Virus record (IMG/VR): IMGVR_UViG_3300009001_000002
Span: 1-61,190 of that record
Length of the DNA: 61,190 bases
Direction: 5' to 3' (one strand)
DNA from: a virus
The notes beneath the pieces were generated by a model. That model had not been told where the DNA came from and did no database searches. It was given only the letters and a program-made list of their open reading frames with translations. Shown piece by piece: positions 1 to 61,190 of this stretch. A program made the translations under genes and the position numbers. Positions within the stretch are counted from its first letter, which is position 1; each line of letters opens with the position of its first letter.

Positions 1-123
1 AAAGCAATTGAGTTAATGAGTGATAGTGAATTAAAAGATTATCGGGATAAGCAACTATTAGACTATGAGGACGTATTTTGGTCTAAAGAGGAATTAAAAA
101 ACTTTATAATAGATTTACTATGA
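1..123. repeat. Direct terminal repeat, left copy
   Basis: These 123 bases are identical to 61068-61190. They hold the last 40 codons and the stop codon of the glycosyltransferase gene that starts at 60150, plus the first bases of the kinase gene at 120. The overlap shows that the sequence is circular (or circularly permuted, or has a short true terminal repeat) and complete. A repeat this short is also what an assembler leaves when it closes a circle. Confidence 0.97.
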
Positions 124-671
124 ACGGAATATTAATTGTAGAAGGGCCAGATGGTGCTGGTAAGACTACATTAATAAATCAACTTAGAGAACACTGGTTA
201 TTTAAAACTCGCTATATGCATCTTCGAGTGCATAAAGAAATGGAAAAGTGGCATTGCGCTACTGCGAGAAGAGCCATTCGATTATCAAAAGATTATCTTG
301 TTATACTAGATCGACACTGGCCGAGTGAACAAATCTATTCTTATGAACGATCACCTGGTCCAAGCTACGACCCTACGAATATGGTTGATTGGCTAAAGAG
401 TCATGGAGCAATCTATATATGGGCTATACCAGAAGATTATGAAAGATTAATTGAAGAACATAAAACTAGAAGAGAAGAAAGACACGAAGAGTACCACGAT
501 ATATCTAAAGTTGTTAAAAGATATTACGATCACTGGTACGGTACTTATGAAGGACCAGATAATTATTTAAAGAAGATACAACCATTAAATAAAAGAGATG
601 ACTTCATACGATACGATCGGTTTACTGATAAAGATATTTTAGATAAAATAATAGATAGATTAAGACCATAG
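120..671 (+). CDS. Deoxynucleoside monophosphate kinase (thymidylate-kinase-like P-loop)
   Basis: The 183-residue protein starts with a beta strand and the Walker A loop GPDGAGKTT at residues 9-17, as in thymidylate and dNMP kinases. A DRH motif follows near residue 65 (VILDRHWPS), where dTMP kinases have DR and a substrate-binding region. Such enzymes phosphorylate dNMP to dNDP with ATP. The start codon overlaps the stop of the glycosyltransferase (60150-61190) across the circular join. The next gene is the thymidylate-synthase/dCMP-hydroxymethylase homologue. The role may be like T4 gp1, which phosphorylates hydroxymethyl-dCMP as well as ordinary dNMPs. Kinase assignment is firm; the exact substrate is inferred. 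Confidence 0.85.
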   Translation: MNGILIVEGPDGAGKTTLINQLREHWLFKTRYMHLRVHKEMEKWHCATARRAIRLSKDYLVILDRHWPSEQIYSYERSPGPSYDPTNMVDWLKSHGAIYIWAIPEDYERLIEEHKTRREERHEEYHDISKVVKRYYDHWYGTYEGPDNYLKKIQPLNKRDDFIRYDRFTDKDILDKIIDRLRP

Positions 672-684
672 AAAGGAAGAAAGA

Positions 685-1464
685 ATGCCTATGAATCATG
701 CTAATGAAGTTTATCGCAATCTAATTGATGAAGTAGAAGATAGAGGATTCGGAGCAAACCCTCGTGGTATGTTTACGAAAGAGATTATCGGACACACGAC
801 TAGATGCGATATGAGTTCACCTATCGTTACGATACCAGAAAGAGAACTTGGATATAAGTTCATGTTCGCTGAAGCACACTGGATATTATCAGGTGATAAT
901 CGAGTATCGACAATTAAACCTTACTCTAACGTTATTAAAAGATTTAGTGATGACGGAGTATTTTATTTCGGAGCCTACGGCCCTAAGATCGTAGATCAAT
1001 TACCTTATATCTGTAAAGCTTTAAGTGATGATATAGATACTCGTCAAGCTTGTATTAATATATGGAGAGAGAAACCACCGGTATCGAAAGACGTACCTTG
1101 CACGTTATCTTTACAGTTCTTAGTTCGCAGAGATACTTTATATGTTATTGCGAATATGAGAAGTAATGATATATGGCTCGGTTGGCCTTACGATAACTTT
1201 AACTTTAGTATGATTGGCTTATCTGTCTGTCTTTTAATGAAAGAAATTCATGGTAAAGATCTTAAATTAGGAATGCTTACTAATAATGCTGGTAGTAGAC
1301 ATCTTTATAAAGAGAACTTTGAAAAGGCTTTTAAAGTTGTGGATTCTGAAGAAATAGGAAAATCTTATCCTACTTTTAAACCTGAGAACTTTAACAGCTT
1401 CGAAGATTTAAAGTATCGTTTACACGCATGGAAAGATAATCCTGATGAATTTTTTACAGCATAG
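685..1464 (+). CDS. Thymidylate synthase family, predicted dCMP hydroxymethylase
   Basis: The 259-residue protein shows the catalytic cysteine in DVPCT (Cys139), the RSND motif (MRSNDIWLGWPYD) and a G-S-x-H-x-Y block (GSRHLY) near the C-terminus. The residue 31 positions after the cysteine is Asp170. In E. coli ThyA the same spacing leads from Cys146 to Asn177, which reads dUMP; in T4 dCMP hydroxymethylase it leads from Cys148 to Asp179. MRSND is also as in T4 gp42. The enzyme is thus predicted to make 5-hydroxymethyl-dCMP from dCMP and methylene-THF. A thymidylate synthase or dUMP hydroxymethylase with a divergent pocket is the alternative. The ribosome site is GAAAGGAAG (671-679), and the 3' end overlaps the dCMP deaminase gene by 20 bases. 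Confidence 0.8.
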   Translation: MPMNHANEVYRNLIDEVEDRGFGANPRGMFTKEIIGHTTRCDMSSPIVTIPERELGYKFMFAEAHWILSGDNRVSTIKPYSNVIKRFSDDGVFYFGAYGPKIVDQLPYICKALSDDIDTRQACINIWREKPPVSKDVPCTLSLQFLVRRDTLYVIANMRSNDIWLGWPYDNFNFSMIGLSVCLLMKEIHGKDLKLGMLTNNAGSRHLYKENFEKAFKVVDSEEIGKSYPTFKPENFNSFEDLKYRLHAWKDNPDEFFTA

Positions 1465-1906
1465 ACCTTCGAAAGATGAATACTTTATGGATATGGCACT
1501 TCTTGTGTCAGAGAGAAGTACGTGTCTTAGAAGAAAAGTTGGTGCTGTTTTAATTAATAAAAGAAAACATGTTCTTGCTACAGGGTATAATGGTGTGGCA
1601 TCAGGGCAACCTCATTGTTTAGATATACCATGCATTGGTGCTAACTCAGCATCAGGAACTGATTTAGATTTATGTGAAGCTGTTCATGCGGAACAGAACG
1701 CATTACTTCAGTGTAGAAATGTGTTTGAAATCGATACTTGCTACGTTACAGTATCTCCTTGCATGACGTGTACTAAGTTATTATTAAATACGAGTTGTCA
1801 GACTATTATCTTTGAAGAAGATTACGTTGATCAGAAAGCAAGACTATTATGGGAACGACACGATAGAAAGTGGGTAAGGATTGACGGATCTTTTCAAACC
1901 CACTAG
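1445..1906 (+). CDS. dCMP deaminase
   Basis: The zinc cytidine/deoxycytidylate deaminase fold is clear: HAE (in EAVHAEQNALLQC, catalytic Glu) and PCMTC (in TVSPCMTCTK) supply the zinc ligands, and the N-terminal SxRSTCxRRKVGAV block is typical of dCMP deaminases. At 153 residues it has normal length. It turns dCMP into dUMP, feeding thymidylate synthesis and lowering the dCMP pool. The start inside the preceding gene gives the usual N-terminus (RPSKDEYFM). If the upstream enzyme is a hydroxymethylase, the dUMP must be methylated by host ThyA/ThyX, since no other thymidylate synthase is seen here. Confidence 0.93.
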   Translation: MNFLQHRPSKDEYFMDMALLVSERSTCLRRKVGAVLINKRKHVLATGYNGVASGQPHCLDIPCIGANSASGTDLDLCEAVHAEQNALLQCRNVFEIDTCYVTVSPCMTCTKLLLNTSCQTIIFEEDYVDQKARLLWERHDRKWVRIDGSFQTH

Positions 1907-3743
1907 CAATTGGACACCTCCTACAGTACTTCCTGATCTCTCTCCCTCTAAAATAATCGGAGTTGATTTAGAAACATTCGACCCAGGCTTAAAGAAGTAT
2001 GGACCTGGAAGCATCAGAAAAGATGGTCAAGTTGCAGGAATCAGTGTAGCAGGAGATAATGGTAAAGGTTATTACCTTCCTATCGCACATCAAGATGGTG
2101 GCAATCTTCCTAAACCTTTAGTTATAAATTACTTAAAAGAATTACTTGCGACTGATACTCCGAAAGTATTTGCGAATGCTTTATACGATTTAGAATGGCT
2201 TCATAACTTAGGAATTAAAGTTAATGGTAAATGCTATGACGTTCAATTACTAGAACATCTTATAGATGAAAATCAGAAAGATTATTCATTACAAGCTTTA
2301 GGAAAAAAGTATGTCGGTGACGGTAAAGATGAAACTTTATTAACTGACGCTGTTCGAGCACACTTCGGAAAGAAAGATGTTAAGGGAAATATATGGCGCC
2401 TTCATAGTAGTTATGTAGGACCGTATGCGGAACAGGATGCGATACTTCCTGTAAAGATTATTAAGGAACAGTGGAAACAGATAAAGCAACAAGAACTAGA
2501 AAGAATTGTAAGATTAGAAACAAACTTAACTCCGATGCTTTTATCTATGAGAGTACAGGGAGTGAGTGTAGATTTAGATAACGCAGAGAAAGTATCGAAA
2601 AGATTAGAACTACAGGAACATGAAGCAAAAGATATTTTAAATAAGAAATCAGGGATTGACTGTAACGTATGGGCAAATGAAAGTTTAGGAAGAGCCTACG
2701 ATAATTGTAGTATTCCTTACGGTCGTACTCCTACAGGAAAGCCTAGCTTTACTCAAGTCTTTCTTGATCAAGCTGAAGATGAATTATCAAGCTTAGTATT
2801 AAAAGTCAGGAAACTAAATAAGCTACGCACGACATTTATTCATGGCATGATTTTAGAGAAACATGTAAACGGAAGAGTGCATTGTCAATTCAATGCGAGA
2901 GGAGCAGTAACAGGAAGATTTAGTTCAAGTAACCCGAATCTACAGCAAGTACCTGCTCGTGATGAAGAACTGTCTAAATTAATACGAGGCCTCTTTTTGC
3001 CAGAGCAAGATCAGAAATGGTACTGTATTGACTACGCACAACAAGAGCCGAGATTATTAGTTCACTTTGCGTCAAGATTAAAATTACCAGAAAGTATTAC
3101 TGCGTTATCAGCTTATAAGACTGATGAGAAAACTGACTTCCATACGATGGTCGCATCGATGGCAGGAATAAAAAGAAAGCAAGCTAAGACGATTAACTTA
3201 GGACTATTCTATGGTATGGGTAAAAAGAAATTAGCAAGTCAGTTAGGACTTGAATGGAATGAAGCAGAATCTTTATTTAAGAAATATCATACACGTGTTC
3301 CTTTCGTGAGAGGTCTATACGATAGAATGTTAAACTATGCAAGTAAGAGTGGTTACATAAAAACTTTACTCGGTCGCAAACGACACTTCGATCTATGGGA
3401 AGATGCTACTGACTTCGGAAGCATGGGTCATCCATTAGAACGAGCAAAAGAAATTTATAAAGGAAAACCGTTAAGACGTGCTTATACGCATAAAGCATTA
3501 AATTCTTTAATACAAGGAAGTGCTGCTGACGTAACGAAAGCGGCCATGCTAAAAGTCTATGAAGCAGGACTATTGACGCCTTTATTAACAGTTCATGATG
3601 AACTCGATTTCTCAATACCGCAAGATAGTAAGGGTTTCGAGCAGTTGAAAGAGATCGTGCATGAAATGAAGAACTGCGTTGACCTGGACCTACCTCTCCA
3701 GGTTGACGTAGAATCAGGGAAAGATTGGGGTAACATTGAGTGA
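1881..3743 (+). CDS. polA: DNA polymerase I (family A) with 3'-5' exonuclease domain
   Basis: The 620-residue protein has the exonuclease motifs DLET (Asp29, Glu31), NALYDLEW and YxxxD, then polymerase motif A DYAQQEPR (Asp384), motif B KTINLGLFYG and motif C VHDE (572-574). There is no N-terminal 5'-3' exonuclease. It is the replicative polymerase. The O-helix position equal to E. coli Phe762 is Leu440, the variant common in marine virioplankton. The start is TTG at 1881, overlapping the deaminase by 26 bases; AAGG ends just before it, so a slightly later start is possible. The stop overlaps the VRR-NUC gene. Confidence 0.96.
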   Translation: MTDLFKPTSNWTPPTVLPDLSPSKIIGVDLETFDPGLKKYGPGSIRKDGQVAGISVAGDNGKGYYLPIAHQDGGNLPKPLVINYLKELLATDTPKVFANALYDLEWLHNLGIKVNGKCYDVQLLEHLIDENQKDYSLQALGKKYVGDGKDETLLTDAVRAHFGKKDVKGNIWRLHSSYVGPYAEQDAILPVKIIKEQWKQIKQQELERIVRLETNLTPMLLSMRVQGVSVDLDNAEKVSKRLELQEHEAKDILNKKSGIDCNVWANESLGRAYDNCSIPYGRTPTGKPSFTQVFLDQAEDELSSLVLKVRKLNKLRTTFIHGMILEKHVNGRVHCQFNARGAVTGRFSSSNPNLQQVPARDEELSKLIRGLFLPEQDQKWYCIDYAQQEPRLLVHFASRLKLPESITALSAYKTDEKTDFHTMVASMAGIKRKQAKTINLGLFYGMGKKKLASQLGLEWNEAESLFKKYHTRVPFVRGLYDRMLNYASKSGYIKTLLGRKRHFDLWEDATDFGSMGHPLERAKEIYKGKPLRRAYTHKALNSLIQGSAADVTKAAMLKVYEAGLLTPLLTVHDELDFSIPQDSKGFEQLKEIVHEMKNCVDLDLPLQVDVESGKDWGNIE

Positions 3744-4137
3744 AGCGAATCTGTGGAATCTTACAAGAAAACATCTCAATGATTTCTTTTTACAACGAAT
3801 AGAAACAGCGATTGAAAGAGGTATTCCTGATCTCTTTTACTGTACGCCTGAAGGCGTTTGTGGCTGGATTGAAGGAAAGTATGCGGATAAACCCGTTCGA
3901 GAAACATCGAAAGTAAGACTCAAAGTATCAGTAGAACAGATGGCGTGGCATCGCTCTTTTTCTCGATTTAAAGGGCGTGTATATATCTTAGCTAAAGTTA
4001 GTAAAGAAATCTATTTATACCGGCCAGAAATGGCTGAAAAGCTGATTTCTGGCGTAGTTTATACTGATTTAAAGGGTCTATCAATAGCTTCCGATTGGGA
4101 TTCAATAAAAAAGGCCCTCTCCGAAGAGAAGGCCTAA
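3736..4137 (+). CDS. VRR-NUC domain nuclease
   Basis: The 133-residue protein has the PD-(D/E)xK layout of the VRR-NUC family: GIPDLFY, then WIEGKY with the catalytic E-x-K, then EQMAWHRSF and a strand rich in hydrophobics (GRVYILAKV). Phage VRR-NUC proteins are thought to cut branched DNA such as Holliday junctions or replication forks during recombination and packaging. It begins with TTG inside the 3' end of the polymerase gene, so the two are probably co-translated. A rho-independent terminator overlaps its last codons. Confidence 0.85.
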   Translation: MSEANLWNLTRKHLNDFFLQRIETAIERGIPDLFYCTPEGVCGWIEGKYADKPVRETSKVRLKVSVEQMAWHRSFSRFKGRVYILAKVSKEIYLYRPEMAEKLISGVVYTDLKGLSIASDWDSIKKALSEEKA

Positions 4138-4146
4138 CGTCTTTTT
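4113..4146 (+). terminator. Rho-independent terminator after the replication operon
   Basis: A GGCC-C-TCTC stem pairs with GAGA-A-GGCC around a CGAA loop (4113-4134; one C/A mismatch). A T5 run follows at 4142-4146. It includes the stop codon of the VRR-NUC gene and ends the 120-4137 operon. Confidence 0.8.
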
Positions 4147-4167
4147 ACTTAAATCTAGGAGGACTTA

Positions 4168-4203
4168 ATGTTCAAAAAGAAACTTTATTGTACTCAAATC
4201 TAA
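4168..4203 (+). CDS. 11-residue leader peptide (possible)
   Basis: A perfect AGGAGG (4157-4162) stands six bases before an ATG that opens an 11-codon frame (MFKKKLYCTQI). It lies between the terminator and the promoter at 4211-4239. The excellent ribosome site is the only support, so it may be a real micro-protein or the remnant of a longer gene. Confidence 0.35.
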   Translation: MFKKKLYCTQI

Positions 4204-4210
4204 GATAATT

Positions 4211-4239
4211 GCGACAAAATTCTTTTCTTCGTATATAAT
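4211..4239 (+). promoter_or_regulatory. Sigma70-like promoter for the small-gene region
   Basis: A perfect -10 TATAAT (4234-4239) lies 17 bases after GCGACA (4211-4216). An alternative -35, TTGCGA (4209-4214), would give a 19-base spacer. Transcription would begin near 4246, giving a short leader with AAGAAAGGAG before the ATG at 4268. Confidence 0.65.
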
Positions 4240-4267
4240 AAATTTAAGATAAAGAAAGGAGAATCCA

Positions 4268-5029
4268 ATGGCCGATATTGAAGCTATTAAAAAGAAGATC
4301 GCAAAACTACTTGCGATGGCTAACGATTCAGGTGCTTCCGAAGCTGAAGCACAGATGGCTTTTGAAAAAGCACAGGAGTATCTTGCGGAGTATAATTTAA
4401 ACGCAGAAGATGTTACTAACGATTTAGAACATGAAGATATTACTGATGAAGCTTTTACAGAGCAAGTAAGAGAGAACTGGCAGATTAGTTTACGAACTGC
4501 TACTGCTCGTCTTTACTTTTGTAAATACTATTATTCTACAGGAGTGTTAGACGAGAACTACAAGAAAGCTACGGAACATAATTACGTAGGGAGACCGCAT
4601 AATATAGCGGTTGCAAAGTCGATGGTATCGTATCTTATTAATACGATCAAGAAACTAGGAGAAGAACATGTCGCTCCTATTGCCGGCGATAAACGTATGC
4701 TTAATGGTATTCGAAGAAACTTCGAACTAGGTTGTGCTTCTAAAGTTACATCGAGAGTAAACGAAAGATACCGAGAGATTGAATCACAAGATCCCGGGCA
4801 TTATCAAATTGCGGGAGAGAAAAGTAATCTTCCTGCTCTTTATAAATCAGAACTAGCTTTATGCCAAGATCACTTAAAGAATCAAGGCATTCATCTTACT
4901 ACTTCGAGAACAAAACGTAACGTCACGAATGGTATGGCTTATTCACGAGGTAGATCAGCGGGTGAGAAAGTATCACTAAATACACAGTTGAATAAGAGCA
5001 GTTCTCGTTATATGTTAGGGAATGGCTAA
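4268..5029 (+). CDS. DUF2786-domain protein
   Basis: The 253-residue protein opens with KKKIAKLLAMANDSGASEAE, followed by AQMAFEKAQEYLAEYNL, the signature of DUF2786. The middle (SMVSYLINTIKKLGEEHV) is helical, and the C-terminal third is basic (NLPALYKSELALC, RTKRNV). Phage and bacterial DUF2786 proteins have no firmly known function. It is the first gene after the 4211-4239 promoter, with AAAGGAG ten bases upstream. Its stop overlaps the next start by 8 bases. Confidence 0.8.
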   Translation: MADIEAIKKKIAKLLAMANDSGASEAEAQMAFEKAQEYLAEYNLNAEDVTNDLEHEDITDEAFTEQVRENWQISLRTATARLYFCKYYYSTGVLDENYKKATEHNYVGRPHNIAVAKSMVSYLINTIKKLGEEHVAPIAGDKRMLNGIRRNFELGCASKVTSRVNERYREIESQDPGHYQIAGEKSNLPALYKSELALCQDHLKNQGIHLTTSRTKRNVTNGMAYSRGRSAGEKVSLNTQLNKSSSRYMLGNG

Positions 5030-5282
5030 AATAGAAGATTGCGATATCGTTCATGTCATCTGGTGGGATGCGTTTGACGCATTAGGAGCCGGGTGGCATG
5101 AATGGGAAGATATCGATAAAAAAGCAGTCTTAGCTAAGTGTAATAGTGTTGGCTATTTATATAAGGAAGATGACGAAAAGATCGTGCTTGTAGGAGATGA
5201 AACCGGCGAGTTCGGTTCAAGAATCACGGTCATCCCGAAAGCATGGACGATTGAGATTAAGATATTGAAGGCAAAAAAATGA
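5022..5282 (+). CDS. Hypothetical protein, 86 aa
   Basis: This is a small soluble acidic protein with VIWWDAFDALGAGWHEWED near the start. The pattern (Trp-rich strand, then GYLYKEDDEKIVLVGD) suggests a compact beta fold. No family recognised with certainty. It overlaps its neighbours by 8 bases and 4 bases (ATGA), so it is translated with them. Confidence 0.7.
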   Translation: MAKIEDCDIVHVIWWDAFDALGAGWHEWEDIDKKAVLAKCNSVGYLYKEDDEKIVLVGDETGEFGSRITVIPKAWTIEIKILKAKK

Positions 5283-5506
5283 AACAGACGTTTCCGTATC
5301 GTGTTAAGATCTATTATGAAAAAGATGGTAAGCTATTATCCATTGAATTACTTGAATATGACGATCTTGAATACACGAATATTGGAAAAATAATGCAGAG
5401 AATGGAAGATAAAATAGGGGTTGATGTTATTAAAAACATTCTCGTTACGCCCGATGTCCCTAATTTAACGACTTTCGGTCATCAAACGTCTTTAACGATT
5501 CATTAA
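5279..5506 (+). CDS. Hypothetical protein, 75 aa
   Basis: It starts in an ATGA overlap with the 86-residue protein. The product is soluble, with strands near the N-terminus (PYRVKIYYEKDGKLLSIEL) and one helix. No known domain is recognised. Translational coupling and normal codon use support it as a gene. Confidence 0.65.
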   Translation: MKQTFPYRVKIYYEKDGKLLSIELLEYDDLEYTNIGKIMQRMEDKIGVDVIKNILVTPDVPNLTTFGHQTSLTIH

Positions 5507-5509
5507 CTG

Positions 5510-5538
5510 TTTAGACTGTTTCATTAAGTAAATATACT
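5510..5538 (+). promoter_or_regulatory. Candidate promoter
   Basis: TTTAGA (5510-5515) and TATACT (5533-5538) are 17 bases apart, just upstream of the gene at 5565, which has AAGAAAGGA as ribosome site. Confidence 0.5.
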
Positions 5539-5564
5539 TTAGAATTAAGAAAGGAATAACAGAG

Positions 5565-5843
5565 ATGAAAATACGATATGCGCAACTTACTTTATTGGAG
5601 TTTATTAACCAATGGAGTTTACAGCACCACGACCATGGCTACGATCAATCATGTTTTAAAGATTTAGAGAAAGACATGAACTTTCCTGTAAAAGAAATAC
5701 AAGAGGTAAAGAATCGAGAAGATGTAAAGTTCGTCACGTTTTTATTAGATGATGAAGGAACACATGCGAATCTATATATGAGAGACACTGATTTAAATGC
5801 TCTTCCAATCTTTGATACGGGAGAAAGCATCACGCTTCATTAA
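5565..5843 (+). CDS. Hypothetical protein, 92 aa
   Basis: A soluble protein with an aromatic and histidine-rich start (SLQHHDHGYDQS). Its second half (VKFVTFLLDDEGTHANLYM) looks like beta strands. No family was recognised. It follows its own candidate promoter and ends three bases before the next gene. Confidence 0.65.
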   Translation: MKIRYAQLTLLEFINQWSLQHHDHGYDQSCFKDLEKDMNFPVKEIQEVKNREDVKFVTFLLDDEGTHANLYMRDTDLNALPIFDTGESITLH

Positions 5844-5846
5844 TGA

Positions 5847-6050
5847 ATGAAATTCTTTTTGGTAGGATGGGTTTGTCTCGGGCTAGGTATTGATCAGCAG
5901 TGTGTCAGAATGGGATCTGAAGTAATACATGAATCGTATGATCAGTGTAATCAATACTACCAAGCCATAACTCGAGACCTAGAGGACCTTGATACAGTAA
6001 CATTAAAATTTACTTGCGTTCAAGCAGGGTTGATTGAAGATATATTATAA
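5847..6050 (+). CDS. Small Cys-containing hydrophobic-start protein, 67 aa
   Basis: The first ten residues (MKFFLVGWVC) are hydrophobic after one lysine, followed by paired cysteines and YDQCNQYYQAI. The design (short hydrophobic start, then a soluble helix with Cys) recalls the small protein at 49146 and could be exported or membrane-attached. It has no recognised family. Its stop codon region overlaps the end of the minus-strand gene 6045-6224. Confidence 0.6.
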   Translation: MKFFLVGWVCLGLGIDQQCVRMGSEVIHESYDQCNQYYQAITRDLEDLDTVTLKFTCVQAGLIEDIL

Positions 6051-6224
6051 GGTTCTTCTGATAAAGTTAGGAAATTTGCCTTCTTGCTTATACGTCATAT
6101 AAGCGGCATACCAATCTTTCTTGTATTCAGCTTGACAAAAATCTTTAATCGTTTCGTCTTGATCATCAGATTTAAAAAAGTTTAGAAAGTGATTCATTGC
6201 CTTGTTTGTTAAATTAAACATCAT
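6045..6224 (-). CDS. Minus-strand small protein, 59 aa
   Basis: Reading the minus strand from 6224 gives an uninterrupted 59-codon frame, from MMFNLTNKAMNHFLNFF to KFPNFIRRTL. A good ribosome site, AAGGAG, is present upstream (plus-strand CTCCTT near 6232-6237). The aromatic and charged mix (EYKKDWYAAYMTYKQEG) looks like a real folded protein. It is convergent with 5847-6050 and divergent from the transcript that starts near 6310. Function unknown. It is one of only two minus-strand genes seen. Confidence 0.7.
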   Translation of the reverse strand: MMFNLTNKAMNHFLNFFKSDDQDETIKDFCQAEYKKDWYAAYMTYKQEGKFPNFIRRTL

Positions 6225-6274
6225 ATTATTTCTCCTTATGCGATTCTTATATTTAGGTTGATCGCTAAAGAAAA

Positions 6275-6303
6275 TTGTTTATTTTGCACAGCAGATATAT
6301 TAT
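6275..6303 (+). promoter_or_regulatory. Promoter upstream of the structured RNA
   Basis: TTGTTT (6275-6280), a 17-base spacer and TATTAT (6298-6303) make a sigma70-like promoter. The predicted start is near 6310, just ahead of the inverted repeat that opens at 6312. Confidence 0.6.
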
Positions 6304-6311
6304 TTTTGAAT

Positions 6312-6413
6312 TGGCGGCATTTAAATTAACAATTAAAATCCGTGTATATATAGCAAAAATCGCTAGTCACAGATGCCCTGCATCCTTTCAACAGTGATTA
6401 GTACGTGCCGCCA
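6312..6413 (+). ncRNA. Candidate structured RNA with closed three-stem fold
   Basis: Outer arms TGGCGGCA (6312-6319) and TGCCGCCA (6406-6413) pair perfectly. Inside are CTAGTCAC (6363-6370) with GTGATTAG (6394-6401; one G-U), enclosing GATGC-CCT-GCATC (6372-6384). A weaker AT-rich hairpin (6320-6338) fills the 5' side. The region has no convincing reading frame and starts at the predicted transcription start. It may be a phage small RNA or a leader element of the gene at 6476. It is not a tRNA: no T-arm. Confidence 0.5.
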
Positions 6414-6475
6414 CTTAAAGATTCTTGTATCTTATTCTTTAAATAAATTTTATTATAAATAAAAAGGAGAAAGTA

Positions 6476-6796
6476 ATGACGAATAAAAAAGCAGTGTACG
6501 TTATACAAGCAGACGATCAGGAAATTCCTAAAGCGATTGGCGATCAAAAACCCGATCTAAACGATCTTCAAGAACTTGTAGGTGGTTATATTCAAGTGCT
6601 CCCCGGTCGATTGAACGGTCGCTCTGTTTCATTAGTTATTAATGAAGAGGGTAAACTTTACGGTTTTCCTAAAAATGAACTGGCCACGAAGTTATGGTTA
6701 GATTTCTATAAATGGAAACACAATGCGAAAGATGAGGATTTCAACGGGGATTATCTCGCTGGCCCTACTGTCGTCTTAGAAGGTTATCGTTTATGA
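6476..6796 (+). CDS. DUF3846-like protein, 106 aa
   Basis: The core LQELVGGYIQVLPG, the segment LVINEEGKLYGFPKNELATKLW and the end DYLAGPTVVLEGY match the layout of DUF3846, a small alpha/beta family common in phages and plasmids with unknown role. The ribosome site is AAAAGGAGAAAG, and an AT-rich element TTTATTATAAA (6449-6459) stands just before it. The stop overlaps the next start by 4 bases. Confidence 0.75.
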   Translation: MTNKKAVYVIQADDQEIPKAIGDQKPDLNDLQELVGGYIQVLPGRLNGRSVSLVINEEGKLYGFPKNELATKLWLDFYKWKHNAKDEDFNGDYLAGPTVVLEGYRL

Positions 6797-7128
6797 GCGG
6801 TAGAGAAAAAGCTTTAAGTGTTGCGAGGGATTATCTCTCGCATCACATTCAATCGGAAATGATCGATGTTCATTACTTCGATAACGACCTTACGATTGGT
6901 TGGGCTGAGGCGGAAGAAAAATACTATATGCGTATCGGTGAATTATCTACGCATTGGGGAACTGCGAAAGATATGCGTAAGTGGTTAGACACGATTGAAG
7001 ATCAAAGAATCATCAGCATGTTTTGTTATTTATTTAAAGATTGGGATTTAAATACATTTGAAATTATCCAAGAGATTTATGAAATGTATAGTGATCCTAA
7101 TAGAGAGGAAAATGATGGCAACAAATAG
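6793..7128 (+). CDS. Hypothetical protein, 111 aa
   Basis: A soluble protein of mixed alpha/beta character (EMIDVHYFDNDLTIGWAEAEEKYYMRIG) with an acidic C-terminus. No family recognised. The ATGA overlap with the DUF3846 gene indicates coupled translation. Confidence 0.65.
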   Translation: MSGREKALSVARDYLSHHIQSEMIDVHYFDNDLTIGWAEAEEKYYMRIGELSTHWGTAKDMRKWLDTIEDQRIISMFCYLFKDWDLNTFEIIQEIYEMYSDPNREENDGNK

Positions 7129-7402
7129 AAAAGATTATATGGTTAGCTATATGCGAGGCTATATGAGGAACAAGAAAGTCTATTACCTCAATGACATCAC
7201 GGATGCTTGCATGGAGAAAATTTTATATCACTGGCAGCGCCGTGCGGAAAAAGAAGGAATAGTCGGTAAGATCAGTAAAGGTTTAATATTGAATCATATC
7301 GTGCAAGACTATATGAAGAAATCGGTTCCTAATGGTACGGAATTTCTTTATAATAAAATAAAGGAGAAAGAAGATGCGAAAAGTAGAGATCAAGACAGTT
7401 GA
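7115..7402 (+). CDS. Basic hypothetical protein, 95 aa
   Basis: Two adjacent ATG codons (7112 and 7115) follow GAGAGG (7103-7108). The second has the better spacing and was chosen. The product starts MATNRKDYMVSYMRGYMRNK and continues as a basic helical protein (CMEKILYHWQRRAEKEG, KGLILNHIVQDYMKK). This suggests a small nucleic-acid-binding protein, but no known fold can be named. Confidence 0.6.
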   Translation: MATNRKDYMVSYMRGYMRNKKVYYLNDITDACMEKILYHWQRRAEKEGIVGKISKGLILNHIVQDYMKKSVPNGTEFLYNKIKEKEDAKSRDQDS

Positions 7403-7583
7403 GTCAGTCGATACGAAGTTAATTATCAATCAACTCGAAGGTATCTTTCGTGCTCATGTTAATATTAGCACGGAGATAAACATGCTTCGAAATTCATTAA
7501 ATAAGATCATGTCGAATATTTATAAGGAGGTCGAGATTGGCGATAATAAAGAGAATACACATCAATCAAGCGATCATTCGTAG
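7374..7583 (+). CDS. Hypothetical helical protein, 69 aa
   Basis: The protein is mostly one or two amphipathic helices (KLIINQLEGIFRAHVNISTE, LRNSLNKIMSNIYKEVEIG), perhaps forming a coiled coil. It has AAGGAGAAAG as ribosome site and, before that, a TATAAT element at 7349-7354. It overlaps both neighbours. No family is known. Confidence 0.55.
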   Translation: MRKVEIKTVESVDTKLIINQLEGIFRAHVNISTEINMLRNSLNKIMSNIYKEVEIGDNKENTHQSSDHS

Positions 7584-7818
7584 AAATCGTAAGACAGGGG
7601 AACGAGAGCCTTGCATCACGATTAAAGCGAGAGGTCGATCTATCTATGCTCATAACGTAGATATTATGGGCGAATCGGAAGTCATTTATTCACCCGATAA
7701 GCCTTTAGATTGCGGCGCTCAAGTATGGGTAGAAACGAAAGCACCCGTTTGGTATTTACCACCGGGCTATAAAAGCATGGTATTACTGGCAGAGAAAGGA
7801 GAAAGTAATTATGTATAG
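7537..7818 (+). CDS. Hypothetical beta-rich protein, 93 aa
   Basis: A TTG start at 7537 with AAGGAGG (7524-7530) six bases upstream is better placed than any ATG. The product has short strands (CITIKARGRSIYAHNVDIMG, QVWVETKAPVWYLPPGY). The phrase SIYAHNVDIMGESEVIYSP hints at a small DNA-mimic or sugar-binding barrel, but nothing definite can be said. Confidence 0.6.
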   Translation: MAIIKRIHINQAIIRRNRKTGEREPCITIKARGRSIYAHNVDIMGESEVIYSPDKPLDCGAQVWVETKAPVWYLPPGYKSMVLLAEKGESNYV

Positions 7819-7918
7819 CTTTAAACATTTAGAAGAATGTCTTATTCGTAAGTACGGATGGGATCGAATTCCATGGTTCAAGAGTTGGAAGGAGGTCTAC
7901 ATTGTCAGACGAGTATAG
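7811..7918 (+). CDS. 35-residue small protein
   Basis: An ATG at 7811 with AAAGGAGAAAG upstream opens a 35-codon frame (MYSFKHLEECLIRKYGWDRI, then PWFKSWKEVYIVRRV). It overlaps the genes on both sides and carries three Trp and a basic end. The tight packing and ribosome site favour a real micro-protein of unknown function. Confidence 0.5.
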   Translation: MYSFKHLEECLIRKYGWDRIPWFKSWKEVYIVRRV

Positions 7919-8246
7919 CAAATATAGAAATATCGAGCATTGGGTCACTGATACGCAAGATAAACAGACGATTCGAGAAATCTGTAATCACGGTTGCGTT
8001 TCAGGTATCGTGAGTGAACTGATCTATTATAGCGACACGGTGAAGTTCTACGATGCTTTTGAGGACGAGATATGGAATCGATTAGATGCTGCAGCTACGA
8101 ATATCGGAAGTAGTGATATCATTTCATTTATCGGAACATATCTAGATACGAAACATATCGGAAGCTTAACACAATTCAAGAATGCTTTAGCTTGGTGGGC
8201 GGTCGAAGATACAGCAAACGATTTAGCAAATAGAGAGGAGATATAA
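7902..8246 (+). CDS. Hypothetical protein, 114 aa
   Basis: A TTG start at 7902 follows GGAAGGAGG at normal spacing. The protein is acidic and helical (FEDEIWNRLDAAATNIG, LTQFKNALAWWAVEDTANDL). No domain is recognised. It ends on the first base of the next start codon. Confidence 0.6.
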   Translation: MSDEYSKYRNIEHWVTDTQDKQTIREICNHGCVSGIVSELIYYSDTVKFYDAFEDEIWNRLDAAATNIGSSDIISFIGTYLDTKHIGSLTQFKNALAWWAVEDTANDLANREEI

Positions 8247-8605
8247 TGGACGATGTAGGAAGTAAAGGTTGGATTCAAGCTAGATTAGAACTAGCTGATG
8301 ACTATCTGACCAGTAACGATTGGGAGATCATCTTTAAAGCAGGAGATCTACTAGCCGATCCCGATGGTTTAATGAGAGTAGCCTCGAAAAAGCACGACAT
8401 GTATAAGTATTATGAATCATTATGTGGTATTTATAAGACTAAACAAGCGGATGTCTTTCGAAAAATCCGAGAAAGGCGAAAGCTTTTAGATGTTAAACAC
8501 ACGCTAAAGGTAATCGTAAAGGGTGGAATGGTTGAAGAGATTGAAAACCTTCCGAATTGGATGGATTACGTAGTAGAAGATCACGATATGGAGGGTTATA
8601 GATGA
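8246..8605 (+). CDS. Hypothetical protein, 119 aa
   Basis: A mainly helical soluble protein (RLELADDYLTSNDWEIIFKA) with a basic middle (VFRKIRERRKLLDVKHTLKV). AGAGAGGAGATATA precedes the ATG. No family recognised; overlaps the next gene by 4 bases. Confidence 0.6.
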   Translation: MDDVGSKGWIQARLELADDYLTSNDWEIIFKAGDLLADPDGLMRVASKKHDMYKYYESLCGIYKTKQADVFRKIRERRKLLDVKHTLKVIVKGGMVEEIENLPNWMDYVVEDHDMEGYR

Positions 8606-8808
8606 AAGATCCAAGGGTCATCCAAGATAAAATATCACGCATTTATGATAAGCTACAGATCAATGAAAGATACAGATTTAGCCAAGAGGAGTTATCTTTG
8701 ATAAAAGAAGCTGCAATGCTTGATTTACTTACAAGTAGTCAGTTACGAGGCTTGATTTTAGTACTTTGTGACGAATACGTCATAAATCGTGATTATACTA
8801 GTGAATAA
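8602..8808 (+). CDS. Hypothetical protein, 68 aa
   Basis: A small helical protein (DKISRIYDKLQINERYRFS, ELSLIKEAAMLDLLTSSQL) that starts in an ATGA overlap. It closes the run of coupled genes that begins at 6476. No known domain. Confidence 0.55.
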   Translation: MKDPRVIQDKISRIYDKLQINERYRFSQEELSLIKEAAMLDLLTSSQLRGLILVLCDEYVINRDYTSE

Positions 8809-8846
8809 AAAAGCAATTTAGATTTTTATAAAAAGTGAAACGCAGA

Positions 8847-8984
8847 ATGGCAATCCCTAATCCCAAGTGGTTACTTTTATTGTATATCAATAGGAATATA
8901 GGGATTACTATGAATTTTAGAGGCAATCCAGGTAATCCTACCGGAGGCAGTATTAACCCCTCTGAAGGTTTTTTATATTTATGA
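8847..8984 (+). CDS. Possible 45-residue ORF in an otherwise empty stretch
   Basis: The 335-base gap between 8808 and 9144 holds this frame (MAIPNPKWLLLLYINRN at its start, SINPSEGFLYL at its end) and the 20-residue peptide at 9018. There is no good ribosome site. The DNA has short repeats (GGCAATCC twice, and AATCCCTA at 8852-8859 facing TAGGGATT at 8899-8906), so it may be a non-coding element instead. Confidence 0.25.
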   Translation: MAIPNPKWLLLLYINRNIGITMNFRGNPGNPTGGSINPSEGFLYL

Positions 8985-9017
8985 ATTGGTCTCTATATAG
9001 TATAGAAAGGAATTTAA

Positions 9018-9080
9018 ATGGACTTAATAGCTTGGATAGTTGTAGCTATTGGAATTTATGTAGTAGTACATCTATCTTAA
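9018..9080 (+). CDS. 20-residue single-span membrane peptide (MDLI type)
   Basis: The peptide MDLIAWIVVAIGIYVVVHLS is almost wholly a membrane helix. AGAAAGG stands seven bases before the ATG. A peptide of the same length and start (MDLI) is encoded at 13785, and both lie just upstream of a member of the same basic protein family (9144 and 13977). The conserved pairing argues that both peptides are translated. Role unknown; small toxin-like or membrane-protein-modulating peptides have this form. Confidence 0.6.
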   Translation: MDLIAWIVVAIGIYVVVHLS

Positions 9081-9143
9081 TAAACTTGTTTACTCAGGTT
9101 GTTTTTTATTTTATTATAAACTATATTAGAAAGGAGAAAGCAA

Positions 9144-9506
9144 ATGGCTTTATCAACTAATACCCCTAAGGGTAAATTAAAGACGCCAAAAGCAGTAAAA
9201 GCTAAGGGCGCAAAAGAATCTAAGAGTAAGGTTGTACCTACTCCTAGAGAAAAGCAAGGCACATATAAGTACGACAGAGATGCTCGTATACAAGTATGCG
9301 TAGAGAAGAACCCAAAGAGAGAAGGCTCTAAGGGTTTCAAGATGTTTGAGATCTACAAGAATGGAATTACCATTCGTGAGTTTCTCGAAGCAGGTGGTAG
9401 AACTATTGATATCGATTGGGATAGAGAAAGAGGTTTTATTGCTACAGAAGATAGAGACAAAGAAGGTATGGGAAGTAAAACCCCTAAAGCGACATTCACT
9501 TTATAA
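9144..9506 (+). CDS. Basic protein A of a three-copy family, 120 aa
   Basis: The first 45 residues are Lys/Pro/Ala-rich and likely disordered (TPKAVKAKGAKESKSKV). Then comes a folded part with NPKREGSKGFKMFEIYK, TIREFLEAGGRTIDIDWD. The same part recurs in 13164-13526 (NPKQHGSKS, TIKEAFEQGYRTIDIAYD) and, more diverged, in 13977-14366. The basic tail suggests nucleic-acid binding. The family is not one I can name. AGAAAGGAGAAAG precedes the ATG, and TTTATTATAAA lies at 9109-9119. Confidence 0.65.
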   Translation: MALSTNTPKGKLKTPKAVKAKGAKESKSKVVPTPREKQGTYKYDRDARIQVCVEKNPKREGSKGFKMFEIYKNGITIREFLEAGGRTIDIDWDRERGFIATEDRDKEGMGSKTPKATFTL

Positions 9507-9565
9507 TCGTTGTATACTTTGTTTTTATTATTCTTAGTATTATTTTATATTCATTTTCTTTTTCT

Positions 9566-9592
9566 GATAGGGGTCGTATTCCGGCCCTTATC
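9566..9592 (+). other. Strong mRNA hairpin
   Basis: GATAGGGGTC (9566-9575) pairs along its whole length with GGCCCTTATC (9583-9592), allowing two G-U pairs, around a 7-base loop. No T run follows, so it is not a standard terminator. It may stabilise the leader of the gene at 9618 or be a processing site. Confidence 0.5.
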
Positions 9593-9617
9593 TATCAACT
9601 AACTAAAGGAGGCTTAT

Positions 9618-9803
9618 ATGGCAAATACAGTAGAAGATATTATCAACGATATAGTATGCGATAAGGTTGAGGAAGAAATTAACAACGCTGATATCGAAAC
9701 TATGGTCGAAGATAAGGTCGGCGAATACCTAGACGACAATATTGTCGAATTACTTAAAAACAACTTAGATGACGTAGTTAAACTGCTGAAAGACAAGTTA
9801 TGA
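9618..9803 (+). CDS. Acidic helical protein, 61 aa
   Basis: A very acidic repetitive helix (VEDIINDIVCDKVEEEINNA, DKVGEYLDDNIVELLKNNLD) with heptad-like hydrophobics, probably an oligomeric coiled coil. AAAGGAGG is the ribosome site. The stop overlaps the ATG of the 24-residue membrane peptide. No family recognised; acidic anti-host inhibitors have similar make-up. Confidence 0.6.
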   Translation: MANTVEDIINDIVCDKVEEEINNADIETMVEDKVGEYLDDNIVELLKNNLDDVVKLLKDKL

Positions 9804-9874
9804 GATTAAATCAGCAAACTACCATTATAGTTTTATTACTGTTATTAGTTTTAAAACAATACGGTGTCTTATGA
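9800..9874 (+). CDS. 24-residue membrane peptide
   Basis: An ATGA overlap with the acidic protein opens a 24-codon frame, MRLNQQTTIIVLLLLLVLKQ then YGVL. It has a positive N-terminus and a Leu-rich membrane span. It ends in another ATGA overlap with the next gene, so all three are likely to be translated together. Function unknown. Confidence 0.5.
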   Translation: MRLNQQTTIIVLLLLLVLKQYGVL

Positions 9875-10401
9875 ATATCTTTGCTCTTTCACGATGTGCT
9901 CAAACGTCAGCTGAATGGCTATGCGATAAGCATGTCGTGAAGATGATATTAGAGACAGGCCAGATGTTATCGACAGCTCATCATGTCTTAGAATCTGAAC
10001 ATCTTGGTAAATATAAATATTACGAACCAGCATACGTAAACCACCCATGTACTGTATGGGCTCGAACTAGTCATGCTAATTATATTTGGCTTTACGAACA
10101 CTTCGAAAGACTATGCCAATTGTATGAAGAGATCTATAACAGAACCCATAAGACTTGGGTTAAGCTTAGTGTTGCTTGTCGTATGAGTCCATTCAAGCTA
10201 ACAGGTAAATATAAAACACCTGATAGTGACGTTCTTAACTTGACTGAGTTTCCTCAGTGTATGCCAGATCAATACAAAGATACTGACCCTCACATTGCAT
10301 ACCGAAGATATTATATAGGTGAAAAGCTACATTTCGCAGAGTACAAGAGTAGAAAGATTCCTGCGTGGCTTGCTTCGAAAGATGTTTATCTTGATAATTA
10401 A
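9871..10401 (+). CDS. Conserved phage protein with CDKHVVKM motif, 176 aa
   Basis: The protein holds CDKHVVKMILETGQMLSTAH, NHPCTVWARTSHANYIWLY, FPQCMPDQYK, AYRRYYIGEKLHFAEY and KIPAWLAS. I recognise this series from many marine phage genomes, where it is annotated inconsistently, sometimes as a DNA-repair enzyme. The invariant His, Cys, Trp and Tyr residues suggest an enzyme, but the reaction is not known to me. It is the only clearly widespread protein in this part of the small-gene region. Confidence 0.7.
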   Translation: MNIFALSRCAQTSAEWLCDKHVVKMILETGQMLSTAHHVLESEHLGKYKYYEPAYVNHPCTVWARTSHANYIWLYEHFERLCQLYEEIYNRTHKTWVKLSVACRMSPFKLTGKYKTPDSDVLNLTEFPQCMPDQYKDTDPHIAYRRYYIGEKLHFAEYKSRKIPAWLASKDVYLDN

Positions 10402-10437
10402 TTCTTTATTATAAAATTATTATAAGGAGAAAGAACT

Positions 10438-10635
10438 ATGGCCGATCATTGTAATATATGCGATACTCGTAGACCTGATAGTGGTACTAAAGCTATGATG
10501 CTAGGAAGTATGTGGGTTGAGTTTTGTAATAAGTGTGAAAGCACTGAAATGCGTAATGAAGAAACAAAAGAAGTAATTACAGTTAAGGAACTGTACGACA
10601 GAATAACTTTAAGGAGGACTGAACATGATACTTAG
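10438..10635 (+). CDS. Small zinc-ribbon protein, 65 aa
   Basis: Two cysteine pairs, CNICDTRR near residue 5 and CNKCES near residue 31, frame a zinc-binding knuckle. The rest is short and polar. The protein may bind nucleic acid or a host protein. TATTAT elements and AAGGAGAAAG lie just before the ATG. It overlaps the next gene by 11 bases. Confidence 0.65.
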   Translation: MADHCNICDTRRPDSGTKAMMLGSMWVEFCNKCESTEMRNEETKEVITVKELYDRITLRRTEHDT

Positions 10636-10849
10636 ATGTAGAGCACAAATACCATACGAACCAACTAGTGTGAATGATAAAACAAGGTTTTATAACATAT
10701 CGGTAGATATACCTTGCAAAGATTTCGAGTCAGGAAAAAGAGAATTCTATGACACGTTAGAAACTATATGTCCAGCACTTGAAGGTAGCAGATTATGGAA
10801 AGACAGATACTACATGAAAGAATTTAAAGATGTTTCATTGGGTAGTTAA
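10625..10849 (+). CDS. Hypothetical protein, 74 aa
   Basis: A small basic protein (MILRCRAQIPYEPTSVNDKT) with aromatic residues and no known domain. AGGAGG lies at 10612-10617, inside the previous gene. Confidence 0.55.
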   Translation: MILRCRAQIPYEPTSVNDKTRFYNISVDIPCKDFESGKREFYDTLETICPALEGSRLWKDRYYMKEFKDVSLGS

Positions 10850-10855
10850 ATAATT

Positions 10856-10861
10856 TATAAT
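10856..10861 (+). promoter_or_regulatory. TATAAT element of the repeated small-gene promoter
   Basis: TTTATAATAAAC (10854-10865) stands about 20 bases before the ATG at 10884. Near-copies lie at 7347, 11391, 12054 and 13092. TTTCAT is found 17 bases upstream (10833-10838). Confidence 0.5.
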
Positions 10862-10883
10862 AAACAAAAGGAGAAAGTAGAAA

Positions 10884-11360
10884 ATGCGTGACGAATATCA
10901 AGAATTAGAAAACAACCTTATCGATACAGTTCGCTATTTTAAATCTGATAGTAAACTACAAGATAGGGCTTTTAAGAACGCCTACACTATGTTGATATAT
11001 AGACAGATGGATACGATTAATCTTGCTATATCTAGATTACAGAGTTTAGTTCAATCATGGGAACTATGCGATGGCATGGACGATATAAATGAATTACCAG
11101 GTTTCTGTGAGAACTATCCATTCAAACATTCACTAGATGAAATGGATACTATGTGGGGTGATATGAATGATGAGCAACGTAAAGAATATAATGCTAACAA
11201 GTTTATGGAACTAAAACAAAGACGTAGAGAATTAGGAGACAGAAAATATATACCAGATAGTGAGATTGTCGAAGAGCCTGAATCTGAAGATTACAGAAGA
11301 GGTTTTAAAGATGGTGAAGAACGTGCTAGAGAACACTATACTGGTGAAGTCAGAGATTAA
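10884..11360 (+). CDS. Hypothetical protein, 158 aa (paralogue of 11419)
   Basis: The middle (RLQSLVQSWELCDGMDD, then ELPGFCENYPFKHSLDEM and MWGDM) matches the next gene (IPGFGYNYPFKCDLSEL, NWGEY), so the two arose by duplication. This copy has an added charged C-terminal tail. The function is unknown; mostly helical and soluble. Confidence 0.65.
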   Translation: MRDEYQELENNLIDTVRYFKSDSKLQDRAFKNAYTMLIYRQMDTINLAISRLQSLVQSWELCDGMDDINELPGFCENYPFKHSLDEMDTMWGDMNDEQRKEYNANKFMELKQRRRELGDRKYIPDSEIVEEPESEDYRRGFKDGEERAREHYTGEVRD

Positions 11361-11392
11361 AATAAAGAGGTTTCATCTGACGATTAATAGTT

Positions 11393-11398
11393 TATAAT
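11393..11398 (+). promoter_or_regulatory. TATAAT element of the repeated small-gene promoter
   Basis: TTTATAATAAAAC (11391-11403) is 16 bases upstream of the ATG at 11419. TTTCAT is again present upstream (11371-11376, 16-base spacer), as in the copy at 10856. Confidence 0.5.
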
Positions 11399-11418
11399 AA
11401 AACAAAAAGGAGAAAGAA

Positions 11419-11742
11419 ATGGACGTAAAAAAGATTTGGCAAGACAAAGAAATTAACTTCTCTATGCAAGAAATGCTTGCTCAGAACTATGAGGAAGTAC
11501 AACATAGAGCGAAAGCATATCGCTATATGGCAATTATAAATGAATCCATAAAGAGGTTAAAAGAAATCCAAGAGAAGTATTGGGTTAGTGTATTAGCTAG
11601 TGATTATAGTGACAAGAAGTTAGAAGATATCCCAGGCTTTGGTTATAACTATCCGTTCAAATGCGATCTATCAGAACTAAAACCTAATTGGGGAGAGTAC
11701 CCATGTTTCGCTCCTGTAGAAGAGGAAAATAACAATGAGTGA
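11419..11742 (+). CDS. Hypothetical protein, 107 aa (paralogue of 10884)
   Basis: It shares the PGF-x-x-NYPFK block and a following W-G with the preceding gene, with helices before it (ESIKRLKEIQEKYW). The promoter elements of both genes are also alike, so gene and promoter were probably duplicated together. Role unknown. Confidence 0.65.
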   Translation: MDVKKIWQDKEINFSMQEMLAQNYEEVQHRAKAYRYMAIINESIKRLKEIQEKYWVSVLASDYSDKKLEDIPGFGYNYPFKCDLSELKPNWGEYPCFAPVEEENNNE

Positions 11743-12037
11743 TTTCAAACGTATCATACATAAAGTAAATCTCTTAATGTTGAATGGTGATGACGAAATG
11801 AAATCGTCAGAGAAAGATGACTTCGAACAATACTGTAAGATTAATTATGATGTTAACGATTTCTATGCTAACATTGAGTTTCACTATAACCCAAAGACTG
11901 AACAGACTTTAGTAGAATTGTTTGACGGAATAGAAGTTGTTACAGCTAGATTTAAGACGTGCCTTAAACCTTCCGAATGGATTATCTGGTACGCAGACTT
12001 AGCAAAGAAAAATGTCGATAGTAATTTAATTGTTTAA
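11735..12037 (+). CDS. Hypothetical protein, 100 aa
   Basis: A soluble alpha/beta protein (DFEQYCKINYDVNDFYANIE, TLVELFDGIEVVTARFK). The start overlaps the previous gene by 8 bases. No family recognised. Confidence 0.6.
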   Translation: MSDFKRIIHKVNLLMLNGDDEMKSSEKDDFEQYCKINYDVNDFYANIEFHYNPKTEQTLVELFDGIEVVTARFKTCLKPSEWIIWYADLAKKNVDSNLIV

Positions 12038-12055
12038 AACTGTTATTTAAAATTT

Positions 12056-12061
12056 TATAAT
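12056..12061 (+). promoter_or_regulatory. TATAAT element of the repeated small-gene promoter
   Basis: TTTATAATAAAG occurs at 12054-12065, 30 bases before the ATG at 12091. TTGTTT lies 20 bases upstream (12030-12035). Confidence 0.45.
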
Positions 12062-12090
12062 AAAGAAACTTTAAAAAGAAAGGTCGAAAG

Positions 12091-12423
12091 ATGAAAGTGT
12101 ATGCAATATTCAATGTCGATTCCGACAATACTTCTATTAGTCACAAAGACTTAAATAATGAAGAAGCTGTCCATAAATATATAACAGTTCCTACTCTAGC
12201 GTGGGCAGATAAAGACAGTGGATTCGTAGAATACGATATGGACAAAGAGAAGATATCACATTTCGTTTTATTCCCTGATTCTAAATCTGCGATAGCCGAA
12301 GCTAAAGAATTATCTGGTCATTCAGGATTAGAATATATAGTCAAGGAATTAGAATTAGATTTAACCGGAGGTTTAAACGTTCCTAACACGATCTTTAGTT
12401 CATATGATGACCACCCATATTAA
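12091..12423 (+). CDS. Hypothetical protein, 110 aa
   Basis: A soluble alpha/beta protein (MKVYAIFNVDSDNTSISH, HFVLFPDSKSAIAEAKELSG). It is the last gene before the packaging genes. AAAGAAAGG is the ribosome site. No family recognised. Confidence 0.6.
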   Translation: MKVYAIFNVDSDNTSISHKDLNNEEAVHKYITVPTLAWADKDSGFVEYDMDKEKISHFVLFPDSKSAIAEAKELSGHSGLEYIVKELELDLTGGLNVPNTIFSSYDDHPY

Positions 12424-12438
12424 TATAAAAACCTAGTA

Positions 12439-12467
12439 TTTACTTATCGGGCCTTTTAGTTTATAGA
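12439..12467 (+). promoter_or_regulatory. Promoter giving a leaderless terminase mRNA
   Basis: TTTACT (12439-12444), a 17-base spacer and TATAGA (12462-12467) place the transcript start at 12474-12475, on the ATG of the terminase small subunit. No ribosome site is visible. The same design recurs before 16689. Confidence 0.55.
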
Positions 12468-12474
12468 TAATTCT

Positions 12475-12936
12475 ATGGATAAAGGACCCGATAATATTAT
12501 TGATTTTACTAGTGCCGAAAATAAGATTTTATCAGACAAGGAAAAGAAGTTTGTTGAATTCATATTTCAAGGTTTAGGTAAGAAACAAGCGGCTTTAGAA
12601 GCTGGTTACGCACAATCTGCAGCGCACGTTCAAGCGACACGCCTACTAAAGAAAGATAAAATACGCAAGGCCCTTGATCGATTACGCTCTCTTCAACACC
12701 AACAAACAGTTCATACGATGGACAAGGAGATCGAAGCTATTGATGCCATGATCCAAGAAGCTAGAGACAGAGGGCAAATCGGTGCAGCGGTCCAGGCAGC
12801 TAGACTCAAAGCACAAATGTTAGGGTACCTTGTTGATAAGAAAGAGATTAAGACAACAAACCTTGACACCATGAGCGAGGACGACATCGTCAATTATCTT
12901 GATTCATTAAAAGCATCCTACAGCAACACGCAGTAA
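12475..12936 (+). CDS. terS: Terminase small subunit
   Basis: LSDKEKKFVEFIFQGLGKKQ, AALEAGYAQSAAHVQATRLLKK and a later helix (AMIQEARDRGQIGAAVQAAR) follow the Terminase_2 pattern: a helix-turn-helix DNA-binding start, then an oligomerisation helix. The protein recognises phage DNA and regulates the large subunit. It lies 2.2 kb before the large-subunit gene, which is unusual. It is the first packaging gene and appears to be leaderless. Confidence 0.9.
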   Translation: MDKGPDNIIDFTSAENKILSDKEKKFVEFIFQGLGKKQAALEAGYAQSAAHVQATRLLKKDKIRKALDRLRSLQHQQTVHTMDKEIEAIDAMIQEARDRGQIGAAVQAARLKAQMLGYLVDKKEIKTTNLDTMSEDDIVNYLDSLKASYSNTQ

Positions 12937-12942
12937 GCGTGG

Positions 12943-12979
12943 TTGATGGTTGTTGACTGTTGACCCTTGACTCTTGATC
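12943..12979. repeat. Iteron-like TTGA(T/C) cluster
   Basis: TTGAT or TTGAC occurs at 12943, 12953, 12960, 12967 and 12974, spaced 10, 7, 7 and 7 bases. The last 15 bases (12965-12979, CCTTGACTCTTGATC) are repeated exactly at 13596-13610. Confidence 0.7.
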
Positions 12980-12984
12980 CTTAA

Positions 12985-13069
12985 TGTACAACCCGGATCC
13001 AGGAGTACGGAGTACGGGATCATACAACAACATACCAGGATCTTTGTACAAGTCTGTACAACCCGGATC
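12985..13069. repeat. Paired 15-base direct repeat
   Basis: TGTACAACCCGGATC is present at 12985-12999 and 13055-13069. Between them are GAGTACG tandem units and another TTGTACA. The stretch has no gene and may bind a replication or packaging protein. Confidence 0.7.
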
Positions 13070-13163
13070 AACAAAAAACTAAATGTCATTATTTATAATA
13101 AAGATGTTTACTTATGCGGTTTACTTCGATATATTGGTATTAGAAATAAGAAAGGAAATGACT

Positions 13164-13526
13164 ATGAATAAAAAAACCGAAACTAAACTACCTAGAACTG
13201 TTAATCAGATCGGAAACGATATCTGTCTTTTTAGACTGGTTAACCCTAAACAGCATGGAAGTAAATCTCATGCGATTTACTCAAAAGCACAGAAAGCTAC
13301 TACTATCAAGGAAGCTTTCGAACAGGGATATAGAACTATTGATATCGCATACGATAGCATGAGTAATGGGAAGTTTAAGAAACCTAATGTACTTATCGCA
13401 AGATATCTTAAAAAAGACCATAAGGAATTATACTTGACATTCCTTAAAGAATTTGAGGGCATCAAGCTTTCACCTCAAATGGAAAAGAATGTGAAAGAAT
13501 TCACAGCATTAGTTAACAAATTATAA
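13164..13526 (+). CDS. Basic protein B of a three-copy family, 120 aa
   Basis: The ATG at 13164 is eight bases after AAAGG and gives 120 residues, exactly the length of copy A. It has LVNPKQHGSKS and TIKEAFEQGYRTIDIAYD, shared with copy A, and a C-terminal part ending VNKL, shared with copy C (13977). The frame stays open upstream to 13083, encoding a hydrophobic stretch (MFTYAVYFDILVLEI) that may be a remnant of a membrane peptide. A strong terminator follows. Function unknown. Confidence 0.65.
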   Translation: MNKKTETKLPRTVNQIGNDICLFRLVNPKQHGSKSHAIYSKAQKATTIKEAFEQGYRTIDIAYDSMSNGKFKKPNVLIARYLKKDHKELYLTFLKEFEGIKLSPQMEKNVKEFTALVNKL

Positions 13527-13534
13527 TTCGAATT

Positions 13535-13560
13535 GGGGACCTTCGGGTCCCCTTTTTTTT
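13535..13560 (+). terminator. Rho-independent terminator
   Basis: GGGGACC (13535-13541), a TTCG tetraloop, GGTCCCC (13546-13552) and eight T form a textbook terminator after basic protein B. Confidence 0.95.
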
Positions 13561-13564
13561 ATTC

Positions 13565-13610
13565 TTGATCGATTGATCCCTGTTGATCAGTTGATCCTTG
13601 ACTCTTGATC
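13565..13610. repeat. Second iteron-like TTGATC cluster
   Basis: TTGATC occurs five times, at 13565, 13573, 13583, 13591 and 13605, with TTGAC at 13599 and 13612. The cluster shares 15 identical bases with 12965-12979 and flanks the gene for basic protein B together with the first cluster. Confidence 0.7.
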
Positions 13611-13617
13611 ATTGACG

Positions 13618-13669
13618 TTTGTCGTTAGACAAAGTACGTAGTTAGTAGTTTGTCTATATTGTATATAAT
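13618..13669 (+). promoter_or_regulatory. Operator-like half-sites and a -10 element
   Basis: TTTGTC (13618-13623) and GACAAA (13628-13633) form an inverted repeat with a 4-base centre. A third half-site, TTTGTC, is at 13649-13654, just before TATAAT (13664-13669). The arrangement looks like a repressor or activator site at a promoter. Confidence 0.5.
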
Positions 13670-13784
13670 AAACAATCGATTGCGCTTCGTAAGCAAAGCT
13701 CTGCGCAACTCTGATCAACTAAATAATATTATTTGTTTAGAATTGTCTTTATTTAAAATATTCTAATTTTAGAAAGGAAGAAAT

Positions 13785-13847
13785 ATGGACTTAATACTGT
13801 ATATATTACTAATTGCTTTTATAGCTATTACTACTACGCAATTTTAA
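13785..13847 (+). CDS. 20-residue single-span membrane peptide (MDLI type), second copy
   Basis: AGAAAGGAAG precedes an ATG that opens MDLILYILLIAFIAITTTQF, a membrane helix. It equals the peptide at 9018 in length, start and position before a basic-protein gene. This supports both as real products of a duplicated cassette. Confidence 0.6.
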   Translation: MDLILYILLIAFIAITTTQF

Positions 13848-13976
13848 GTTCTTTATAAAGAAATATATTTAATAAAAAAAATTAAAAAAAAGTTAAAAAA
13901 TAATTTTACTTTTTTTAAAAAATATGAAATAAATATACTATTCTTTAATATAAAGAATAAAGAAAGGAAAAAGAAA
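13848..13976. other. Very AT-rich spacer
   Basis: These 129 bases are almost entirely A and T, with long A and T runs (for example around 13876-13919). No gene is visible. DNA of this kind is easily melted or bent and, beside two iteron clusters, fits a replication origin or a recently acquired segment. Confidence 0.5.
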
Positions 13977-14366
13977 ATGAATAAAACTAAAGTAGAAGAA
14001 AAAGGAAAAGGAAAACTAAATAAATTTCCTTCTTCTTTAATAAGAATTAAAGATAATTTAATTCTTCATAGATTAGTAAACGATAAGAAAGGAAAATCGT
14101 TTACTAGATTAGAGAATTATAAATTCTCTACTACTATAGAAAATTCCGTTAAAAACGGAATGAGTAAAGACGATTACGATTATAATACTTCTAAATTAAA
14201 GACTATCTATTCGATAGATTTAAATAATCTAAGAAAAGAAAATAAACTTAGATACTTAGATACTATTAATCTTAATCTTTCATTTCTTAAAGATAGTAAG
14301 ATAACTAATAAAGATGAATTATTATCTTTAAATAAGAAAGCGTTAGAAGAAGTAAATAAATTATAA
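13977..14366 (+). CDS. Basic protein C of a three-copy family, 129 aa
   Basis: Lys/Asn/Leu-rich, with RLVNDKKGKSFTRLENYK and a C-terminal VNKL that align with copy B. It has lost the RTIDI block of copies A and B. The gene is far more AT-rich than its neighbours, in keeping with separate acquisition or relaxed selection. AGAAAGGAAAAAG is the ribosome site. No function is known. Confidence 0.55.
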   Translation: MNKTKVEEKGKGKLNKFPSSLIRIKDNLILHRLVNDKKGKSFTRLENYKFSTTIENSVKNGMSKDDYDYNTSKLKTIYSIDLNNLRKENKLRYLDTINLNLSFLKDSKITNKDELLSLNKKALEEVNKL

Positions 14367-14377
14367 TCTTAATTTTT

Positions 14378-14410
14378 TCTAGAGAGAGTAAATACTCTCT
14401 CTAGAATTTT
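14378..14410 (+). terminator. Hairpin terminator after basic protein C
   Basis: TCTAGAGAGAGTA (14378-14390) pairs perfectly with TACTCTCTCTAGA (14393-14405). ATTTT follows. Confidence 0.75.
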
Positions 14411-14461
14411 CGATTAAGTTTATAGAAAAAAATTTCGTATAAGTTTCAAAAAGCGAAAGGG

Positions 14462-14489
14462 CGGCTGATAAAGAGGATCGAAGAGCCGC
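14462..14489 (+). other. Leader hairpin before the 216-residue gene
   Basis: CGGCT (14462-14466) and AGCCG (14484-14488), with a neighbouring G-C pair, close a 17-base loop. AATTTCGTATA repeats lie on either side (14431-14441 and 14513-14523), and ATGGCTTTT occurs twice (14495 and 14535), the first opening only an 11-codon frame. The stretch may be the regulated leader of the gene at 14535. Confidence 0.35.
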
Positions 14490-14534
14490 AACAAATGGCT
14501 TTTATGTGTATAAATTTCGTATATAAATAAATAA

Positions 14535-15185
14535 ATGGCTTTTCTCACTGTGAATATTCCCCCTATTGAAGTTTATGTCAAAAAAGAGTATCTTTACGAC
14601 CATGAAAAAGGTCATGGAGAATTTGAAAAAGGCGTGTGGGTCACTGCTAAGTCGATTACCGGCAGAGCTTTGTATTTCGAAACGTACTTATATAATTCTG
14701 GCGCTCTTTATGATAAGTTGCCTATATCTGCTTTCTGTTCAAAGCCAGTAGATAAAGACGATAGCTTACCACTAGAAGAGTTACAGTTATGGGATTGTTT
14801 TAGTTATCATGTAGCTGTAATCCAGAAATGTAATCCCGGGACAGGGCGTTGCAAGTATTTATCCCCAAGTAAAAATTGGCACTACGGAACTTATTTGTTC
14901 ACGATAGATTCTGCTCACCCTGATCCCAATATTCCTGATGTCGGATATTCTGAAGTCCCGAGCCAACATAAGTCGTTTAATATTCTAGAACTAGATAACG
15001 GCCACTATGCGGCGCAACCGAATAACCGAGTTATTTTTTATGACAAGAGTTTATCTCCAAAAGAAATGACGTTCCCTGATTATAAAGTTTCGACTATTGA
15101 ATATAGTGTCGAGCATCATTCTAAATGGGTCGCTGGAGATGATGAAAGTTTCTTTTATGAACTTAGAGATACTACAAAAAGCTGA
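14535..15185 (+). CDS. Hypothetical protein next to terminase, 216 aa
   Basis: A soluble, mostly beta-type protein with several short blocks (IPPIEVYVKKEYLYDHEKGH, LQLWDCFSYHVAVIQKC, SKNWHYGTYLFTIDSAHPDP). No ribosome site is visible before the ATG, so the message may be leaderless or coupled. Its 3' end overlaps the large-terminase gene by about 40 bases. Position suggests a packaging or head accessory role, but no family is recognised. Confidence 0.65.
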   Translation: MAFLTVNIPPIEVYVKKEYLYDHEKGHGEFEKGVWVTAKSITGRALYFETYLYNSGALYDKLPISAFCSKPVDKDDSLPLEELQLWDCFSYHVAVIQKCNPGTGRCKYLSPSKNWHYGTYLFTIDSAHPDPNIPDVGYSEVPSQHKSFNILELDNGHYAAQPNNRVIFYDKSLSPKEMTFPDYKVSTIEYSVEHHSKWVAGDDESFFYELRDTTKS

Positions 15186-16665
15186 ACAAATAATCTTAGA
15201 TAAGAACGCTCCTCAAGAGATTCGAGAAAAAGCGTTCCTGGTCATCAAGAATCAAAAAGAAAAACAGGAAGTATCTGGAGCACAAACTTCGATATTAAAG
15301 TTCGCTCAACACATGTATAATGGGTACTCGACACCTGCTCATATACAATTAATCGCAAAAAATTTAGAAGCTTTAGAACGAGATGAATTTGATCGTCTAG
15401 CGATTTTCATGCCACCAAGACATGGAAAGTCAATGCTATGTTCCGAGATGTTTCCTGCTTGGTTTCTCGGTCGTAATCCTAAAAATTTCGTTATTCAATC
15501 TACGTATGCTCAAGAACTAGCTGATGATTTTGGACGCAAGGTGCGTAACCACGTGAAATCGGAAGAGTTCCTTAAAGTTTTTCCGAACACGACACTGAGA
15601 GATGATTCAACTTCAGCGAAACGTTTTCACACCGTTCAAGGTGGAACGTATTCAGCGGTTGGTGCGGGTGGCGCAATTACCGGTCGTGGTGCACACTTAC
15701 TCATTATTGATGATCCGATTAAAGGGCGTGAAGATGCGGAATCTCAAGTTCAAAGAAGGAATCTCATTGAATGGTATAAGTCGGTTGCTTTCACACGATT
15801 AATGCCGGGCGGAAAAGTAATCATCATTCAAACACGATGGCACGAAGAAGATCTCGCCGGTTTCGTTTTAGAAAATGAACCAGGGCAGTGGAAAGTTTTA
15901 GATCTTCCTGCGATTAATGATAACGGGGATGCTCTCTGGCCTGAAGCCTATCCTCTTGAAAAATTAAAAAAGATTCAAGCGACAGTCGGAGAAAGAGTCT
16001 GGCAAAGTTTATACCAGCAGAAGCCATCAGCAGAACAGGGGCAAATCTTAAAAAGAGATTGGTGGCAAATATGGGATAAGAAAAGATTTCCTGGATGCCA
16101 CACGATCATTCAATCGTGGGATACGGCGTTTTCAGCGAAACAGTCAGCGGACTATTCAGCGAGAACAACGTGGGGAGTGTTTACACATATAGACGAAGAA
16201 GGAAGAGATCAAGCTTGTATAATTTTATTAGAAGCTTGGCGTAATCGTGTCGAGTATCCTGAACTACGAAAAGAGGCTCAACAATCATTTTTCGATTGGA
16301 AGCCCGATGTCGTCTTAGTCGAGAAACGAGCATCAGGACAAAGCTTACTTCAAGATCTACGAAGAGCAGGAATTCCTGTGAAAGAATTTACACCCGATCG
16401 AGATAAAGTTTCGAGAGCCCATGTCGTAGCTTCCATGTTAGAAACGGGACTCATTTGGGTTCCTAATGAAGCGTGGGTAGAAGATTTAATTGAAGAATGT
16501 GCTTCCTTTCCTTATGGAAAGCACGACGATTTAGTCGATACGTCAACTCAAGCGTGGCAGCTTATACGAGATAATTATTTAGTTTCTCACCCGAACGATC
16601 CCGAAGATGAAGAATGGGACGATAAACCTTATCGAGTAATACAGAAAAAGTCCTTTTACAGTTAA
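15142..16665 (+). CDS. terL: Terminase large subunit
   Basis: The ATPase half has Walker A PPRHGKSM and Walker B LLIIDDP with the adjoining KGREDAESQVQR. The nuclease half has SWDTAFS, KRASGQSLLQDLR and HDDLVDTST. This is the motor that pumps DNA into the capsid and cuts it. At about 507 residues the length is normal. Start choice is uncertain: in-frame ATGs lie at 15139, 15142 and 15157 inside the previous gene, with GGAG at 15135-15138; I use 15142. The sequence resembles terminases of uncultured marine podo- and siphoviruses. Confidence 0.95.
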   Translation: MKVSFMNLEILQKAEQIILDKNAPQEIREKAFLVIKNQKEKQEVSGAQTSILKFAQHMYNGYSTPAHIQLIAKNLEALERDEFDRLAIFMPPRHGKSMLCSEMFPAWFLGRNPKNFVIQSTYAQELADDFGRKVRNHVKSEEFLKVFPNTTLRDDSTSAKRFHTVQGGTYSAVGAGGAITGRGAHLLIIDDPIKGREDAESQVQRRNLIEWYKSVAFTRLMPGGKVIIIQTRWHEEDLAGFVLENEPGQWKVLDLPAINDNGDALWPEAYPLEKLKKIQATVGERVWQSLYQQKPSAEQGQILKRDWWQIWDKKRFPGCHTIIQSWDTAFSAKQSADYSARTTWGVFTHIDEEGRDQACIILLEAWRNRVEYPELRKEAQQSFFDWKPDVVLVEKRASGQSLLQDLRRAGIPVKEFTPDRDKVSRAHVVASMLETGLIWVPNEAWVEDLIEECASFPYGKHDDLVDTSTQAWQLIRDNYLVSHPNDPEDEEWDDKPYRVIQKKSFYS

Positions 16666-16682
16666 TTAAATATCGTTATAGT
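16655..16682 (+). promoter_or_regulatory. Promoter giving a leaderless mRNA for the head genes
   Basis: TTTACA (16655-16660), a 16-base spacer and TATAGT (16677-16682) put the transcript start on the ATG at 16689, which has no ribosome site. The elements match those before the small terminase gene. Confidence 0.6.
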
Positions 16683-16688
16683 ATTTGA

Positions 16689-16922
16689 ATGGCAAGTATG
16701 TACAAAGCGACCAAGCCCATGCCGGCGAAATCTAGTCCTAATTATGCGAAAGCTTTAGTCGAAGAAGATGATCGTTTCTATGACAAATATCCAAGATGTT
16801 TAAGAGATGATGAGATGCTCGTTGAAGCTATGAATAATCCAGGAAAAGAAATCACTAGCGATAGCATGCAAGAAACACCCATGATGATGAGTGGCATGAT
16901 GGTCATTAAAATAAAAGGGTAG
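16689..16922 (+). CDS. Small protein with Met-rich end, 77 aa
   Basis: The product begins MASMYKATKPMPAKSSPNYA and ends with PMMMSGMMVIKIKG. It is the first gene of the head operon and likely leaderless. No family recognised; may be a head accessory protein. Confidence 0.55.
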   Translation: MASMYKATKPMPAKSSPNYAKALVEEDDRFYDKYPRCLRDDEMLVEAMNNPGKEITSDSMQETPMMMSGMMVIKIKG

Positions 16923-16925
16923 AAC

Positions 16926-17045
16926 ATGAAAAAGAAAATGGACTTGAATAAAGACGGCAAACTTTCGTCTTATGAAAAGAAACGAGGCATGGCGATTATG
17001 AAAGCAATGTCGAAGAAAAAGAAAAAGGGCAAGAAGAAAAAATAA
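16926..17045 (+). CDS. 39-residue EF-hand mini-protein
   Basis: The frame MKKKMDLNKDGKLSSYEKKR continues with a Met/Ala helix and a poly-lysine tail (SKKKKKGKKKK). DLNKDGKLSSYE is a complete EF-hand loop (D-x-N-x-D-G-x-L-x-x-x-E), so a single calcium site is predicted. It overlaps the next start by one base. The lysine tail suggests binding to DNA or a capsid surface. Confidence 0.65.
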   Translation: MKKKMDLNKDGKLSSYEKKRGMAIMKAMSKKKKKGKKKK

Positions 17046-17278
17046 TGGGAAAATACAAAGGAACAAGATCAAGTTTAGGACCAGGTCCTAGTGATCGAGA
17101 AGCTGTAGAAACTGCTGGACGTGTTATGAATAATATGAAAAAACTTTATTCAGTATCTGATGCTGATGTTAAAGCTTTAAAAGATGCTAGTCAGATAACA
17201 ACAAAAGCAAATCCTGACGGTATGGGTAAAGATTCTACAGCAGCGATAAAAGAATTTTTAAAAAATAATAAGGAGTAA
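17045..17278 (+). CDS. Hypothetical protein, 77 aa
   Basis: A mildly basic protein (RSSLGPGPSDREAVETAG, then MNNMKKLYSVSDADVKAL) with a helical middle. No family recognised. Part of the run of one-base overlaps between terminase and portal. Confidence 0.55.
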   Translation: MGKYKGTRSSLGPGPSDREAVETAGRVMNNMKKLYSVSDADVKALKDASQITTKANPDGMGKDSTAAIKEFLKNNKE

Positions 17279-17281
17279 ATC

Positions 17282-17407
17282 ATGCCAGGATCAAGGTATA
17301 AAGAATTAAAAGAACTTCTCGATAAAGCAGTAGAAGAAGATGATCAAGATCAAATTGATATCATCGAACCTGAACTAGAACAACTAGAACCAGAAGATGA
17401 CGATTAA
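17282..17407 (+). CDS. 41-residue acidic protein
   Basis: ATG at 17282 follows AAGGAG and opens MPGSRYKELKELLDKAVEED, then an acidic helix ending PEDDD. It overlaps the next ATG by one base. The acidic product sits among strongly basic ones and could neutralise or chaperone them; that is inference. Confidence 0.6.
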   Translation: MPGSRYKELKELLDKAVEEDDQDQIDIIEPELEQLEPEDDD

Positions 17408-17688
17408 TGCCTAGAAAACGAGATAAGCAACCTCCTAAGACAAAGAAATATTTTCGCTCTACGAAAAGTGGTGCGGGTATGACTAAAGCAGGAGTTGCTA
17501 GGTATCGTAGAGAAAATCCAGGTTCAAAATTATCGACAGCGGTTACAGAAAAGAAACCTACGGGTAAACGTGCCGCTCGAAGAAAATCTTATTGTGCTAG
17601 AAGTGCAGGTCAAATGAAAAAGTTTCCTAAAGCTGCAAAAGATCCGAATTCTAGATTACGTCAAGCGAGAAGAAGGTGGAGATGTTAA
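17407..17688 (+). CDS. Basic Arg/Lys-rich phage protein, 93 aa
   Basis: The conserved block GMTKAGVARYRRENPGSKL and the C-terminal KSYCARSAGQMKKFPKAAKD, followed by PNSRLRQARRRWRC, is one I recognise from many marine phages (I believe DUF6321; name from memory). Role unknown. The strong positive charge and place between terminase and portal suggest a DNA- or capsid-binding protein. Confidence 0.7.
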   Translation: MPRKRDKQPPKTKKYFRSTKSGAGMTKAGVARYRRENPGSKLSTAVTEKKPTGKRAARRKSYCARSAGQMKKFPKAAKDPNSRLRQARRRWRC

Positions 17689-17718
17689 ATAGATCTTCTT
17701 TTCCAAAACAAATAAAAA

Positions 17719-17952
17719 ATGGCAAAAAGAAAAAAACTAAAAAGAGCACCAAAAGAAAAGGGTGTTCCAAAAAAGTATCTTAGTGGAACTTCTGGTAAAT
17801 TACGTTCAAGAAGGGCTAAAGCTATTAAGAAACGAAATAAAAATTATAAGGGAGAAGGAGCACTTCCTGGCGATCTCGATTCTAAAGGAAGATATAAAGG
17901 CGGTGCTAAGAAAAGTAAACATACAGCAAAATTTAAAAGGATGTACGGTTAA
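17719..17952 (+). CDS. Very basic protein, 77 aa
   Basis: About one third of residues are Lys or Arg (MAKRKKLKRAPKEKGVPKKY). A glycine-rich middle (GEGALPGDLDSKGRYKGG) breaks the charge. No known fold; probably binds nucleic acid. Overlaps the next start by one base. Confidence 0.6.
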   Translation: MAKRKKLKRAPKEKGVPKKYLSGTSGKLRSRRAKAIKKRNKNYKGEGALPGDLDSKGRYKGGAKKSKHTAKFKRMYG

Positions 17953-18233
17953 TGTCTAACGTAACGAAAGCACTTCAGAATAAAGCAAAAAAGACAGGGA
18001 AGTCTGTATCTACGTTAAGAAAAATATATAATCGAGGACTAGCTGCACATCGAACTTCAGGTCATCGTACGGGTGCTTCACCACAAGCATGGGCGATGGC
18101 GAGAGTTAATTCAGCGTTAACAGGTGGAAAGGCCGCTAAGGTTGATGCTGATATTTTAAAAGGTAAGAAAAGTAAAAATAGAAAAGCAGATGGCACGAAG
18201 AAAAAAACGAAAAAGAAAGGCAAGAAAAAATAA
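17952..18233 (+). CDS. Basic protein with GHRTGASPQAWAMARVNS motif, 93 aa
   Basis: The N-terminal half is helical (TKALQNKAKKTGKSVSTLRK) and contains RTGASPQAWAMARVNSAL, a motif I have seen in several phage small-protein families. The C-terminal third is a lysine-rich disordered tail. It may bind DNA in the virion or during packaging. Function not established. Confidence 0.65.
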   Translation: MSNVTKALQNKAKKTGKSVSTLRKIYNRGLAAHRTSGHRTGASPQAWAMARVNSALTGGKAAKVDADILKGKKSKNRKADGTKKKTKKKGKKK

Positions 18234-18487
18234 TGGCTACTAAAATAGAAAACGAATTAGAAAAATTAAGAAAAGAAAATAAAAGATTAGATAAGGAAGT
18301 TAATAAACTTCAATCGAAAGTTTCACAGAAAGATCAATCATTAAAAGAAAAAGATTTACATATAACATTTCTAACTGATCGTTTATCGAATTGGGCGGAT
18401 AAGTTTTTTGAATTACGAACTAACTTTATAAATTTACCAATCGGAGATAAAGTTAAGCTACAGGAGAGAATGCAAGGTGGAGAATGA
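18233..18487 (+). CDS. Coiled-coil protein, 84 aa
   Basis: Residues 1-50 form an unbroken heptad coiled coil (ENELEKLRKENKRLDKEVNK), followed by a shorter hydrophobic helix. It overlaps the portal start by 11 bases. It may be an assembly factor; no family recognised. Confidence 0.6.
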   Translation: MATKIENELEKLRKENKRLDKEVNKLQSKVSQKDQSLKEKDLHITFLTDRLSNWADKFFELRTNFINLPIGDKVKLQERMQGGE

Positions 18488-20807
18488 AGATAACAAATTA
18501 GAAGATGTACTAGAAATAGAATCAGACGGTTCTATTAACGTAGATATTTCTGAAGGTGATGAAGAAGAGGAAGAAGAGTTTGTTAATCCTTATGAGACAG
18601 ACCATTATGCAAACTTAGCTGAAGATTTAGATAAAGATAAACTAGCTGAAATTTCTTCTGATCTTTTAAATAAATTTGAAAACGATAAGTCCTCTCGAAA
18701 AGATTGGGAAGATCAGTATTCAAAAGGTTTAAAAATGCTAGGAGTTATTTCGGAAGAAAGAGATGACCCATTCCCTGGTGCTTCGGGAGTTCATAATCCT
18801 TTAATGGCGGAAGCTGCAACTCAATTCCAAGCGAGAGCAATATCTGAAATGTTTCCACCAGGTGGTCCTGTAAAAACGCAAATTATTGGAAAAGTTACAG
18901 AAGAAAGAGAGATGCAGGCTCAAAGAGTTCAAGAATTTATGAACTATCAAATTACTCAGTTAATGCCCGATTACTTTAGCGAGTTAGATCAGATGTTATT
19001 TAACTTAGCTTTAGCAGGGTCAGCGTTTAAAAAAGTTTATTATGACACTGCATCAGATCAAGTAAGTGCTAAATTCATTCCTGCGGAAGATTTAGTCGTT
19101 TCATATAGTACAACTGAATTAGATACTTCACCTCGATATACACAAATTATGAAATTAACTACTAACGATGTTAGAAAATATATGAAAAGTGGTTTTTATC
19201 GTGATATTAAATTAAGTCAAGCTTCAGATGATGGTGAAGAAAGTCAAATTCAACAAACTTTAGATGAGGTAGACGGAATTAGTCCTGGTAATAACGATCA
19301 AACAAGACAAGTTTTAGAGTTTCATGTCGATTATAACTTAGGAAATGATGAAGATGACTTAGAATTACCTTACGTTATTACGATAGACCGCTCTTCACAG
19401 CAAATTTTAGCGATTAGACGCAATTGGAAAGAAGATAATAAGCTACAAAACAAGAGAGTTTACTTTATACACTATAAATATTTACCGGGTTTAGGCTTTT
19501 ACGGCTTCGGTTTAATACACATGATCGGTGGATTACAACATGCAAGCACGGGGGCTCTTAGAGCGTTACTAGATAGTGCTGCATTTGCAAATTTAAATGG
19601 TGGATTTAAAGCGAAAGGTGCTCGAATTGAAGGTGGAGACATAACAGTATCACCTGGTGAGTGGGTTGAAGTCGAAGCTTACGGCGATGACTTGAGAAAA
19701 TCGTTTATTCCACTTCCATTTAAAGAGCCATCACCTACTTTGATGCAGTTATTAGGAATTTTAACTGAATCTGGACGTAGATTTACTTCAATTGCTGATG
19801 CTATGGTCGGAGATGCAGCTTCATCTGCTCCTGTAGGAAGTATTGTAGCACAAATCGAGCAAGGATCAAAAGTATTTAGTGCGATTCATAAAAGATTACA
19901 CATGGCGCAGGGAAAAGAACTTAAATTAATCGGAGAATTGAACGGAGAATTCCTAGATAACGAATATCCTTACGAAATTATCGGTGATGAGAAGATGGTT
20001 AGACGAAGAGATTTCGATGGACGTGTTGATATTATCCCTGTATCAGATCCAAACATTTTTTCAGCTGCACAAAGAATAGCAATGGCGCAAACTGAACTTC
20101 AATTAGCACAATCTGCTCCTCAAATTATTAATGTACGTAAAGCTTATGAACGATTAGTGCGTGCTTTAAATATTCCAGAGCCCGAAGAACTATTACTTGA
20201 AGAAATGGAACCAAAAAGATTGGATCCTGTTTCAGAAAATATGGCAGTATTAAATGGAAAACCTATAAATGCGTTTATGGATCAAAATCACACTGCTCAC
20301 TTAGCTGTTCATCAACAATTTTTAGCTGATCCACGATTTGGTGGAAACAAACAAGCACAACAAGCTATCTTAGGTCCTATGTTAGCACACATGGCGGAAC
20401 ATTTAGCGTATCAATATAAGATGACAGTACAAAGTATAGGTCAACAAGCAGGAATGCCGATACAAATTCCTAATATAGACTTTAAAGATAAAGATAGTGA
20501 TCAAGAAGAATTATCTCCAGAAGCAGAAAACGCTTTAGCACAGTTTGAAGCACAAACAGCTCAACTTCTAGCTCAAAGTCAACCTCCAAGTGAAGAGGAA
20601 GTTAAACAGCAACAACAAAATCAAAAAGATCAAGCTGAACTTCAATTAAAAGCGAAAGAAATGCAGATAAGAGAAGCTAGGTTTGTAGAAGGCGTGAAGA
20701 AAGATGAAAAAGTTCAGGATAGACTTGAAAGAGAATCAAAATTAAAAGCACTAGATACAGCTATGAAAATGGCGGAAAGGAAAGATGCTGCAAAAAAAGA
20801 GTCTTAG
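18477..20807 (+). CDS. Portal protein, P22-like
   Basis: The 776-residue protein has the portal core block DDPFPGASGVHNPLMAEAAT with a following QARAISEMFPPGG, and a long region of alternating strands (WVEVEAYGDDLRKSFIPLPF). The C-terminal 150 residues are Gln/Glu/Ala-rich and coiled-coil like, as in the barrel of P22-type portals. Twelve copies form the DNA entry ring of the head. The start is GTG at 18477; GGAG lies at 18463-18466. The first 30 residues are very acidic. Confidence 0.9.
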   Translation: MENEDNKLEDVLEIESDGSINVDISEGDEEEEEEFVNPYETDHYANLAEDLDKDKLAEISSDLLNKFENDKSSRKDWEDQYSKGLKMLGVISEERDDPFPGASGVHNPLMAEAATQFQARAISEMFPPGGPVKTQIIGKVTEEREMQAQRVQEFMNYQITQLMPDYFSELDQMLFNLALAGSAFKKVYYDTASDQVSAKFIPAEDLVVSYSTTELDTSPRYTQIMKLTTNDVRKYMKSGFYRDIKLSQASDDGEESQIQQTLDEVDGISPGNNDQTRQVLEFHVDYNLGNDEDDLELPYVITIDRSSQQILAIRRNWKEDNKLQNKRVYFIHYKYLPGLGFYGFGLIHMIGGLQHASTGALRALLDSAAFANLNGGFKAKGARIEGGDITVSPGEWVEVEAYGDDLRKSFIPLPFKEPSPTLMQLLGILTESGRRFTSIADAMVGDAASSAPVGSIVAQIEQGSKVFSAIHKRLHMAQGKELKLIGELNGEFLDNEYPYEIIGDEKMVRRRDFDGRVDIIPVSDPNIFSAAQRIAMAQTELQLAQSAPQIINVRKAYERLVRALNIPEPEELLLEEMEPKRLDPVSENMAVLNGKPINAFMDQNHTAHLAVHQQFLADPRFGGNKQAQQAILGPMLAHMAEHLAYQYKMTVQSIGQQAGMPIQIPNIDFKDKDSDQEELSPEAENALAQFEAQTAQLLAQSQPPSEEEVKQQQQNQKDQAELQLKAKEMQIREARFVEGVKKDEKVQDRLERESKLKALDTAMKMAERKDAAKKES

Positions 20808-21006
20808 GCCAACCGGGGAAGAAATAAGACAAGCTAAAAAATTTCTTCAAAATAAAAAAATAAAAACTCAAGTAATAAAGCCTAACTTATTTGCGATGGC
20901 TTCAAAAGAAGTAAATAAAAATTACGATCAAACACTACAATCTATTTTAGAGGTACTACATGTTAAAACTAACGGAAGCAATTCTAGAGGAAATAAAAAA
21001 ACTTAG
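20785..21006 (+). CDS. Hypothetical protein, 73 aa
   Basis: A basic helical protein (EEIRQAKKFLQNKKIKTQVI) that overlaps the portal by 23 bases and the next gene by 47. ATG is preceded by GGAAAGG. No family recognised. Confidence 0.5.
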   Translation: MLQKKSLRPTGEEIRQAKKFLQNKKIKTQVIKPNLFAMASKEVNKNYDQTLQSILEVLHVKTNGSNSRGNKKT

Positions 21007-21163
21007 AAAAGATTTATCTGAACGAACTGTTAATCCAGGATTTGATACTCACGAACAATATATCAAAACTATTGGAATAGTTCATGGTTTAGATAGAGCC
21101 AGAGATATTATTAAAGATATTTCTGAACGATATATGAAAGGAGATATACTCGAAGATGAGTAA
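20960..21163 (+). CDS. Hypothetical protein, 67 aa
   Basis: A small helical protein (LTEAILEEIKKLRKDLSERT) with YIKTIGIVHGLDRARDIIKD, a layout common between portal and capsid genes in marine phages. Overlaps its neighbours. Role unknown. Confidence 0.55.
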   Translation: MLKLTEAILEEIKKLRKDLSERTVNPGFDTHEQYIKTIGIVHGLDRARDIIKDISERYMKGDILEDE

Positions 21164-21533
21164 TATTGTAATGAATAATGATTGGCACACTGATAGTGAT
21201 GTTGCCGATCCAAAAGAACTACCAATCCCATGTGGATATCGAATACTTATTCGACCAATCGCACCGATTAAAAAAACGAAAGGTGGAATTATCTTAACAG
21301 ATAAAGCTGTAGAAGATCAAGCTTATCTTAATAGCAAAGGAAGAGTTGTTGCTATGGGAGATGAATGTTACGATAAAAGCCAAAAACCGTGGTGTACAAT
21401 TGGCGACTATGTTGTATATGGTAGATACGCAGGAAGTAAGATTGACGTAGGTGGCGTTAAGATGCTCTTGTTAAACGATGATGAGATATTAGCAGTTTTA
21501 TCAAACCCTGATATCTTAACAACTAAAGTATAG
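21156..21533 (+). CDS. GroES-like co-chaperonin
   Basis: PIPCGYRILIRPIAPIKKTK, then GGIILTD (the mobile-loop region), GRVVAMGD, CTIGDYVVYGRYAGSKIDVG and NDDEILAVL follow the Cpn10 fold from end to end; 125 residues is near normal. Like T4 gp31, it would replace host GroES in folding the capsid protein. The gene lies between portal and scaffold, which supports a role in head assembly. It carries a 30-residue N-terminal extension. Confidence 0.8.
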   Translation: MSNIVMNNDWHTDSDVADPKELPIPCGYRILIRPIAPIKKTKGGIILTDKAVEDQAYLNSKGRVVAMGDECYDKSQKPWCTIGDYVVYGRYAGSKIDVGGVKMLLLNDDEILAVLSNPDILTTKV

Positions 21534-21574
21534 ACACGTGGCGCACAACCACGCAATACATGGGAGGTTAAACC

Positions 21575-22528
21575 ATGATAGACGAAGAACTAAAGGAAGT
21601 TGAGGTAACTCTTGACGAAGAAAAAGAAGAACAAACAAATCAAAATCCAATTGAAGAAGCAATCAATGCGCAACAGTTGGATAATGAAGGAGATTCTTCT
21701 GAGAATGCAGAATCAGAAAAGCCTGAATTAGAAGTTGAACTTTCTAATCTTAAATCTGAATTAGAAGAAATTAAAAAAGAGCCTTACTCGGAAAGAGTAA
21801 AAAAACGTATCGCAAAAGAAGTTGCTAAGACTAGAGCGGCAGCTGAAAAAGCAAAAATGCTTGAAGAACGTTTAGCTAAAATTGAATCTTCTATGGCAGA
21901 AAAAGAACAAGAAGAAAAAGAAGTTCAATATAAAACAGTAGCACAACAATTAAGAGAAGCTATTGAATCAGGTGAAACTGATAAACAAGTGGAATTAATG
22001 GAAGCAATGTCGGATTTAAGACAAAGAAAATCTAACGTTCAACCTGAGAAACCAGTTGAAAATACTAATAACGTTGAAGATAGAATTAATTCTCTTCCAG
22101 AATTAGCAAAAGATTGGATTGCTAAAAACTCTGGCTGGTGGAATAAACCAGAGCATAGAGATGCTACTACTTTATCTTTTGGCATTGATAATCAATTAGT
22201 AGAAGAAGGATATGATGTAAATGATCCTGAATACTATCAAGAACTTGATAAAAGAATGTCAAAGTATTTTCCTGACTTAATAAATCCGCAACAAACAGCA
22301 GATAAAAACACTTCACAAGATGATAAAAAGATTGTATCTTTAGAACAGAAGAGAGTGCAATCGCCAGTTGCAGGTGTTTCTCGATCTACATCGGGTTCTG
22401 CTAAGAGCGTTAAGCTATCTGCTGATGATTTAGCAAATGCTAGAAAATTTGGAATAGATATTAGCGATCCAGCGGCACTGAAAAGATACGCAAGAGAACT
22501 TGCTAGTCTTTCAATACAGGACAAATAG
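21575..22528 (+). CDS. Capsid scaffold protein
   Basis: An acidic, Glu/Lys-rich protein of 317 residues with a long central coiled coil (LEVELSNLKSELEEIKKE, AAEKAKMLEERLAKIESSMA) and a basic C-terminal part. Position two genes before the capsid gene and composition are typical of scaffolds. AACCACG upstream is part of a small leader hairpin (CGTGG 21537-21541 with CCACG 21549-21553). GGGAGG is the ribosome site. Confidence 0.75.
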   Translation: MIDEELKEVEVTLDEEKEEQTNQNPIEEAINAQQLDNEGDSSENAESEKPELEVELSNLKSELEEIKKEPYSERVKKRIAKEVAKTRAAAEKAKMLEERLAKIESSMAEKEQEEKEVQYKTVAQQLREAIESGETDKQVELMEAMSDLRQRKSNVQPEKPVENTNNVEDRINSLPELAKDWIAKNSGWWNKPEHRDATTLSFGIDNQLVEEGYDVNDPEYYQELDKRMSKYFPDLINPQQTADKNTSQDDKKIVSLEQKRVQSPVAGVSRSTSGSAKSVKLSADDLANARKFGIDISDPAALKRYARELASLSIQDK

Positions 22529-22543
22529 AAAAGGAGCCTGATA

Positions 22544-22975
22544 ATGACAACTAAAGAAACACGAGATGAGTACACTCGTAAAAAGACTTGGAAACCGCCA
22601 TCATTGTTAGAGGCGCCACCAGCGAGGCCAGGATATAAGCAACGTTGGGTAGCGACTAGCATTTTAGGTCAAGATAACCCAACTAATTGGGCGAAACGAA
22701 TGAGAGAAGGTTGGCAACCAAGAGATCCGAAGACAGTGTCTAAAGATTTTGCGGTAGCTACTATTGAACATGGAAAGTTCGCCGGTTACATTGGCGTTGA
22801 AGGAATGGTTCTCTGTGAAATGCCAGAGGAATTGATTTCGCAGCGTAATGAATATTATGCAAACAAAACACGAAATCAAGAACTTGCAGTCGAGCATGAC
22901 TTACATAGATCAGAACAACCAGGTAATCCTATCCAACGAGAACATAGATCTAAAACGACAGTAGGTGGTGAGTAA
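22544..22975 (+). CDS. Head-region protein, 143 aa
   Basis: Basic, with PPARPGYKQRWVATSILGQD, NWAKRMREGWQPRDPK and EELISQRNEYYANKT. I recognise a similar small protein between scaffold and capsid genes of marine phages, but not its job. AAAGGAG precedes the ATG. Confidence 0.65.
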   Translation: MTTKETRDEYTRKKTWKPPSLLEAPPARPGYKQRWVATSILGQDNPTNWAKRMREGWQPRDPKTVSKDFAVATIEHGKFAGYIGVEGMVLCEMPEELISQRNEYYANKTRNQELAVEHDLHRSEQPGNPIQREHRSKTTVGGE

Positions 22976-23007
22976 GGCAATGGCAATTTTAAGGAGGTAA
23001 ATATAAA

Positions 23008-23577
23008 ATGGCTAACGCAGACACACCTAATGGTTTCGTGCCTAAAAGACACTTAACCGGCGGCGTAATCAGAGCCAATGAATACCTAATTGCGAATGGC
23101 AAAGCTGCAAATTTCTTTTCTGGCGATATCGTAGATCTCGGATCAGATGGATATTTAGACACTTTTGCTAATACTGAAAAAGCAATTGGAGTATTTTACG
23201 GCGTTGAATATGTCGATGAAAGTACAGGTGACGTGAAGTTTGTAAAAAAATGGACTTCCGGCACAACAGTAAAAGCTAACACAGAAGTGAAAGCTTATGT
23301 TTATGACGACCCAATGATTACTTACACAGTACAGGCCGGTAACGGTTCTATTGCTCAAGCTAACATTGGTGAGACAGCAAACGTTCTATTAACAGCAGGT
23401 AATTCTACTTACGGTTATTCACAACAAGAATTAGATAACGATACTCTAGCAGCAACTTCACTTGTTCTTAGAGTTCTAAGAAAAGTAGAAGAGCCTGATA
23501 ATGATTTCGGTGAGAATGCTAAAGTTGAAGTAGTTATCAACCAGCACAGATTATCGACTCAAGGCGCAGGAGTATAA
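23008..23577 (+). CDS. Probable head decoration protein, 189 aa
   Basis: Mostly beta-type, starting MANADTPNGFVPKRHLTGGV. It directly precedes the major capsid gene and has the size of head-stabilising proteins of marine phages. AAGGAGG is an excellent ribosome site, in line with high expression. The exact family cannot be named. Confidence 0.65.
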   Translation: MANADTPNGFVPKRHLTGGVIRANEYLIANGKAANFFSGDIVDLGSDGYLDTFANTEKAIGVFYGVEYVDESTGDVKFVKKWTSGTTVKANTEVKAYVYDDPMITYTVQAGNGSIAQANIGETANVLLTAGNSTYGYSQQELDNDTLAATSLVLRVLRKVEEPDNDFGENAKVEVVINQHRLSTQGAGV

Positions 23578-23583
23578 TAAGTT

Positions 23584-24492
23584 ATGGCATTAAATAGATC
23601 TTTATTTACAAAACAGCTTAACTTAGGCCTCAACACTATTTTTGGTATGGAATACGACCGTTACCCAGAACAGTGGAGAGAAATATTCTCTGTTGAGCAA
23701 TCACAAAAGGCTTTTGAAGAAGATGTACAGATGATTGGTTTCGGTGCAGCTCCTACTAAAGCAGAAGGCGCAGCCATCTCTTACGAATCAGGAAGAGAAG
23801 GTATTGTAGCAAGATATACCCACGAGACAATCGCATTAGCATTCTCAATTACTGAGGAAGCTGAAGAAGATGGTCTTTACGGTTCACTTGGTGCAAAATA
23901 CGCTAGAGCTTTAGCAAGATCAATGCAGCACACAAAAGAAATCAAAGGTGCTAACATCTTAAACAATGGCTTTAACACAGTAGTCGGTGGTGACGGAGTA
24001 AGCATGCTTAATGCATCTCACCCACTTGGCGGTGGCGGAACAGCTTCAAACATTCTCGCAACTGCAGCTGACTTATCAGAAACATCTCTAGAGACAATGT
24101 TAATTCAGATTTCTGAAATGACAGATGACAGAGGTATTCCTGTTGCAGCTACAGGTCAGAAATTGATCGTTCCACCAGAGTTAATGTTTATTGCTGAAAG
24201 AATCATTAACAGTAATTTAAGACCAGGGACAGCTGACAACGATCTTAACGCTATGAAATCTATGGGCATGATCCCAGGTGGCGTAGCAGTTAATCAACGT
24301 TTAACTGATCCAGATGCGTTCTTCTTAATGACAGACGTGCCAGATGGTATGAAGCATTTCGTAAGACGTTCTCTTAAAAAAGCTGTTGAAGGTGATTTTG
24401 AGACAGGGAACTTACGCTACAAAGTATCAGAAAGATACTCTTTCGGTTTTACCGATTGGAGAGGTGTCTTCGGTACTCCAGGCGCAGCCTAA
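23584..24492 (+). CDS. Major capsid protein
   Basis: The 302-residue protein has blocks typical of HK97-fold head proteins: FAFSITEEAEEDG-like strand (ALAFSITEEAEEDGLYG), ARSMQHTKEIKGANILNNGF, HPLGGGG, GQKLIVPPELMFIAERI and KVSERYSFGFTDWRGVFGTP. The latter half resembles Mu-type heads. The run of scaffold, decoration and a strong terminator fits the main head gene. It has no N-terminal delta domain, consistent with a separate scaffold. Confidence 0.9.
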   Translation: MALNRSLFTKQLNLGLNTIFGMEYDRYPEQWREIFSVEQSQKAFEEDVQMIGFGAAPTKAEGAAISYESGREGIVARYTHETIALAFSITEEAEEDGLYGSLGAKYARALARSMQHTKEIKGANILNNGFNTVVGGDGVSMLNASHPLGGGGTASNILATAADLSETSLETMLIQISEMTDDRGIPVAATGQKLIVPPELMFIAERIINSNLRPGTADNDLNAMKSMGMIPGGVAVNQRLTDPDAFFLMTDVPDGMKHFVRRSLKKAVEGDFETGNLRYKVSERYSFGFTDWRGVFGTPGAA

Positions 24493-24505
24493 TAATTAAA
24501 AAACT

Positions 24506-24531
24506 AAGAGAGGGTGTTATCGCCCTCTCTT
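24506..24531 (+). terminator. Terminator after the capsid gene
   Basis: AAGAGAGGG (24506-24514) pairs with CCCTCTCTT (24523-24531), and the stem can extend inward to a TTAT loop. The T tract is short, so readthrough is likely. Confidence 0.7.
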
Positions 24532-24544
24532 TCTCAACGTAACA

Positions 24545-24600
24545 AGTTACATAAACTGAGTTGAGCGGACGGTATAGAGATTATGTAACTAGGTCTATAC
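24545..24600 (+). promoter_or_regulatory. Interleaved inverted repeats (pseudoknot-like leader)
   Basis: AGTTACATAA (24545-24554) pairs perfectly with TTATGTAACT (24581-24590). GTATAGA (24572-24578) pairs with TCTATAC (24594-24600). The stems interleave, which is the topology of a pseudoknot or of two exclusive hairpins. The element lies 15 bases before the start of the 75-residue gene and close to its ribosome site. Confidence 0.55.
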
Positions 24601-24615
24601 ACCAAGGAGGTTAAT

Positions 24616-24843
24616 ATGGCTAACACTACTTTTTCGGGACCAGTTATTTCAAATAACGGTTTTACAGCTACAGCAATTCTTTTTGCAGATTTGCCAACAG
24701 CTTCAGAAAATACAGGTCGTATCTTATTTGTATCAGATGCATTAAAAGCTTCTGAAACAGCAGGTAACGGTACAGGAAACTTAGTTTTTTCTGACGGTTC
24801 GAACTGGATTAGAGTAGATACTGGCGCAACTGCTGGTGACTAA
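24616..24843 (+). CDS. Small structural protein, 75 aa
   Basis: A beta-type protein (FSGPVISNNGFTATAILFAD, TGNLVFSDGSNWIRVDTGA) resembling the short repeats in fibre shafts and trimer tips. It has its own leader element, an AAGGAGG ribosome site and its own terminator, so it is probably made in large amounts, perhaps as a decoration or spike subunit. Confidence 0.6.
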   Translation: MANTTFSGPVISNNGFTATAILFADLPTASENTGRILFVSDALKASETAGNGTGNLVFSDGSNWIRVDTGATAGD

Positions 24844-24848
24844 TTAAT

Positions 24849-24875
24849 ATAGGGCCTGTTAAAGGCCCTATTTAT
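24849..24875 (+). terminator. Rho-independent terminator
   Basis: ATAGGGCC (24849-24856) and GGCCCTAT (24864-24871) form a perfect 8-bp stem with a 7-base loop, followed by TTAT. Confidence 0.8.
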
Positions 24876-24894
24876 TGTATATAGTTGTGAAATC

Positions 24895-25359
24895 ATGTCA
24901 AGTTATATAGATCAATTCATTTATGATCCAAATAGAGATACTCAAAGAACATTTGAAGAAGCTCAAGCAGAATTAAAAAGTAATAAAGCTTATTCAGTTG
25001 AAGAAGAAAAATTAGACGTAGATTTAGAAAACGAAGATACTGAAAAAGATAATGAAAAAGTTGATGAAGCTTTAGAAAAAGCTGAAAAGAAAACCGATGA
25101 AGCTGTATCTCAATTAGCTAAATATGCTGATGCTTATAAAAAAATAGCTTCTTCTTCCTCTGCTACAAAACCAATTACAGGGCAAAATTTAATGGGAACA
25201 CCTAGTTCAATGGGAGCGTTTGGACCAATGAGTCAAGTACAACAATCTACTAGTCCTTATTTTGCAAGTCAAGGAGTTTTGTCAGCTGCCAAAATGAAAG
25301 AACTAGATTCAAAAATAGCTACATTAAGAAAAATTTTACAAGGAGGTGTCAATGTCTAG
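24895..25359 (+). CDS. Acidic helical structural-region protein, 154 aa
   Basis: The first 100 residues are highly charged and helical (LDVDLENEDTEKDNEKVDEA), with a Gly/Ser/Met-rich middle and a short helix at the end. No ribosome site is seen; TATAGT (24880-24885) lies 10 bases upstream, so the message may be nearly leaderless. No family recognised. Confidence 0.55.
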   Translation: MSSYIDQFIYDPNRDTQRTFEEAQAELKSNKAYSVEEEKLDVDLENEDTEKDNEKVDEALEKAEKKTDEAVSQLAKYADAYKKIASSSSATKPITGQNLMGTPSSMGAFGPMSQVQQSTSPYFASQGVLSAAKMKELDSKIATLRKILQGGVNV

Positions 25360-25639
25360 TTCAGATATTTTCGCTAAAAGCACTACAACAACAGGAAGTG
25401 ATGTTACTTTATTCGCTGGCCCAATAAGAATAAAAGGATTCATTATAACTCCTACGGGCTCAGCAGGTACTGTTACTTTTAAAGATGGTAGTACTACACT
25501 ATTCGCACTAAGCACAGCTGCATCTGCATCATCTGGTCCAGTTCAGATTTCATTACCATCTGAAGGTATCAAATGTTCAACTAATGCTACTGTAAACTTA
25601 ACTGCAGGTGTATCAGCGATAACAGTATTTATGGCGTAA
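25352..25639 (+). CDS. Small beta-rich structural protein, 95 aa
   Basis: The ATG at 25352 follows AGGAGG (25341-25346) at proper spacing and is preferred to the GTG at 25346. The product (KGFIITPTGSAGTVTFKDGS, GPVQISLPSEGIKCSTN) is an immunoglobulin- or jelly-roll-like strand protein. It is likely a head or neck component. It ends on the first base of the next start. Confidence 0.6.
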   Translation: MSSSDIFAKSTTTTGSDVTLFAGPIRIKGFIITPTGSAGTVTFKDGSTTLFALSTAASASSGPVQISLPSEGIKCSTNATVNLTAGVSAITVFMA

Positions 25640-26322
25640 TGGCAACATCAGGAACAGCTACGTTTAATCTAACGGTTAATGATGCGATTCAAGAAGCTTT
25701 AGATCGTATCGGAGGCGATCCCGTTTTAGGTTATGATATACGTTCAGCGAAACGTAGTCTTAATGTTATGTTTGCTGATTGGGCAAATCGTGGTGTTAAT
25801 CAATGGACACTTGAAAAGAAAACAGTAACTGTAACACAGAACACTCCTACTTATACTTTAGATTCCGACACTGTTGATATCGTAGATATGTATGTTACTA
25901 GAAGTAGTACTGATTATAGCGTAGAGCGTATTAGTTTAACTGATTATAACGCTTATCCTAATAAATTAACGACAGGGAGAGCAACTCAATTTTATTTACA
26001 AAAAGATAGAACGCCTGAATTATATATCTATCCAACACCTGATAATTCTACTGATGTTATTACTTATTGGAGAATAAGAAAAATACAAGATATTACAGCA
26101 CTTAGTGCGAGTGGAAGTGAACAAGATATTGATATTCCTTTTCGATTTTATGAATGTATGGTTGCTGGTTTAGCTTATTATATGGGAATGAAAAGACCGA
26201 ACATAGATTTAAATAAATTATCGTATTTAAAAGCTGAATACGAAACTGCATTTACGAGAGCGAAAGACGCAGATTTAAACGAAACATTTAGAATAGTTCC
26301 AGGTTATCGAAGTGGCTTTTAA
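25639..26322 (+). CDS. Neck / tail accessory factor, P22 gp4-like
   Basis: The start (LTVNDAIQEALDRIGGDPVL, then AKRSLNVMFADWANRGVNQW) is the helical head-completion fold of the P22 gp4 family, which docks on the portal. The rest is strand-rich with PELYIYPTPDNS, followed by a helix (YYMGMKRPNIDLNKLSYLKA). Its place soon after the capsid gene fits. Confidence 0.75.
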   Translation: MATSGTATFNLTVNDAIQEALDRIGGDPVLGYDIRSAKRSLNVMFADWANRGVNQWTLEKKTVTVTQNTPTYTLDSDTVDIVDMYVTRSSTDYSVERISLTDYNAYPNKLTTGRATQFYLQKDRTPELYIYPTPDNSTDVITYWRIRKIQDITALSASGSEQDIDIPFRFYECMVAGLAYYMGMKRPNIDLNKLSYLKAEYETAFTRAKDADLNETFRIVPGYRSGF

Positions 26323-26686
26323 TAAACGTGGACCGACTAAAGCACCATCTTTTCCTTTTGCTAGAGGAAAATATGCTAGAGCAATTTCAGATCGTTCAGG
26401 ATTAGAATTTCCTTATTTAGAAATGGTTCGTGAATGGAACGGACTACTAGTTCACACTAGCGAGTATGAACCAAAACAACCACAACTCGATCCCATAGTT
26501 TTTAGTGATCCAGAAGCACTAAAGAATGCCAGACCTCAGGCTCCTCTTTCAGCTACAGGAGGCGTACCTAATCAATTATCAGTAATCTATCCGGGCACTT
26601 TTGGAGACACAGGACAAGAAGTAGGAGTAGCTACCGGAAACCAAACAGAATTGGAGTTAGGAAATGTCTCAGTCGTCATCAGCTAA
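26312..26686 (+). CDS. Hypothetical structural-region protein, 124 aa
   Basis: A GTG start inside the previous gene gives MAFNKRGPTKAPSFPFARGK. The rest is Pro/Gln-rich with EYEPKQPQLDPIVFSDPEAL, a tryptophan-containing motif that looks like an RNA- or protein-tethering tail. No family recognised; overlaps the next gene by 23 bases. Confidence 0.55.
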   Translation: MAFNKRGPTKAPSFPFARGKYARAISDRSGLEFPYLEMVREWNGLLVHTSEYEPKQPQLDPIVFSDPEALKNARPQAPLSATGGVPNQLSVIYPGTFGDTGQEVGVATGNQTELELGNVSVVIS

Positions 26687-27449
26687 AGATGCATATATAA
26701 TGCTTTGTACACCATGTTATGGTGGTATGATGCATGAAGCTTACTTTCATAGTGTAGTAAAATTATTTCAAGAAGCAAGAGATAAAAATTTTAAAATTCA
26801 TTTAAATACTATGGGAAACGAAAGTTTAATTACTAGAGGAAGAAACACGATGGTATCTCAATTTATGGATAATGAACACTGCACTCATTTATTATTTGTA
26901 GATTCCGACATCGCTTTCTATCCTGAATTAGTTACTAAATTATTAGAATTTGATAAAGATGTTGTAACAGCTATCTATCCTCGAAAAACTATCGAATGGA
27001 AGAATTTAGAGTACTACGTTAAAAAAGGAGATCTAAAAACTATGGAGCAGAAGTTATTAGGATATAACTTAAACTTTCCTGATCCTTTAAATATAGACGT
27101 ACAAGACGGATTCGTAGAAGTATTAGATGCCGCTACAGGTTTCATGCTTATTAAAAAAGATGTATTTGTAAAAATGAGAGAAGCGTATCCTGAATTAAAA
27201 TATACTTCTGATCAGATTATTAATAATAAAACGTATTCTAGTGATTGGTGTTATGCTTTTTTCGATTGTATGATTGATCCTAAAAGTAATCGATATCTAA
27301 GTGAAGATTACACATTCTGTCGTAGATGGCAGCAAATAGGTGGAAAAATATACGCTGAAATAACATATCCATTAACTCATTACGGAACTTACGGTTTTAG
27401 AGGAAATGTATCGCATAAATTTGCAAAAAAAGATAGTATAGACATATAA
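26664..27449 (+). CDS. Glycosyltransferase, GT-A fold
   Basis: The 261-residue protein has YIMLCTPCYGGMMHEAYF, TRGRNTMVSQFMDNEHCTHL and the metal/nucleotide motif LFVDSDIAF (D-x-D), then LDAATGFMLIKKDVF and SEDYTFCRRWQQIGG with HYGTYGF near the end. This is the pattern of a GT-A transferase. The donor and acceptor are unknown. Placement inside the neck genes suggests that it decorates virion protein, or DNA, or host surface sugars. It may use the UDP-xylose made by 56230-57186. Confidence 0.8.
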   Translation: MSQSSSAKDAYIMLCTPCYGGMMHEAYFHSVVKLFQEARDKNFKIHLNTMGNESLITRGRNTMVSQFMDNEHCTHLLFVDSDIAFYPELVTKLLEFDKDVVTAIYPRKTIEWKNLEYYVKKGDLKTMEQKLLGYNLNFPDPLNIDVQDGFVEVLDAATGFMLIKKDVFVKMREAYPELKYTSDQIINNKTYSSDWCYAFFDCMIDPKSNRYLSEDYTFCRRWQQIGGKIYAEITYPLTHYGTYGFRGNVSHKFAKKDSIDI

Positions 27450-28102
27450 TGGCAACAACTTATTCAGCTTTAAAAACCGACATTCAAACCTGGATGCAGA
27501 ATACAGGAACTGATTTTACTAATCAGTTAGATACGTTTATTAATAACACGGAACAGCGATTATTAAGGGAAATAGATCCTGAAGCTTTCGTTTTTAATAA
27601 ATTTACTGCTTTAACAAGTGGTAGTCGTTTTTTAAATAACCCAAGCGATCTTCTTATTATTAAAAATCTTTTAATAGAAAACGGAGATGATAGAATTTTT
27701 CTTGAGATGAAAACTGATGAATTTATATATGAATACTGGCCTGATGATAGTCAAACTGCTCTTCCTAAATATTTCGCTAATTATGACGATGATATAACAT
27801 TAATAGCACCTACGCCAGATTCGAATTATAGAGTAGAAATGCAGTATGTTGGAAGAATTGAAACTCTTTCTGCGACCAATACGACTAATTGGTTAACAGA
27901 AAATGCTGATGACGCATTACTTTACGGTTGTTTATCGGAAGCTTCTATCTTTACAAAGAATATGGAAGATTATGCGTTATATGATAAAAGATATCAGGAA
28001 ATCGTTGCGGGATTGAATAATCAATCTAGAAGGCGCAGACGAACTGACTACAAATTCCCTGCTAGCCCTGCTGGCACGGACACCTTGACAGGAAGCCAAT
28101 AA
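27449..28102 (+). CDS. Neck / head-tail connector protein, 217 aa
   Basis: MATTYSALKTDIQTWMQNTG, then FINNTEQRLLREIDPEAF and ENADDALLYGCLSEASIFTK, is a recurring pattern of head-tail joining proteins in podo- and siphoviruses. It is the last neck gene before the tail section. Function by position and helical pattern. Confidence 0.65.
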   Translation: MATTYSALKTDIQTWMQNTGTDFTNQLDTFINNTEQRLLREIDPEAFVFNKFTALTSGSRFLNNPSDLLIIKNLLIENGDDRIFLEMKTDEFIYEYWPDDSQTALPKYFANYDDDITLIAPTPDSNYRVEMQYVGRIETLSATNTTNWLTENADDALLYGCLSEASIFTKNMEDYALYDKRYQEIVAGLNNQSRRRRRTDYKFPASPAGTDTLTGSQ

Positions 28103-28114
28103 GGAGGTAACATC

Positions 28115-28534
28115 ATGGCAATAACTCAAGCACTCTGTACTGTATTTAAGCAGGATTTAATGGACGCAGGGCAAGACTTAACTTCAGCGACATTAAAGAT
28201 AGCTTTATATACCAGTTCAGCAACTTTAGACGGAACTACTTCCGCCTATTCTACATCTAATGAAGTAACCGGAACAGGTTACACTGCGGGTGGAGAAACA
28301 TTAACAAACGTAGTCGTTGCAACAGACGGAACGACAGCATATCTTGATTGTGATAACGCATCATGGTCAAGTGCTACGATTACAGCAAGAGGAGCGTTAA
28401 TTTATAATAACTCTAACTCTAACTCAGCTATTTGTGTTTTAGATTTTACGGAAGATAAATCATCTTCAAACGGAACATTTGAAATACAGTTTCCAGCCCC
28501 TGGTGCAAGCACTGCTTTAATTAGAATTGCTTAA
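28115..28534 (+). CDS. Tail-region structural protein, 139 aa
   Basis: Thr/Ser/Gly-rich beta-type protein with LKIALYTSSATLDGTTSAY, a layout I know from phage tail or decoration proteins. AAGGAGG is the ribosome site. It ends on the first base of the next start. Role not certain. Confidence 0.6.
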   Translation: MAITQALCTVFKQDLMDAGQDLTSATLKIALYTSSATLDGTTSAYSTSNEVTGTGYTAGGETLTNVVVATDGTTAYLDCDNASWSSATITARGALIYNNSNSNSAICVLDFTEDKSSSNGTFEIQFPAPGASTALIRIA

Positions 28535-28983
28535 TGGCATTAATAGTAAACGATAGAGTAAAAGAGGAAACAACCACGACTGGTACGGGCACTGTCTCAC
28601 TAGATGGTGCTGATACCGGTTTTGAAACTTTTGTTACAGGTATTGGAACAGGAAATGAAACGTATTACTGTATTGCAGCCGGTTCCGAATTTGAAGTAGG
28701 AAGAGGAACTGTTACAAGTGGAACTCCTGATACTTTATCTCGTGATACTGTTATTTCTTCTAGTAATTCTGACGCTTTAGTTAATTTTTCTGCAGGAGCC
28801 AAATCAGTTTTTTGTACATATCCAGCAAGTCAAGCACCTTCACCAAGTATGGATGCTACGACTTATATTAACACTCATAACTCAACAATTTCTGAAGATC
28901 AAAATATTGACTCTGCTGTTTTAGCAGGACCAGTGACAATCACAGGAACAGTCGTAGCAACAGGAACACTGGCGATCATCTAA
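28534..28983 (+). CDS. Fibre adaptor-type protein, 149 aa
   Basis: VKEETTTTGTGTVSLDGADT, GFETFVTGIGTGNETYYCIA, DTLSRDTVISSSNSDALVNF and SAGAKSVFCTYPAS form a series common at the N-terminus of marine phage tail fibres. Here it is a separate gene just before the first fibre, probably the part that joins fibre and tail. Confidence 0.65.
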   Translation: MALIVNDRVKEETTTTGTGTVSLDGADTGFETFVTGIGTGNETYYCIAAGSEFEVGRGTVTSGTPDTLSRDTVISSSNSDALVNFSAGAKSVFCTYPASQAPSPSMDATTYINTHNSTISEDQNIDSAVLAGPVTITGTVVATGTLAII

Positions 28984-30701
28984 TGTCATTACTCGAAGTT
29001 AATAAAATTACCCCTCAATCAGGAACAACTCTCACACTCGGAGATACAGGTGATACCATTAACTTTGGCAGTGGTGTTCTTCCTAATTTTGAAAATTTAA
29101 CAGTCACCGGCGATCTTACTGTTGATACAAATTCTTTAAAAGTTGATAGCACGAACAATAGAGTAGGTATCGGAACAGCGAGTCCTAGTGCTACTTTACA
29201 TGCACAAAGTTCTACAAACACTCTTTTATTTATTGATAGCACAGACGCAATTTCTGGATTGGCTATGGCGGATACCACAGGTTCAATTTTAATGAGAACA
29301 GCAAGTAGTGGTATTTTACAATTTTACATAGGTGGCGATGCTTCTACGACCGGATCAAATTCCTCAGAAGCTATGCGCATTGATAGTTCTGGTAATGTAG
29401 GAGTGGGTGAAAGTAGTATAGAGAGTAAATTTCACGTCAAAGATAATTTAGCTTCTACAGGAGTAGGTACTTCTTCTAATCCTATTGTTATTATTCAAAA
29501 TGAAAGATTGAATACAGGAACTAGTTCTGCTGTATTAAGATTTGATACCAATGAAATTGCGGGTAGCCAACAACACCCAAGAGCATCTATTGCAGCTGAA
29601 CTTGGTAGTCAATCTAGTAATGTAGATGGTAGATTATTATTCGCTACAACAGATGTTTCTGGAAATATGACAGAACGTATGCGTATAGATAGTTCTGGTA
29701 ATGTCGGTATTGGTACAACTTCAATAAGTACTTTGGGTAGTAATCACACTACATTACAAATTAATGGCACAAGCATAGACAGAACTGGTGCTTTAAGATT
29801 ACGTTCATCTAATGACAGTGTAGATAGTGCATTGTGGGCATCTACTACTTCAACTTATTTAGCCACTATATCAAACCATCCTTTACAATTTCGTACTAAC
29901 AATACAGAACGTATGCGTATAGATAGTTCTGGTAATGTAGGTATTGGAATGACACCTGCACCATTAACAGGTACAAACACAGTTTTATCTTTATATAATA
30001 GTTCAACACCAAGAATAAAATTACATAACTCTACCACAGGAACAACAAGTACAGATGGTGCAGAAATTAATATGTCATCTTCTGATTTGATTATTGAAAA
30101 TAGAGAATCTGGTAATCAAAGATTTTATACTAATGGTGGGGAACGTATGCGTATAGATAGTTCTGGTGATACATCAATGGGTGTCACAAGTGTTTATGAT
30201 GGCTCAAGATTAAGTGTTGAGAAAGCAGGTAAAGTTGCATCATTTTTTACAACATCTACATTTACTCAGGACATTATTAATATTGGAAATAAAAATGGTG
30301 GATATTCTTCTAAACCACTCAGATTTTGGAATGGTAACCCAGAGGGTAGTGGAAGTATTGTTGGTGAAGTTGTTTGTAGTACAACAGCTACATCTTACAA
30401 CACATCTTCAGACTACAGACTAAAAGAAAATGTAAACTATGACTTTGACGCACCAACAAGATTAAAACAATTAAAACCTGCAAGATTTAATTTCATAGCT
30501 GATGCCAATACAACTGTAGATGGTTTCCTAGCACACGAAGTTTCAGATATTGTTCCAGAAGCTATTACAGGAACAAAAGATGAAGTAGATGGCGAAGGTA
30601 ACCCTGTTTATCAAAGCATCGATCAAAGCAAATTAGTCCCTTTATTAGTGGCCACTATTAAAGAACTAGAAGCAAGAATAGAGGCGTTGGAAAATGCTTA
30701 A
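28983..30701 (+). CDS. Tail fibre 1 with S74 self-cleaving chaperone
   Basis: The 572-residue protein starts with the attachment module shared by three fibres here (LEVNKITPQSGTTLTLGD then INFGSGVLPNFENLTVTGDL). The shaft has repeats of RMRIDSSGN(V)GIG. The C-terminus is an intramolecular chaperone, Peptidase S74: SDYRLKENV with the Ser nucleophile at residue 476, HEVSDIVPEAI and LVPLLVATIKELEARIEAL. It trimerises the fibre and cuts itself off. It binds the host receptor. Confidence 0.88.
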   Translation: MSLLEVNKITPQSGTTLTLGDTGDTINFGSGVLPNFENLTVTGDLTVDTNSLKVDSTNNRVGIGTASPSATLHAQSSTNTLLFIDSTDAISGLAMADTTGSILMRTASSGILQFYIGGDASTTGSNSSEAMRIDSSGNVGVGESSIESKFHVKDNLASTGVGTSSNPIVIIQNERLNTGTSSAVLRFDTNEIAGSQQHPRASIAAELGSQSSNVDGRLLFATTDVSGNMTERMRIDSSGNVGIGTTSISTLGSNHTTLQINGTSIDRTGALRLRSSNDSVDSALWASTTSTYLATISNHPLQFRTNNTERMRIDSSGNVGIGMTPAPLTGTNTVLSLYNSSTPRIKLHNSTTGTTSTDGAEINMSSSDLIIENRESGNQRFYTNGGERMRIDSSGDTSMGVTSVYDGSRLSVEKAGKVASFFTTSTFTQDIINIGNKNGGYSSKPLRFWNGNPEGSGSIVGEVVCSTTATSYNTSSDYRLKENVNYDFDAPTRLKQLKPARFNFIADANTTVDGFLAHEVSDIVPEAITGTKDEVDGEGNPVYQSIDQSKLVPLLVATIKELEARIEALENA

Positions 30702-30745
30702 ATTCTTTTATACTAACCCTAAAAACACCAAGGAGGTGAATTAAA

Positions 30746-31054
30746 ATGGCAATAACCTACGAATGGAGCTTCCCTAATTTTGAAGTTGATGGCTCTGATA
30801 ATGTAAAAACAGTCCATTGGAGACTGACCGCTACTGACAGCGAAGTTGATGCTGACGGTAACGCTTATACAGCATCCATGTATGGAAGCTGCAATGGTGC
30901 AGACATGACGTTTGCTACCATGACAAAACAGAACGCAATTGATTGTGTGATCGAACACGGAGGTCAAGCAGAAGCAGATATGCAAGCTAATCTTGACAGC
31001 CAGATCGCAGCATCAAAAGCGCCTGCAACAACAAGTAAAACGAAGGAGTTTTAA
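30746..31054 (+). CDS. Tail-fibre-associated small protein, 102 aa
   Basis: A beta-type protein (ITYEWSFPNFEVDGSDNVKT, VHWRLTATDSEVDADGNAY) common among tail-fibre genes of marine phages. Its second half is helical (CVIEHGGQAEADMQANLDSQ). It may cap or connect the fibres. AAGGAGG is the ribosome site. Confidence 0.65.
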   Translation: MAITYEWSFPNFEVDGSDNVKTVHWRLTATDSEVDADGNAYTASMYGSCNGADMTFATMTKQNAIDCVIEHGGQAEADMQANLDSQIAASKAPATTSKTKEF

Positions 31055-31269
31055 TGTTTACTTTTGACGACAAAGAATATGACGAAACCAAACTGAATCA
31101 GCAAGGACAAGAGGCGTATGGCCACTTGAAGCTGATTGCGAGTCAAGAACTCGATCTCCAAGTGAAGATTAATCACTTATCAATATTGAAAGCACACTAT
31201 ACAAGTGCCTTAAAAGAAAATCTTCCGACTGTCGAAGAGAAAAAAGAAGAGGAAGAGAAAAAGGAATAA
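31054..31269 (+). CDS. Charged small tail-region protein, 71 aa
   Basis: An acidic start (FTFDDKEYDETKLNQQGQEA), a helical middle and a Glu/Lys tail (EEKKEEEEKKE). Found beside the preceding protein type in other marine phages. It may be a fibre assembly factor. Confidence 0.55.
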   Translation: MFTFDDKEYDETKLNQQGQEAYGHLKLIASQELDLQVKINHLSILKAHYTSALKENLPTVEEKKEEEEKKE

Positions 31270-31275
31270 GGCAGT

Positions 31276-33495
31276 ATGGCTAGCGAATTAAAAGTAAATA
31301 AGATTTCTCCCGAGTCAGGCACCACCCTGACTCTGGGTGATTCTGGAGATACGATTAATTTCGGTAGCGGCGTACTGCCTAACTTTGAAAACCTCACGGT
31401 CACGGGTGATCTGACCGTTGATACAAATTCTTTAAAAGTAGATTCTACCAATAATTTTGTCGGTATTGGTACTGCTTCACCAAGTGTCGCTTTGGATGTG
31501 GTCGGAGCCATTACCGCTACAGGTAATATCACAGGAACACTCGCAACAGCTTCTCAACCGAACATTACATCAGTAGGAACTTTAAGCAGTTTATCTGTTA
31601 GTGGAAATATCACAGGAACTTTAGCCACCGCAGCACAACCTAATATTACAAGTTTAGGAACACTCACAGGATTAACCACAACAGGGAATATTAATTTAGG
31701 TGATAGTGATCGATTACGATTAGGTGCCTCACAAGACTTACAAATTTTTCACGATGGATCACATTCTAATATTATAGATAATGGTTCTGGTAATTTAAGA
31801 CTGGGAGGAGACACTCAAATTTACTTAGGTAGATTTTCCGGGGACACTCCAAGTGAGGCATATGCAACATTTAATTCTAATGGTGCTGTTAATTTATATT
31901 ATGATAACGCAGTTAAACTATCCACCACATCTACAGGTATAGATGTTACAGGAACCGTGGTTAGTGATGGATTGACTGTTGATGGTAATGCTACTGTAAG
32001 TGGTAACTTAACCGTTGATACAAACACTTTTTTTATTGATAGCGTAAATAATATCGTAAGAATTGGGGATAATTCTAGTTACACTCCCAACACATCAGCA
32101 GATGATCTTATTGTTGGAACCACTACCTCTGGTTCAAAAACAGGTATAACTATTTTATCTTCAAATGATGTAGCATTTTCAAGAGGAAGTATTTATTTTG
32201 CTGATTCTGCCGCAGATTCTGTTGGCAGAATAGAATACAATCATGGCACTTCTGATACTGATGTAATGAAGTTTTTCACTAATACCACAGAAGCCATGCG
32301 TATAACCAGTGCTGGTCGTGTGGGTATTGGTACAACAAGTCCAACTAACGAATTAATGGTAGCTGGTGGAACAGACACCAGAATTACTATTGATGGTAGT
32401 TCTTCATCGGGTTTATATATAACCGATAGTGGTGCTAGTGGAGTTACTATTAGAAACACTAATGACGGTGATTTAGAGTTTTTAGGAGTAAGTGGAAAAT
32501 CATTTGTATTTAATCAAGCAAGTGTAAACACAGATTTTAGAATTGAAAGTGATGCAAATGCCAACATGTTTTTTGTTGATGCTAGTACTAATAGAGTTGG
32601 TATTGGTACAAATAGTCCTAGTTCTTTACTTGACCTTGTTTTTTCAAGTACAAATACCTCACCAACACCGGGTAATTCTACTTTAAGAATTAGACAAACA
32701 GCAAGCGGCACTAATGGATATTTTTCTGCCATAAATTTAAGCACAGCAACGGTTGGAGATAGTGCTGATTCTTTAATTGTCAATTATGGAATTACAAATG
32801 GACAAAGTGCTTTAGCCTTTTTTACAGATAATTTAAATACTTGTTCTGAAAGAATGAGAATAGATCAAAATGGTCGTGTCGGTATTGGTACAACGAGTCC
32901 TGAATCTACTTTGCATGTTCAAGGTTCTGAAATAAAAGCAAAAAATTCAACTAGTGCTTTTGTAACTATTGAAGCTGGTTCAGCAAGTTACCAATCAATA
33001 TTACAATTTTCTGATGGAGGTGCTTCAGGTGCATTAATTTATGATCACCCAAGTAATTACTTAGCAACTAAAGTCAATGGCTCAGAAGCTATGCGTATTA
33101 GTAATTCTGGCAATGTCGGTATTGGTATAACTTCACCCGGTGTTGCTTTAGATGTATCTGGTGCGATTAGAGCAACAGGTGATATTACAGCGTTTTATAC
33201 TTCCGATAGATCTTTAAAAACTAATATAGAAAATATTTCTGATCCTATAAATAAAGTAAAAGAATTAAACGGTGTTTCTTATAACTGGACTGAAGCTGCA
33301 CAGAAAAAATACAGTCATCTTAATGATCAAAAAGAAATTGGTGTCATTGCTCAAGATGTAGAAAAAGTTTTACCTGAAATGGTAGCACAAAGAGAAGATG
33401 GCACAAAAGCAGTTCGTTACGAAAGAATGTGTGCTTTATTAATTGAATGTGTAAAGGATTTACAAAATCAAATAGATGAATTAAAGGATAAATAA
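31276..33495 (+). CDS. Tail fibre 2 with S74 self-cleaving chaperone
   Basis: The 739-residue protein opens with the same attachment module as fibres 1 and 3 and shares the first 100 residues almost exactly with fibre 3, though the DNA differs at silent sites. The shaft repeats RVGIGTTSP and YDN-type units. The C-terminus is the S74 chaperone (SDRSLKTNI, Ser643; IGVIAQDVEKVLPEMV; RYERMCALLIECVKDLQNQI). The adhesive middle differs from fibres 1 and 3. Confidence 0.88.
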   Translation: MASELKVNKISPESGTTLTLGDSGDTINFGSGVLPNFENLTVTGDLTVDTNSLKVDSTNNFVGIGTASPSVALDVVGAITATGNITGTLATASQPNITSVGTLSSLSVSGNITGTLATAAQPNITSLGTLTGLTTTGNINLGDSDRLRLGASQDLQIFHDGSHSNIIDNGSGNLRLGGDTQIYLGRFSGDTPSEAYATFNSNGAVNLYYDNAVKLSTTSTGIDVTGTVVSDGLTVDGNATVSGNLTVDTNTFFIDSVNNIVRIGDNSSYTPNTSADDLIVGTTTSGSKTGITILSSNDVAFSRGSIYFADSAADSVGRIEYNHGTSDTDVMKFFTNTTEAMRITSAGRVGIGTTSPTNELMVAGGTDTRITIDGSSSSGLYITDSGASGVTIRNTNDGDLEFLGVSGKSFVFNQASVNTDFRIESDANANMFFVDASTNRVGIGTNSPSSLLDLVFSSTNTSPTPGNSTLRIRQTASGTNGYFSAINLSTATVGDSADSLIVNYGITNGQSALAFFTDNLNTCSERMRIDQNGRVGIGTTSPESTLHVQGSEIKAKNSTSAFVTIEAGSASYQSILQFSDGGASGALIYDHPSNYLATKVNGSEAMRISNSGNVGIGITSPGVALDVSGAIRATGDITAFYTSDRSLKTNIENISDPINKVKELNGVSYNWTEAAQKKYSHLNDQKEIGVIAQDVEKVLPEMVAQREDGTKAVRYERMCALLIECVKDLQNQIDELKDK

Positions 33496-34493
33496 TGCCT
33501 ACACCTACAGGTCAAATAAGTTTATCTGACGTCAATGTAGAACTAGGAAATAGTTCTACCGCTCAAATCAACATGGGATCTTCTGCTGTTAGAGGATTAG
33601 CAGATGTCGCTTCAGGCGCAATCACTATGAATAATCTAAGAGGTAAATCTTCTTGGTCAAATTATACAATTACTTACGTCATTATCGCAGGTGGTGCGGA
33701 AGGAGGTAATTGGGTTGGTGGTGGCGGTGGAGCAGGTGGTGTTGTAACAGGTTCAGGTTCTGCTTCAACCATGGGTGGTGCTTCTGCTCCTACTCAACTA
33801 ACAGTCACTGTTGGTGCTGGTGGTTCTAATGGTGCTATCGGTGGAGCAACGGGGGCTAATGGTTCCAACTCTTCTATAACAGGAGCAACTACTGCTCAAG
33901 GCGGTGGAGGTGGTGGTGCTAATGGAGGCAATGGTAACGGTGCTGACGGTGGTTCTGGCGGTGGCGGAGGTAAGTTTGGTAATGGTAGTGGAGGTAATAA
34001 TGCTTCTGGCCAAGGTAATATTGGAGGTTCTGGTAACAGTAGTCTTGACGGTTCTGAAGGTGGTGGAGGTGGTAAAGGCTCTGCTGGTGGAAATGCAGGT
34101 CAAAACGGTGGATCAGGTGGATCAGGCGCATCTATTACAATATCAGGAGTGAGTAAAGGTACAAAAGCCGGCGGTGGCGGAGGCTGTGCTCAAGCAAATC
34201 GAACTGGTGGTTCTGGTGGTTCTGGTGGTGGAGGTAACGGTAAAGCAGATGATGAAACTACTTTAGGTTCAAGTATTAATGGTGATACAAATACAGGTTC
34301 TGGTGGTGGAGGCGCAAGAAATAGAAAAGATGAAGGAGATAGAGGAATTCCGGGCACGGGTGGATCTGGTATTATTTATATTAGTGTTCCGACTTCAAAT
34401 TACTCAGGAACCACAACAGGGAACCCTTCCGTACAAACATCTGGATCCAATACTATTTTAACATTCACAGGTTCAGGGAGTTACACAACATAA
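33495..34493 (+). CDS. Glycine-rich adhesin-like tail protein
   Basis: The N-terminus (GQISLSDVNVELGNSSTAQI, VRGLADVASGAITMNNLRGK) is a known fibre attachment module. Residues 60-300 are mostly Gly/Ser/Asn blocks (GGGGAGGVVTGSGSAS-like), as in the polyglycine sandwich adhesins of T-even and marine phages. The C-terminal 30 residues form strands. A host-range determinant is likely. Confidence 0.75.
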   Translation: MPTPTGQISLSDVNVELGNSSTAQINMGSSAVRGLADVASGAITMNNLRGKSSWSNYTITYVIIAGGAEGGNWVGGGGGAGGVVTGSGSASTMGGASAPTQLTVTVGAGGSNGAIGGATGANGSNSSITGATTAQGGGGGGANGGNGNGADGGSGGGGGKFGNGSGGNNASGQGNIGGSGNSSLDGSEGGGGGKGSAGGNAGQNGGSGGSGASITISGVSKGTKAGGGGGCAQANRTGGSGGSGGGGNGKADDETTLGSSINGDTNTGSGGGGARNRKDEGDRGIPGTGGSGIIYISVPTSNYSGTTTGNPSVQTSGSNTILTFTGSGSYTT

Positions 34494-34855
34494 TGGCACA
34501 TTTCGTACAGTTAGATGAAAATAATAAAGTAATACAAGTAATCGTTGTTAATAATGATGTTATAGTCGATGGTGAAGGAAATGAACAAGAATCTTTAGGT
34601 ATTGCTTTTTGTCAGTCTTTATATGGCGATAATACAAATTGGAAACAAACGTCTTACAATGCTAGTTTTAGGGGTAAGATGGCAGGAATAGGTAGCACTT
34701 ACGATAGTGAAAATGATATTTTTATTCCACCTCAGCCCTTTCCTAGTTGGACTTTAAATGATATAAATATATGGATACCACCTGTTCCTTATCCTACAGA
34801 TGATACCGTTACGTATCTTTGGGACGAGGAAAACACACAGTGGGTTCAAGGTTAA
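34493..34855 (+). CDS. Tail-fibre-associated protein, 120 aa
   Basis: The pattern FVQLDENNKVIQVIVVNNDV, then WKQTSYNASFRGKMAGIGST, PPQPFPSWTLND and LWDEENTQWVQG recurs beside fibre genes in many marine phages. It is compact and beta-rich. It may be a tip or assembly protein. Function not established. Confidence 0.7.
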   Translation: MAHFVQLDENNKVIQVIVVNNDVIVDGEGNEQESLGIAFCQSLYGDNTNWKQTSYNASFRGKMAGIGSTYDSENDIFIPPQPFPSWTLNDINIWIPPVPYPTDDTVTYLWDEENTQWVQG

Positions 34856-34858
34856 AAA

Positions 34859-36700
34859 ATGAGTGAACTTAAAGTAGATAAAATAACCCCGAGACTCGGT
34901 ACTACCTTAACGTTAGGTGATGCAGGGGACACGATCAATTTTGGTAGTGGCGTTTTACCGAACTTCGAGAACTTAACGGTGACAGGAGATTTAACCGTTG
35001 ATACGAATAGTTTAAAAGTTGATAGCACGAATAACTTCGTGGGTATTGGCACGGCATCACCTAGCGTGGCCTTAGATGTCGTAGGAGCGATCACAGCCAC
35101 AGGAAATATTACAGGAACTTTAGCAACAGCTTCTCAGCCTAATATTACTTCGGTTGGCACACTGACTTCGGCTACAATATCAGGCGATCTAACAGTAGAT
35201 ACAAACACATTGTATGTGGATAGCACAAATAATCGTGTGGGTATTGGTACAACTAGTCCTCAATCTGGTTTAGATTTAACCTCATCTATAAAAGGTTCGT
35301 GGACATCGGGAAATGTATATTCTTATCCAACAGGTAATGCTTATATAAAAGTACAAGGCACTTCAAATGAACATAATTGGATTGGTATATCGGGGGTATA
35401 TGATGATAACTCAAGTTCTGCTAACTTATTACTTCAGGCAAATTTACGAAATACAAATGAACAAGCAGGAAATTATATAGGTTCTGAAGCACAAACATCT
35501 ACCTCAGCACATTTAACTTTTGGTAAATTGATTGGTGGTTCTGCTGTTGGAGTAAATGCCACAAAAACTGAAGCTATGCGTATAGATAATTCTGGTAATG
35601 TCGGTATTGGTACAACAAGTTTAGGTACTTATAAATTATCTGTTGATAGTGGAACAGCAGGAAATACAAATGCTGAAGCAGGCTTATATTTAAGTGGTAC
35701 TAGAGCAGGAGTTGTTTACAACATTGTTTCTAATACAGCAAATACAACTACAGATAAAGGTAGTGGTATTAAATTCCAAAATGGTGGATTTGATACAGGT
35801 GCAATAATTATTAGAAATGATGGTGCGTCTGTTTCTGGTGATTCAGCAGGATATATGACCTTTCATACATCAGATGACGGAACTGAAAATCTTTCAGAAC
35901 GTATGCGTATAGATAGTTCTGGTAACTGGATGGTAGGTAAGACGAGTGTTGACCTTGGTGTTACAGGAGTTGAATTTAGAGCAGGTTCTTACAATGCTAT
36001 GACTAATGATGGTGGTGTTCCTCTTTATTTGAATAGATTAACCTCGGATGGTGGTATTCTTGAATTTAGAAAAGATGATGCAACAGTAGGTAGTATCAAT
36101 GCTTCTGGTTCACGATTAGGAATAGGTAGTGGTAGTGTTGGTCTTTGGTTTGATAATACAAGTTATGGTGCTGTGCGACCTTTTAATGTATCTACAAACA
36201 GTGATAACGATAATGTAGTTGATTTAGGTTCTTCTGGTTCAAGATTTAAAAACGCATACTTATCCGGCAACGTCTATCTCGGTGGAACAGGAAGTGCCAA
36301 TGCCTTAGATGATTATGAGGAAGGTACATTTACTCCATTAGTAGAAGGTACTACTACATCAGGTTCAGCTACTTATACAACAAGAGTAGCAAAATATACT
36401 AAAGTAGGAAATATTGTACATTTTAATATATTTATTAGATGGCAATCAGGAACTGGTTCAGGTCCTTTTATAATAACAGGATTACCCTTTACTTCAGTAG
36501 GTTCTAGTTATCATAGTGCAGTCACTATCGGTTGGATGAATGATTACGATTACACGAATGGAAAAATTCCAAGAGCATACGTACCAAGTAGTATTAGTAG
36601 AATTAATTTTGAAGAATCTACCGACAATGGTGGTTCAACTAATTTAAATTATGATTCTCAAGCGGGATTAATTTTATCTGGAAGTTATGAAACAAGTTAA
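34859..36700 (+). CDS. Tail fibre 3, without S74 chaperone
   Basis: The 613-residue protein starts with the shared attachment module (MSELKVDKITPRLGTTLTLG), followed by VGIGTASPSVALDVVGAITA and TGNITGTLATASQPNITSVG, the same as in fibre 2. The C-terminus instead ends in a beta domain that begins LDDYEEGTFTPLVEGTTTSG, a known fibre tip fold. The S74 nucleophile and helices are absent, so trimer formation must work differently or depend on another protein. Confidence 0.82.
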   Translation: MSELKVDKITPRLGTTLTLGDAGDTINFGSGVLPNFENLTVTGDLTVDTNSLKVDSTNNFVGIGTASPSVALDVVGAITATGNITGTLATASQPNITSVGTLTSATISGDLTVDTNTLYVDSTNNRVGIGTTSPQSGLDLTSSIKGSWTSGNVYSYPTGNAYIKVQGTSNEHNWIGISGVYDDNSSSANLLLQANLRNTNEQAGNYIGSEAQTSTSAHLTFGKLIGGSAVGVNATKTEAMRIDNSGNVGIGTTSLGTYKLSVDSGTAGNTNAEAGLYLSGTRAGVVYNIVSNTANTTTDKGSGIKFQNGGFDTGAIIIRNDGASVSGDSAGYMTFHTSDDGTENLSERMRIDSSGNWMVGKTSVDLGVTGVEFRAGSYNAMTNDGGVPLYLNRLTSDGGILEFRKDDATVGSINASGSRLGIGSGSVGLWFDNTSYGAVRPFNVSTNSDNDNVVDLGSSGSRFKNAYLSGNVYLGGTGSANALDDYEEGTFTPLVEGTTTSGSATYTTRVAKYTKVGNIVHFNIFIRWQSGTGSGPFIITGLPFTSVGSSYHSAVTIGWMNDYDYTNGKIPRAYVPSSISRINFEESTDNGGSTNLNYDSQAGLILSGSYETS

Positions 36701-36712
36701 AGGAGCAAAACA

Positions 36713-36970
36713 ATGGCAATAACAAAAGAAACAACTATCGCTAAAATAGAAGTCGTAGGTGATTACAAAGCTGTGCAAATTGCTACTGATACAGTCATCA
36801 AAGAAGATGGTGTAGAGTTATCAAGAAGCAGACACAGACATACAGTTCACCCAGACCAAGATATTACAGGCGAAGATGCAGAAGTACAGGCAGTATGTAA
36901 TGCTGTTTGGACACAAGCAGTGAAAGATGCTTGGACTGCGTTTCAAGCTGAGCAACAAAATAATATCTAA
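36713..36970 (+). CDS. Small tail-region protein, 85 aa
   Basis: The protein has KIEVVGDYKAVQIATDTVIK, SRSRHRHTVHPDQDIT with several His, and a helical end. Similar short proteins accompany marine phage fibres. AAAGGAGC precedes the ATG. Role unknown. Confidence 0.6.
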   Translation: MAITKETTIAKIEVVGDYKAVQIATDTVIKEDGVELSRSRHRHTVHPDQDITGEDAEVQAVCNAVWTQAVKDAWTAFQAEQQNNI

Positions 36971-36978
36971 TTTAAACA

Positions 36979-37875
36979 ATGTCGTTTTCTAGCGTTTCAT
37001 TTTCTGAAGCACCGTTTTCCGCAGAAGGAAAAATAAATATTGAAATCCTTATTACAGGACTTCAAGCGAGTACTTCTTTAAATTCCGTTACAGTATCTAC
37101 GGAACAGTTTATTTCCGTTACAGGAGTAGAAGCAACTACTACTCTTTCAGATGAAATCGTAGTCGGAAACGCTGTTATTATTGAAACAGGTGAAGAAGCG
37201 ACTGTTTCATTAGGAAACGAAGCAGTAATCGGAAGTGCTAATATTTCTATTACAGGATTAGAAGCAACTACTACTCTTTCAGATGAGGTTGTCGTAGGAA
37301 ATGCTGTCGTTATCGAAGAAGGTGTTGAAGCGACAGGAAACGTTTCTAGTGTTACAGTTGCTGTAAATCAAATATTCAGCGTAACAGGTGAAGAAGCACA
37401 AAGCGTGCTTTCAGATGAAGTTGTAGTCGGAAATGCTGTAATCGTCATTACGACAGGGGTTCAAGGAAATACTCAATTAGGAAACGAAACAGTTGTAGCG
37501 GATGCAAATGTCGTAGTTACAGGTGAAGAATTAACATCAGCTTTAAGTGGAGTTGAAGTATCAACTGATCAAATTTTATCCGTAACAGGTCAAGAATTAA
37601 CATTAACTTTAAATAATGTAGTAGTTTCAACTAGTGCTTTAGTTACAGCTACAGGAAATGAATTACAATTAATTCAAGGAAACGTTACAGTATCTACTGA
37701 ACAAATTCTTCCAATTTCTGGATTTTCTGCTAATATAAGTTTAGGTTCACCTAATATCTGGCAAGCAATACCAGGAATTAGTAATACTTGGACGGAAGTA
37801 GATGCATCTTCGACTAATACATGGTCAAATGTAAATACTTCAAGCACAAACACATGGACAAAGGTAGCGGCATAA
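36979..37875 (+). CDS. Repetitive beta-strand tail protein, 298 aa
   Basis: The body is about a dozen strand units of roughly 24-25 residues, each with VTG- or TG-x-E-AT followed by a turn (GVEATTTLSDEIVVGNAVII; GLEATTTLSDEVVVGNAVVI). This predicts a long solenoid or fibre shaft. The end (IPGISNTWTEVDASSTNTWS) has Trp/Asn repeats. No ribosome site is visible. No family recognised beyond repeat architecture. Confidence 0.65.
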   Translation: MSFSSVSFSEAPFSAEGKINIEILITGLQASTSLNSVTVSTEQFISVTGVEATTTLSDEIVVGNAVIIETGEEATVSLGNEAVIGSANISITGLEATTTLSDEVVVGNAVVIEEGVEATGNVSSVTVAVNQIFSVTGEEAQSVLSDEVVVGNAVIVITTGVQGNTQLGNETVVADANVVVTGEELTSALSGVEVSTDQILSVTGQELTLTLNNVVVSTSALVTATGNELQLIQGNVTVSTEQILPISGFSANISLGSPNIWQAIPGISNTWTEVDASSTNTWSNVNTSSTNTWTKVAA

Positions 37876-37876
37876 A

Positions 37877-38866
37877 ATGGCATCAACTTATTCAGATCGA
37901 TTAAAATTAGAACTTATGGAAGCTGGCGCAAACGCTGGTATTTGGGGAAATAATACAAATGATAACTTACAAGTTATCGATGCTGCAGTAGGAGGTTATC
38001 TTACTAAAAATGTTTCAGGTAGCACAAATGTTACTTTAAGTCAAGCGAATAGAGACCCTGACGTAGAAACGACTAATGAATCAGCAAATAAAGTAATTGA
38101 ATTTACAGGAACATTAACAGGAAATATTTATGTTTACGTTCCTGCAGTAGAAAAAGAATACGTCTTTCATAATAATACTTCCGGTAGTTATACTTTAACA
38201 GTAGCACCAACAGGGCATACCGCTAATGGAGTTGCTGTAAGTCAAGGCGCACATACGATTATGTATAATAAAAACGGAAATGAAATGGTAGATCTTTTCG
38301 CTAACTCTTTAGGAACGTTAAGTGCGGATACAATTAATGCGACTACGTATACAGGAGATGGATCTTCTTTAACAGGAATTCAACCTTTTACTTCTGGAAC
38401 AAAAATGTTATTTCAACAAACATCAGCGCCAACTGGTTGGACGAAAGACACAACTCACGATAATAAAGCGTTACGTGTCGTTACAGGAACAGCAAGTTCA
38501 GGTGGTAGTAATACTTTTTCAGGCGCATTTAATACAGCTCAAACTGTTAGTGGTACATCGGGAGGCACTTCCGTTACTATTACAGGAAGCACTGCGGGTC
38601 ACGTTTTAACACAAGCACAACTTCCCGATTACATTTTAGTACCAGATCAAAAAGCGAAAACGGAAGATAAAGGTCCTTTAAATAGAGGTTCTTCTTCTGG
38701 CGGTGGAGCGAGTTATGAACTTTTAGATATTCCTTCAGGTGGTTCTGATCAAGCACACAGTCACGGCGTAGGTACTTTAGCCGGTTCATCTCACACTCAC
38801 ACATTCAGTGATGATTTCAATCTAGACGTTCAATATGTCGATTTAATTATCGCTTCGAAAGATTAA
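37877..38866 (+). CDS. Tail fibre with collar-like tip, 329 aa
   Basis: The N-terminus (YSDRLKLELMEAGANAGIWG, then NLQVIDAAVGGYL) is a common marine fibre module. The C-terminal half has APTGWTKDTTHDNKALRVVT, PDYILVPDQ and the metal-binding HSHGVGTLAGSSHTHTFSDD, a phage tail-collar or T4 gp37-type tip with H-x-H pairs (likely iron). It ends YVDLIIASKD, typical of such tips. Confidence 0.75.
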   Translation: MASTYSDRLKLELMEAGANAGIWGNNTNDNLQVIDAAVGGYLTKNVSGSTNVTLSQANRDPDVETTNESANKVIEFTGTLTGNIYVYVPAVEKEYVFHNNTSGSYTLTVAPTGHTANGVAVSQGAHTIMYNKNGNEMVDLFANSLGTLSADTINATTYTGDGSSLTGIQPFTSGTKMLFQQTSAPTGWTKDTTHDNKALRVVTGTASSGGSNTFSGAFNTAQTVSGTSGGTSVTITGSTAGHVLTQAQLPDYILVPDQKAKTEDKGPLNRGSSSGGGASYELLDIPSGGSDQAHSHGVGTLAGSSHTHTFSDDFNLDVQYVDLIIASKD

Positions 38867-38868
38867 CA

Positions 38869-39147
38869 TTGAAAATTGAAGTTAAAGATAACTGCCCTCT
38901 TAATAACTTTAAACCTTGTAAAAAATTTGACTGTGCTTGGTTTATACAGATAAGAGGAACGCATCCTCAAACGGGTGAAGAATTAGATGAGTATGGTTGT
39001 GCGATGGCGATGATGCCATTACTTATGATTGAAAATTCAAGACAAACAAATCAAGCAGGCGCTGCAATTGAAAGCTTTCGTAATGAAATGGTGAAAGCTA
39101 ATTTAGTAACGACTGCTAAATTATTAAATAAGAAAGATGCTGAATAA
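38869..39147 (+). CDS. Cys-containing conserved phage protein, 92 aa
   Basis: Begins with TTG at 38869. CPLNNFKPCKKFDCAW and YGCAMAMMPLLMIENSRQTN supply four cysteines that could bind iron or zinc; the set recurs in marine phages. The rest is helical. It overlaps the next gene by 11 bases. Role unknown. Confidence 0.65.
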   Translation: MKIEVKDNCPLNNFKPCKKFDCAWFIQIRGTHPQTGEELDEYGCAMAMMPLLMIENSRQTNQAGAAIESFRNEMVKANLVTTAKLLNKKDAE

Positions 39148-40996
39148 AGTTCAATTTAGACCTGGGATAGATAAAGAAAACACTGAATATGGTGCGGAAG
39201 GAACATGGGTTGATTGCGATAAAGTTCGTTTTCGATTCGGACTTCCTCAAAAAATAGGAGGTTGGCTTCGTATCGCAAGTTCAGCGATGGTCGGAGCTGT
39301 TCGAGGAATTAAAGCTTGGTTTGATTTAGACGGAAGTCGATATATCGGACTCGGTACGAATAAAAAAGTTTACGTTTTTAACGGTGGAAATCTTTACGAT
39401 ATTACTCCTATTCGTCAAACAAATACGTCTTTAACCAGTTTATTTACGTCTACAAATGGTAGTTCAAACGTTACTGTTCATATTAATAGTCACGGCGCTG
39501 GTTCAGGTGATTTTGTTATTTTTGATAATATTTCTAGTTTAACGGGAAGTACTTCATACACTGTTTCTGATTTTGAAACAGGAGAATTCGAAGTTCAAAG
39601 TGTCGCTAACGGCGATGCTTTTTATATTGAGATGCCGTCTGCAGAATCAGGAGTAGGTATTACAACAACCGGAAGTGGCGATGCGGAATTTGAAGAAACA
39701 GTAGAACCTGACGTTCAAACAGTAGGATATGGTTGGGGTACATCTACTTGGGGATCAGAAGCATGGGGAACTGCTCGTTCCGTTTCTAGTGTTACTCTCG
39801 ATATGGGAATGTGGAGTTTTGATAACGCTGGTGAAGATTTATACGGTTGGAAAAAGAATGGTGGAACTTACGTATGGGATACTTCCGCAGGACTAGATAA
39901 TAATCGAATGACTCAAGTTAGTAATGCTCCTACCGCTTCTATTACAGGATTAGTTTCTACTCCTGATCGTCATTTAATTTGTTTCGGAACAGAACTAACG
40001 ATAGGAACTCCAAGTACACAGGACACAATGTTTATTCGCTGGTCGGATCAAGAAAACTTTACTCAATGGACTGCTTCTCCTACAAATACAGCAGGTTCTC
40101 AAAGATTAGGTGAAGGTAGTAAAATTATTTCTGCGAAAAAAACTAGAAATGAAATTTTAGTATGGACTGATTTAGGACTTCATAGTATGCAGTTTATCGG
40201 TCCTCCTTTTACTTTTGGCTTTCGATTATTAGGAACAGATTGTGGAGCTGTTGGTTTGAATTCTACAGTAGTCGTTAATGATACAGCATACTGGATGTCG
40301 GAAGGTCGATTTATGGTCTATCGAGGTTCTATTCAAGAACTTCCTTGTAGTGTTAAATCGTATGTATTTAATGATATTAACACATCTCAAAATCCTCAAA
40401 TATATGCAGGCGAGAATAATGAATTTAATGAAGTTATCTGGTTTTACTGTTCAGCAAATTCAAGTCAAGTAGATCGATATGTTATTTATAATTATCAAGA
40501 AAATGTATGGTATGTTGGAACTATGAATCGTAGTACTTGGGTCGATCAAGGAGTATTTTCTATTCCTCAAGCTACGGAATATTACGCTAGTTCTACTGCC
40601 GCTACTACTCAAACATTAAACGGAGTATCACCCGGTCGTAGTTTTATTTATGAACATGAAACAGGAACAACTAAAAATGGTGATATTATGGAATCGTATA
40701 TTACAAGTGGAGATGTAGATATCGCAGACGGAGATCAATTTATGTTTATTCGAGGATATATTCCTGATTTTAAAAACTTACAGGGAACAGTGAAAATGAA
40801 TTTATTATCAAGAGAGTTTCCTGCTGATACTCAAACGGAATCAGGAGAAATTAATATTACTTCTAGTACAAGAGATGTAAACACAAGAGCGAGAGGAAGG
40901 CAAATTGCAGTAAAAATATTAAGCGATTCTAGTTTAGATGATAATTGGAGATTCGGAACTTTACGAGTTGATGCTCGACCCGATGGTAAACGTTAA
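39137..40996 (+). CDS. Packaged-DNA stabilisation / tail hub protein, P22 gp10-like
   Basis: The 619-residue protein starts VQFRPGIDKENTEYGAEGTW and VDCDKVRFRFGLPQKIGGW, a known opening of the gp10-type neck plug family. The rest is beta-rich with repeated Trp (WGTSTWGSEAWGTARS, WKKNGGTYVWDTS). The domain is a beta-propeller-like plug that closes the portal channel. This supports a short-tailed P22-type virion. Confidence 0.75.
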   Translation: MLNKVQFRPGIDKENTEYGAEGTWVDCDKVRFRFGLPQKIGGWLRIASSAMVGAVRGIKAWFDLDGSRYIGLGTNKKVYVFNGGNLYDITPIRQTNTSLTSLFTSTNGSSNVTVHINSHGAGSGDFVIFDNISSLTGSTSYTVSDFETGEFEVQSVANGDAFYIEMPSAESGVGITTTGSGDAEFEETVEPDVQTVGYGWGTSTWGSEAWGTARSVSSVTLDMGMWSFDNAGEDLYGWKKNGGTYVWDTSAGLDNNRMTQVSNAPTASITGLVSTPDRHLICFGTELTIGTPSTQDTMFIRWSDQENFTQWTASPTNTAGSQRLGEGSKIISAKKTRNEILVWTDLGLHSMQFIGPPFTFGFRLLGTDCGAVGLNSTVVVNDTAYWMSEGRFMVYRGSIQELPCSVKSYVFNDINTSQNPQIYAGENNEFNEVIWFYCSANSSQVDRYVIYNYQENVWYVGTMNRSTWVDQGVFSIPQATEYYASSTAATTQTLNGVSPGRSFIYEHETGTTKNGDIMESYITSGDVDIADGDQFMFIRGYIPDFKNLQGTVKMNLLSREFPADTQTESGEINITSSTRDVNTRARGRQIAVKILSDSSLDDNWRFGTLRVDARPDGKR

Positions 40997-41247
40997 TGAC
41001 TTTTAAAAGACCTCCTACGATTCCTTTAAGTCGAAATAAAGACGATATAAACGAGATATATAATCGAGCGGTTACTGACTTAGAGCAGTACTTATTAGAG
41101 ATTACTCAGCCTGCTGGCACTGGTTTTTCTACGAGTAACGTTACTACGACTAAGGATCTAGATGCATCCACCGCTACTTTATCTGATGTAGCTAACGTTC
41201 TAGGAACGCTTATAGACGCTTTAAAATCGAAAGGATTACTTGATTAA
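40996..41247 (+). CDS. Small structural-region protein, 83 aa
   Basis: It contains PTIPLSRNKDDINEIYNRAV, TQPAGTGFSTSNVTT and a helical end (VANVLGTLIDALKSKGLLD). A helix-turn-strand layout common in small tail proteins. It begins in an ATG/TAA overlap and ends within the next gene. Confidence 0.55.
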   Translation: MTFKRPPTIPLSRNKDDINEIYNRAVTDLEQYLLEITQPAGTGFSTSNVTTTKDLDASTATLSDVANVLGTLIDALKSKGLLD

Positions 41248-41683
41248 CTATCGCAAAGCGACTTTAGATGATGTACGACCTATTAGGAATTTACTCCTTG
41301 ATTGGTTAAAAGAATCGCCTTTAAACTTAGGAAAGCCTAATACAGGAAAGGGAGATGCTTATATACACGATATTATCTATAATCATTTCGTTATTGTGGC
41401 TGAAAAAGAGGGTAAAATTATAGGAACGATATCTTTAGTATTAGGAGATATGTGGTACACAGATAAGAAGTTTTATCGAGTAAATTGGCTCTATGTAGAT
41501 AATAAAAAAAGGAATAGTAGAATAGCAAAAAAATTGCTAGAATATGTTAAAGAATACGTTAAACTAACGAAAATGCCTTTAATACTTGAAATGACACAAG
41601 GACACGATATCGATAGAAAACATCAATGGCTAATGAGACAGAACTTCGAATATCTAGGCGGAACATACGGAGATAATTTATAA
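41240..41683 (+). CDS. GNAT-family N-acetyltransferase
   Basis: The 147-residue protein has YRKATLDDVRPIRNLLLDWL, VIVAEKEGKIIGTISLVLGD, VNWLYVDNKKRNSRIAKKLL and LEMTQGHDIDRKHQWLMRQN, in the GNAT order with the acetyl-CoA loop represented by RNSRIAKK. It would acetylate a small molecule or protein. TTG at 41240 is the start. Among virion genes, a host- or virion-protein substrate is likely, but unknown. Confidence 0.8.
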   Translation: MINYRKATLDDVRPIRNLLLDWLKESPLNLGKPNTGKGDAYIHDIIYNHFVIVAEKEGKIIGTISLVLGDMWYTDKKFYRVNWLYVDNKKRNSRIAKKLLEYVKEYVKLTKMPLILEMTQGHDIDRKHQWLMRQNFEYLGGTYGDNL

Positions 41684-42795
41684 TGGGAAGTTTATTTAAA
41701 CCAACTTCAACTGTAGTACAAGCACCAAGTCAAAGTCAAGTACAATATGAAATTCCACAGTACTTTAAAGATTTACAGGAATCTGTATTTTCGAGAGCGA
41801 ATGCTGCAAGTCAACAACCATTTCAAGCATATACAGGAGATCGTATTGCAGATTTAACAGCTTTGCAAAACGCTGCAATAACTCAAGCACAAACAAATTT
41901 AGGTCAATTCGGAACATCAGGAGTTATACCGGAAGCACAACAAAGAGTATCTGCCGCGGCGGATATAGCAGGAATGCAGTTTACTCCTCAAATGGCTCAG
42001 CAGTATATGAATCCTTATACTCAACAAGTTACGAATGCCGCAATAAGAAATTTACAAGAACAATCAGCTTTAGCTTCACAAGGACAACGAGCACAAGCGG
42101 CACAACGAGGTGCTTTTGGTGGAGCAAGACAGGGAATACAAGAAGCTGTACTTCAAGCTGAAACAGCAAAGAAAGCTGGTGATATTACAGCTCAGTTACA
42201 ATCTCAAGCATTTTCTGAAGCTGCAGGAAGATTCGCTCAAGACCGTGCTGCCGCTGCAACTGGTCAGATGCAAGCTGCACAAGCAATTCCTGCGTTACAA
42301 GCACAGTTAGGTCAAGTAGGACTTCAAGAAGCTGCCGCTGCAACTCAGTTCGGTGGTTTACAGCAAGCAGTAGAACAACAACGATTACTAGAAAATTATC
42401 GTGACTTTGTAGAACAGCAAGGTTTTGAAAGAGGTCAACTTGGATTTTTATCGAGTATTCTTACAGGTGCTCCGATTCGTTCTTACGGTGAAGAGCGTTC
42501 TGGTACAGTAGGTCAGGTAATAGGTGGAACTTCACCATTTGGTCAAATTGCAGGCGCCGCTGGAGCATTCTATGGTATGGGTGGCATGCCTAGTGATGTA
42601 AGATTAAAAGAAAATATTGAACTAGTAGGACAATCTCCGTCAGGAATAAATATTTATGAATTCAATTATATAGATAGTCCTCATAGATATCAAGGAGTAA
42701 TGGCTCAAGAAGTACCAGAAGCTTCGTTTGAAGTTAAAGGATATTTAGCTGTAGATTACAGTAAAGTAGATGTAGACTTTAAAAAGCTGAGTTAG
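41683..42795 (+). CDS. Virion protein with C-terminal S74 chaperone, 370 aa
   Basis: The N-terminal 230 residues are Gln/Ala-rich helices (LTALQNAAITQAQTNLGQFG, QAAQAIPALQAQLGQVGLQE), like an ejection or injection protein. A glycine-rich linker leads to a short S74 domain: SDVRLKENIEL with Ser304, IYEFNYIDSPHRYQGVMAQE and AVDYSKVDVDFKKLS. An S74 domain on a helical virion protein rather than a fibre is unusual. It may trimerise the protein before injection. Confidence 0.72.
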   Translation: MGSLFKPTSTVVQAPSQSQVQYEIPQYFKDLQESVFSRANAASQQPFQAYTGDRIADLTALQNAAITQAQTNLGQFGTSGVIPEAQQRVSAAADIAGMQFTPQMAQQYMNPYTQQVTNAAIRNLQEQSALASQGQRAQAAQRGAFGGARQGIQEAVLQAETAKKAGDITAQLQSQAFSEAAGRFAQDRAAAATGQMQAAQAIPALQAQLGQVGLQEAAAATQFGGLQQAVEQQRLLENYRDFVEQQGFERGQLGFLSSILTGAPIRSYGEERSGTVGQVIGGTSPFGQIAGAAGAFYGMGGMPSDVRLKENIELVGQSPSGINIYEFNYIDSPHRYQGVMAQEVPEASFEVKGYLAVDYSKVDVDFKKLS

Positions 42796-42796
42796 C

Positions 42797-44716
42797 ATGG
42801 CAGCAGCTTTAGATATAAAAGAAGATTTTAATATTCTTCAAGGTTTCTTTAAAGACAATAATCAAGAAGGCATAGATAGTATTTATGATAAATATGGTGG
42901 AAAAGAAAAATTTGAACAAGCGATTGTAAATTACGATACAGCTAATGAAGCACCGCCGGGAACGGAAGAAAGAATATCTACTGAGGAAGTTCTTGCTCAA
43001 ATGGATAAACAAGAAGATATATCTACTAGCCAAGCTGGTGGTCAAACTATATTTCAAGATTTAGAAAAATTTAAAGACGCTGAAAAACAATTTCAAGACT
43101 ATGAAGAAAAACTAGCAGTTGCTGATAATATTATTAATATTGCTGGATTAACTGACGATCAAGGAGATGCTTTAAAGAAAAGTTTAGGTCTTAATACTAA
43201 AGGTATTATGGGAACTTTAAAAGAAGTTGCTTCTGGATTTGGTGAAATATTTACAGGAAGAACTAACGTAGATTTAGAAAATCTTCAAGCTGCCGGCAAA
43301 GTTGCGGGTGCTCTTCCTATGACTGGTAATCAAGCTGGCACTTTATATCAAACAGCTTTTTCCGAAGATACGGGACGTGATGTTTTTGCAGAAAGATTAA
43401 CTGATCCTAGAACTCAATTCTTTTTAAGATTAGCGAGAGAATCAGGAACACCTTCTTTCGCTTCTCCATTTGCACGTGTTGCTAATGCTGCACTTCAAAC
43501 AGGTGAAGCTGAACAACAAAAATTATTAAACTTATTACGATATGGACAAAAAGATAAAACAACTGGTCCTAAATATGAAACAAAACAAATAAGATACACA
43601 ATTCAAAAAAATGATCCTTACTTTTCTGAATTAGGCTTTGCTCCAAATACAGCAGGATATGCGACAGTTCAATTAAAAGACGGAAAAGTTGATGAGTATT
43701 TAGATTTCGCTTTATCTACTCAAAAAGTTCCTGGTTCAGAACCATTTGATCCAAGTAAATTTCCTTATATTGAAGAAGAAGATAAAAGAATCGTTGGAGT
43801 TGATTTAAATGAATTAACTAAGCAGAAAGATTTATTATCTGAAAATGTAAGATTAGCTTCTTCGATTGAACGAGGTCCTGAAGGTATTACTAACGCTGAT
43901 AGATTACTTTCACCTGTTGTTGAATTTGTTAGTACCAAAAGTCCAGATCTTGCTAATGCGATAGCTGAAATAGCAGGAAGAGATAAAAAAGATTTTTCTA
44001 TATTTAAAGATATGGAAGCAAACGTTTTCGATTTATTGTTAAATGATCTTAAAAACTTATACCCTGTTTCTGATAACGACATGAACGTTATTAAAGCTTC
44101 TAAACCTCTTGGTGCATTTGGATTTGGTTTACGTTCATCTCAGTTACTTTCTTTTAAAGAATATGATATTTTACTAAATCAAGCTGAAAGAGATTTTATT
44201 AATAAAAATTTCCAACTAAATCAAATGCCAACTTCAGCGAGTCCAAAAGGAATTGAGTTTAACGGTAAGAAATATTACTCAGCTTCAAACTATGCGAAAG
44301 CTGTTATAGAAAGTCAAGTTAATCAAGCATTTAAAGAATCAGGTGTAACAGAAGATCAAATGAAAACATGGGGATTTCAAAAAGAAAAAGGAGATTATAA
44401 CGTCTTTACTAAATTAATGGTAATGAACGGAATGGATGTAGCTAAACAATTTAATCAAGATCCGGCTAAAATATTCTTATCTAAATCTGATGCAGCAACT
44501 AATTTATTAGAAAGTTTAAATCTAACACAAGATCCGGAAGATTTAACAGACGCTCAAGCATTGGCAATCGCAAATGATGAGAAAAAACGTAGATCTATTA
44601 TTAGTCAAAACTTAGATGAAGATAGTGCTGAATACAGAAAATGGACAGAAAAATATCCTGGATTAGATATTAACGAATCAATCTTATCGCAACTTTATCC
44701 TAATTATAACTTCTAA
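42797..44716 (+). CDS. Large virion protein, probable ejection protein 1, 639 aa
   Basis: A soluble helical protein with few aromatic clusters. ADNIINIAGLTDDQGDALKK and TNVDLENLQAAGKVAGALPM are internal. The size and place just before the 983-residue protein suggest one of the internal proteins that pass through the tail at infection. No fold recognised. Confidence 0.6.
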   Translation: MAAALDIKEDFNILQGFFKDNNQEGIDSIYDKYGGKEKFEQAIVNYDTANEAPPGTEERISTEEVLAQMDKQEDISTSQAGGQTIFQDLEKFKDAEKQFQDYEEKLAVADNIINIAGLTDDQGDALKKSLGLNTKGIMGTLKEVASGFGEIFTGRTNVDLENLQAAGKVAGALPMTGNQAGTLYQTAFSEDTGRDVFAERLTDPRTQFFLRLARESGTPSFASPFARVANAALQTGEAEQQKLLNLLRYGQKDKTTGPKYETKQIRYTIQKNDPYFSELGFAPNTAGYATVQLKDGKVDEYLDFALSTQKVPGSEPFDPSKFPYIEEEDKRIVGVDLNELTKQKDLLSENVRLASSIERGPEGITNADRLLSPVVEFVSTKSPDLANAIAEIAGRDKKDFSIFKDMEANVFDLLLNDLKNLYPVSDNDMNVIKASKPLGAFGFGLRSSQLLSFKEYDILLNQAERDFINKNFQLNQMPTSASPKGIEFNGKKYYSASNYAKAVIESQVNQAFKESGVTEDQMKTWGFQKEKGDYNVFTKLMVMNGMDVAKQFNQDPAKIFLSKSDAATNLLESLNLTQDPEDLTDAQALAIANDEKKRRSIISQNLDEDSAEYRKWTEKYPGLDINESILSQLYPNYNF

Positions 44717-47667
44717 TGTCAATAGAAATTTTAAAAAAAATTAATTCTTCAAGTGATGAAGAACTAGATACAATTATTGGTAATCTCTCTGGAAATGTAA
44801 AAGAATCTAAAGAACTAGAAACTCTTGGCTACGATATAGATAAAATGAAAGCAGGAGTAGAAAATTATAATAAAGAACTTGAAAGATATTTAATAGATCA
44901 AGAAGTACAATATAAATTTCCATTTGAACCAGGTACTACTGAATTTGCAAATATAGAATTTCCAGAGGAAAAGAAATATGAAGCAATTGGGGATTTTAAA
45001 CCATCAAAATCAACATCTCTTCAATTACTAGGTTTAAACGCTGAAGAAACAGATGACTTAGCTAATTTTGCATATAATCTAATGTACGGTGCTTCTTCTC
45101 AAATGCCTAGAGATACTACTAAAGAATATGTAGGAAATGTTATTCAATATTTTAATCCTGATTCATCTATTGAAATGGCATACGCTAATGAATTACAACC
45201 AGAAACGCTTAAAGATATTAACAGAATACAGGAATTAGATGACTTAGGTTACAATCTAAATGTTAATGACGATCTTTTATTATACAGAACTGATGGTGGA
45301 AACTGGTCAGTTGTAAATGCGCCGGGTATGTCTAAAGGAGATATTGGATATTTTGGAAAAGATATTGCAAGTATTTTATTAGAGATACCAGCATATGCTG
45401 GCGGAGGTGCTGTTGGTGCTGGTATAGCGGCAGGTGTCGTTGAATCATCTGCTCAATTATTAGCTTGGTACACTAATGCTAAATTATCAGGTCAAGAACC
45501 TACTGCTGAAGAAGGTGTTCAAGTATTTATTGATTCACTTCCTGATGCCGCTATTACAGGAGTATCTACCGCTGTTTTAACGAAACTAGGAGATAAAGTA
45601 TTTAGGTGGGTGTTAAGTAAAGCAGGAAAGAAAACTTTACCAGAAGGAGAGATAGAAGATTCAGCGGCAGCAATAGCTGCCGGTCAAACTAACGTAGATA
45701 AGTTAAATAAAATTAATCAAGAAATACAAGAAACTACAAAAGATTCTAGTAAAGGAGTACAACTTACATTAGGAGAAGCTACGGGTGGATATGAACAAAT
45801 AATAAAAGAAAATACTATTTCAAAGATACCTGAATTAGCCCCTAAATATAATCAAGCATATAAAAATAAAATAAACAAATCTCAAGATGCTTTAGAGACA
45901 TATTCAAAAACTTTATTTGACACTGACGTTGCTCCTCGTACAGCGGTAGTTAGTGAAATGGGGCAAGACATACAGAAAGGATTAACTGAAGGTGTAGAGA
46001 AAGATGTGCAAAGAATACTAGATTCTTACACTACTGATTTTGCTAGTGTTACTAAAATATATGACTTAGTAAGTAAAACAACGGGTCAAGCATCCGATTT
46101 ATTAGATGATTTTGGATTTATTCAAAAAGTATTTCAAGATCAAAATAAAATAATTCAAGGTGAATTAAAAACAATAGAAGATTCCGTTTCTAATATATTA
46201 AATAAATATGGACCTGAAGTAACTGATAATTTAGTTAAGTTATCTACTTTTCAAAAAACTTTAAAACAAATTGATGCTAATCGATCTTTTTTAAATAAAT
46301 TAGAACCGGGTACGAATGAGCATACTTTATTTAAAAACTTTTTAGAATTTACTAAAGACGGAAGAAAAGTAAAAAATTTAACTCTTCAAGAAACTCAACA
46401 ATTAATCCAATACATAGATGCTTTATCTGGAGATGCTTTTTCTTCAGCGTTAAAAGGTGTTCCCGATGCTAAAAAAGGAGAATTTAAACAATTACTTTTC
46501 GCTTTAAGAACTGATTTAAAACGATCTTTAAAAAAGAATTTAAAAGGCGATGCTGACGCTATCTTTGATGCATATGAAAATATGAAAAATATTCGTAGAG
46601 ATTTTGATAATAACGTAGTAAATCAGTTATTTCAAAAATCTAATTCTGGTAAACTTAAATTATCAGACGGAAACATAATTAATCATGTATTAAGTGATCC
46701 TCGTTTCTCTGGTGAAATGGCAAGTATCTTAGATCAAACTCCTAACTTTGCGAAAAAGGCAGCTTTTGAACAATCAATTATTGATGACTACTATAAAAAT
46801 GTTTTAAATGATATGAGTTTGTCGCCTAATGAAATAGCTAAAAAAGCAGAAGCTTGGTTAAAGAATAATAAATATGTTGATAATTTCTTCACTGGTGAAA
46901 ATAGAAATATTTTAAAACAGATGAAAAGCCCGTTAAAATTTAAACAGTTAGTAGAAGCTAATAAAAAAGCTAGTGATCGTGCTTTACAAAAAGTTCAAAG
47001 AGAATTTGAAGGAATTATGGGATTAGACCCTGCTAATTATTTAGATTTCTTTCAAAAAAATCCTACATCTTTTAATCGAGTAATTAATTTAATAAGAACA
47101 GCTGATGCTGGATTAGCTAGAAATATAGAAAAACAAACTAAAGAATTCTTTTTAAAGCAGTTCTTTGAATCAACTTCTGCTTATGATTCAAGAGCAGGTA
47201 TGTATGCTTTTAATGGAGAAAAGTTAAAAGAATTTTTAAACGTAAACAATAATAAAGAAATGCTTAAAAATATCTTCGGAACTCAAAAAGCAGATAAATT
47301 CATTAATACTTTTTCAGATATTGCTGATTTATTAAATACTTTTCAAAAGAAAATAGTTGATGCTGAAAAAGAACCAGTTATTGCTAGAAGTATTCAAAAT
47401 TTATTTCTCGGTCAGTTAGATAGAAAACGCACAATTATTCGTGGTATAAAACAATCAGCTAAACTATTAGGGGCTGAAGAGTATCTTGATAATGTTTTAG
47501 ATTTTGAAAAGTACGCTAAATTACTAGGAGAACAAGAATTTTTAAATCCTAGAGCTACAGTTGTAGCGGCGCAGTATGTAGAAGCTGAAGAACCTGCGGA
47601 AGATTCTATGATAGATAAAATTACAGAAGGCATTATTAGTAAAGGTGGAGAATACGTTAACCCTTAG
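44716..47667 (+). CDS. Large virion protein, probable ejection protein 2, 983 aa
   Basis: Mostly helical, with one Gly/Ala/Val-rich, membrane-active-looking patch (AYAGGGAVGAGIAAGVVESS) near residue 230 and long coiled coils (DALETYSKTLFDTD, LEKYAKLLGEQEFLN-type). This resembles internal proteins of P22 and T7 that open a path across the host membrane. No enzymatic motif seen. Confidence 0.65.
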   Translation: MSIEILKKINSSSDEELDTIIGNLSGNVKESKELETLGYDIDKMKAGVENYNKELERYLIDQEVQYKFPFEPGTTEFANIEFPEEKKYEAIGDFKPSKSTSLQLLGLNAEETDDLANFAYNLMYGASSQMPRDTTKEYVGNVIQYFNPDSSIEMAYANELQPETLKDINRIQELDDLGYNLNVNDDLLLYRTDGGNWSVVNAPGMSKGDIGYFGKDIASILLEIPAYAGGGAVGAGIAAGVVESSAQLLAWYTNAKLSGQEPTAEEGVQVFIDSLPDAAITGVSTAVLTKLGDKVFRWVLSKAGKKTLPEGEIEDSAAAIAAGQTNVDKLNKINQEIQETTKDSSKGVQLTLGEATGGYEQIIKENTISKIPELAPKYNQAYKNKINKSQDALETYSKTLFDTDVAPRTAVVSEMGQDIQKGLTEGVEKDVQRILDSYTTDFASVTKIYDLVSKTTGQASDLLDDFGFIQKVFQDQNKIIQGELKTIEDSVSNILNKYGPEVTDNLVKLSTFQKTLKQIDANRSFLNKLEPGTNEHTLFKNFLEFTKDGRKVKNLTLQETQQLIQYIDALSGDAFSSALKGVPDAKKGEFKQLLFALRTDLKRSLKKNLKGDADAIFDAYENMKNIRRDFDNNVVNQLFQKSNSGKLKLSDGNIINHVLSDPRFSGEMASILDQTPNFAKKAAFEQSIIDDYYKNVLNDMSLSPNEIAKKAEAWLKNNKYVDNFFTGENRNILKQMKSPLKFKQLVEANKKASDRALQKVQREFEGIMGLDPANYLDFFQKNPTSFNRVINLIRTADAGLARNIEKQTKEFFLKQFFESTSAYDSRAGMYAFNGEKLKEFLNVNNNKEMLKNIFGTQKADKFINTFSDIADLLNTFQKKIVDAEKEPVIARSIQNLFLGQLDRKRTIIRGIKQSAKLLGAEEYLDNVLDFEKYAKLLGEQEFLNPRATVVAAQYVEAEEPAEDSMIDKITEGIISKGGEYVNP

Positions 47668-47941
47668 TAAAGTGGTTAAAGGAACATCAGCAGAATACGC
47701 TGGTATTTCATGGTTACTAAAGCAAGGTTATCATGTTTTTAAAAACGTTCATGTTACTGGTTTTATTGACGTTGTTATATTTGACGGCAAGAAACTCATA
47801 GGAATAGATATTAAAAGTGAAACATTTAGAAAGAAGAATGGACAAAAAATTTATCGAAAACCTTCTAGCAAACAAAAACAATATAGTGTAAAATTACTCT
47901 TTGTAAAAGACAACGGAGAGTGTTATTTTGGAAACGATTAA
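47645..47941 (+). CDS. Small PD-(D/E)xK nuclease, 98 aa
   Basis: AEYAGISWLLKQGYHVFKNV, then GFIDVVIFDGKKLIGIDIKS with the catalytic Asp ... Asp-x-Lys, is the core of a Holliday-resolvase-like or VRR-type nuclease. The protein is minimal in size. It starts with GTG inside the large virion gene. Phages use such enzymes to resolve DNA branches before packaging. Confidence 0.72.
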   Translation: MENTLTLSKVVKGTSAEYAGISWLLKQGYHVFKNVHVTGFIDVVIFDGKKLIGIDIKSETFRKKNGQKIYRKPSSKQKQYSVKLLFVKDNGECYFGND

Positions 47942-48350
47942 AGAACGTATTATTAAGCACGAAGGCAAGATTAATAAAATATATAAAGATTCTCTAGGTC
48001 TAAAAACTTTCGGTGTAGGACATTTAGTGTTGAATGAAGATGAACTAGAAGAAGGTATCGAATACTCAGATGAAGTTGTCATGCGATATTTTGAAAAAGA
48101 TTTTGAAATAGCAGTCGGAGATGCTAATAAATTTATAGATAAAGACGAACACCCAGAAGATATTTATGGTGTAATTATCGAAATGTGTTTTCAACTTGGC
48201 TATCCTCGTCTTTGTGGCTTTAAAAAGTTTAAGGCCGCTTTAGAAGATAAAGATTATACTACAGCGGCAGATGAGATGTTAGACAGTCGATGGGCGAAAC
48301 AAACACCTAATCGTGCAAACGGACTAGCTGACATAGTGAGGGAAGCATAA
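47928..48350 (+). CDS. Endolysin, T4-type lysozyme
   Basis: The catalytic triad of GH24 muramidase is present: Glu12 (in KHEG), Asp21 (in YKDSLG) and Thr27 (in KTFGVGH), at the same spacing as in T4 lysozyme. A glycine-rich loop and LNEDELEEGI follow. At 140 residues it is short but whole. There is no signal peptide, so it needs a holin. TTG at 47928 overlaps the nuclease gene. Confidence 0.92.
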   Translation: METIKERIIKHEGKINKIYKDSLGLKTFGVGHLVLNEDELEEGIEYSDEVVMRYFEKDFEIAVGDANKFIDKDEHPEDIYGVIIEMCFQLGYPRLCGFKKFKAALEDKDYTTAADEMLDSRWAKQTPNRANGLADIVREA

Positions 48351-48736
48351 TGCTTTGGGGACTATTAGGAACTGTAGCAAAGGGGGCTGTTGATGTTATT
48401 AAAACTCGAACTGAAACTAAAAAGCTTATGGCGGAAGCTGAGCAAACACATATTCGTAAAATGGCTCAAGGCGAAATTGATTTTGCTATTGCCAGTCAAA
48501 AGAACATGCAAAACTCGTGGCGAGATGAATGGTTCACGGTCATCCTTTCACTCCCTTTATTAATAGTCTTTGGTGCTATTTTCTTTGGAAAACCTGAATG
48601 GATTCATAAGTTAAAAGAAGGATTTGATACTTTAAATCAATTACCCGACTGGTATATATGGGCGTTAATGGCCGCTATTGCTAGTTCATTTGGATTAAAA
48701 GTAACTGATCTTGCAGTTAAAAAATTTAAGAAGTAA
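48350..48736 (+). CDS. Holin-like membrane protein, 128 aa
   Basis: Two membrane spans (TVILSLPLLIVFGAIFFG, WYIWALMAAIASSFGLKV) follow a charged helical start that includes DEWFTV. The C-terminus is lysine-rich. The layout matches phage 3TM-type holins, and the gene directly follows the endolysin. It would form lesions in the inner membrane at lysis. Confidence 0.82.
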   Translation: MLWGLLGTVAKGAVDVIKTRTETKKLMAEAEQTHIRKMAQGEIDFAIASQKNMQNSWRDEWFTVILSLPLLIVFGAIFFGKPEWIHKLKEGFDTLNQLPDWYIWALMAAIASSFGLKVTDLAVKKFKK

Positions 48737-49146
48737 TGAAGATATCTGACGATACTGCATTATCGATGCCTATCAGAAATTTGTTAGGAATTATAGCTGC
48801 AGTGGCAGTAGGAGTTTATGCTTACTTTGGAATTATGGAAACATTAAATCAACATTCTACTAGATTAGAACTTATGGAAAAAGACTTAGAACTTAATACA
48901 GATTTTAGAATTAAGTGGCCTAGAGGTTTAATGGGAAATTTACCTGCCGATGATGAACAGTTCATGTTATTAGAATTCTTAGCAGGTCAAGTAGAAAAAC
49001 ATCAAGCTATTTTAGATGAAAATTTACACTCTAAAGTAATGATTGAACATCTAGAAGATATGGTTAATCAGTTAGAAAAAGACGTAGAAAAATTAAAAGA
49101 TGCGACTAGAGATATTAAATTTGCAAACGGAAATGGGGCACACTAA
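48736..49146 (+). CDS. Membrane-anchored coiled-coil lysis-region protein, 136 aa
   Basis: One N-terminal membrane span (LLGIIAAVAVGVYAYFGIME) is followed by long coiled coils (HSTRLELMEKDLELNTDF, IEHLEDMVNQLEKDVEKLKD). Inner-membrane spanin subunits and XhlA-type proteins look like this. It overlaps both neighbours. Confidence 0.65.
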   Translation: MKISDDTALSMPIRNLLGIIAAVAVGVYAYFGIMETLNQHSTRLELMEKDLELNTDFRIKWPRGLMGNLPADDEQFMLLEFLAGQVEKHQAILDENLHSKVMIEHLEDMVNQLEKDVEKLKDATRDIKFANGNGAH

Positions 49147-49370
49147 TGATTAAAACAGTATTAGCTTTATGTCTATTTTCTAATGGTATTTTAATTGAAC
49201 ATACTATTCAAGATTCTGTTAGCGAATGTTTAAAATCTAAAAGAATTATGGAAAGAAATATGCAAGGAGCACAGATTGTCTGTGGACAAGTAGAAGCTGA
49301 AATTGATATTAAAATTATTAACGGAAAAGAATATGAATTCATTAAAAGTATAGCCAAATCAAAAAGTTAA
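49146..49370 (+). CDS. Small exported-looking lysis-region protein, 74 aa
   Basis: Short hydrophobic start (MIKTVLALCLFSNGILIEHT) with a Cys near the end of the hydrophobic run, then QDSVSECLKSKRIMERNM. Known in many marine phages beside lysis genes. It may be an outer-membrane lipoprotein-type spanin partner, although a lipobox is not convincing. Confidence 0.6.
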   Translation: MIKTVLALCLFSNGILIEHTIQDSVSECLKSKRIMERNMQGAQIVCGQVEAEIDIKIINGKEYEFIKSIAKSKS

Positions 49371-49385
49371 TGGTAAAATAATGTT

Positions 49386-49610
49386 ATGAATCTAGATCTC
49401 AAAACAGTAACTCCTTATATAGTTATGATAGTAGGATTTGCTGCCTCTTGGGGAATGTGGAAATCTAGATTAGAAGCTGTAGAAACGAAAGTAGATACTA
49501 TAACTCAAATGCAGTTAGATATAGCTGTTATAAAAGAAAGAATGATTCAATTAGATAATAGAACTCAATTCATAGAAGAGTACTTAATTAAGCTTTACGA
49601 TGGCGAATAA
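49386..49610 (+). CDS. Membrane-anchored coiled-coil protein, 74 aa
   Basis: One membrane span (TPYIVMIVGFAASWGMWKSR) then a coiled coil (LEAVETKVDTITQMQLDIAV). Resembles XhlA-type haemolysin helpers and small holin partners. It overlaps the next gene by 11 bases. Confidence 0.6.
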   Translation: MNLDLKTVTPYIVMIVGFAASWGMWKSRLEAVETKVDTITQMQLDIAVIKERMIQLDNRTQFIEEYLIKLYDGE

Positions 49611-50337
49611 ACCAGTATCGTCAATAACTAGAATAGGTCAAACGGAACCTTTTGAACTACAAGTATCAAGAGATCAAATCGCATATCATGAAGTAAGAAA
49701 TATATTTGGTTGGCAATCATCCGTTTCAACTACTTTTATTCCTTTATGGGAAAATGCTACTGCTTATACGTATCCTACATCAGCTTTACAAATGACTGTT
49801 ACTTCAGCGTCAGCTTCAGATGACGGTGGAACTATTTTAATTAAAGGATTAGATATTAACTATGAAGAAATTACAGAAGTAGTTACTTGTAATAATGCTA
49901 CTCCACCGACAACTACGAAAGGATTTTTTAGAATTAATGATGTTATTTTTACTAATTCTTCAGGTGCGAATGTAGGAATTATTACTATCGCAAACGGCGG
50001 AACTACTTATGCTAAAATACTCGCAGGAGTAGGAAGAAATCAAGCAAGTATTTTTACCGTGCCCGCAGGAAAATGTTTTTTCTTATATCGTATTGATGCG
50101 TTTTCAAATGATAGTACTGCCGCTAAACCTGGTTTATTTAGAAACTATGTTCAATATGATACCGGTGCTATTTATACTGTAGCAAGAACTACTTTTACAG
50201 GGAACATGAACATCCAAAGAAGATTACCTTTTAAGTATAATGAAAAGACAGATATACAATTTCAGTTACAAACTAATTCGGGTTCTCACGAAATGAACGT
50301 GTTCGGAGAAGGTATTCTTCTTAGAGATACTGTCTAA
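49600..50337 (+). CDS. Virion structural protein, 245 aa
   Basis: The sequence (KPVSSITRIGQTEPFELQVS, RDQIAYHEVRNIFGWQSSVS, KCFFLYRIDAFSNDSTAAKP, GSHEMNVFGEGILLRDTV) is Thr/Ser/Gly-rich and beta-type. It resembles head- or tail-surface proteins of marine phages. Its stop codons overlap the end of the minus-strand helicase gene by 4 bases. Confidence 0.6.
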   Translation: MANKPVSSITRIGQTEPFELQVSRDQIAYHEVRNIFGWQSSVSTTFIPLWENATAYTYPTSALQMTVTSASASDDGGTILIKGLDINYEEITEVVTCNNATPPTTTKGFFRINDVIFTNSSGANVGIITIANGGTTYAKILAGVGRNQASIFTVPAGKCFFLYRIDAFSNDSTAAKPGLFRNYVQYDTGAIYTVARTTFTGNMNIQRRLPFKYNEKTDIQFQLQTNSGSHEMNVFGEGILLRDTV

Positions 50338-51809
50338 ATCCACTCTTTCCAATTATCACCTGTAATACTATCTGCTAAAGATTTTTTATTTCTTAATGCT
50401 TCAAATATTTTTTCATCAATAGTCTTAGGAGTTACAAAATCAATATAAGTAACTTTATTAGTTTGACCAATTCTATGAGGTCTATCTTCCGATTGTAGTC
50501 GTACTTCTAAATCGTAGCTATTCGCATAGTAAATAACAGTAGTGGCGTTAGTTAAAGTTAATCCATAACCACCCGTTCTAGGTTGCCCTATGAAATAATC
50601 TATTTTACCAGCTTGGAATTCGGTTACTATTTCCTGTCTATTTTCCGATTTTGTATCACCATAATAAGTGGCGCAAGTTTTATTAGGTAGATGTTTCTTA
50701 ATAGCGTTTTCTATATCGTGAATAGATCTAGTATAGTTAGACCAAATAATAGCTTGGCCTTCCGTTTCTTCGAGTACTTGTAATAGTTCCGTTATTCGAG
50801 GATTGACTTTATCTATTTCTTCTTCTCTTCCGTCATCATACTTTACGAAGCCACACATGATTTGTTGTAATCTTAGTAATCGTGTAATAACTAAAGGAGC
50901 GGTTACAGACTTTTCTTCCGATAACTCAATATATGCTTTACGTTTTAATATATCATACACTTTCTTCTGTTTCGGAGTCATTTCGATTTCTCTTTTCGTG
51001 TAAACTTTATCTGGTAAATCTAAACATTCAGCTTTCGTTACACGATAAGAATAAGGTTTTAAGATATCTTGTAATTCATCTAAGTTCTGATAATCTACGA
51101 TTTCATCAAAAGTTCTCATATTAATAGTTCGCCTACGTAAGACACAGTAACGATTACGAAAACCATAAAAAGAAGATTGTAAAATATTATCAGAAAGAAA
51201 AGACATCTGAGTATAGATATCTATGGGCCCTGCCGTTACAGGTGTTCCTGTTAATATTCTACGATACTTTGCCATATTCGCTATCTTTAATAAATTCTTC
51301 GTTCTTCGAGCAGTCTTATGCTTTATTGTTGATGATTCATCAATCACGACCATAGACTTATGAACATTTAAAAATCGTTGCGTATAGTGAAGTCCCTTTA
51401 ATGTACTAAAAGCTTCTATATTAATAATAAAAACTTTAAGACCGTTATGATTCACTTTTATAAAATCAGTTAGTCTTTCTATATTCTTTTTCGTTTCCGT
51501 AGGATTCCATAGTTCCATGTAGATAGAATCAAGGACATCATCGGGCATGTGAATTGGTATTTCTTGCTTTAGCCAGTTACGATAAACACCTTTCGGTGCT
51601 ACAATAATCGCACTATCGATACTGCCTTTTCTTGCAAGATGAGTTATTGTGTCTACAATAACTTTAGATTTACCAGTACCTTGTTCCATAAACAAGGCGT
51701 AGTATTCCTCATCACGAGAAGTTTTAAAGACGTCCCATTGATGTTTAAATGGTTTCGTCTTATATTTATAATCTATAAATTCATCGTCACTAAAAGATAC
51801 TTGCGTCAT
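50334..51809 (-). CDS. SNF2-family helicase
   Basis: The 491-residue protein has motif I EQGTGKSKV, motif Ia VAPKGVYRNW, motif II VVIDESST, motif III LTGTPV and C-terminal motifs AIIWSNYTRS, FIGQPRTGGYGLTLTNAT and RPHRIGQTNKVTYIDF. This is a double-strand DNA translocase of the SNF2/SF2 type, like those in T4-type and marine phages, used in replication restart or recombination. It is the only large minus-strand gene and converges with 49600-50337. Confidence 0.92.
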   Translation of the reverse strand: MTQVSFSDDEFIDYKYKTKPFKHQWDVFKTSRDEEYYALFMEQGTGKSKVIVDTITHLARKGSIDSAIIVAPKGVYRNWLKQEIPIHMPDDVLDSIYMELWNPTETKKNIERLTDFIKVNHNGLKVFIINIEAFSTLKGLHYTQRFLNVHKSMVVIDESSTIKHKTARRTKNLLKIANMAKYRRILTGTPVTAGPIDIYTQMSFLSDNILQSSFYGFRNRYCVLRRRTINMRTFDEIVDYQNLDELQDILKPYSYRVTKAECLDLPDKVYTKREIEMTPKQKKVYDILKRKAYIELSEEKSVTAPLVITRLLRLQQIMCGFVKYDDGREEEIDKVNPRITELLQVLEETEGQAIIWSNYTRSIHDIENAIKKHLPNKTCATYYGDTKSENRQEIVTEFQAGKIDYFIGQPRTGGYGLTLTNATTVIYYANSYDLEVRLQSEDRPHRIGQTNKVTYIDFVTPKTIDEKIFEALRNKKSLADSITGDNWKEWI

Positions 51810-51831
51810 TATATTATTCTTTCTGTATACT
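51801..51831 (+). promoter_or_regulatory. Candidate promoter for the replication operon
   Basis: TTGCGT (51801-51806) and TATACT (51826-51831) are 19 bases apart. The same 30-base stretch holds the minus-strand helicase start, so the two transcription units are divergent. AAGAAAGGAG precedes the ATG at 51880. Confidence 0.45.
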
Positions 51832-51879
51832 TTATAAAATTAATTTATATTATATCGTAAAAATAAGAAAGGAGAAACA

Positions 51880-52218
51880 ATGAGTTCTAAAGTATTTATC
51901 GTACAAGAGAATCCATCGGTGAACGTTATGCCTGCCGCTAGATTCGGTGAACTAGATGTTATCTTTCCTTTCGGAAGTCAAATTGTATTTTCATCTAATC
52001 GAGCAGTAACTGCTGTACGGAAAAAGTTAAAAGACTTTACCGATGATGACTATATTTTAGCTATGGGAGATCCCGCTGCAATCGCCATAACGGCCATGGT
52101 GGCCGGTGAAATTAATAATGGCTATATGAAATTACTGAAATGGGATAAGCAAACGAAAGCTTACTATTCAGTATCAATTGACTTATTCGGAAGAAAGGAG
52201 AAAGACAATGTCAACTGA
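51880..52218 (+). CDS. Conserved phage protein, 112 aa
   Basis: The sequence has NVMPAARFGELDVIFPFGSQ, VFSSNRAVTAVRKKL and DYILAMGDPAAIAITAMVAG, a set I know from upstream of the ssDNA-binding gene in marine podoviruses. The last turn KLLKWDKQTKAYYSVSIDL is basic. Function unknown, but replication linkage is probable. Confidence 0.7.
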   Translation: MSSKVFIVQENPSVNVMPAARFGELDVIFPFGSQIVFSSNRAVTAVRKKLKDFTDDDYILAMGDPAAIAITAMVAGEINNGYMKLLKWDKQTKAYYSVSIDLFGRKEKDNVN

Positions 52219-52789
52219 GATATTTAGTAGTCTTGAAGAAGATGCTAAACAACAACGTGAGATACCGACAGATGAAAAGCTAGGAAAACTAAATTTAGTT
52301 TGTCGTAAACTCGTAGAAAAAGAACGTCAGTATGCTGAGTATAAAACTTTAGCTAGTCAAACGTATGACGAAATTAAAGATGTTAAAGAAAAAGAAATAC
52401 CAGATGTAATGGCGTCTTTAAATATTAGTAAATTCGTTATGGATGATGGCACGGAAATTGCTATTAAAGATGAATTATATGCTAGTATTAAAAAAGAAAA
52501 GGAAAAAGAAGCTTTAGGCTGGCTTGATAGTCAAGGTTTAGGAGATATCATTAAACATGATATAACTTTATCCTTTGCTCGTGGTGAGCATGAAGAAGCT
52601 GAAAAGCTAAAAGAAGTATTGAAAGAGAATGGTCAAAATAACTATGACGAAAAAGCTTCAGTACATCCACAAACTTTAAAAGCTACTTTTAAAGATCTTC
52701 GAAATAAGGGTGAAGATATACCAGAAGATTTATTTAATTGGTATGAAACACCTTTAGCGAAAGTAAAATTATCGAAAGGAGAAAAATAA
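52208..52789 (+). CDS. Replication-region protein, 193 aa
   Basis: ATG at 52208 follows AAGAAAGGAGAAAG and is preferred to the TTG at 52178. The protein is helical (LNLVCRKLVEKERQYAEYKT), then IAIKDELYASIKKEKEKEAL, IIKHDITLSFARGEHEEAEK and HPQTLKATFKDLRNKGEDIP. A like protein is common just before the phage SSB gene. It may load or regulate SSB or primase; role not established. Confidence 0.7.
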   Translation: MSTEIFSSLEEDAKQQREIPTDEKLGKLNLVCRKLVEKERQYAEYKTLASQTYDEIKDVKEKEIPDVMASLNISKFVMDDGTEIAIKDELYASIKKEKEKEALGWLDSQGLGDIIKHDITLSFARGEHEEAEKLKEVLKENGQNNYDEKASVHPQTLKATFKDLRNKGEDIPEDLFNWYETPLAKVKLSKGEK

Positions 52790-52793
52790 CGAT

Positions 52794-53555
52794 ATGTCAG
52801 AAGAAAAACAAGTTGCTAAAAAAGAAGCAACTAACGTAGTACTAGCTGAATTAGCAGATCAAATTATCGCTGATGCTGGTAAAGGACTTCAGAATGTAAA
52901 AACTGAAGATATGAGTATTCCAAGATTGGCGATTGTTCAATCAGGAAGCCCTCAAAGGAAGAAGAAAGACGACAAATATATAGAAGGTGCTGAAGAAGGA
53001 CACGTCTTTAATACAGTAACAGGTACTTTATATAAAGGGTCGATTAAAGTTGTTCCTTGTGAGTTTATGAAATCCTATGTAGAATGGGTTCCTCGTGAGA
53101 AAGGTGGTGGTTTAGTTCAAACACATGAATCTCGACCTTCCGATCTAACGAAGAATGAGAACGGTCGCTTTGTACTTCCTAATGGAAATGAAGTTGCTGA
53201 TACAGCAGACCATTACGTTATGGTCGTTAATGAAGATGGTTCCTACGAACCTGCTGTAATGTCGATGACAGGGTCTCTTTTATCCGTTTCTAGAAACTGG
53301 TTGACTAGAATGAAACTACAAAAAGAAGTAGTGAATGGTAAAATGATCGAACCTCCGACATTTTATTACGCATGGGAAATCTCTACAAGAGAGAAAGATA
53401 ATGATAAGGGTTCATGGTTCGTTTACAATGTAGGAGATCCATCACCTATCACTAACGCAGATTTATATAAAGATGCGAAAGCTTTATCGGAATCTATTAA
53501 AAGAGGTGAGAAAAAAGCTGCAGCAGTAGAAGATGGCGATGACATTCCATTCTAA
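52794..53555 (+). CDS. Single-stranded DNA-binding protein
   Basis: The 253-residue protein ends with an acidic tail and DGDDIPF, close to the DDDIPF end by which SSB recruits partner proteins. The middle has strand pairs (GSIKVVPCEFMKSYVEWVPR, GSYEPAVMSMTGSLLSVSRN) as in phage SSBs and a Lys/Glu-rich start. It coats single strands at the fork. It overlaps the primase gene by one base. Confidence 0.8.
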   Translation: MSEEKQVAKKEATNVVLAELADQIIADAGKGLQNVKTEDMSIPRLAIVQSGSPQRKKKDDKYIEGAEEGHVFNTVTGTLYKGSIKVVPCEFMKSYVEWVPREKGGGLVQTHESRPSDLTKNENGRFVLPNGNEVADTADHYVMVVNEDGSYEPAVMSMTGSLLSVSRNWLTRMKLQKEVVNGKMIEPPTFYYAWEISTREKDNDKGSWFVYNVGDPSPITNADLYKDAKALSESIKRGEKKAAAVEDGDDIPF

Positions 53556-55069
53556 TGCTAGCAGAAAATTTTTATAATTTATTTAGTGGTTTAGACCGTG
53601 CTTACGGCAGATATGATTTAGATACAGATCAATCTGGCGTAAAGCGGTCTGGTACAGCAAGAACAATAGCTGAAAAGCTAACGTTACAGCAATGGGAATT
53701 ACACCTTGAAGGAAAGCAAGGCCTTGGTGTAGTTCCTATTCGTGATGATGCAAAAGTTTTATGGGGAGCGATTGATATTGATGAATACGATTTAGACGTA
53801 GATACACTATCAAAGAGTCTAGGAACATCCCCTTTTATACCTTGTTTAACTAAATCTGGTGGAATACATCTTTATGTTTTCTTTAAGAAAGCAACATCAG
53901 CGAAACTAGTAGTTAATAAGCTTAGAGAAATTACATCAGCATTAGGAAAACCTAGCGCAGAGATATTTCCTAAACAAATAAAACTAGTTACTGATCGAGG
54001 AGATGTAGGAAACTGGATCAATATGCCATACTTTGGTGGTAAAAGAACGACACGATATGCGATCTATAACGGAGAACATATTACTAATCCTGAAGATTTT
54101 CTTAAATTAGCTGACATTCGAAAGATAGATAGTATTGATGAAATAAAAATTCCACAACTTAAAGAGCAAGATAAGAAATTATTACCAGATGGTCCACCTT
54201 GTTTAAAGTATTTACTTCAACACGGAATACCAGAAGGAACTAGAAACAATTCATTATATAATATCGGAGTGTATCTAAAGAAAGCACACCCTGACGAATG
54301 GGAAGAAAAGATTGAAGAGTACAATCATAAGTATATTGAACCTCCGTTAAAATCTAAAGAAGTACAGACAATTATTAAATCTTTAGAAAAGAAAGAATAC
54401 AATTATATGTGTTCCGAACAACCCATTAATGCTTTCTGTAATAAACCAGTTTGTTTAACTTGTAAGTTCGGTATAAGCGATCATGGAAATCTACCTGCGA
54501 TTAGTGGAATTACTAAGATTAATACTGATCCACCTACTTATTTCGTTACAGTAAACGATCAGAGAATTGGCCCTATTGATAGCTTAGAGATTATCAACCA
54601 GAAGAACTTTCAAAGGGTTGTATTCGAGAATATGAATACTTTAATGCCTATTGTAGCGCAACCATTATGGCTTGAAACTATTAATGAATTAATGGAAAAA
54701 ATGGAGATTGTAGAGGTAAATTCTGATAGTTCTAATAGAGGAAGATTACTAGAATTATGCGAAAGGTTTTGTACAGGGAGCACTTCTTCTGATATAATCG
54801 AAGATCTATTACGAGGTCATGCGGTAACGCAAGATAACGTAACGATGTTTAGGATTAACGATTTTATGGAATTCCTAGAAAAACATAGATTCAAGGAATT
54901 CAAGTTACACGAAGTAACTGCTCATTTAAAAGAGTTTGGTGCTGAACACATGACTAAAAAGATTAAAGGAAAACACGTTAATCTCTGGTCAATGGCTAAG
55001 TTTGAACGACAGGAAGAGGAGTTTACGAAGCCTGAAATAAAAAATGAAGAAGAGGAAATATCTTTTTAA
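53555..55069 (+). CDS. Archaeo-eukaryotic-type primase
   Basis: The N-terminal AEP core has WGAIDIDEYD (metal-binding Asp74, Asp76) and SGGIHLYVFF (His105), with GNWINMPYFGGKRTTRYAIY after it. A zinc knuckle (FCNKPVCLTCKFG) lies near residue 295, and a helical C-terminal domain follows, ending in an acidic tail EEEEISF. It makes primers at the fork, in place of the DnaG/T7-type primases of most podoviruses. It pairs with SSB and the family A polymerase. Confidence 0.82.
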   Translation: MLAENFYNLFSGLDRAYGRYDLDTDQSGVKRSGTARTIAEKLTLQQWELHLEGKQGLGVVPIRDDAKVLWGAIDIDEYDLDVDTLSKSLGTSPFIPCLTKSGGIHLYVFFKKATSAKLVVNKLREITSALGKPSAEIFPKQIKLVTDRGDVGNWINMPYFGGKRTTRYAIYNGEHITNPEDFLKLADIRKIDSIDEIKIPQLKEQDKKLLPDGPPCLKYLLQHGIPEGTRNNSLYNIGVYLKKAHPDEWEEKIEEYNHKYIEPPLKSKEVQTIIKSLEKKEYNYMCSEQPINAFCNKPVCLTCKFGISDHGNLPAISGITKINTDPPTYFVTVNDQRIGPIDSLEIINQKNFQRVVFENMNTLMPIVAQPLWLETINELMEKMEIVEVNSDSSNRGRLLELCERFCTGSTSSDIIEDLLRGHAVTQDNVTMFRINDFMEFLEKHRFKEFKLHEVTAHLKEFGAEHMTKKIKGKHVNLWSMAKFERQEEEFTKPEIKNEEEEISF

Positions 55070-55215
55070 TGGAAAAGTGTAATAAATGCGGTTGCGATTG
55101 TCATAAAGATACGACTTGTATGTGTGAATGTGCTGGTTGTGATTGTAATAATTGTCAACCAAAACAAGATGCTACTGTTAATGTTACAGGAGTATCGTTA
55201 AACGTTAAACAATGA
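55069..55215 (+). CDS. Metallothionein-like Cys-rich protein, 48 aa
   Basis: The frame carries ten cysteines in the first 29 residues (MEKCNKCGCDCHKDTTCMCE, CAGCDCNNCQ), in C-x-C and C-x-x-C pairs, then a short beta tail. This is the make-up of metallothioneins, which bind zinc, copper or cadmium in clusters, but the order is not that of a known class. It overlaps primase and the next gene by 1 and 4 bases. Confidence 0.6.
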   Translation: MEKCNKCGCDCHKDTTCMCECAGCDCNNCQPKQDATVNVTGVSLNVKQ

Positions 55216-55343
55216 GAAGAGGCTTATGGGCTAATATCCATGCTAAACGAAAGCGTGGAGAAAAGATGAGAAAGAAGGGAGCGAAAGGTGCGCCTACTAA
55301 AAAAGCTTTTCAAAAGGCTAAAGCAACTTCTAAAAAGAAATAA
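55212..55343 (+). CDS. Basic conserved small protein, 43 aa
   Basis: MRRGLWANIHAKRKRGEKMR, then KKGAKGAPTK and a Lys/Ala tail. RGLWANIHAKR is a motif I have seen in very many marine phages and in some host proteins; the function is unknown but the conservation is high. It begins in an ATGA overlap. Confidence 0.75.
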   Translation: MRRGLWANIHAKRKRGEKMRKKGAKGAPTKKAFQKAKATSKKK

Positions 55344-55348
55344 AGAAG

Positions 55349-55435
55349 ATGAACATTCTCGACATTGGGGAATCGGATCCTAATATCTGTCCCATTTGTC
55401 AATTAGATATTGATGAAGATTGCGAGTGTTTATAA
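55349..55435 (+). CDS. 28-residue zinc-knuckle peptide
   Basis: MNILDIGESDPNICPICQLD, then IDEDCECL: a C-P-I-C pair and a C-x-C pair make a complete four-cysteine metal site in a micro-protein. The start has a weak ribosome site (AAAGAAG). Confidence 0.5.
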   Translation: MNILDIGESDPNICPICQLDIDEDCECL

Positions 55436-55450
55436 AGGAAAGGACATGTT

Positions 55451-56233
55451 TTGTATTTATTTTTCGACACCGAAACAAACGGCTTGTGGCGCCGTGATCT
55501 AGAAGCTACTGATCCAAATCAACCACATTTAGTACAAATAGCTGCACAGTTAGTAGATGAAGATGAAAAAGTTGTTAACCAATATTCGATGCTCATTCGA
55601 CCAGAAGGTTGGAGTATTCCTAAAGATGCTGAAGATGTTCATGGCATCTCCAATGAGAAGGCATCTACTTATGGTGTACCTTTGGTTAGTGCCCTCTCTG
55701 TGTTTAATTCTATGGCAGCTTCAGCGCATACAATTGTCGCTCATAACTTAGCTTTTGACTTGCAAATAATTGCAAGAGATTTTCATTATTTAAAGAAACC
55801 TTTTCGACAACCAAAAGACTTGCATTGTACTATGATGAGTACGAAAGATATTCTAAAATTAGAAAGTGATTTTGATGATTATAAATTTCCTAAGTTAATT
55901 GAAACGTATGAACACTTTTTTAATGTAGGATATTTCGATTGGCACGATGCTTTAGCTGACGTTCAAGTATGTCGAATTATTTATTTTCATTTAAAGAATC
56001 AAGGAATTGAGTTAAAAGCACCACGACAGCTTCCTAAAAAGCTGTTAAAAGTAATGAATAATGACGATTATGAAGAATTAATCGGTTTAATTTCATCTAT
56101 AAATAGAGATAATATAAGCGATTGGGAGAGTAATTTTCTCAAAGATCAAGAAGAAAGAATAGAGAAATACAAAGAGAAAGTTATGATCTCCGATAAACAA
56201 ATGAACATTATAAGGAGAATGGCAGAAAAATGA
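55451..56233 (+). CDS. DnaQ-type 3'-5' exonuclease
   Basis: The DEDDh motifs are all present: FFDTETNG (Asp6, Glu8), VAHNLAFDLQ and HDALADVQV. The first 200 residues are this exonuclease and the rest a helical tail. It may proofread or trim replication and recombination intermediates. TTG at 55451 is the start; AAAGGA lies at 55434-55439. It overlaps the next gene by 4 bases. Confidence 0.9.
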   Translation: MYLFFDTETNGLWRRDLEATDPNQPHLVQIAAQLVDEDEKVVNQYSMLIRPEGWSIPKDAEDVHGISNEKASTYGVPLVSALSVFNSMAASAHTIVAHNLAFDLQIIARDFHYLKKPFRQPKDLHCTMMSTKDILKLESDFDDYKFPKLIETYEHFFNVGYFDWHDALADVQVCRIIYFHLKNQGIELKAPRQLPKKLLKVMNNDDYEELIGLISSINRDNISDWESNFLKDQEERIEKYKEKVMISDKQMNIIRRMAEK

Positions 56234-57186
56234 AACGCATCGTTGTAACCGGAGCAACAGGATTTCTAGGAAGAAATCTATGTGAGAAGTTATTAGAACA
56301 AGGACATCAAGTTATTGGTGTTGATAATCATTTAACAGGGAGTGAATCTAATATTTTAGATGAGGATAATTATAGTTTTTATGAAGCTGATATCGTTAAA
56401 GACGATCTATCAATGCTTCTTCGAGAACATAATAAAAAAGGAATACACTATATCTATAACTTAGCTTGTCCAGCATCGCCTGATCATTATAAAACTCATG
56501 CATTTCAAACTTTAGAAGTTTGCTTTAATGGAATGAAGAATATGATTCAGTATGCGTTAGAACAAGGAAATGTTCGTATGCTTCATACTTCTACAAGTGA
56601 AGTATATGGAGATCCTGAAGTAGATGATCAGAAAGAAACGTATTGGGGAAATGTAAATTCTTTTGGACCTCGTGCTTGTTATGATGAAGGTAAAAGAGTT
56701 GCGGAAGCTTTAATCTATGAATCAATAAATAAATTAAAATCGAATATAGGAATCGCAAGAATCTTTAATACTTACGGTCCTTATATGGCGATTAATGATG
56801 GTAGAGTAATATCGAATTTTATTACTCAAGGTTTACAGGGTAACCATCTTATCATATACGGCGGAGGTTTTCAATCTAGATCTTTTTGTTATGTTGATGA
56901 TACAATAGAAGGTTTAATTCGAATCTGTGAAAGTGATTATAAAGAAATATTTAACGTAGGAAATCCTGATCGTCATGCTATCGTAGAGATAGCAGAAGTA
57001 ATTGCTGAAAAGACTGACGCACCTGGTTGGAAGAACGATGCTCCTTCACCAGATGATCCTATGCATCGAAAGCCTAATATAGATAAGATTCAACACTATC
57101 TAGGTTGGACTCCTCAAGTAAAATTAAATCAAGGATTAGACGACACGATAGAATATTTTAAATATGCTCTCAAAAGACAAAACTAA
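56230..57186 (+). CDS. UDP-glucuronate decarboxylase (UDP-xylose synthase)
   Basis: The 318-residue short-chain dehydrogenase has the NAD motif GATGFLGRNL, the family signature LACPASPDHY, STSEVYGDPEV, YWGNVNSFGPRACYDEGKRV with catalytic Tyr and Lys, RIFNTYGPYM, GRVISNFI and SRSFCYVDD. These follow UXS enzymes closely, which turn UDP-glucuronate to UDP-xylose. It is not a simple epimerase. It would supply a pentose donor to the phage's glycosyltransferases. Host UDP-glucuronate is needed. Confidence 0.85.
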   Translation: MKRIVVTGATGFLGRNLCEKLLEQGHQVIGVDNHLTGSESNILDEDNYSFYEADIVKDDLSMLLREHNKKGIHYIYNLACPASPDHYKTHAFQTLEVCFNGMKNMIQYALEQGNVRMLHTSTSEVYGDPEVDDQKETYWGNVNSFGPRACYDEGKRVAEALIYESINKLKSNIGIARIFNTYGPYMAINDGRVISNFITQGLQGNHLIIYGGGFQSRSFCYVDDTIEGLIRICESDYKEIFNVGNPDRHAIVEIAEVIAEKTDAPGWKNDAPSPDDPMHRKPNIDKIQHYLGWTPQVKLNQGLDDTIEYFKYALKRQN

Positions 57187-58678
57187 AATAATTCTAGGTC
57201 CACCAGGTACGGGTAAAACCACTACATTATTAAATATCTTAGAAGAAGAAATAGAAAGTGGTATAGCACCAGAACGTATTGGCTTCGTATCATTTACACG
57301 CAGAGCGATTAAAGAAGCGAGAGATAGAACACTAGAAAAGTTTAAAGAGATTGATAAAGATCAATTAGACTACTTTAGAACACTTCATAGTTTATGTTTT
57401 AGATCTCTCGGTCTTAATAGTGAAAGAATATTTAAAGGTCTACACGTCACGGAATTTAAAAAGATACTTCGAATCGATATGACAGGCGATGTTGATGAAG
57501 AACAGATCGTTAATAACGGAGCAAGTTTAGGAGATCGCATGTTATTTTGCGATCAGTTAGCTAGGGCAAAGATGTGCCCACTAAAAGATACATGGAGAGA
57601 ATTAAAATGTGATTATTCGTGGGAAGAACAGAAACTATTTTCTGATACTCTCGTTGATTTTAAATTAAAAAGAAATCTTCTTGACTTTACTGATATGTTA
57701 AGTTCATTTCTCGAATCGGAATACACTCCTGATATTGATATTTTATTTGTTGATGAAGCACAAGACTTAACGAAGCTACAGTGGAAAGTAATTGATAAAC
57801 TATCTCATTCCGTTAAGACTATTTATATTGCAGGAGATGACGATCAAGCGATCTATAAATGGGCAGGTGCTGATGTAGATACGTTTCTTAGTCTTGATGG
57901 TGAGATTAGAATACTGCCATTTACTTATCGATTAAAAAAGCGTGTCTTTGATTTAGCGAATCAAGTAACAAAAAGAATTATAAATAGATACGATAAAGAT
58001 TGGTCTAGTTCAGAGGAACAGGGATCAGTAAACTACATTGAATCGTATGAGTATGCTGATATGTCAGAAGGAAGTTGGCTTATCTTAGCTAGAAATAACT
58101 ATCAGTTATATCCGATTGAAAAGTATTTAAAGCAGAAAGGATACATGTTTGAGAGAAAGTTTGGTGGATTCAAAGCTAATAAGTATGTTGTAGCAATTAG
58201 AACTTGGTTAGATTTAATCGAAGGAAAAGAAGTGCCTTACGATTCAATTATGAAGCTTTATAGCTGTATGAGAACAGGAGAAGGAATTACTCGAGGATTT
58301 AAAAACGGAAACAGTTTAGATAAGGAAAAAACATATACTTATAAAGAACTAAAAGATACTCACGGACTTATCGCAGAGGGTAAATGGGAAGAAGCTTTAA
58401 CTTTAATTCCTGATGACGATAAATATTATTATCAAGCTTTAGAAAAGACAGGTGATTTATTTTATAGCGAACCGAGAATACGATTAAGCACAATACATGG
58501 AAGTAAAGGTGCTGAAGCTGAAAATGTAATGTTACTCACTGATGTATCTTATGCTACATGGAAGAACATAAATGATCAATCTGATGATGAACATCGTGTT
58601 TTTTATGTAGGAATTACGAGAGCAAAGAATAATCTATTCATAGTGAATCCACAAGGATTGTATAGTTATCCTATATAA
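57164..58678 (+). CDS. UvrD/Dda-type superfamily 1 helicase
   Basis: The 504-residue protein has GPPGTGKTTT, SFTRRAIKEARDR, TLHSLCFRSL, ILFVDEAQDLTKLQW, IAGDDDQAIYKWAGAD, RLSTIHGSKGAEAENVMLLT and FYVGITRAKNNLFIV: the SF1A motifs in order. It is a 3'-5' helicase in phage replication or repair. It overlaps UXS by 23 bases. Confidence 0.93.
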   Translation: MLSKDKTKIILGPPGTGKTTTLLNILEEEIESGIAPERIGFVSFTRRAIKEARDRTLEKFKEIDKDQLDYFRTLHSLCFRSLGLNSERIFKGLHVTEFKKILRIDMTGDVDEEQIVNNGASLGDRMLFCDQLARAKMCPLKDTWRELKCDYSWEEQKLFSDTLVDFKLKRNLLDFTDMLSSFLESEYTPDIDILFVDEAQDLTKLQWKVIDKLSHSVKTIYIAGDDDQAIYKWAGADVDTFLSLDGEIRILPFTYRLKKRVFDLANQVTKRIINRYDKDWSSSEEQGSVNYIESYEYADMSEGSWLILARNNYQLYPIEKYLKQKGYMFERKFGGFKANKYVVAIRTWLDLIEGKEVPYDSIMKLYSCMRTGEGITRGFKNGNSLDKEKTYTYKELKDTHGLIAEGKWEEALTLIPDDDKYYYQALEKTGDLFYSEPRIRLSTIHGSKGAEAENVMLLTDVSYATWKNINDQSDDEHRVFYVGITRAKNNLFIVNPQGLYSYPI

Positions 58679-58687
58679 TAAAAATCT

Positions 58688-58718
58688 TTGTTTTAAATGA
58701 AAAATAAATTAATATTAT
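58688..58718 (+). promoter_or_regulatory. Candidate promoter before the methyltransferase
   Basis: TTGTTT (58688-58693) and TATTAT (58713-58718) are 19 bases apart. AGAAAGGAGC follows before the ATG at 58742. This would start the modification operon that runs across the circular join to at least 4137. Confidence 0.5.
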
Positions 58719-58741
58719 TTAAGTTAGAAAGGAGCACTTAA

Positions 58742-59791
58742 ATGAACGCAATTGGAAGCCACATTTTTGCTGGTGGTTTTACTCTCGGAGTAGAAAAGCA
58801 CTTCAATGTACTGGCACACTTTGAAGGTGATGGTGCCTACGGCGCTGACACATTCGCTTTAAATAGACCGAATATACCAGTTTTTTCTGGACCTTCTAAC
58901 TGGCCGGTTAAGGACTTCGAAGGTAAAGTAGATTTCGTTTACGGCAATCCTCCGTGTGCTCCTTGGTCAACACTAGGAACGGGCGGTCGCAAAGATTTAG
59001 ACTGGCGAGATGATCCTCGCATTGAAGCATGGTCTCATGTCTTTTCCCTTTTACACGATCTACAACCTAAAGCTTTAGCGATTGAGTCCGTTCCGAGAGT
59101 ATTCGCAAAAACAGGTGGAAGGCCAATGATTGAAAGTTTTACAGAAAAAGCAATACAAGCTGGCTATAATGTTACTCATTTTTTAGTTGATGGTCAGTAC
59201 ACGAATTTAAATCATAGTAGAAGAAGATTCTTTTTCTTAGCACATAAAGGAGGCCTATCTTTTCCACGATTGAATTGGAACCCTGCTCCAACTATCGCAG
59301 AAGTTTTAGCAGAAGTACCAGATCCTGGGCACATGAATAGTTTTACTAAAACAGAAGAAGAATTAGTTTCTCAGTGCGGTCAAGGAGAACAGTTAAGAAC
59401 GGTGTGGGAAAAATTAAATCCACCAGAAACTTGGCAACGATCTGAAAAAGGAAGAAGAGGTGTTAAAGGTAGACCTCAATTTATGAAATGGAGATTAAGA
59501 GATAATAAACCTGCGGGTGTTATTGCAGGAGGGTTTTATATTCACCCTACGGAAGATAGATTATTAGGCCATAAAGAATTGGCTCACTTCTCTGGTTATC
59601 CGCAAGATTATAAATGGGCCGGTCCTCCGTCTGGTTGGGGATCATTAATCGCACGATCAGTAATGCCACCTGTCGGTGAGTTCGTTGCGAGAGTAGTAAA
59701 AAATTCAATTGCTTCAGGTGAGCAAGCGAAAGAAGATGTACAGCTAGTGGATTATACAAAGCCACCTGCTATGGAGGATTTATTTGCATGA
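58742..59791 (+). CDS. DNA cytosine-5 methyltransferase
   Basis: The 349-residue protein has motif I (IFAGGFTLGVEKHF), motif IV GNPPCAPWS (Cys72), motif VI IESVPR, motif VIII (NLNHSRRRFFFLA) and motif X GWGSLIARSVMPPVG. All catalytic parts of a C5-MTase are present. The target site cannot be read. In the proposed hydroxymethylcytosine pathway it would have few free targets; it may modify early DNA, use host DNA, or have a changed activity. The stop overlaps the mazG start by 4 bases. Confidence 0.88.
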   Translation: MNAIGSHIFAGGFTLGVEKHFNVLAHFEGDGAYGADTFALNRPNIPVFSGPSNWPVKDFEGKVDFVYGNPPCAPWSTLGTGGRKDLDWRDDPRIEAWSHVFSLLHDLQPKALAIESVPRVFAKTGGRPMIESFTEKAIQAGYNVTHFLVDGQYTNLNHSRRRFFFLAHKGGLSFPRLNWNPAPTIAEVLAEVPDPGHMNSFTKTEEELVSQCGQGEQLRTVWEKLNPPETWQRSEKGRRGVKGRPQFMKWRLRDNKPAGVIAGGFYIHPTEDRLLGHKELAHFSGYPQDYKWAGPPSGWGSLIARSVMPPVGEFVARVVKNSIASGEQAKEDVQLVDYTKPPAMEDLFA

Positions 59792-60165
59792 GCCAATATA
59801 AAGATATTGATGCTTTTCATAAAAAGTTTAAATTTAATCAAGGTAAAGGAATTAAGTCAATGGATTATAGTTTTGGAAATTGGCGTGTTGACTTTCTTAT
59901 GGAAGAAATTGCTGAACTAACTGATGCTTTAGATAATAAAGATGACGTAGAAATACTAGATGCTTTAGTTGATATCTGCTACGTAGCTATGGGAACAGCG
60001 TGGTTAATGGGTTTACCATTTGAAAAAGCTTGGAAAGAAGTACAGAGATCTAATATGGAAAAGATTAGACAAGCAAGTGAACGATCTGAATTTGACGTAG
60101 TTAAACCTGAAGGTTGGAAGAAACCTGATATACGAGGAATTATTAAGAAATGGCAAAAGTCTTAA
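59788..60165 (+). CDS. mazG: MazG-like nucleotide pyrophosphohydrolase
   Basis: The all-alpha NTP-PPase motif EEIAE followed by EILDALVD lies in residues 37-60, and the end has EVQRSNMEKIR and VVKPEGWKKPDI, as in phage MazG. It hydrolyses (d)NTPs to monophosphates. Next to a dCMP-hydroxymethylase homologue it may play the role of T4 gp56, removing dCTP and making dCMP; phage MazG may also act on (p)ppGpp or other dNTPs. It overlaps the glycosyltransferase gene by 16 bases. Confidence 0.85.
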   Translation: MSQYKDIDAFHKKFKFNQGKGIKSMDYSFGNWRVDFLMEEIAELTDALDNKDDVEILDALVDICYVAMGTAWLMGLPFEKAWKEVQRSNMEKIRQASERSEFDVVKPEGWKKPDIRGIIKKWQKS

Positions 60166-61190
60166 TTACAGGATTCACTGCTAAAGGAATTGGTAGTGGT
60201 GATAATAAATTAAATATCGCAACAAGTGCGAATCTACTTCCGAAAGCACTAAAACTAGCAGGACACGAAGTAGTTCAAAAACCCATTATACCAGGTGATG
60301 ATGTATCGGAATACGATCATGTATTCGTCTTTATGTTTCCACCTAATAGTTTACCAAGTGCTTATACTTATGGTGCGATGTACACTTTAGCTAAAAGACC
60401 GGATGCTATCTGTGCTCTTGATGATTGGCAAACAAAAGACGTTCCTTCTGGTTTCGCTACGTTTGCAAGAGAAGGCCATTGGCGTTTATGGAAAACGCAA
60501 ACAAAGTCTGGTGCTCCTATGAAGAAGCGATACTATGATCAAGCACTTGACTATAAGCAAGAACTAAACGACCTATGCACTACAATGGGATTTGAAGAAT
60601 GGCCTTACAAATGTCTTGCACCAGTGTATAGAACTGGTAATATTGAAGCATTAGGTATAAAAGCGAAAGAATTGATTTCATGGGATCCGACTCCTATTTG
60701 CGATTCCTACATGGAAACGCCTACAGATCTATTTAGTATTGATCAGCAGGTTGACGTGAAAACTAAGGAAAAGAAATGGGTCTATGCTTCTCTTATTCAA
60801 AAGCCAGGTTGGTTAGAAAAAACACATGGTGAATGGGAAGTACAAGCTTATGGTAATAAAAATTTAGGACAGGAAAGAATTAGTGAACATGAATTATATA
60901 AAGTGTATCAGAAATCATGGGGAGTATTAGTACCACCTCATTATCATACTTTAAGAAAGAGTGGTTGGTGGAGAGTACGATACGGCATGATTAGAGATGC
61001 TCAATGCGTTACTGTAGGAGATTCTACGGAACTATCAATCTTCTTTGAAGATAGGGTTAAGTCTAGAAAAGCAATTGAGTTAATGAGTGATAGTGAATTA
61101 AAAGATTATCGGGATAAGCAACTATTAGACTATGAGGACGTATTTTGGTCTAAAGAGGAATTAAAAAACTTTATAATAGATTTACTATGA
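60150..61190 (+). CDS. GT-B glycosyltransferase, candidate DNA glycosyltransferase
   Basis: The 346-residue protein looks like two Rossmann halves: VLITGFTAKGIGSGDNKLN opens the first; KEKKWVYASLIQ, WEVQAYGNKNLG, WGVLVPP, WWRVRYGMIRDAQCVTVGDS and a long helical end make the second. The order (YASL, YGN, R-V, DA-x-x-V, then a C-terminal helix) resembles T4 beta-glucosyltransferase (GSF, FGN, RVWE, DAV). The identity is weak and read by eye. Kinase and hydroxymethylase genes follow across the join, which suggests 5-hmC in DNA as the acceptor. Confidence 0.6.
   Translation: MAKVLITGFTAKGIGSGDNKLNIATSANLLPKALKLAGHEVVQKPIIPGDDVSEYDHVFVFMFPPNSLPSAYTYGAMYTLAKRPDAICALDDWQTKDVPSGFATFAREGHWRLWKTQTKSGAPMKKRYYDQALDYKQELNDLCTTMGFEEWPYKCLAPVYRTGNIEALGIKAKELISWDPTPICDSYMETPTDLFSIDQQVDVKTKEKKWVYASLIQKPGWLEKTHGEWEVQAYGNKNLGQERISEHELYKVYQKSWGVLVPPHYHTLRKSGWWRVRYGMIRDAQCVTVGDSTELSIFFEDRVKSRKAIELMSDSELKDYRDKQLLDYEDVFWSKEELKNFIIDLL
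61068..61190. repeat. Direct terminal repeat, right copy
   Basis: Identical over 123 bases to 1-123; it forms the 3' end of the glycosyltransferase gene. Joining the two copies restores one continuous operon from 58742 to about 4137. Confidence 0.97.

What the first reader, a model, noticed from the sequence alone, without database searches (positions are those of the whole stretch)
56230..61190. Possible complete pathway for glycosylated 5-hydroxymethylcytosine, split by the circular join
In order around the circle: UDP-xylose synthase (56230), C5-MTase (58742), MazG (59788), GT-B transferase (60150), dNMP kinase (120), hydroxymethylase-like enzyme (685), dCMP deaminase (1445), DNA polymerase (1881). 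In T4 the equivalent steps are a dCTPase, dCMP hydroxymethylase, gp1 kinase, polymerase and glucosyltransferases. Most of the genes here overlap, which suggests one operon from 58742. The combination would protect DNA from host nucleases. A pathway of this type in a podovirus-like marine phage, with a pentose donor gene, appears little described.
Basis: inference. Interest (0 to 1): 0.82.

Follow-up and report, generated by a model that had tools for sequence, protein, structure and literature searches.

The report
Phage pathway for sugar-coated cytosine DNA
This uncultured podovirus-like phage carries a compact gene cassette that should make a modified cytosine (5-hydroxymethylcytosine), build it into its DNA and cap it with a sugar, most likely a pentose; relatives swap the sugar-supply gene, which suggests that phages can change the sugar coat used to hide DNA from host defences.

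Summary
All eight named genes are present at the stated coordinates, and the join is real: the record has a perfect 123-bp terminal repeat, and other contigs carry the same gene order uninterrupted.

The TS-like enzyme has the dCMP-type residues (Asp at E. coli 177, Thr at 147, both as in T4 gp42). Its neighbours are a PRA-PH/MazG pyrophosphohydrolase, a thymidylate-kinase-like kinase and a dCMP deaminase. The transferase has no Pfam family and is not alignable to T4 alpha-GT, T4 beta-GT or RB69 ORF003c, but its model looks GT-B-like. In 15 of 15 phage records examined, its family occurs with a TS-family gene or (one record) a TET/JBP gene. Elsewhere its neighbours are UDP-galactopyranose mutase or an RB69-type UDP-arabinose module.

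New here: a sister clade keeps the cassette but lacks UXS and carries a UDP-glucose-dehydrogenase-type gene instead. Two unrelated phages also combine UXS with a dCMP-type hydroxymethylase. Cultured relatives lack the cassette.

Best reading: pentosylated (xylosyl, possibly arabinosyl) hmC, made post-replicatively. The sugar is inferred, and the role of the conserved C5-methyltransferase is unexplained. New variant of a known kind.

The parts
1..123 (.). terminal direct repeat, copy 1 (contains the 3' end of the transferase gene and the start of the kinase gene)
   Evidence: identical to 61068-61190
61068..61190 (.). terminal direct repeat, copy 2
55451..56233 (+). DnaQ-like 3'-5' exonuclease, first gene of the overlapping string
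   Evidence: PF00929 E 1.5e-13, phrog_192 E 5e-37
56230..57186 (+). UDP-glucuronate decarboxylase / UDP-xylose synthase (UXS); predicted donor-sugar enzyme
   Evidence: PDB UXS1 4gll/2b69 E about 2e-79 over 315 residues; present in the 13 other contigs of its own clades whose sequence covers this slot, absent in the sister clade
57164..58678 (+). UvrD-like helicase, core replication gene also present in relatives without the cassette
   Evidence: PF00580 E 1.5e-31; homologues in HTVC023P-type phages
58742..59791 (+). C5-cytosine DNA methyltransferase, divergent; role in the pathway unknown
   Evidence: PF00145 E 9e-23; catalytic C72, E115, R160, R162 invariant in 15 homologues, ENV motif is ESV; best phage-record matches only about 23-26% identity
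59788..60165 (+). PRA-PH/MazG-type nucleotide pyrophosphohydrolase; predicted dCTP-to-dCMP enzyme (specificity inferred)
   Evidence: PF01503 E 2e-14, phrog_671 E 4e-31
60150..61190 (+). predicted 5hmC glycosyltransferase, GT-B-like fold, family without Pfam model
   Evidence: AlphaFold2 pLDDT 82.6, pTM 0.81; Foldseek GT-B hits including T4 alpha-GT; family occurs with a hydroxymethylase or TET gene in 15 of 15 records examined
120..671 (+). thymidylate-kinase-like deoxynucleoside monophosphate kinase; predicted hm-dCMP kinase (substrate inferred)
   Evidence: phrog_761 E 1e-10, P-loop EGPDGAGKTT
685..1464 (+). dCMP hydroxymethylase-type thymidylate-synthase homologue
   Evidence: PF00303 E 1.6e-19; best PDB hit CMP 5-hydroxymethylase MilA; C139, T140 and D170 align with T4 gp42 Cys, Thr, Asp and with E. 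coli C146, H147, N177
1445..1906 (+). dCMP deaminase
   Evidence: PF00383 E 2.7e-21, phrog_174 E 9e-41
1881..3743 (+). family A DNA polymerase
   Evidence: PF00476 E 5e-70

Best explanation
A phage-encoded pathway that replaces cytosine (wholly or in part) by a glycosylated 5-hydroxymethylcytosine. Proposed steps: (1) the PRA-PH/MazG protein hydrolyses dCTP to dCMP, and the deaminase diverts part of the dCMP to dUMP/dTMP; (2) the TS-family enzyme turns dCMP into 5-hydroxymethyl-dCMP; (3) the kinase starts its conversion to the triphosphate, the host completing it; (4) PolA builds it into DNA; (5) the GT-B-like transferase adds a sugar to the hydroxymethyl group in DNA; (6) the sugar donor is a UDP-pentose made from host UDP-glucuronate by the phage UXS: UDP-xylose, or UDP-arabinose if a host 4-epimerase follows. 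The coat should block host restriction enzymes and other DNA-targeting defences. Shown by sequence: presence, family, key residues, order and conservation of the genes. Inferred: substrates of the MazG protein, kinase and transferase, the sugar, and the extent of modification.
For: Cytosine-type active site: D170/T140 as in T4 gp42; D and T at these places in all 77 loci whose homologue could be read at both (overlapping loci from fewer contigs); 147 and 177 are the two positions that best separate modified from unmodified contigs in MetaGPA, and TS, PRA-PH and dCMP-deaminase domains co-occur there in modified contigs (PMC8670742). Transferase-hmC link: the transferase family occurs in 15 of 15 records with a TS-family gene, or in C48C1 with a TET/JBP gene whose reading frame overlaps the transferase; cultured relatives HTVC023P and HTVC027P and the record genomes 023Pt_psg01 and DSL-LC04 lack both. 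Sugar-donor link: family members lie next to UDP-galactopyranose mutase (FBB1, DSL-LC01, C48C1; a weaker match in 60AhydR15PP), and in PSTRCR_121 inside an RB69-type UDP-arabinose module whose usual candidate transferase ORF003c is missing. UXS-pathway link: UXS sits in the overlapping gene string in all window-clade contigs covering the slot; two unrelated phages combine UXS with a dCMP-type hydroxymethylase: L110 UXS-UGM-kinase-ORF-epimerase-HMase, L107 Ugd-UXS-GalE-GT-kinase-deaminase-HMase. Fold: GT-B-like.
Against: No chemistry: no modified base has been measured in this phage or in any phage with this transferase family, as far as I found. Asp177 also occurs in dCMP methylases (5mC), so hydroxymethylation rather than methylation rests partly on the presence of a transferase. 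Foldseek gave no PDB hit at E <= 0.001, so GT-B rests on many weak consistent hits. UXS needs UDP-glucuronate and the phage has no UDP-glucose dehydrogenase. A C5-methyltransferase is not expected to be useful if all C is hmC.
Confidence: 0.72

Rival explanations
1. hmC is made and glycosylated, but with an ordinary hexose (host UDP-glucose), and UXS is an unrelated auxiliary gene, for example for host surface polysaccharide.
For: T4 alpha- and beta-GT use host UDP-glucose (established knowledge). UXS homologues are also found in 12 other phage loci without a detected hydroxymethylase nearby.
Against: UXS overlaps its neighbours in the replication/modification string; it is exchanged for a UDP-glucose-dehydrogenase-type gene in the sister clade; two unrelated phages pair UXS with a dCMP-type hydroxymethylase; the transferase family elsewhere lies next to sugar-nucleotide enzymes.
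Confidence: 0.15
2. The cassette makes plain hmC or 5mC, and the transferase acts on something else (a protein or the host surface).
For: Some phages carry the hydroxymethylase and kinase without this transferase (HTVC200P, L025, AXL_3), so the first half can stand alone.
Against: The transferase is fused by overlaps to MazG and kinase genes in three clades, and its family co-occurs with an hmC- or TET-type gene in 15 of 15 records.
Confidence: 0.08
3. A mixed modification (compatible with the best explanation): replacement of C by hmC is incomplete, and the C5-methyltransferase methylates remaining cytosines in a defined motif while the rest carry sugar-hmC.
For: C5-methylase present with all its catalytic residues in all three clades and also with the same transferase family in GodonK, GMA2, DSL-LC01 and the Manatee Spring phage; absent in L025, which keeps the hydroxymethylase but has no transferase.
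Against: Absent in the T4-like and C48C1 members of the transferase family, so it is not required for the transferase; no direct data on residual cytosine.
Confidence: 0.35
4. A TET-like route: the C5-methyltransferase makes 5mC in DNA, which is oxidised to hmC and then glycosylated.
For: C48C1 has TET/JBP directly before the same kind of transferase.
Against: No TET/JBP domain in the window or in five relatives searched whole, while a dCMP hydroxymethylase is present.
Confidence: 0.03

Closest known systems
T4 hmC pathway (gp42 hydroxymethylase, gp56 dCTPase, gp1 kinase, dCMP deaminase, alpha-/beta-glucosyltransferase)
   Same: Same logic and the same diagnostic residues in the hydroxymethylase (Asp at 177, Thr at 147)
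   Different: Unrelated kind of transferase by sequence, a different MazG-type pyrophosphatase and kinase, family A polymerase, extra UXS and C5-methyltransferase, all in one overlapping string
RB69 arabinosyl-hmC (PMC6024577)
   Same: Pentose on hmC via a UDP-pentose; the same transferase family as here sits inside an RB69-type UDP-arabinose module in Providencia phage PSTRCR_121
   Different: RB69 uses ORF003c, absent here, and a proposed isomerase/NTP-transferase route to UDP-arabinose; here the donor comes by decarboxylation of UDP-glucuronate
Shewanella phage Thanatos deoxypentosyl-cytosine (PMC12838424)
   Same: Pentose-type sugar on cytosine and a phage enzyme that yields UDP-xylose in vitro
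   Different: TH1_063 is a pyrophosphorylase acting on xylose-1-phosphate, not a UXS; the Thanatos paper reports the sugar bound directly to cytosine, without a hydroxymethyl bridge
MetaGPA cytosine-modification clusters with 5hmC carbamoyltransferase (PMC8670742)
   Same: TS with Asp177, PRA-PH and dCMP deaminase domains co-occurring
   Different: Final step there is carbamoylation; here a glycosyltransferase with a sugar-nucleotide gene
HTVC023P-type pelagiphage thymidine hypermodification (PMC9599517)
   Same: Modification genes near PolA in related podoviruses
   Different: That pathway acts on thymidine (TS plus aG/PT-PPlase); the cytosine route here is not reported there, and the relatives tested lack it

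Membership tests
T4-type hmC pathway | dCMP-type hydroxymethylase with catalytic Cys and Asp at E. coli position 177 | tested here: met
   C139 and D170
T4-type hmC pathway | enzyme removing dCTP | tested here: inconclusive
   PRA-PH/MazG superfamily; substrate not known
T4-type hmC pathway | kinase for hm-dCMP | tested here: inconclusive
   thymidylate-kinase-like fold only
T4-type hmC pathway | transferase homologous to T4 alpha-GT or beta-GT | tested here: not met
   hhalign probability 0.9 and 5.3%; profile finds nothing in T4; fold comparison shows only general GT-B resemblance to alpha-GT
T4-type hmC pathway | hmC in virion DNA | not testable with these tools
   needs LC-MS
RB69 ara-hmC system | ORF003c-type arabinosyltransferase | tested here: not met
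   no match in the window; hhalign probability 0.1%
RB69 ara-hmC system | isomerase plus NTP-transferase UDP-arabinose module | not tested
   no direct search made in the window; none seen among annotated ORFs
UDP-glucuronate decarboxylase (UXS) | full-length match to UXS1 with SDR catalytic motif | tested here: met
   E about 2e-79 over residues 2-316; STSEVYGDP and YDEGKR segments kept
C5-cytosine DNA methyltransferase | motif IV PC, motif VI ENV, motif VIII arginines | tested here: met
   C72, E115, R160 and R162 invariant; Asn of ENV replaced by Ser
GT-B glycosyltransferase | two-Rossmann-domain fold | tested here: inconclusive
   confident model; many GT-B hits with probability 0.9-0.99 but none at E <= 0.001 in PDB
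TET/JBP route to hmC | TET/JBP dioxygenase | tested here: not met
   PF12851 absent from the window and five relatives

The most novel reading that the evidence does not exclude
The transferase defines an hmC glycosyltransferase family whose sugar is set by an exchangeable donor gene: xylose (xylosyl-hmC) in the window's clades through UXS, and glucuronic acid, a charged sugar not known on cytosine as far as I found, in the sister clade, where UXS is missing and a UDP-glucose-dehydrogenase-type gene (often with an NAD synthase gene) follows PolA.
Probability: 0.28. Interest if true: 0.78.

Novelty: new variant of a known kind. Interest (0 to 1): 0.62.

Why it matters
If true, it adds a transferase family with no curated model to the few known DNA glycosyltransferases, and shows that podovirus-like phages related to marine pelagiphages, not only T4-like phages, can coat cytosine with sugars other than glucose. 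The exchange of UXS for a UDP-glucose-dehydrogenase-type gene in otherwise syntenic genomes gives a natural experiment on how phages change the sugar. It makes testable predictions for enzymes, restriction resistance and modified-base detection, and offers a candidate new enzyme for labelling 5hmC. The recurrent C5-methyltransferase beside hmC genes is an open question that could be tested directly.

Tried and rejected
A TET-based route was rejected for this phage. Homology of the transferase to T4 alpha-GT, T4 beta-GT or RB69 ORF003c by sequence was rejected. The idea that the terminal repeat hides a false join was rejected because other contigs are uninterrupted. A second transferase scan with the alignment gave no new family branches in viral contigs, only the same clades, probably because the back-translated patterns are too specific; the C5-methyltransferase scan was what revealed the sister clade. 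Fixed differences between UXS-clade and Ugd-clade transferases were listed (12 positions) but could not be mapped on the donor site. The promoter/terminator scan was uninformative (18 promoter-like sites against 22.3 expected). Ugd as a GDP-mannose dehydrogenase is not excluded: the best single PDB hit is GDP-mannose 6-dehydrogenase, closely followed by UDP-glucose dehydrogenases, and NCBIfam favours UDP-glucose types below cut-off. Host assignment was not attempted. The UXS/Ugd exclusion is probably one evolutionary switch, so contig counts are not independent evidence.
Full report
What was checked. The window is a 61,190-base virus record in IMG/VR. Its first 123 bases repeat its last 123 exactly, so the record closes into a circle. 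The transferase gene ends at 61190, equal to base 123, and its stop overlaps the ATG of the kinase at 120 by 4 bases. The same junction is found inside uninterrupted contigs (for example L004, L007, L008), so the order across the join is real.

The genes. Pfam and PHROGs give: exonuclease 55451; UXS-type SDR 56230; UvrD helicase 57164; C5 DNA methylase 58742; PRA-PH/MazG 59788; a protein without Pfam family 60150; thymidylate-kinase-like kinase 120; thymidylate-synthase family 685; dCMP deaminase 1445; PolA 1881. The SDR is specifically UXS-like: human UDP-glucuronate decarboxylase scores 270 bits (E about 2e-79), the next class about 100 bits. Neighbours overlap from 55451 to 3743 except for a 63-base gap before the C5-methyltransferase and a 13-base gap before the hydroxymethylase gene. 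The promoter scan found nothing above expectation, so the operon is inferred from overlaps only.

Which base. The TS-family enzyme has its best solved relative in the CMP 5-hydroxymethylase MilA. Aligned with E. coli ThyA and T4 gp42 it has the catalytic Cys (C139), Thr where E. coli has His147 and T4 has Thr, and Asp (D170) where E. coli has Asn177 and T4 has Asp. In MetaGPA these two positions best separate TS proteins of modified from unmodified contigs, with Asp177 typical of modified cytosine; PRA-PH and dCMP-deaminase domains co-occur with TS in modified contigs (PMC8670742). All 77 loci with a homologue readable at both positions have Asp and Thr; these loci overlap and come from fewer contigs. 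Asp177 says cytosine rather than uracil; it does not by itself separate hydroxymethylation from methylation.

The transferase. With 29 sequences in the alignment AlphaFold2 gives pLDDT 82.6 and pTM 0.81. Against PDB the best hits are mostly GT-B enzymes (SnogD, SenB, BH4 glucosyltransferase, T4 alpha-GT with probability 0.84-0.96), none at E <= 0.001; against viral models its five best matches, phage or uncultured-virus proteins, have TM about 0.64-0.87. It does not align by profile to T4 alpha-GT, beta-GT or RB69 ORF003c. In annotated phages the family occurs in Aeromonas, Erwinia and Providencia/Morganella T4-like phages, several Gordonia phages, DSL-LC01, C48C1 and a Manatee Spring phage. 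I checked 15 records with it, six of them the window and its relatives: 14 have a TS-family gene. The C48C1 record has none, but has a TET/JBP domain in the gene overlapping the transferase's start. The hydroxymethylase-type residues were read directly for DSL-LC01, the Manatee Spring phage and GodonK; Forza's TS gene was not readable by my pattern. T4-like phages generally carry a hydroxymethylase, so those members are weaker evidence than the unrelated lineages.

Sugar-nucleotide neighbours. The transferase lies next to UDP-galactopyranose mutase in FBB1, DSL-LC01 and C48C1, and next to a weaker match in 60AhydR15PP. In Providencia phage PSTRCR_121 it lies between a SIS-domain isomerase and an NTP-transferase protein, in the layout of the RB69 module proposed to make UDP-arabinose; PSTRCR_121 lacks RB69's candidate arabinosyltransferase ORF003c, and RB69 lacks this family. 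So the family is repeatedly linked to non-glucose sugar donors.

The donor exchange. Searching IMG/VR with the C5-methyltransferase found a third clade (L060-L095, L097 and L100 apart from the UXS-clade loci L092 and L096) with exonuclease, UvrD, C5MT, MazG, transferase, kinase, hydroxymethylase, deaminase and PolA in the same order, at mostly 43-62% identity, but without UXS. In 33 such contigs the exonuclease-UvrD space is mostly -8 to -26 bases, up to 553, against 919-931 in the UXS clades. Instead, all 23 contigs that reach past PolA carry a nucleotide-sugar dehydrogenase of the UDP-glucose/GDP-mannose type (PF03721/PF00984/PF03720, TIGR03026), most with an NAD synthase next to it. Whole-record searches confirm the exclusion: the dehydrogenase is absent from the window and two UXS-clade records and present in five sister-clade records; UXS is the converse, apart from a 28% SDR match in G003. 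The two enzymes are consecutive steps from UDP-glucose via UDP-glucuronate to UDP-xylose (established knowledge). Either the sister clade uses glucuronate, or each clade supplies the step its host lacks. The split probably reflects one switch.

Independent UXS-hmC links. Among 14 other UXS loci, L110 has UXS, UDP-galactopyranose mutase, kinase, an ORF of unknown family, a 4-epimerase-like SDR and a dCMP-type hydroxymethylase in a row; L107, in a 504-kb record, has UDP-glucose dehydrogenase, UXS, a GalE-like epimerase and a group-1 glycosyltransferase, then a kinase, dCMP deaminase and dCMP-type hydroxymethylase within about 10 kb. They look like longer versions of the same UDP-pentose supply line.

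Where the cassette sits. The nearest terminase relatives are 023Pt_psg01, HTVC027P, HTVC023P and DSL-LC04. They have primase, helicase and PolA but no TS-family gene and no such transferase, so the cassette lies between helicase and PolA of an otherwise shared replication region. Related HTVC023P-type genomes are reported to carry thymidine hypermodification genes near PolA (PMC9599517).

What remains open. No modified base was measured. The sugar is inferred from gene content; MazG and kinase substrates are inferred from family. The C5-methyltransferase keeps its catalytic residues, accompanies the transferase in all three clades and in GodonK, GMA2, DSL-LC01 and the Manatee Spring phage, yet has no obvious substrate in fully hmC DNA; incomplete replacement with motif methylation is my preferred but weakly supported reading.

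Verdict. The new elements are the transferase family, its genomic tie to hmC and to varied donor genes, and the donor-gene exchange between sister clades. It is a new variant of a known kind.

Noticed in passing
L061:17468-18244 and the same place in most sister-clade contigs: A phage NAD synthase gene (PF02540) follows the nucleotide-sugar dehydrogenase; it could refill NAD used by the dehydrogenase or lost to NAD-depleting defence. L082 and L090 lack it.
   Followed up: partly
L025:7752-10747 and L040 (phage AXL_3) 9653-12795: MazG, kinase and dCMP-type hydroxymethylase without the glycosyltransferase, with a class I methyltransferase (PF13489 in L025; AXL_3's is 27% alike) upstream; perhaps another decoration of hmC.
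   Followed up: partly
L037 (HTVC200P) 8354-9172: Annotated thymidylate synthase of a cultured Pelagibacter phage has the dCMP-hydroxymethylase residues (PCT, Asp at 177); a ready isolate for testing hmC. HTVC119P has a close homologue.
   Followed up: partly
L110:9989-15576: UXS, UDP-galactopyranose mutase, kinase, unknown ORF, 4-epimerase-like SDR and hydroxymethylase in a row; looks like a complete route to an arabinofuranosyl donor.
   Followed up: partly
L107:18131-19087: dCMP deaminase gene interrupted by an intein (PF14890) in a 504-kb phage record, next to a hydroxymethylase.
   Followed up: no
L010:3972-5025: C5-methyltransferase is split into two reading frames in this contig while the neighbouring cassette genes are intact; a sequencing error or a natural loss.
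   Followed up: no
L018, L020: dCMP deaminase missing between hydroxymethylase and PolA in these contigs, so it is dispensable.
   Followed up: no
685-1464: The hydroxymethylase often varies more among close relatives than its neighbours (73-93% against 87-98% for PolA).
   Followed up: no
9871-10401: Pyrimidine-dimer DNA glycosylase-like protein (PF03013), a DenV-like repair gene.
   Followed up: no
28983-36700: Three tail-fibre-like genes share a 207-nt 5' repeat (about 70-72% alike) and nine copies of a 64-nt repeat, suggesting duplicated fibre modules.
   Followed up: no
14535-15185: Protein of phrog_3704 (E 1e-93, labelled ferredoxin) without any Pfam match; the label is doubtful.
   Followed up: no
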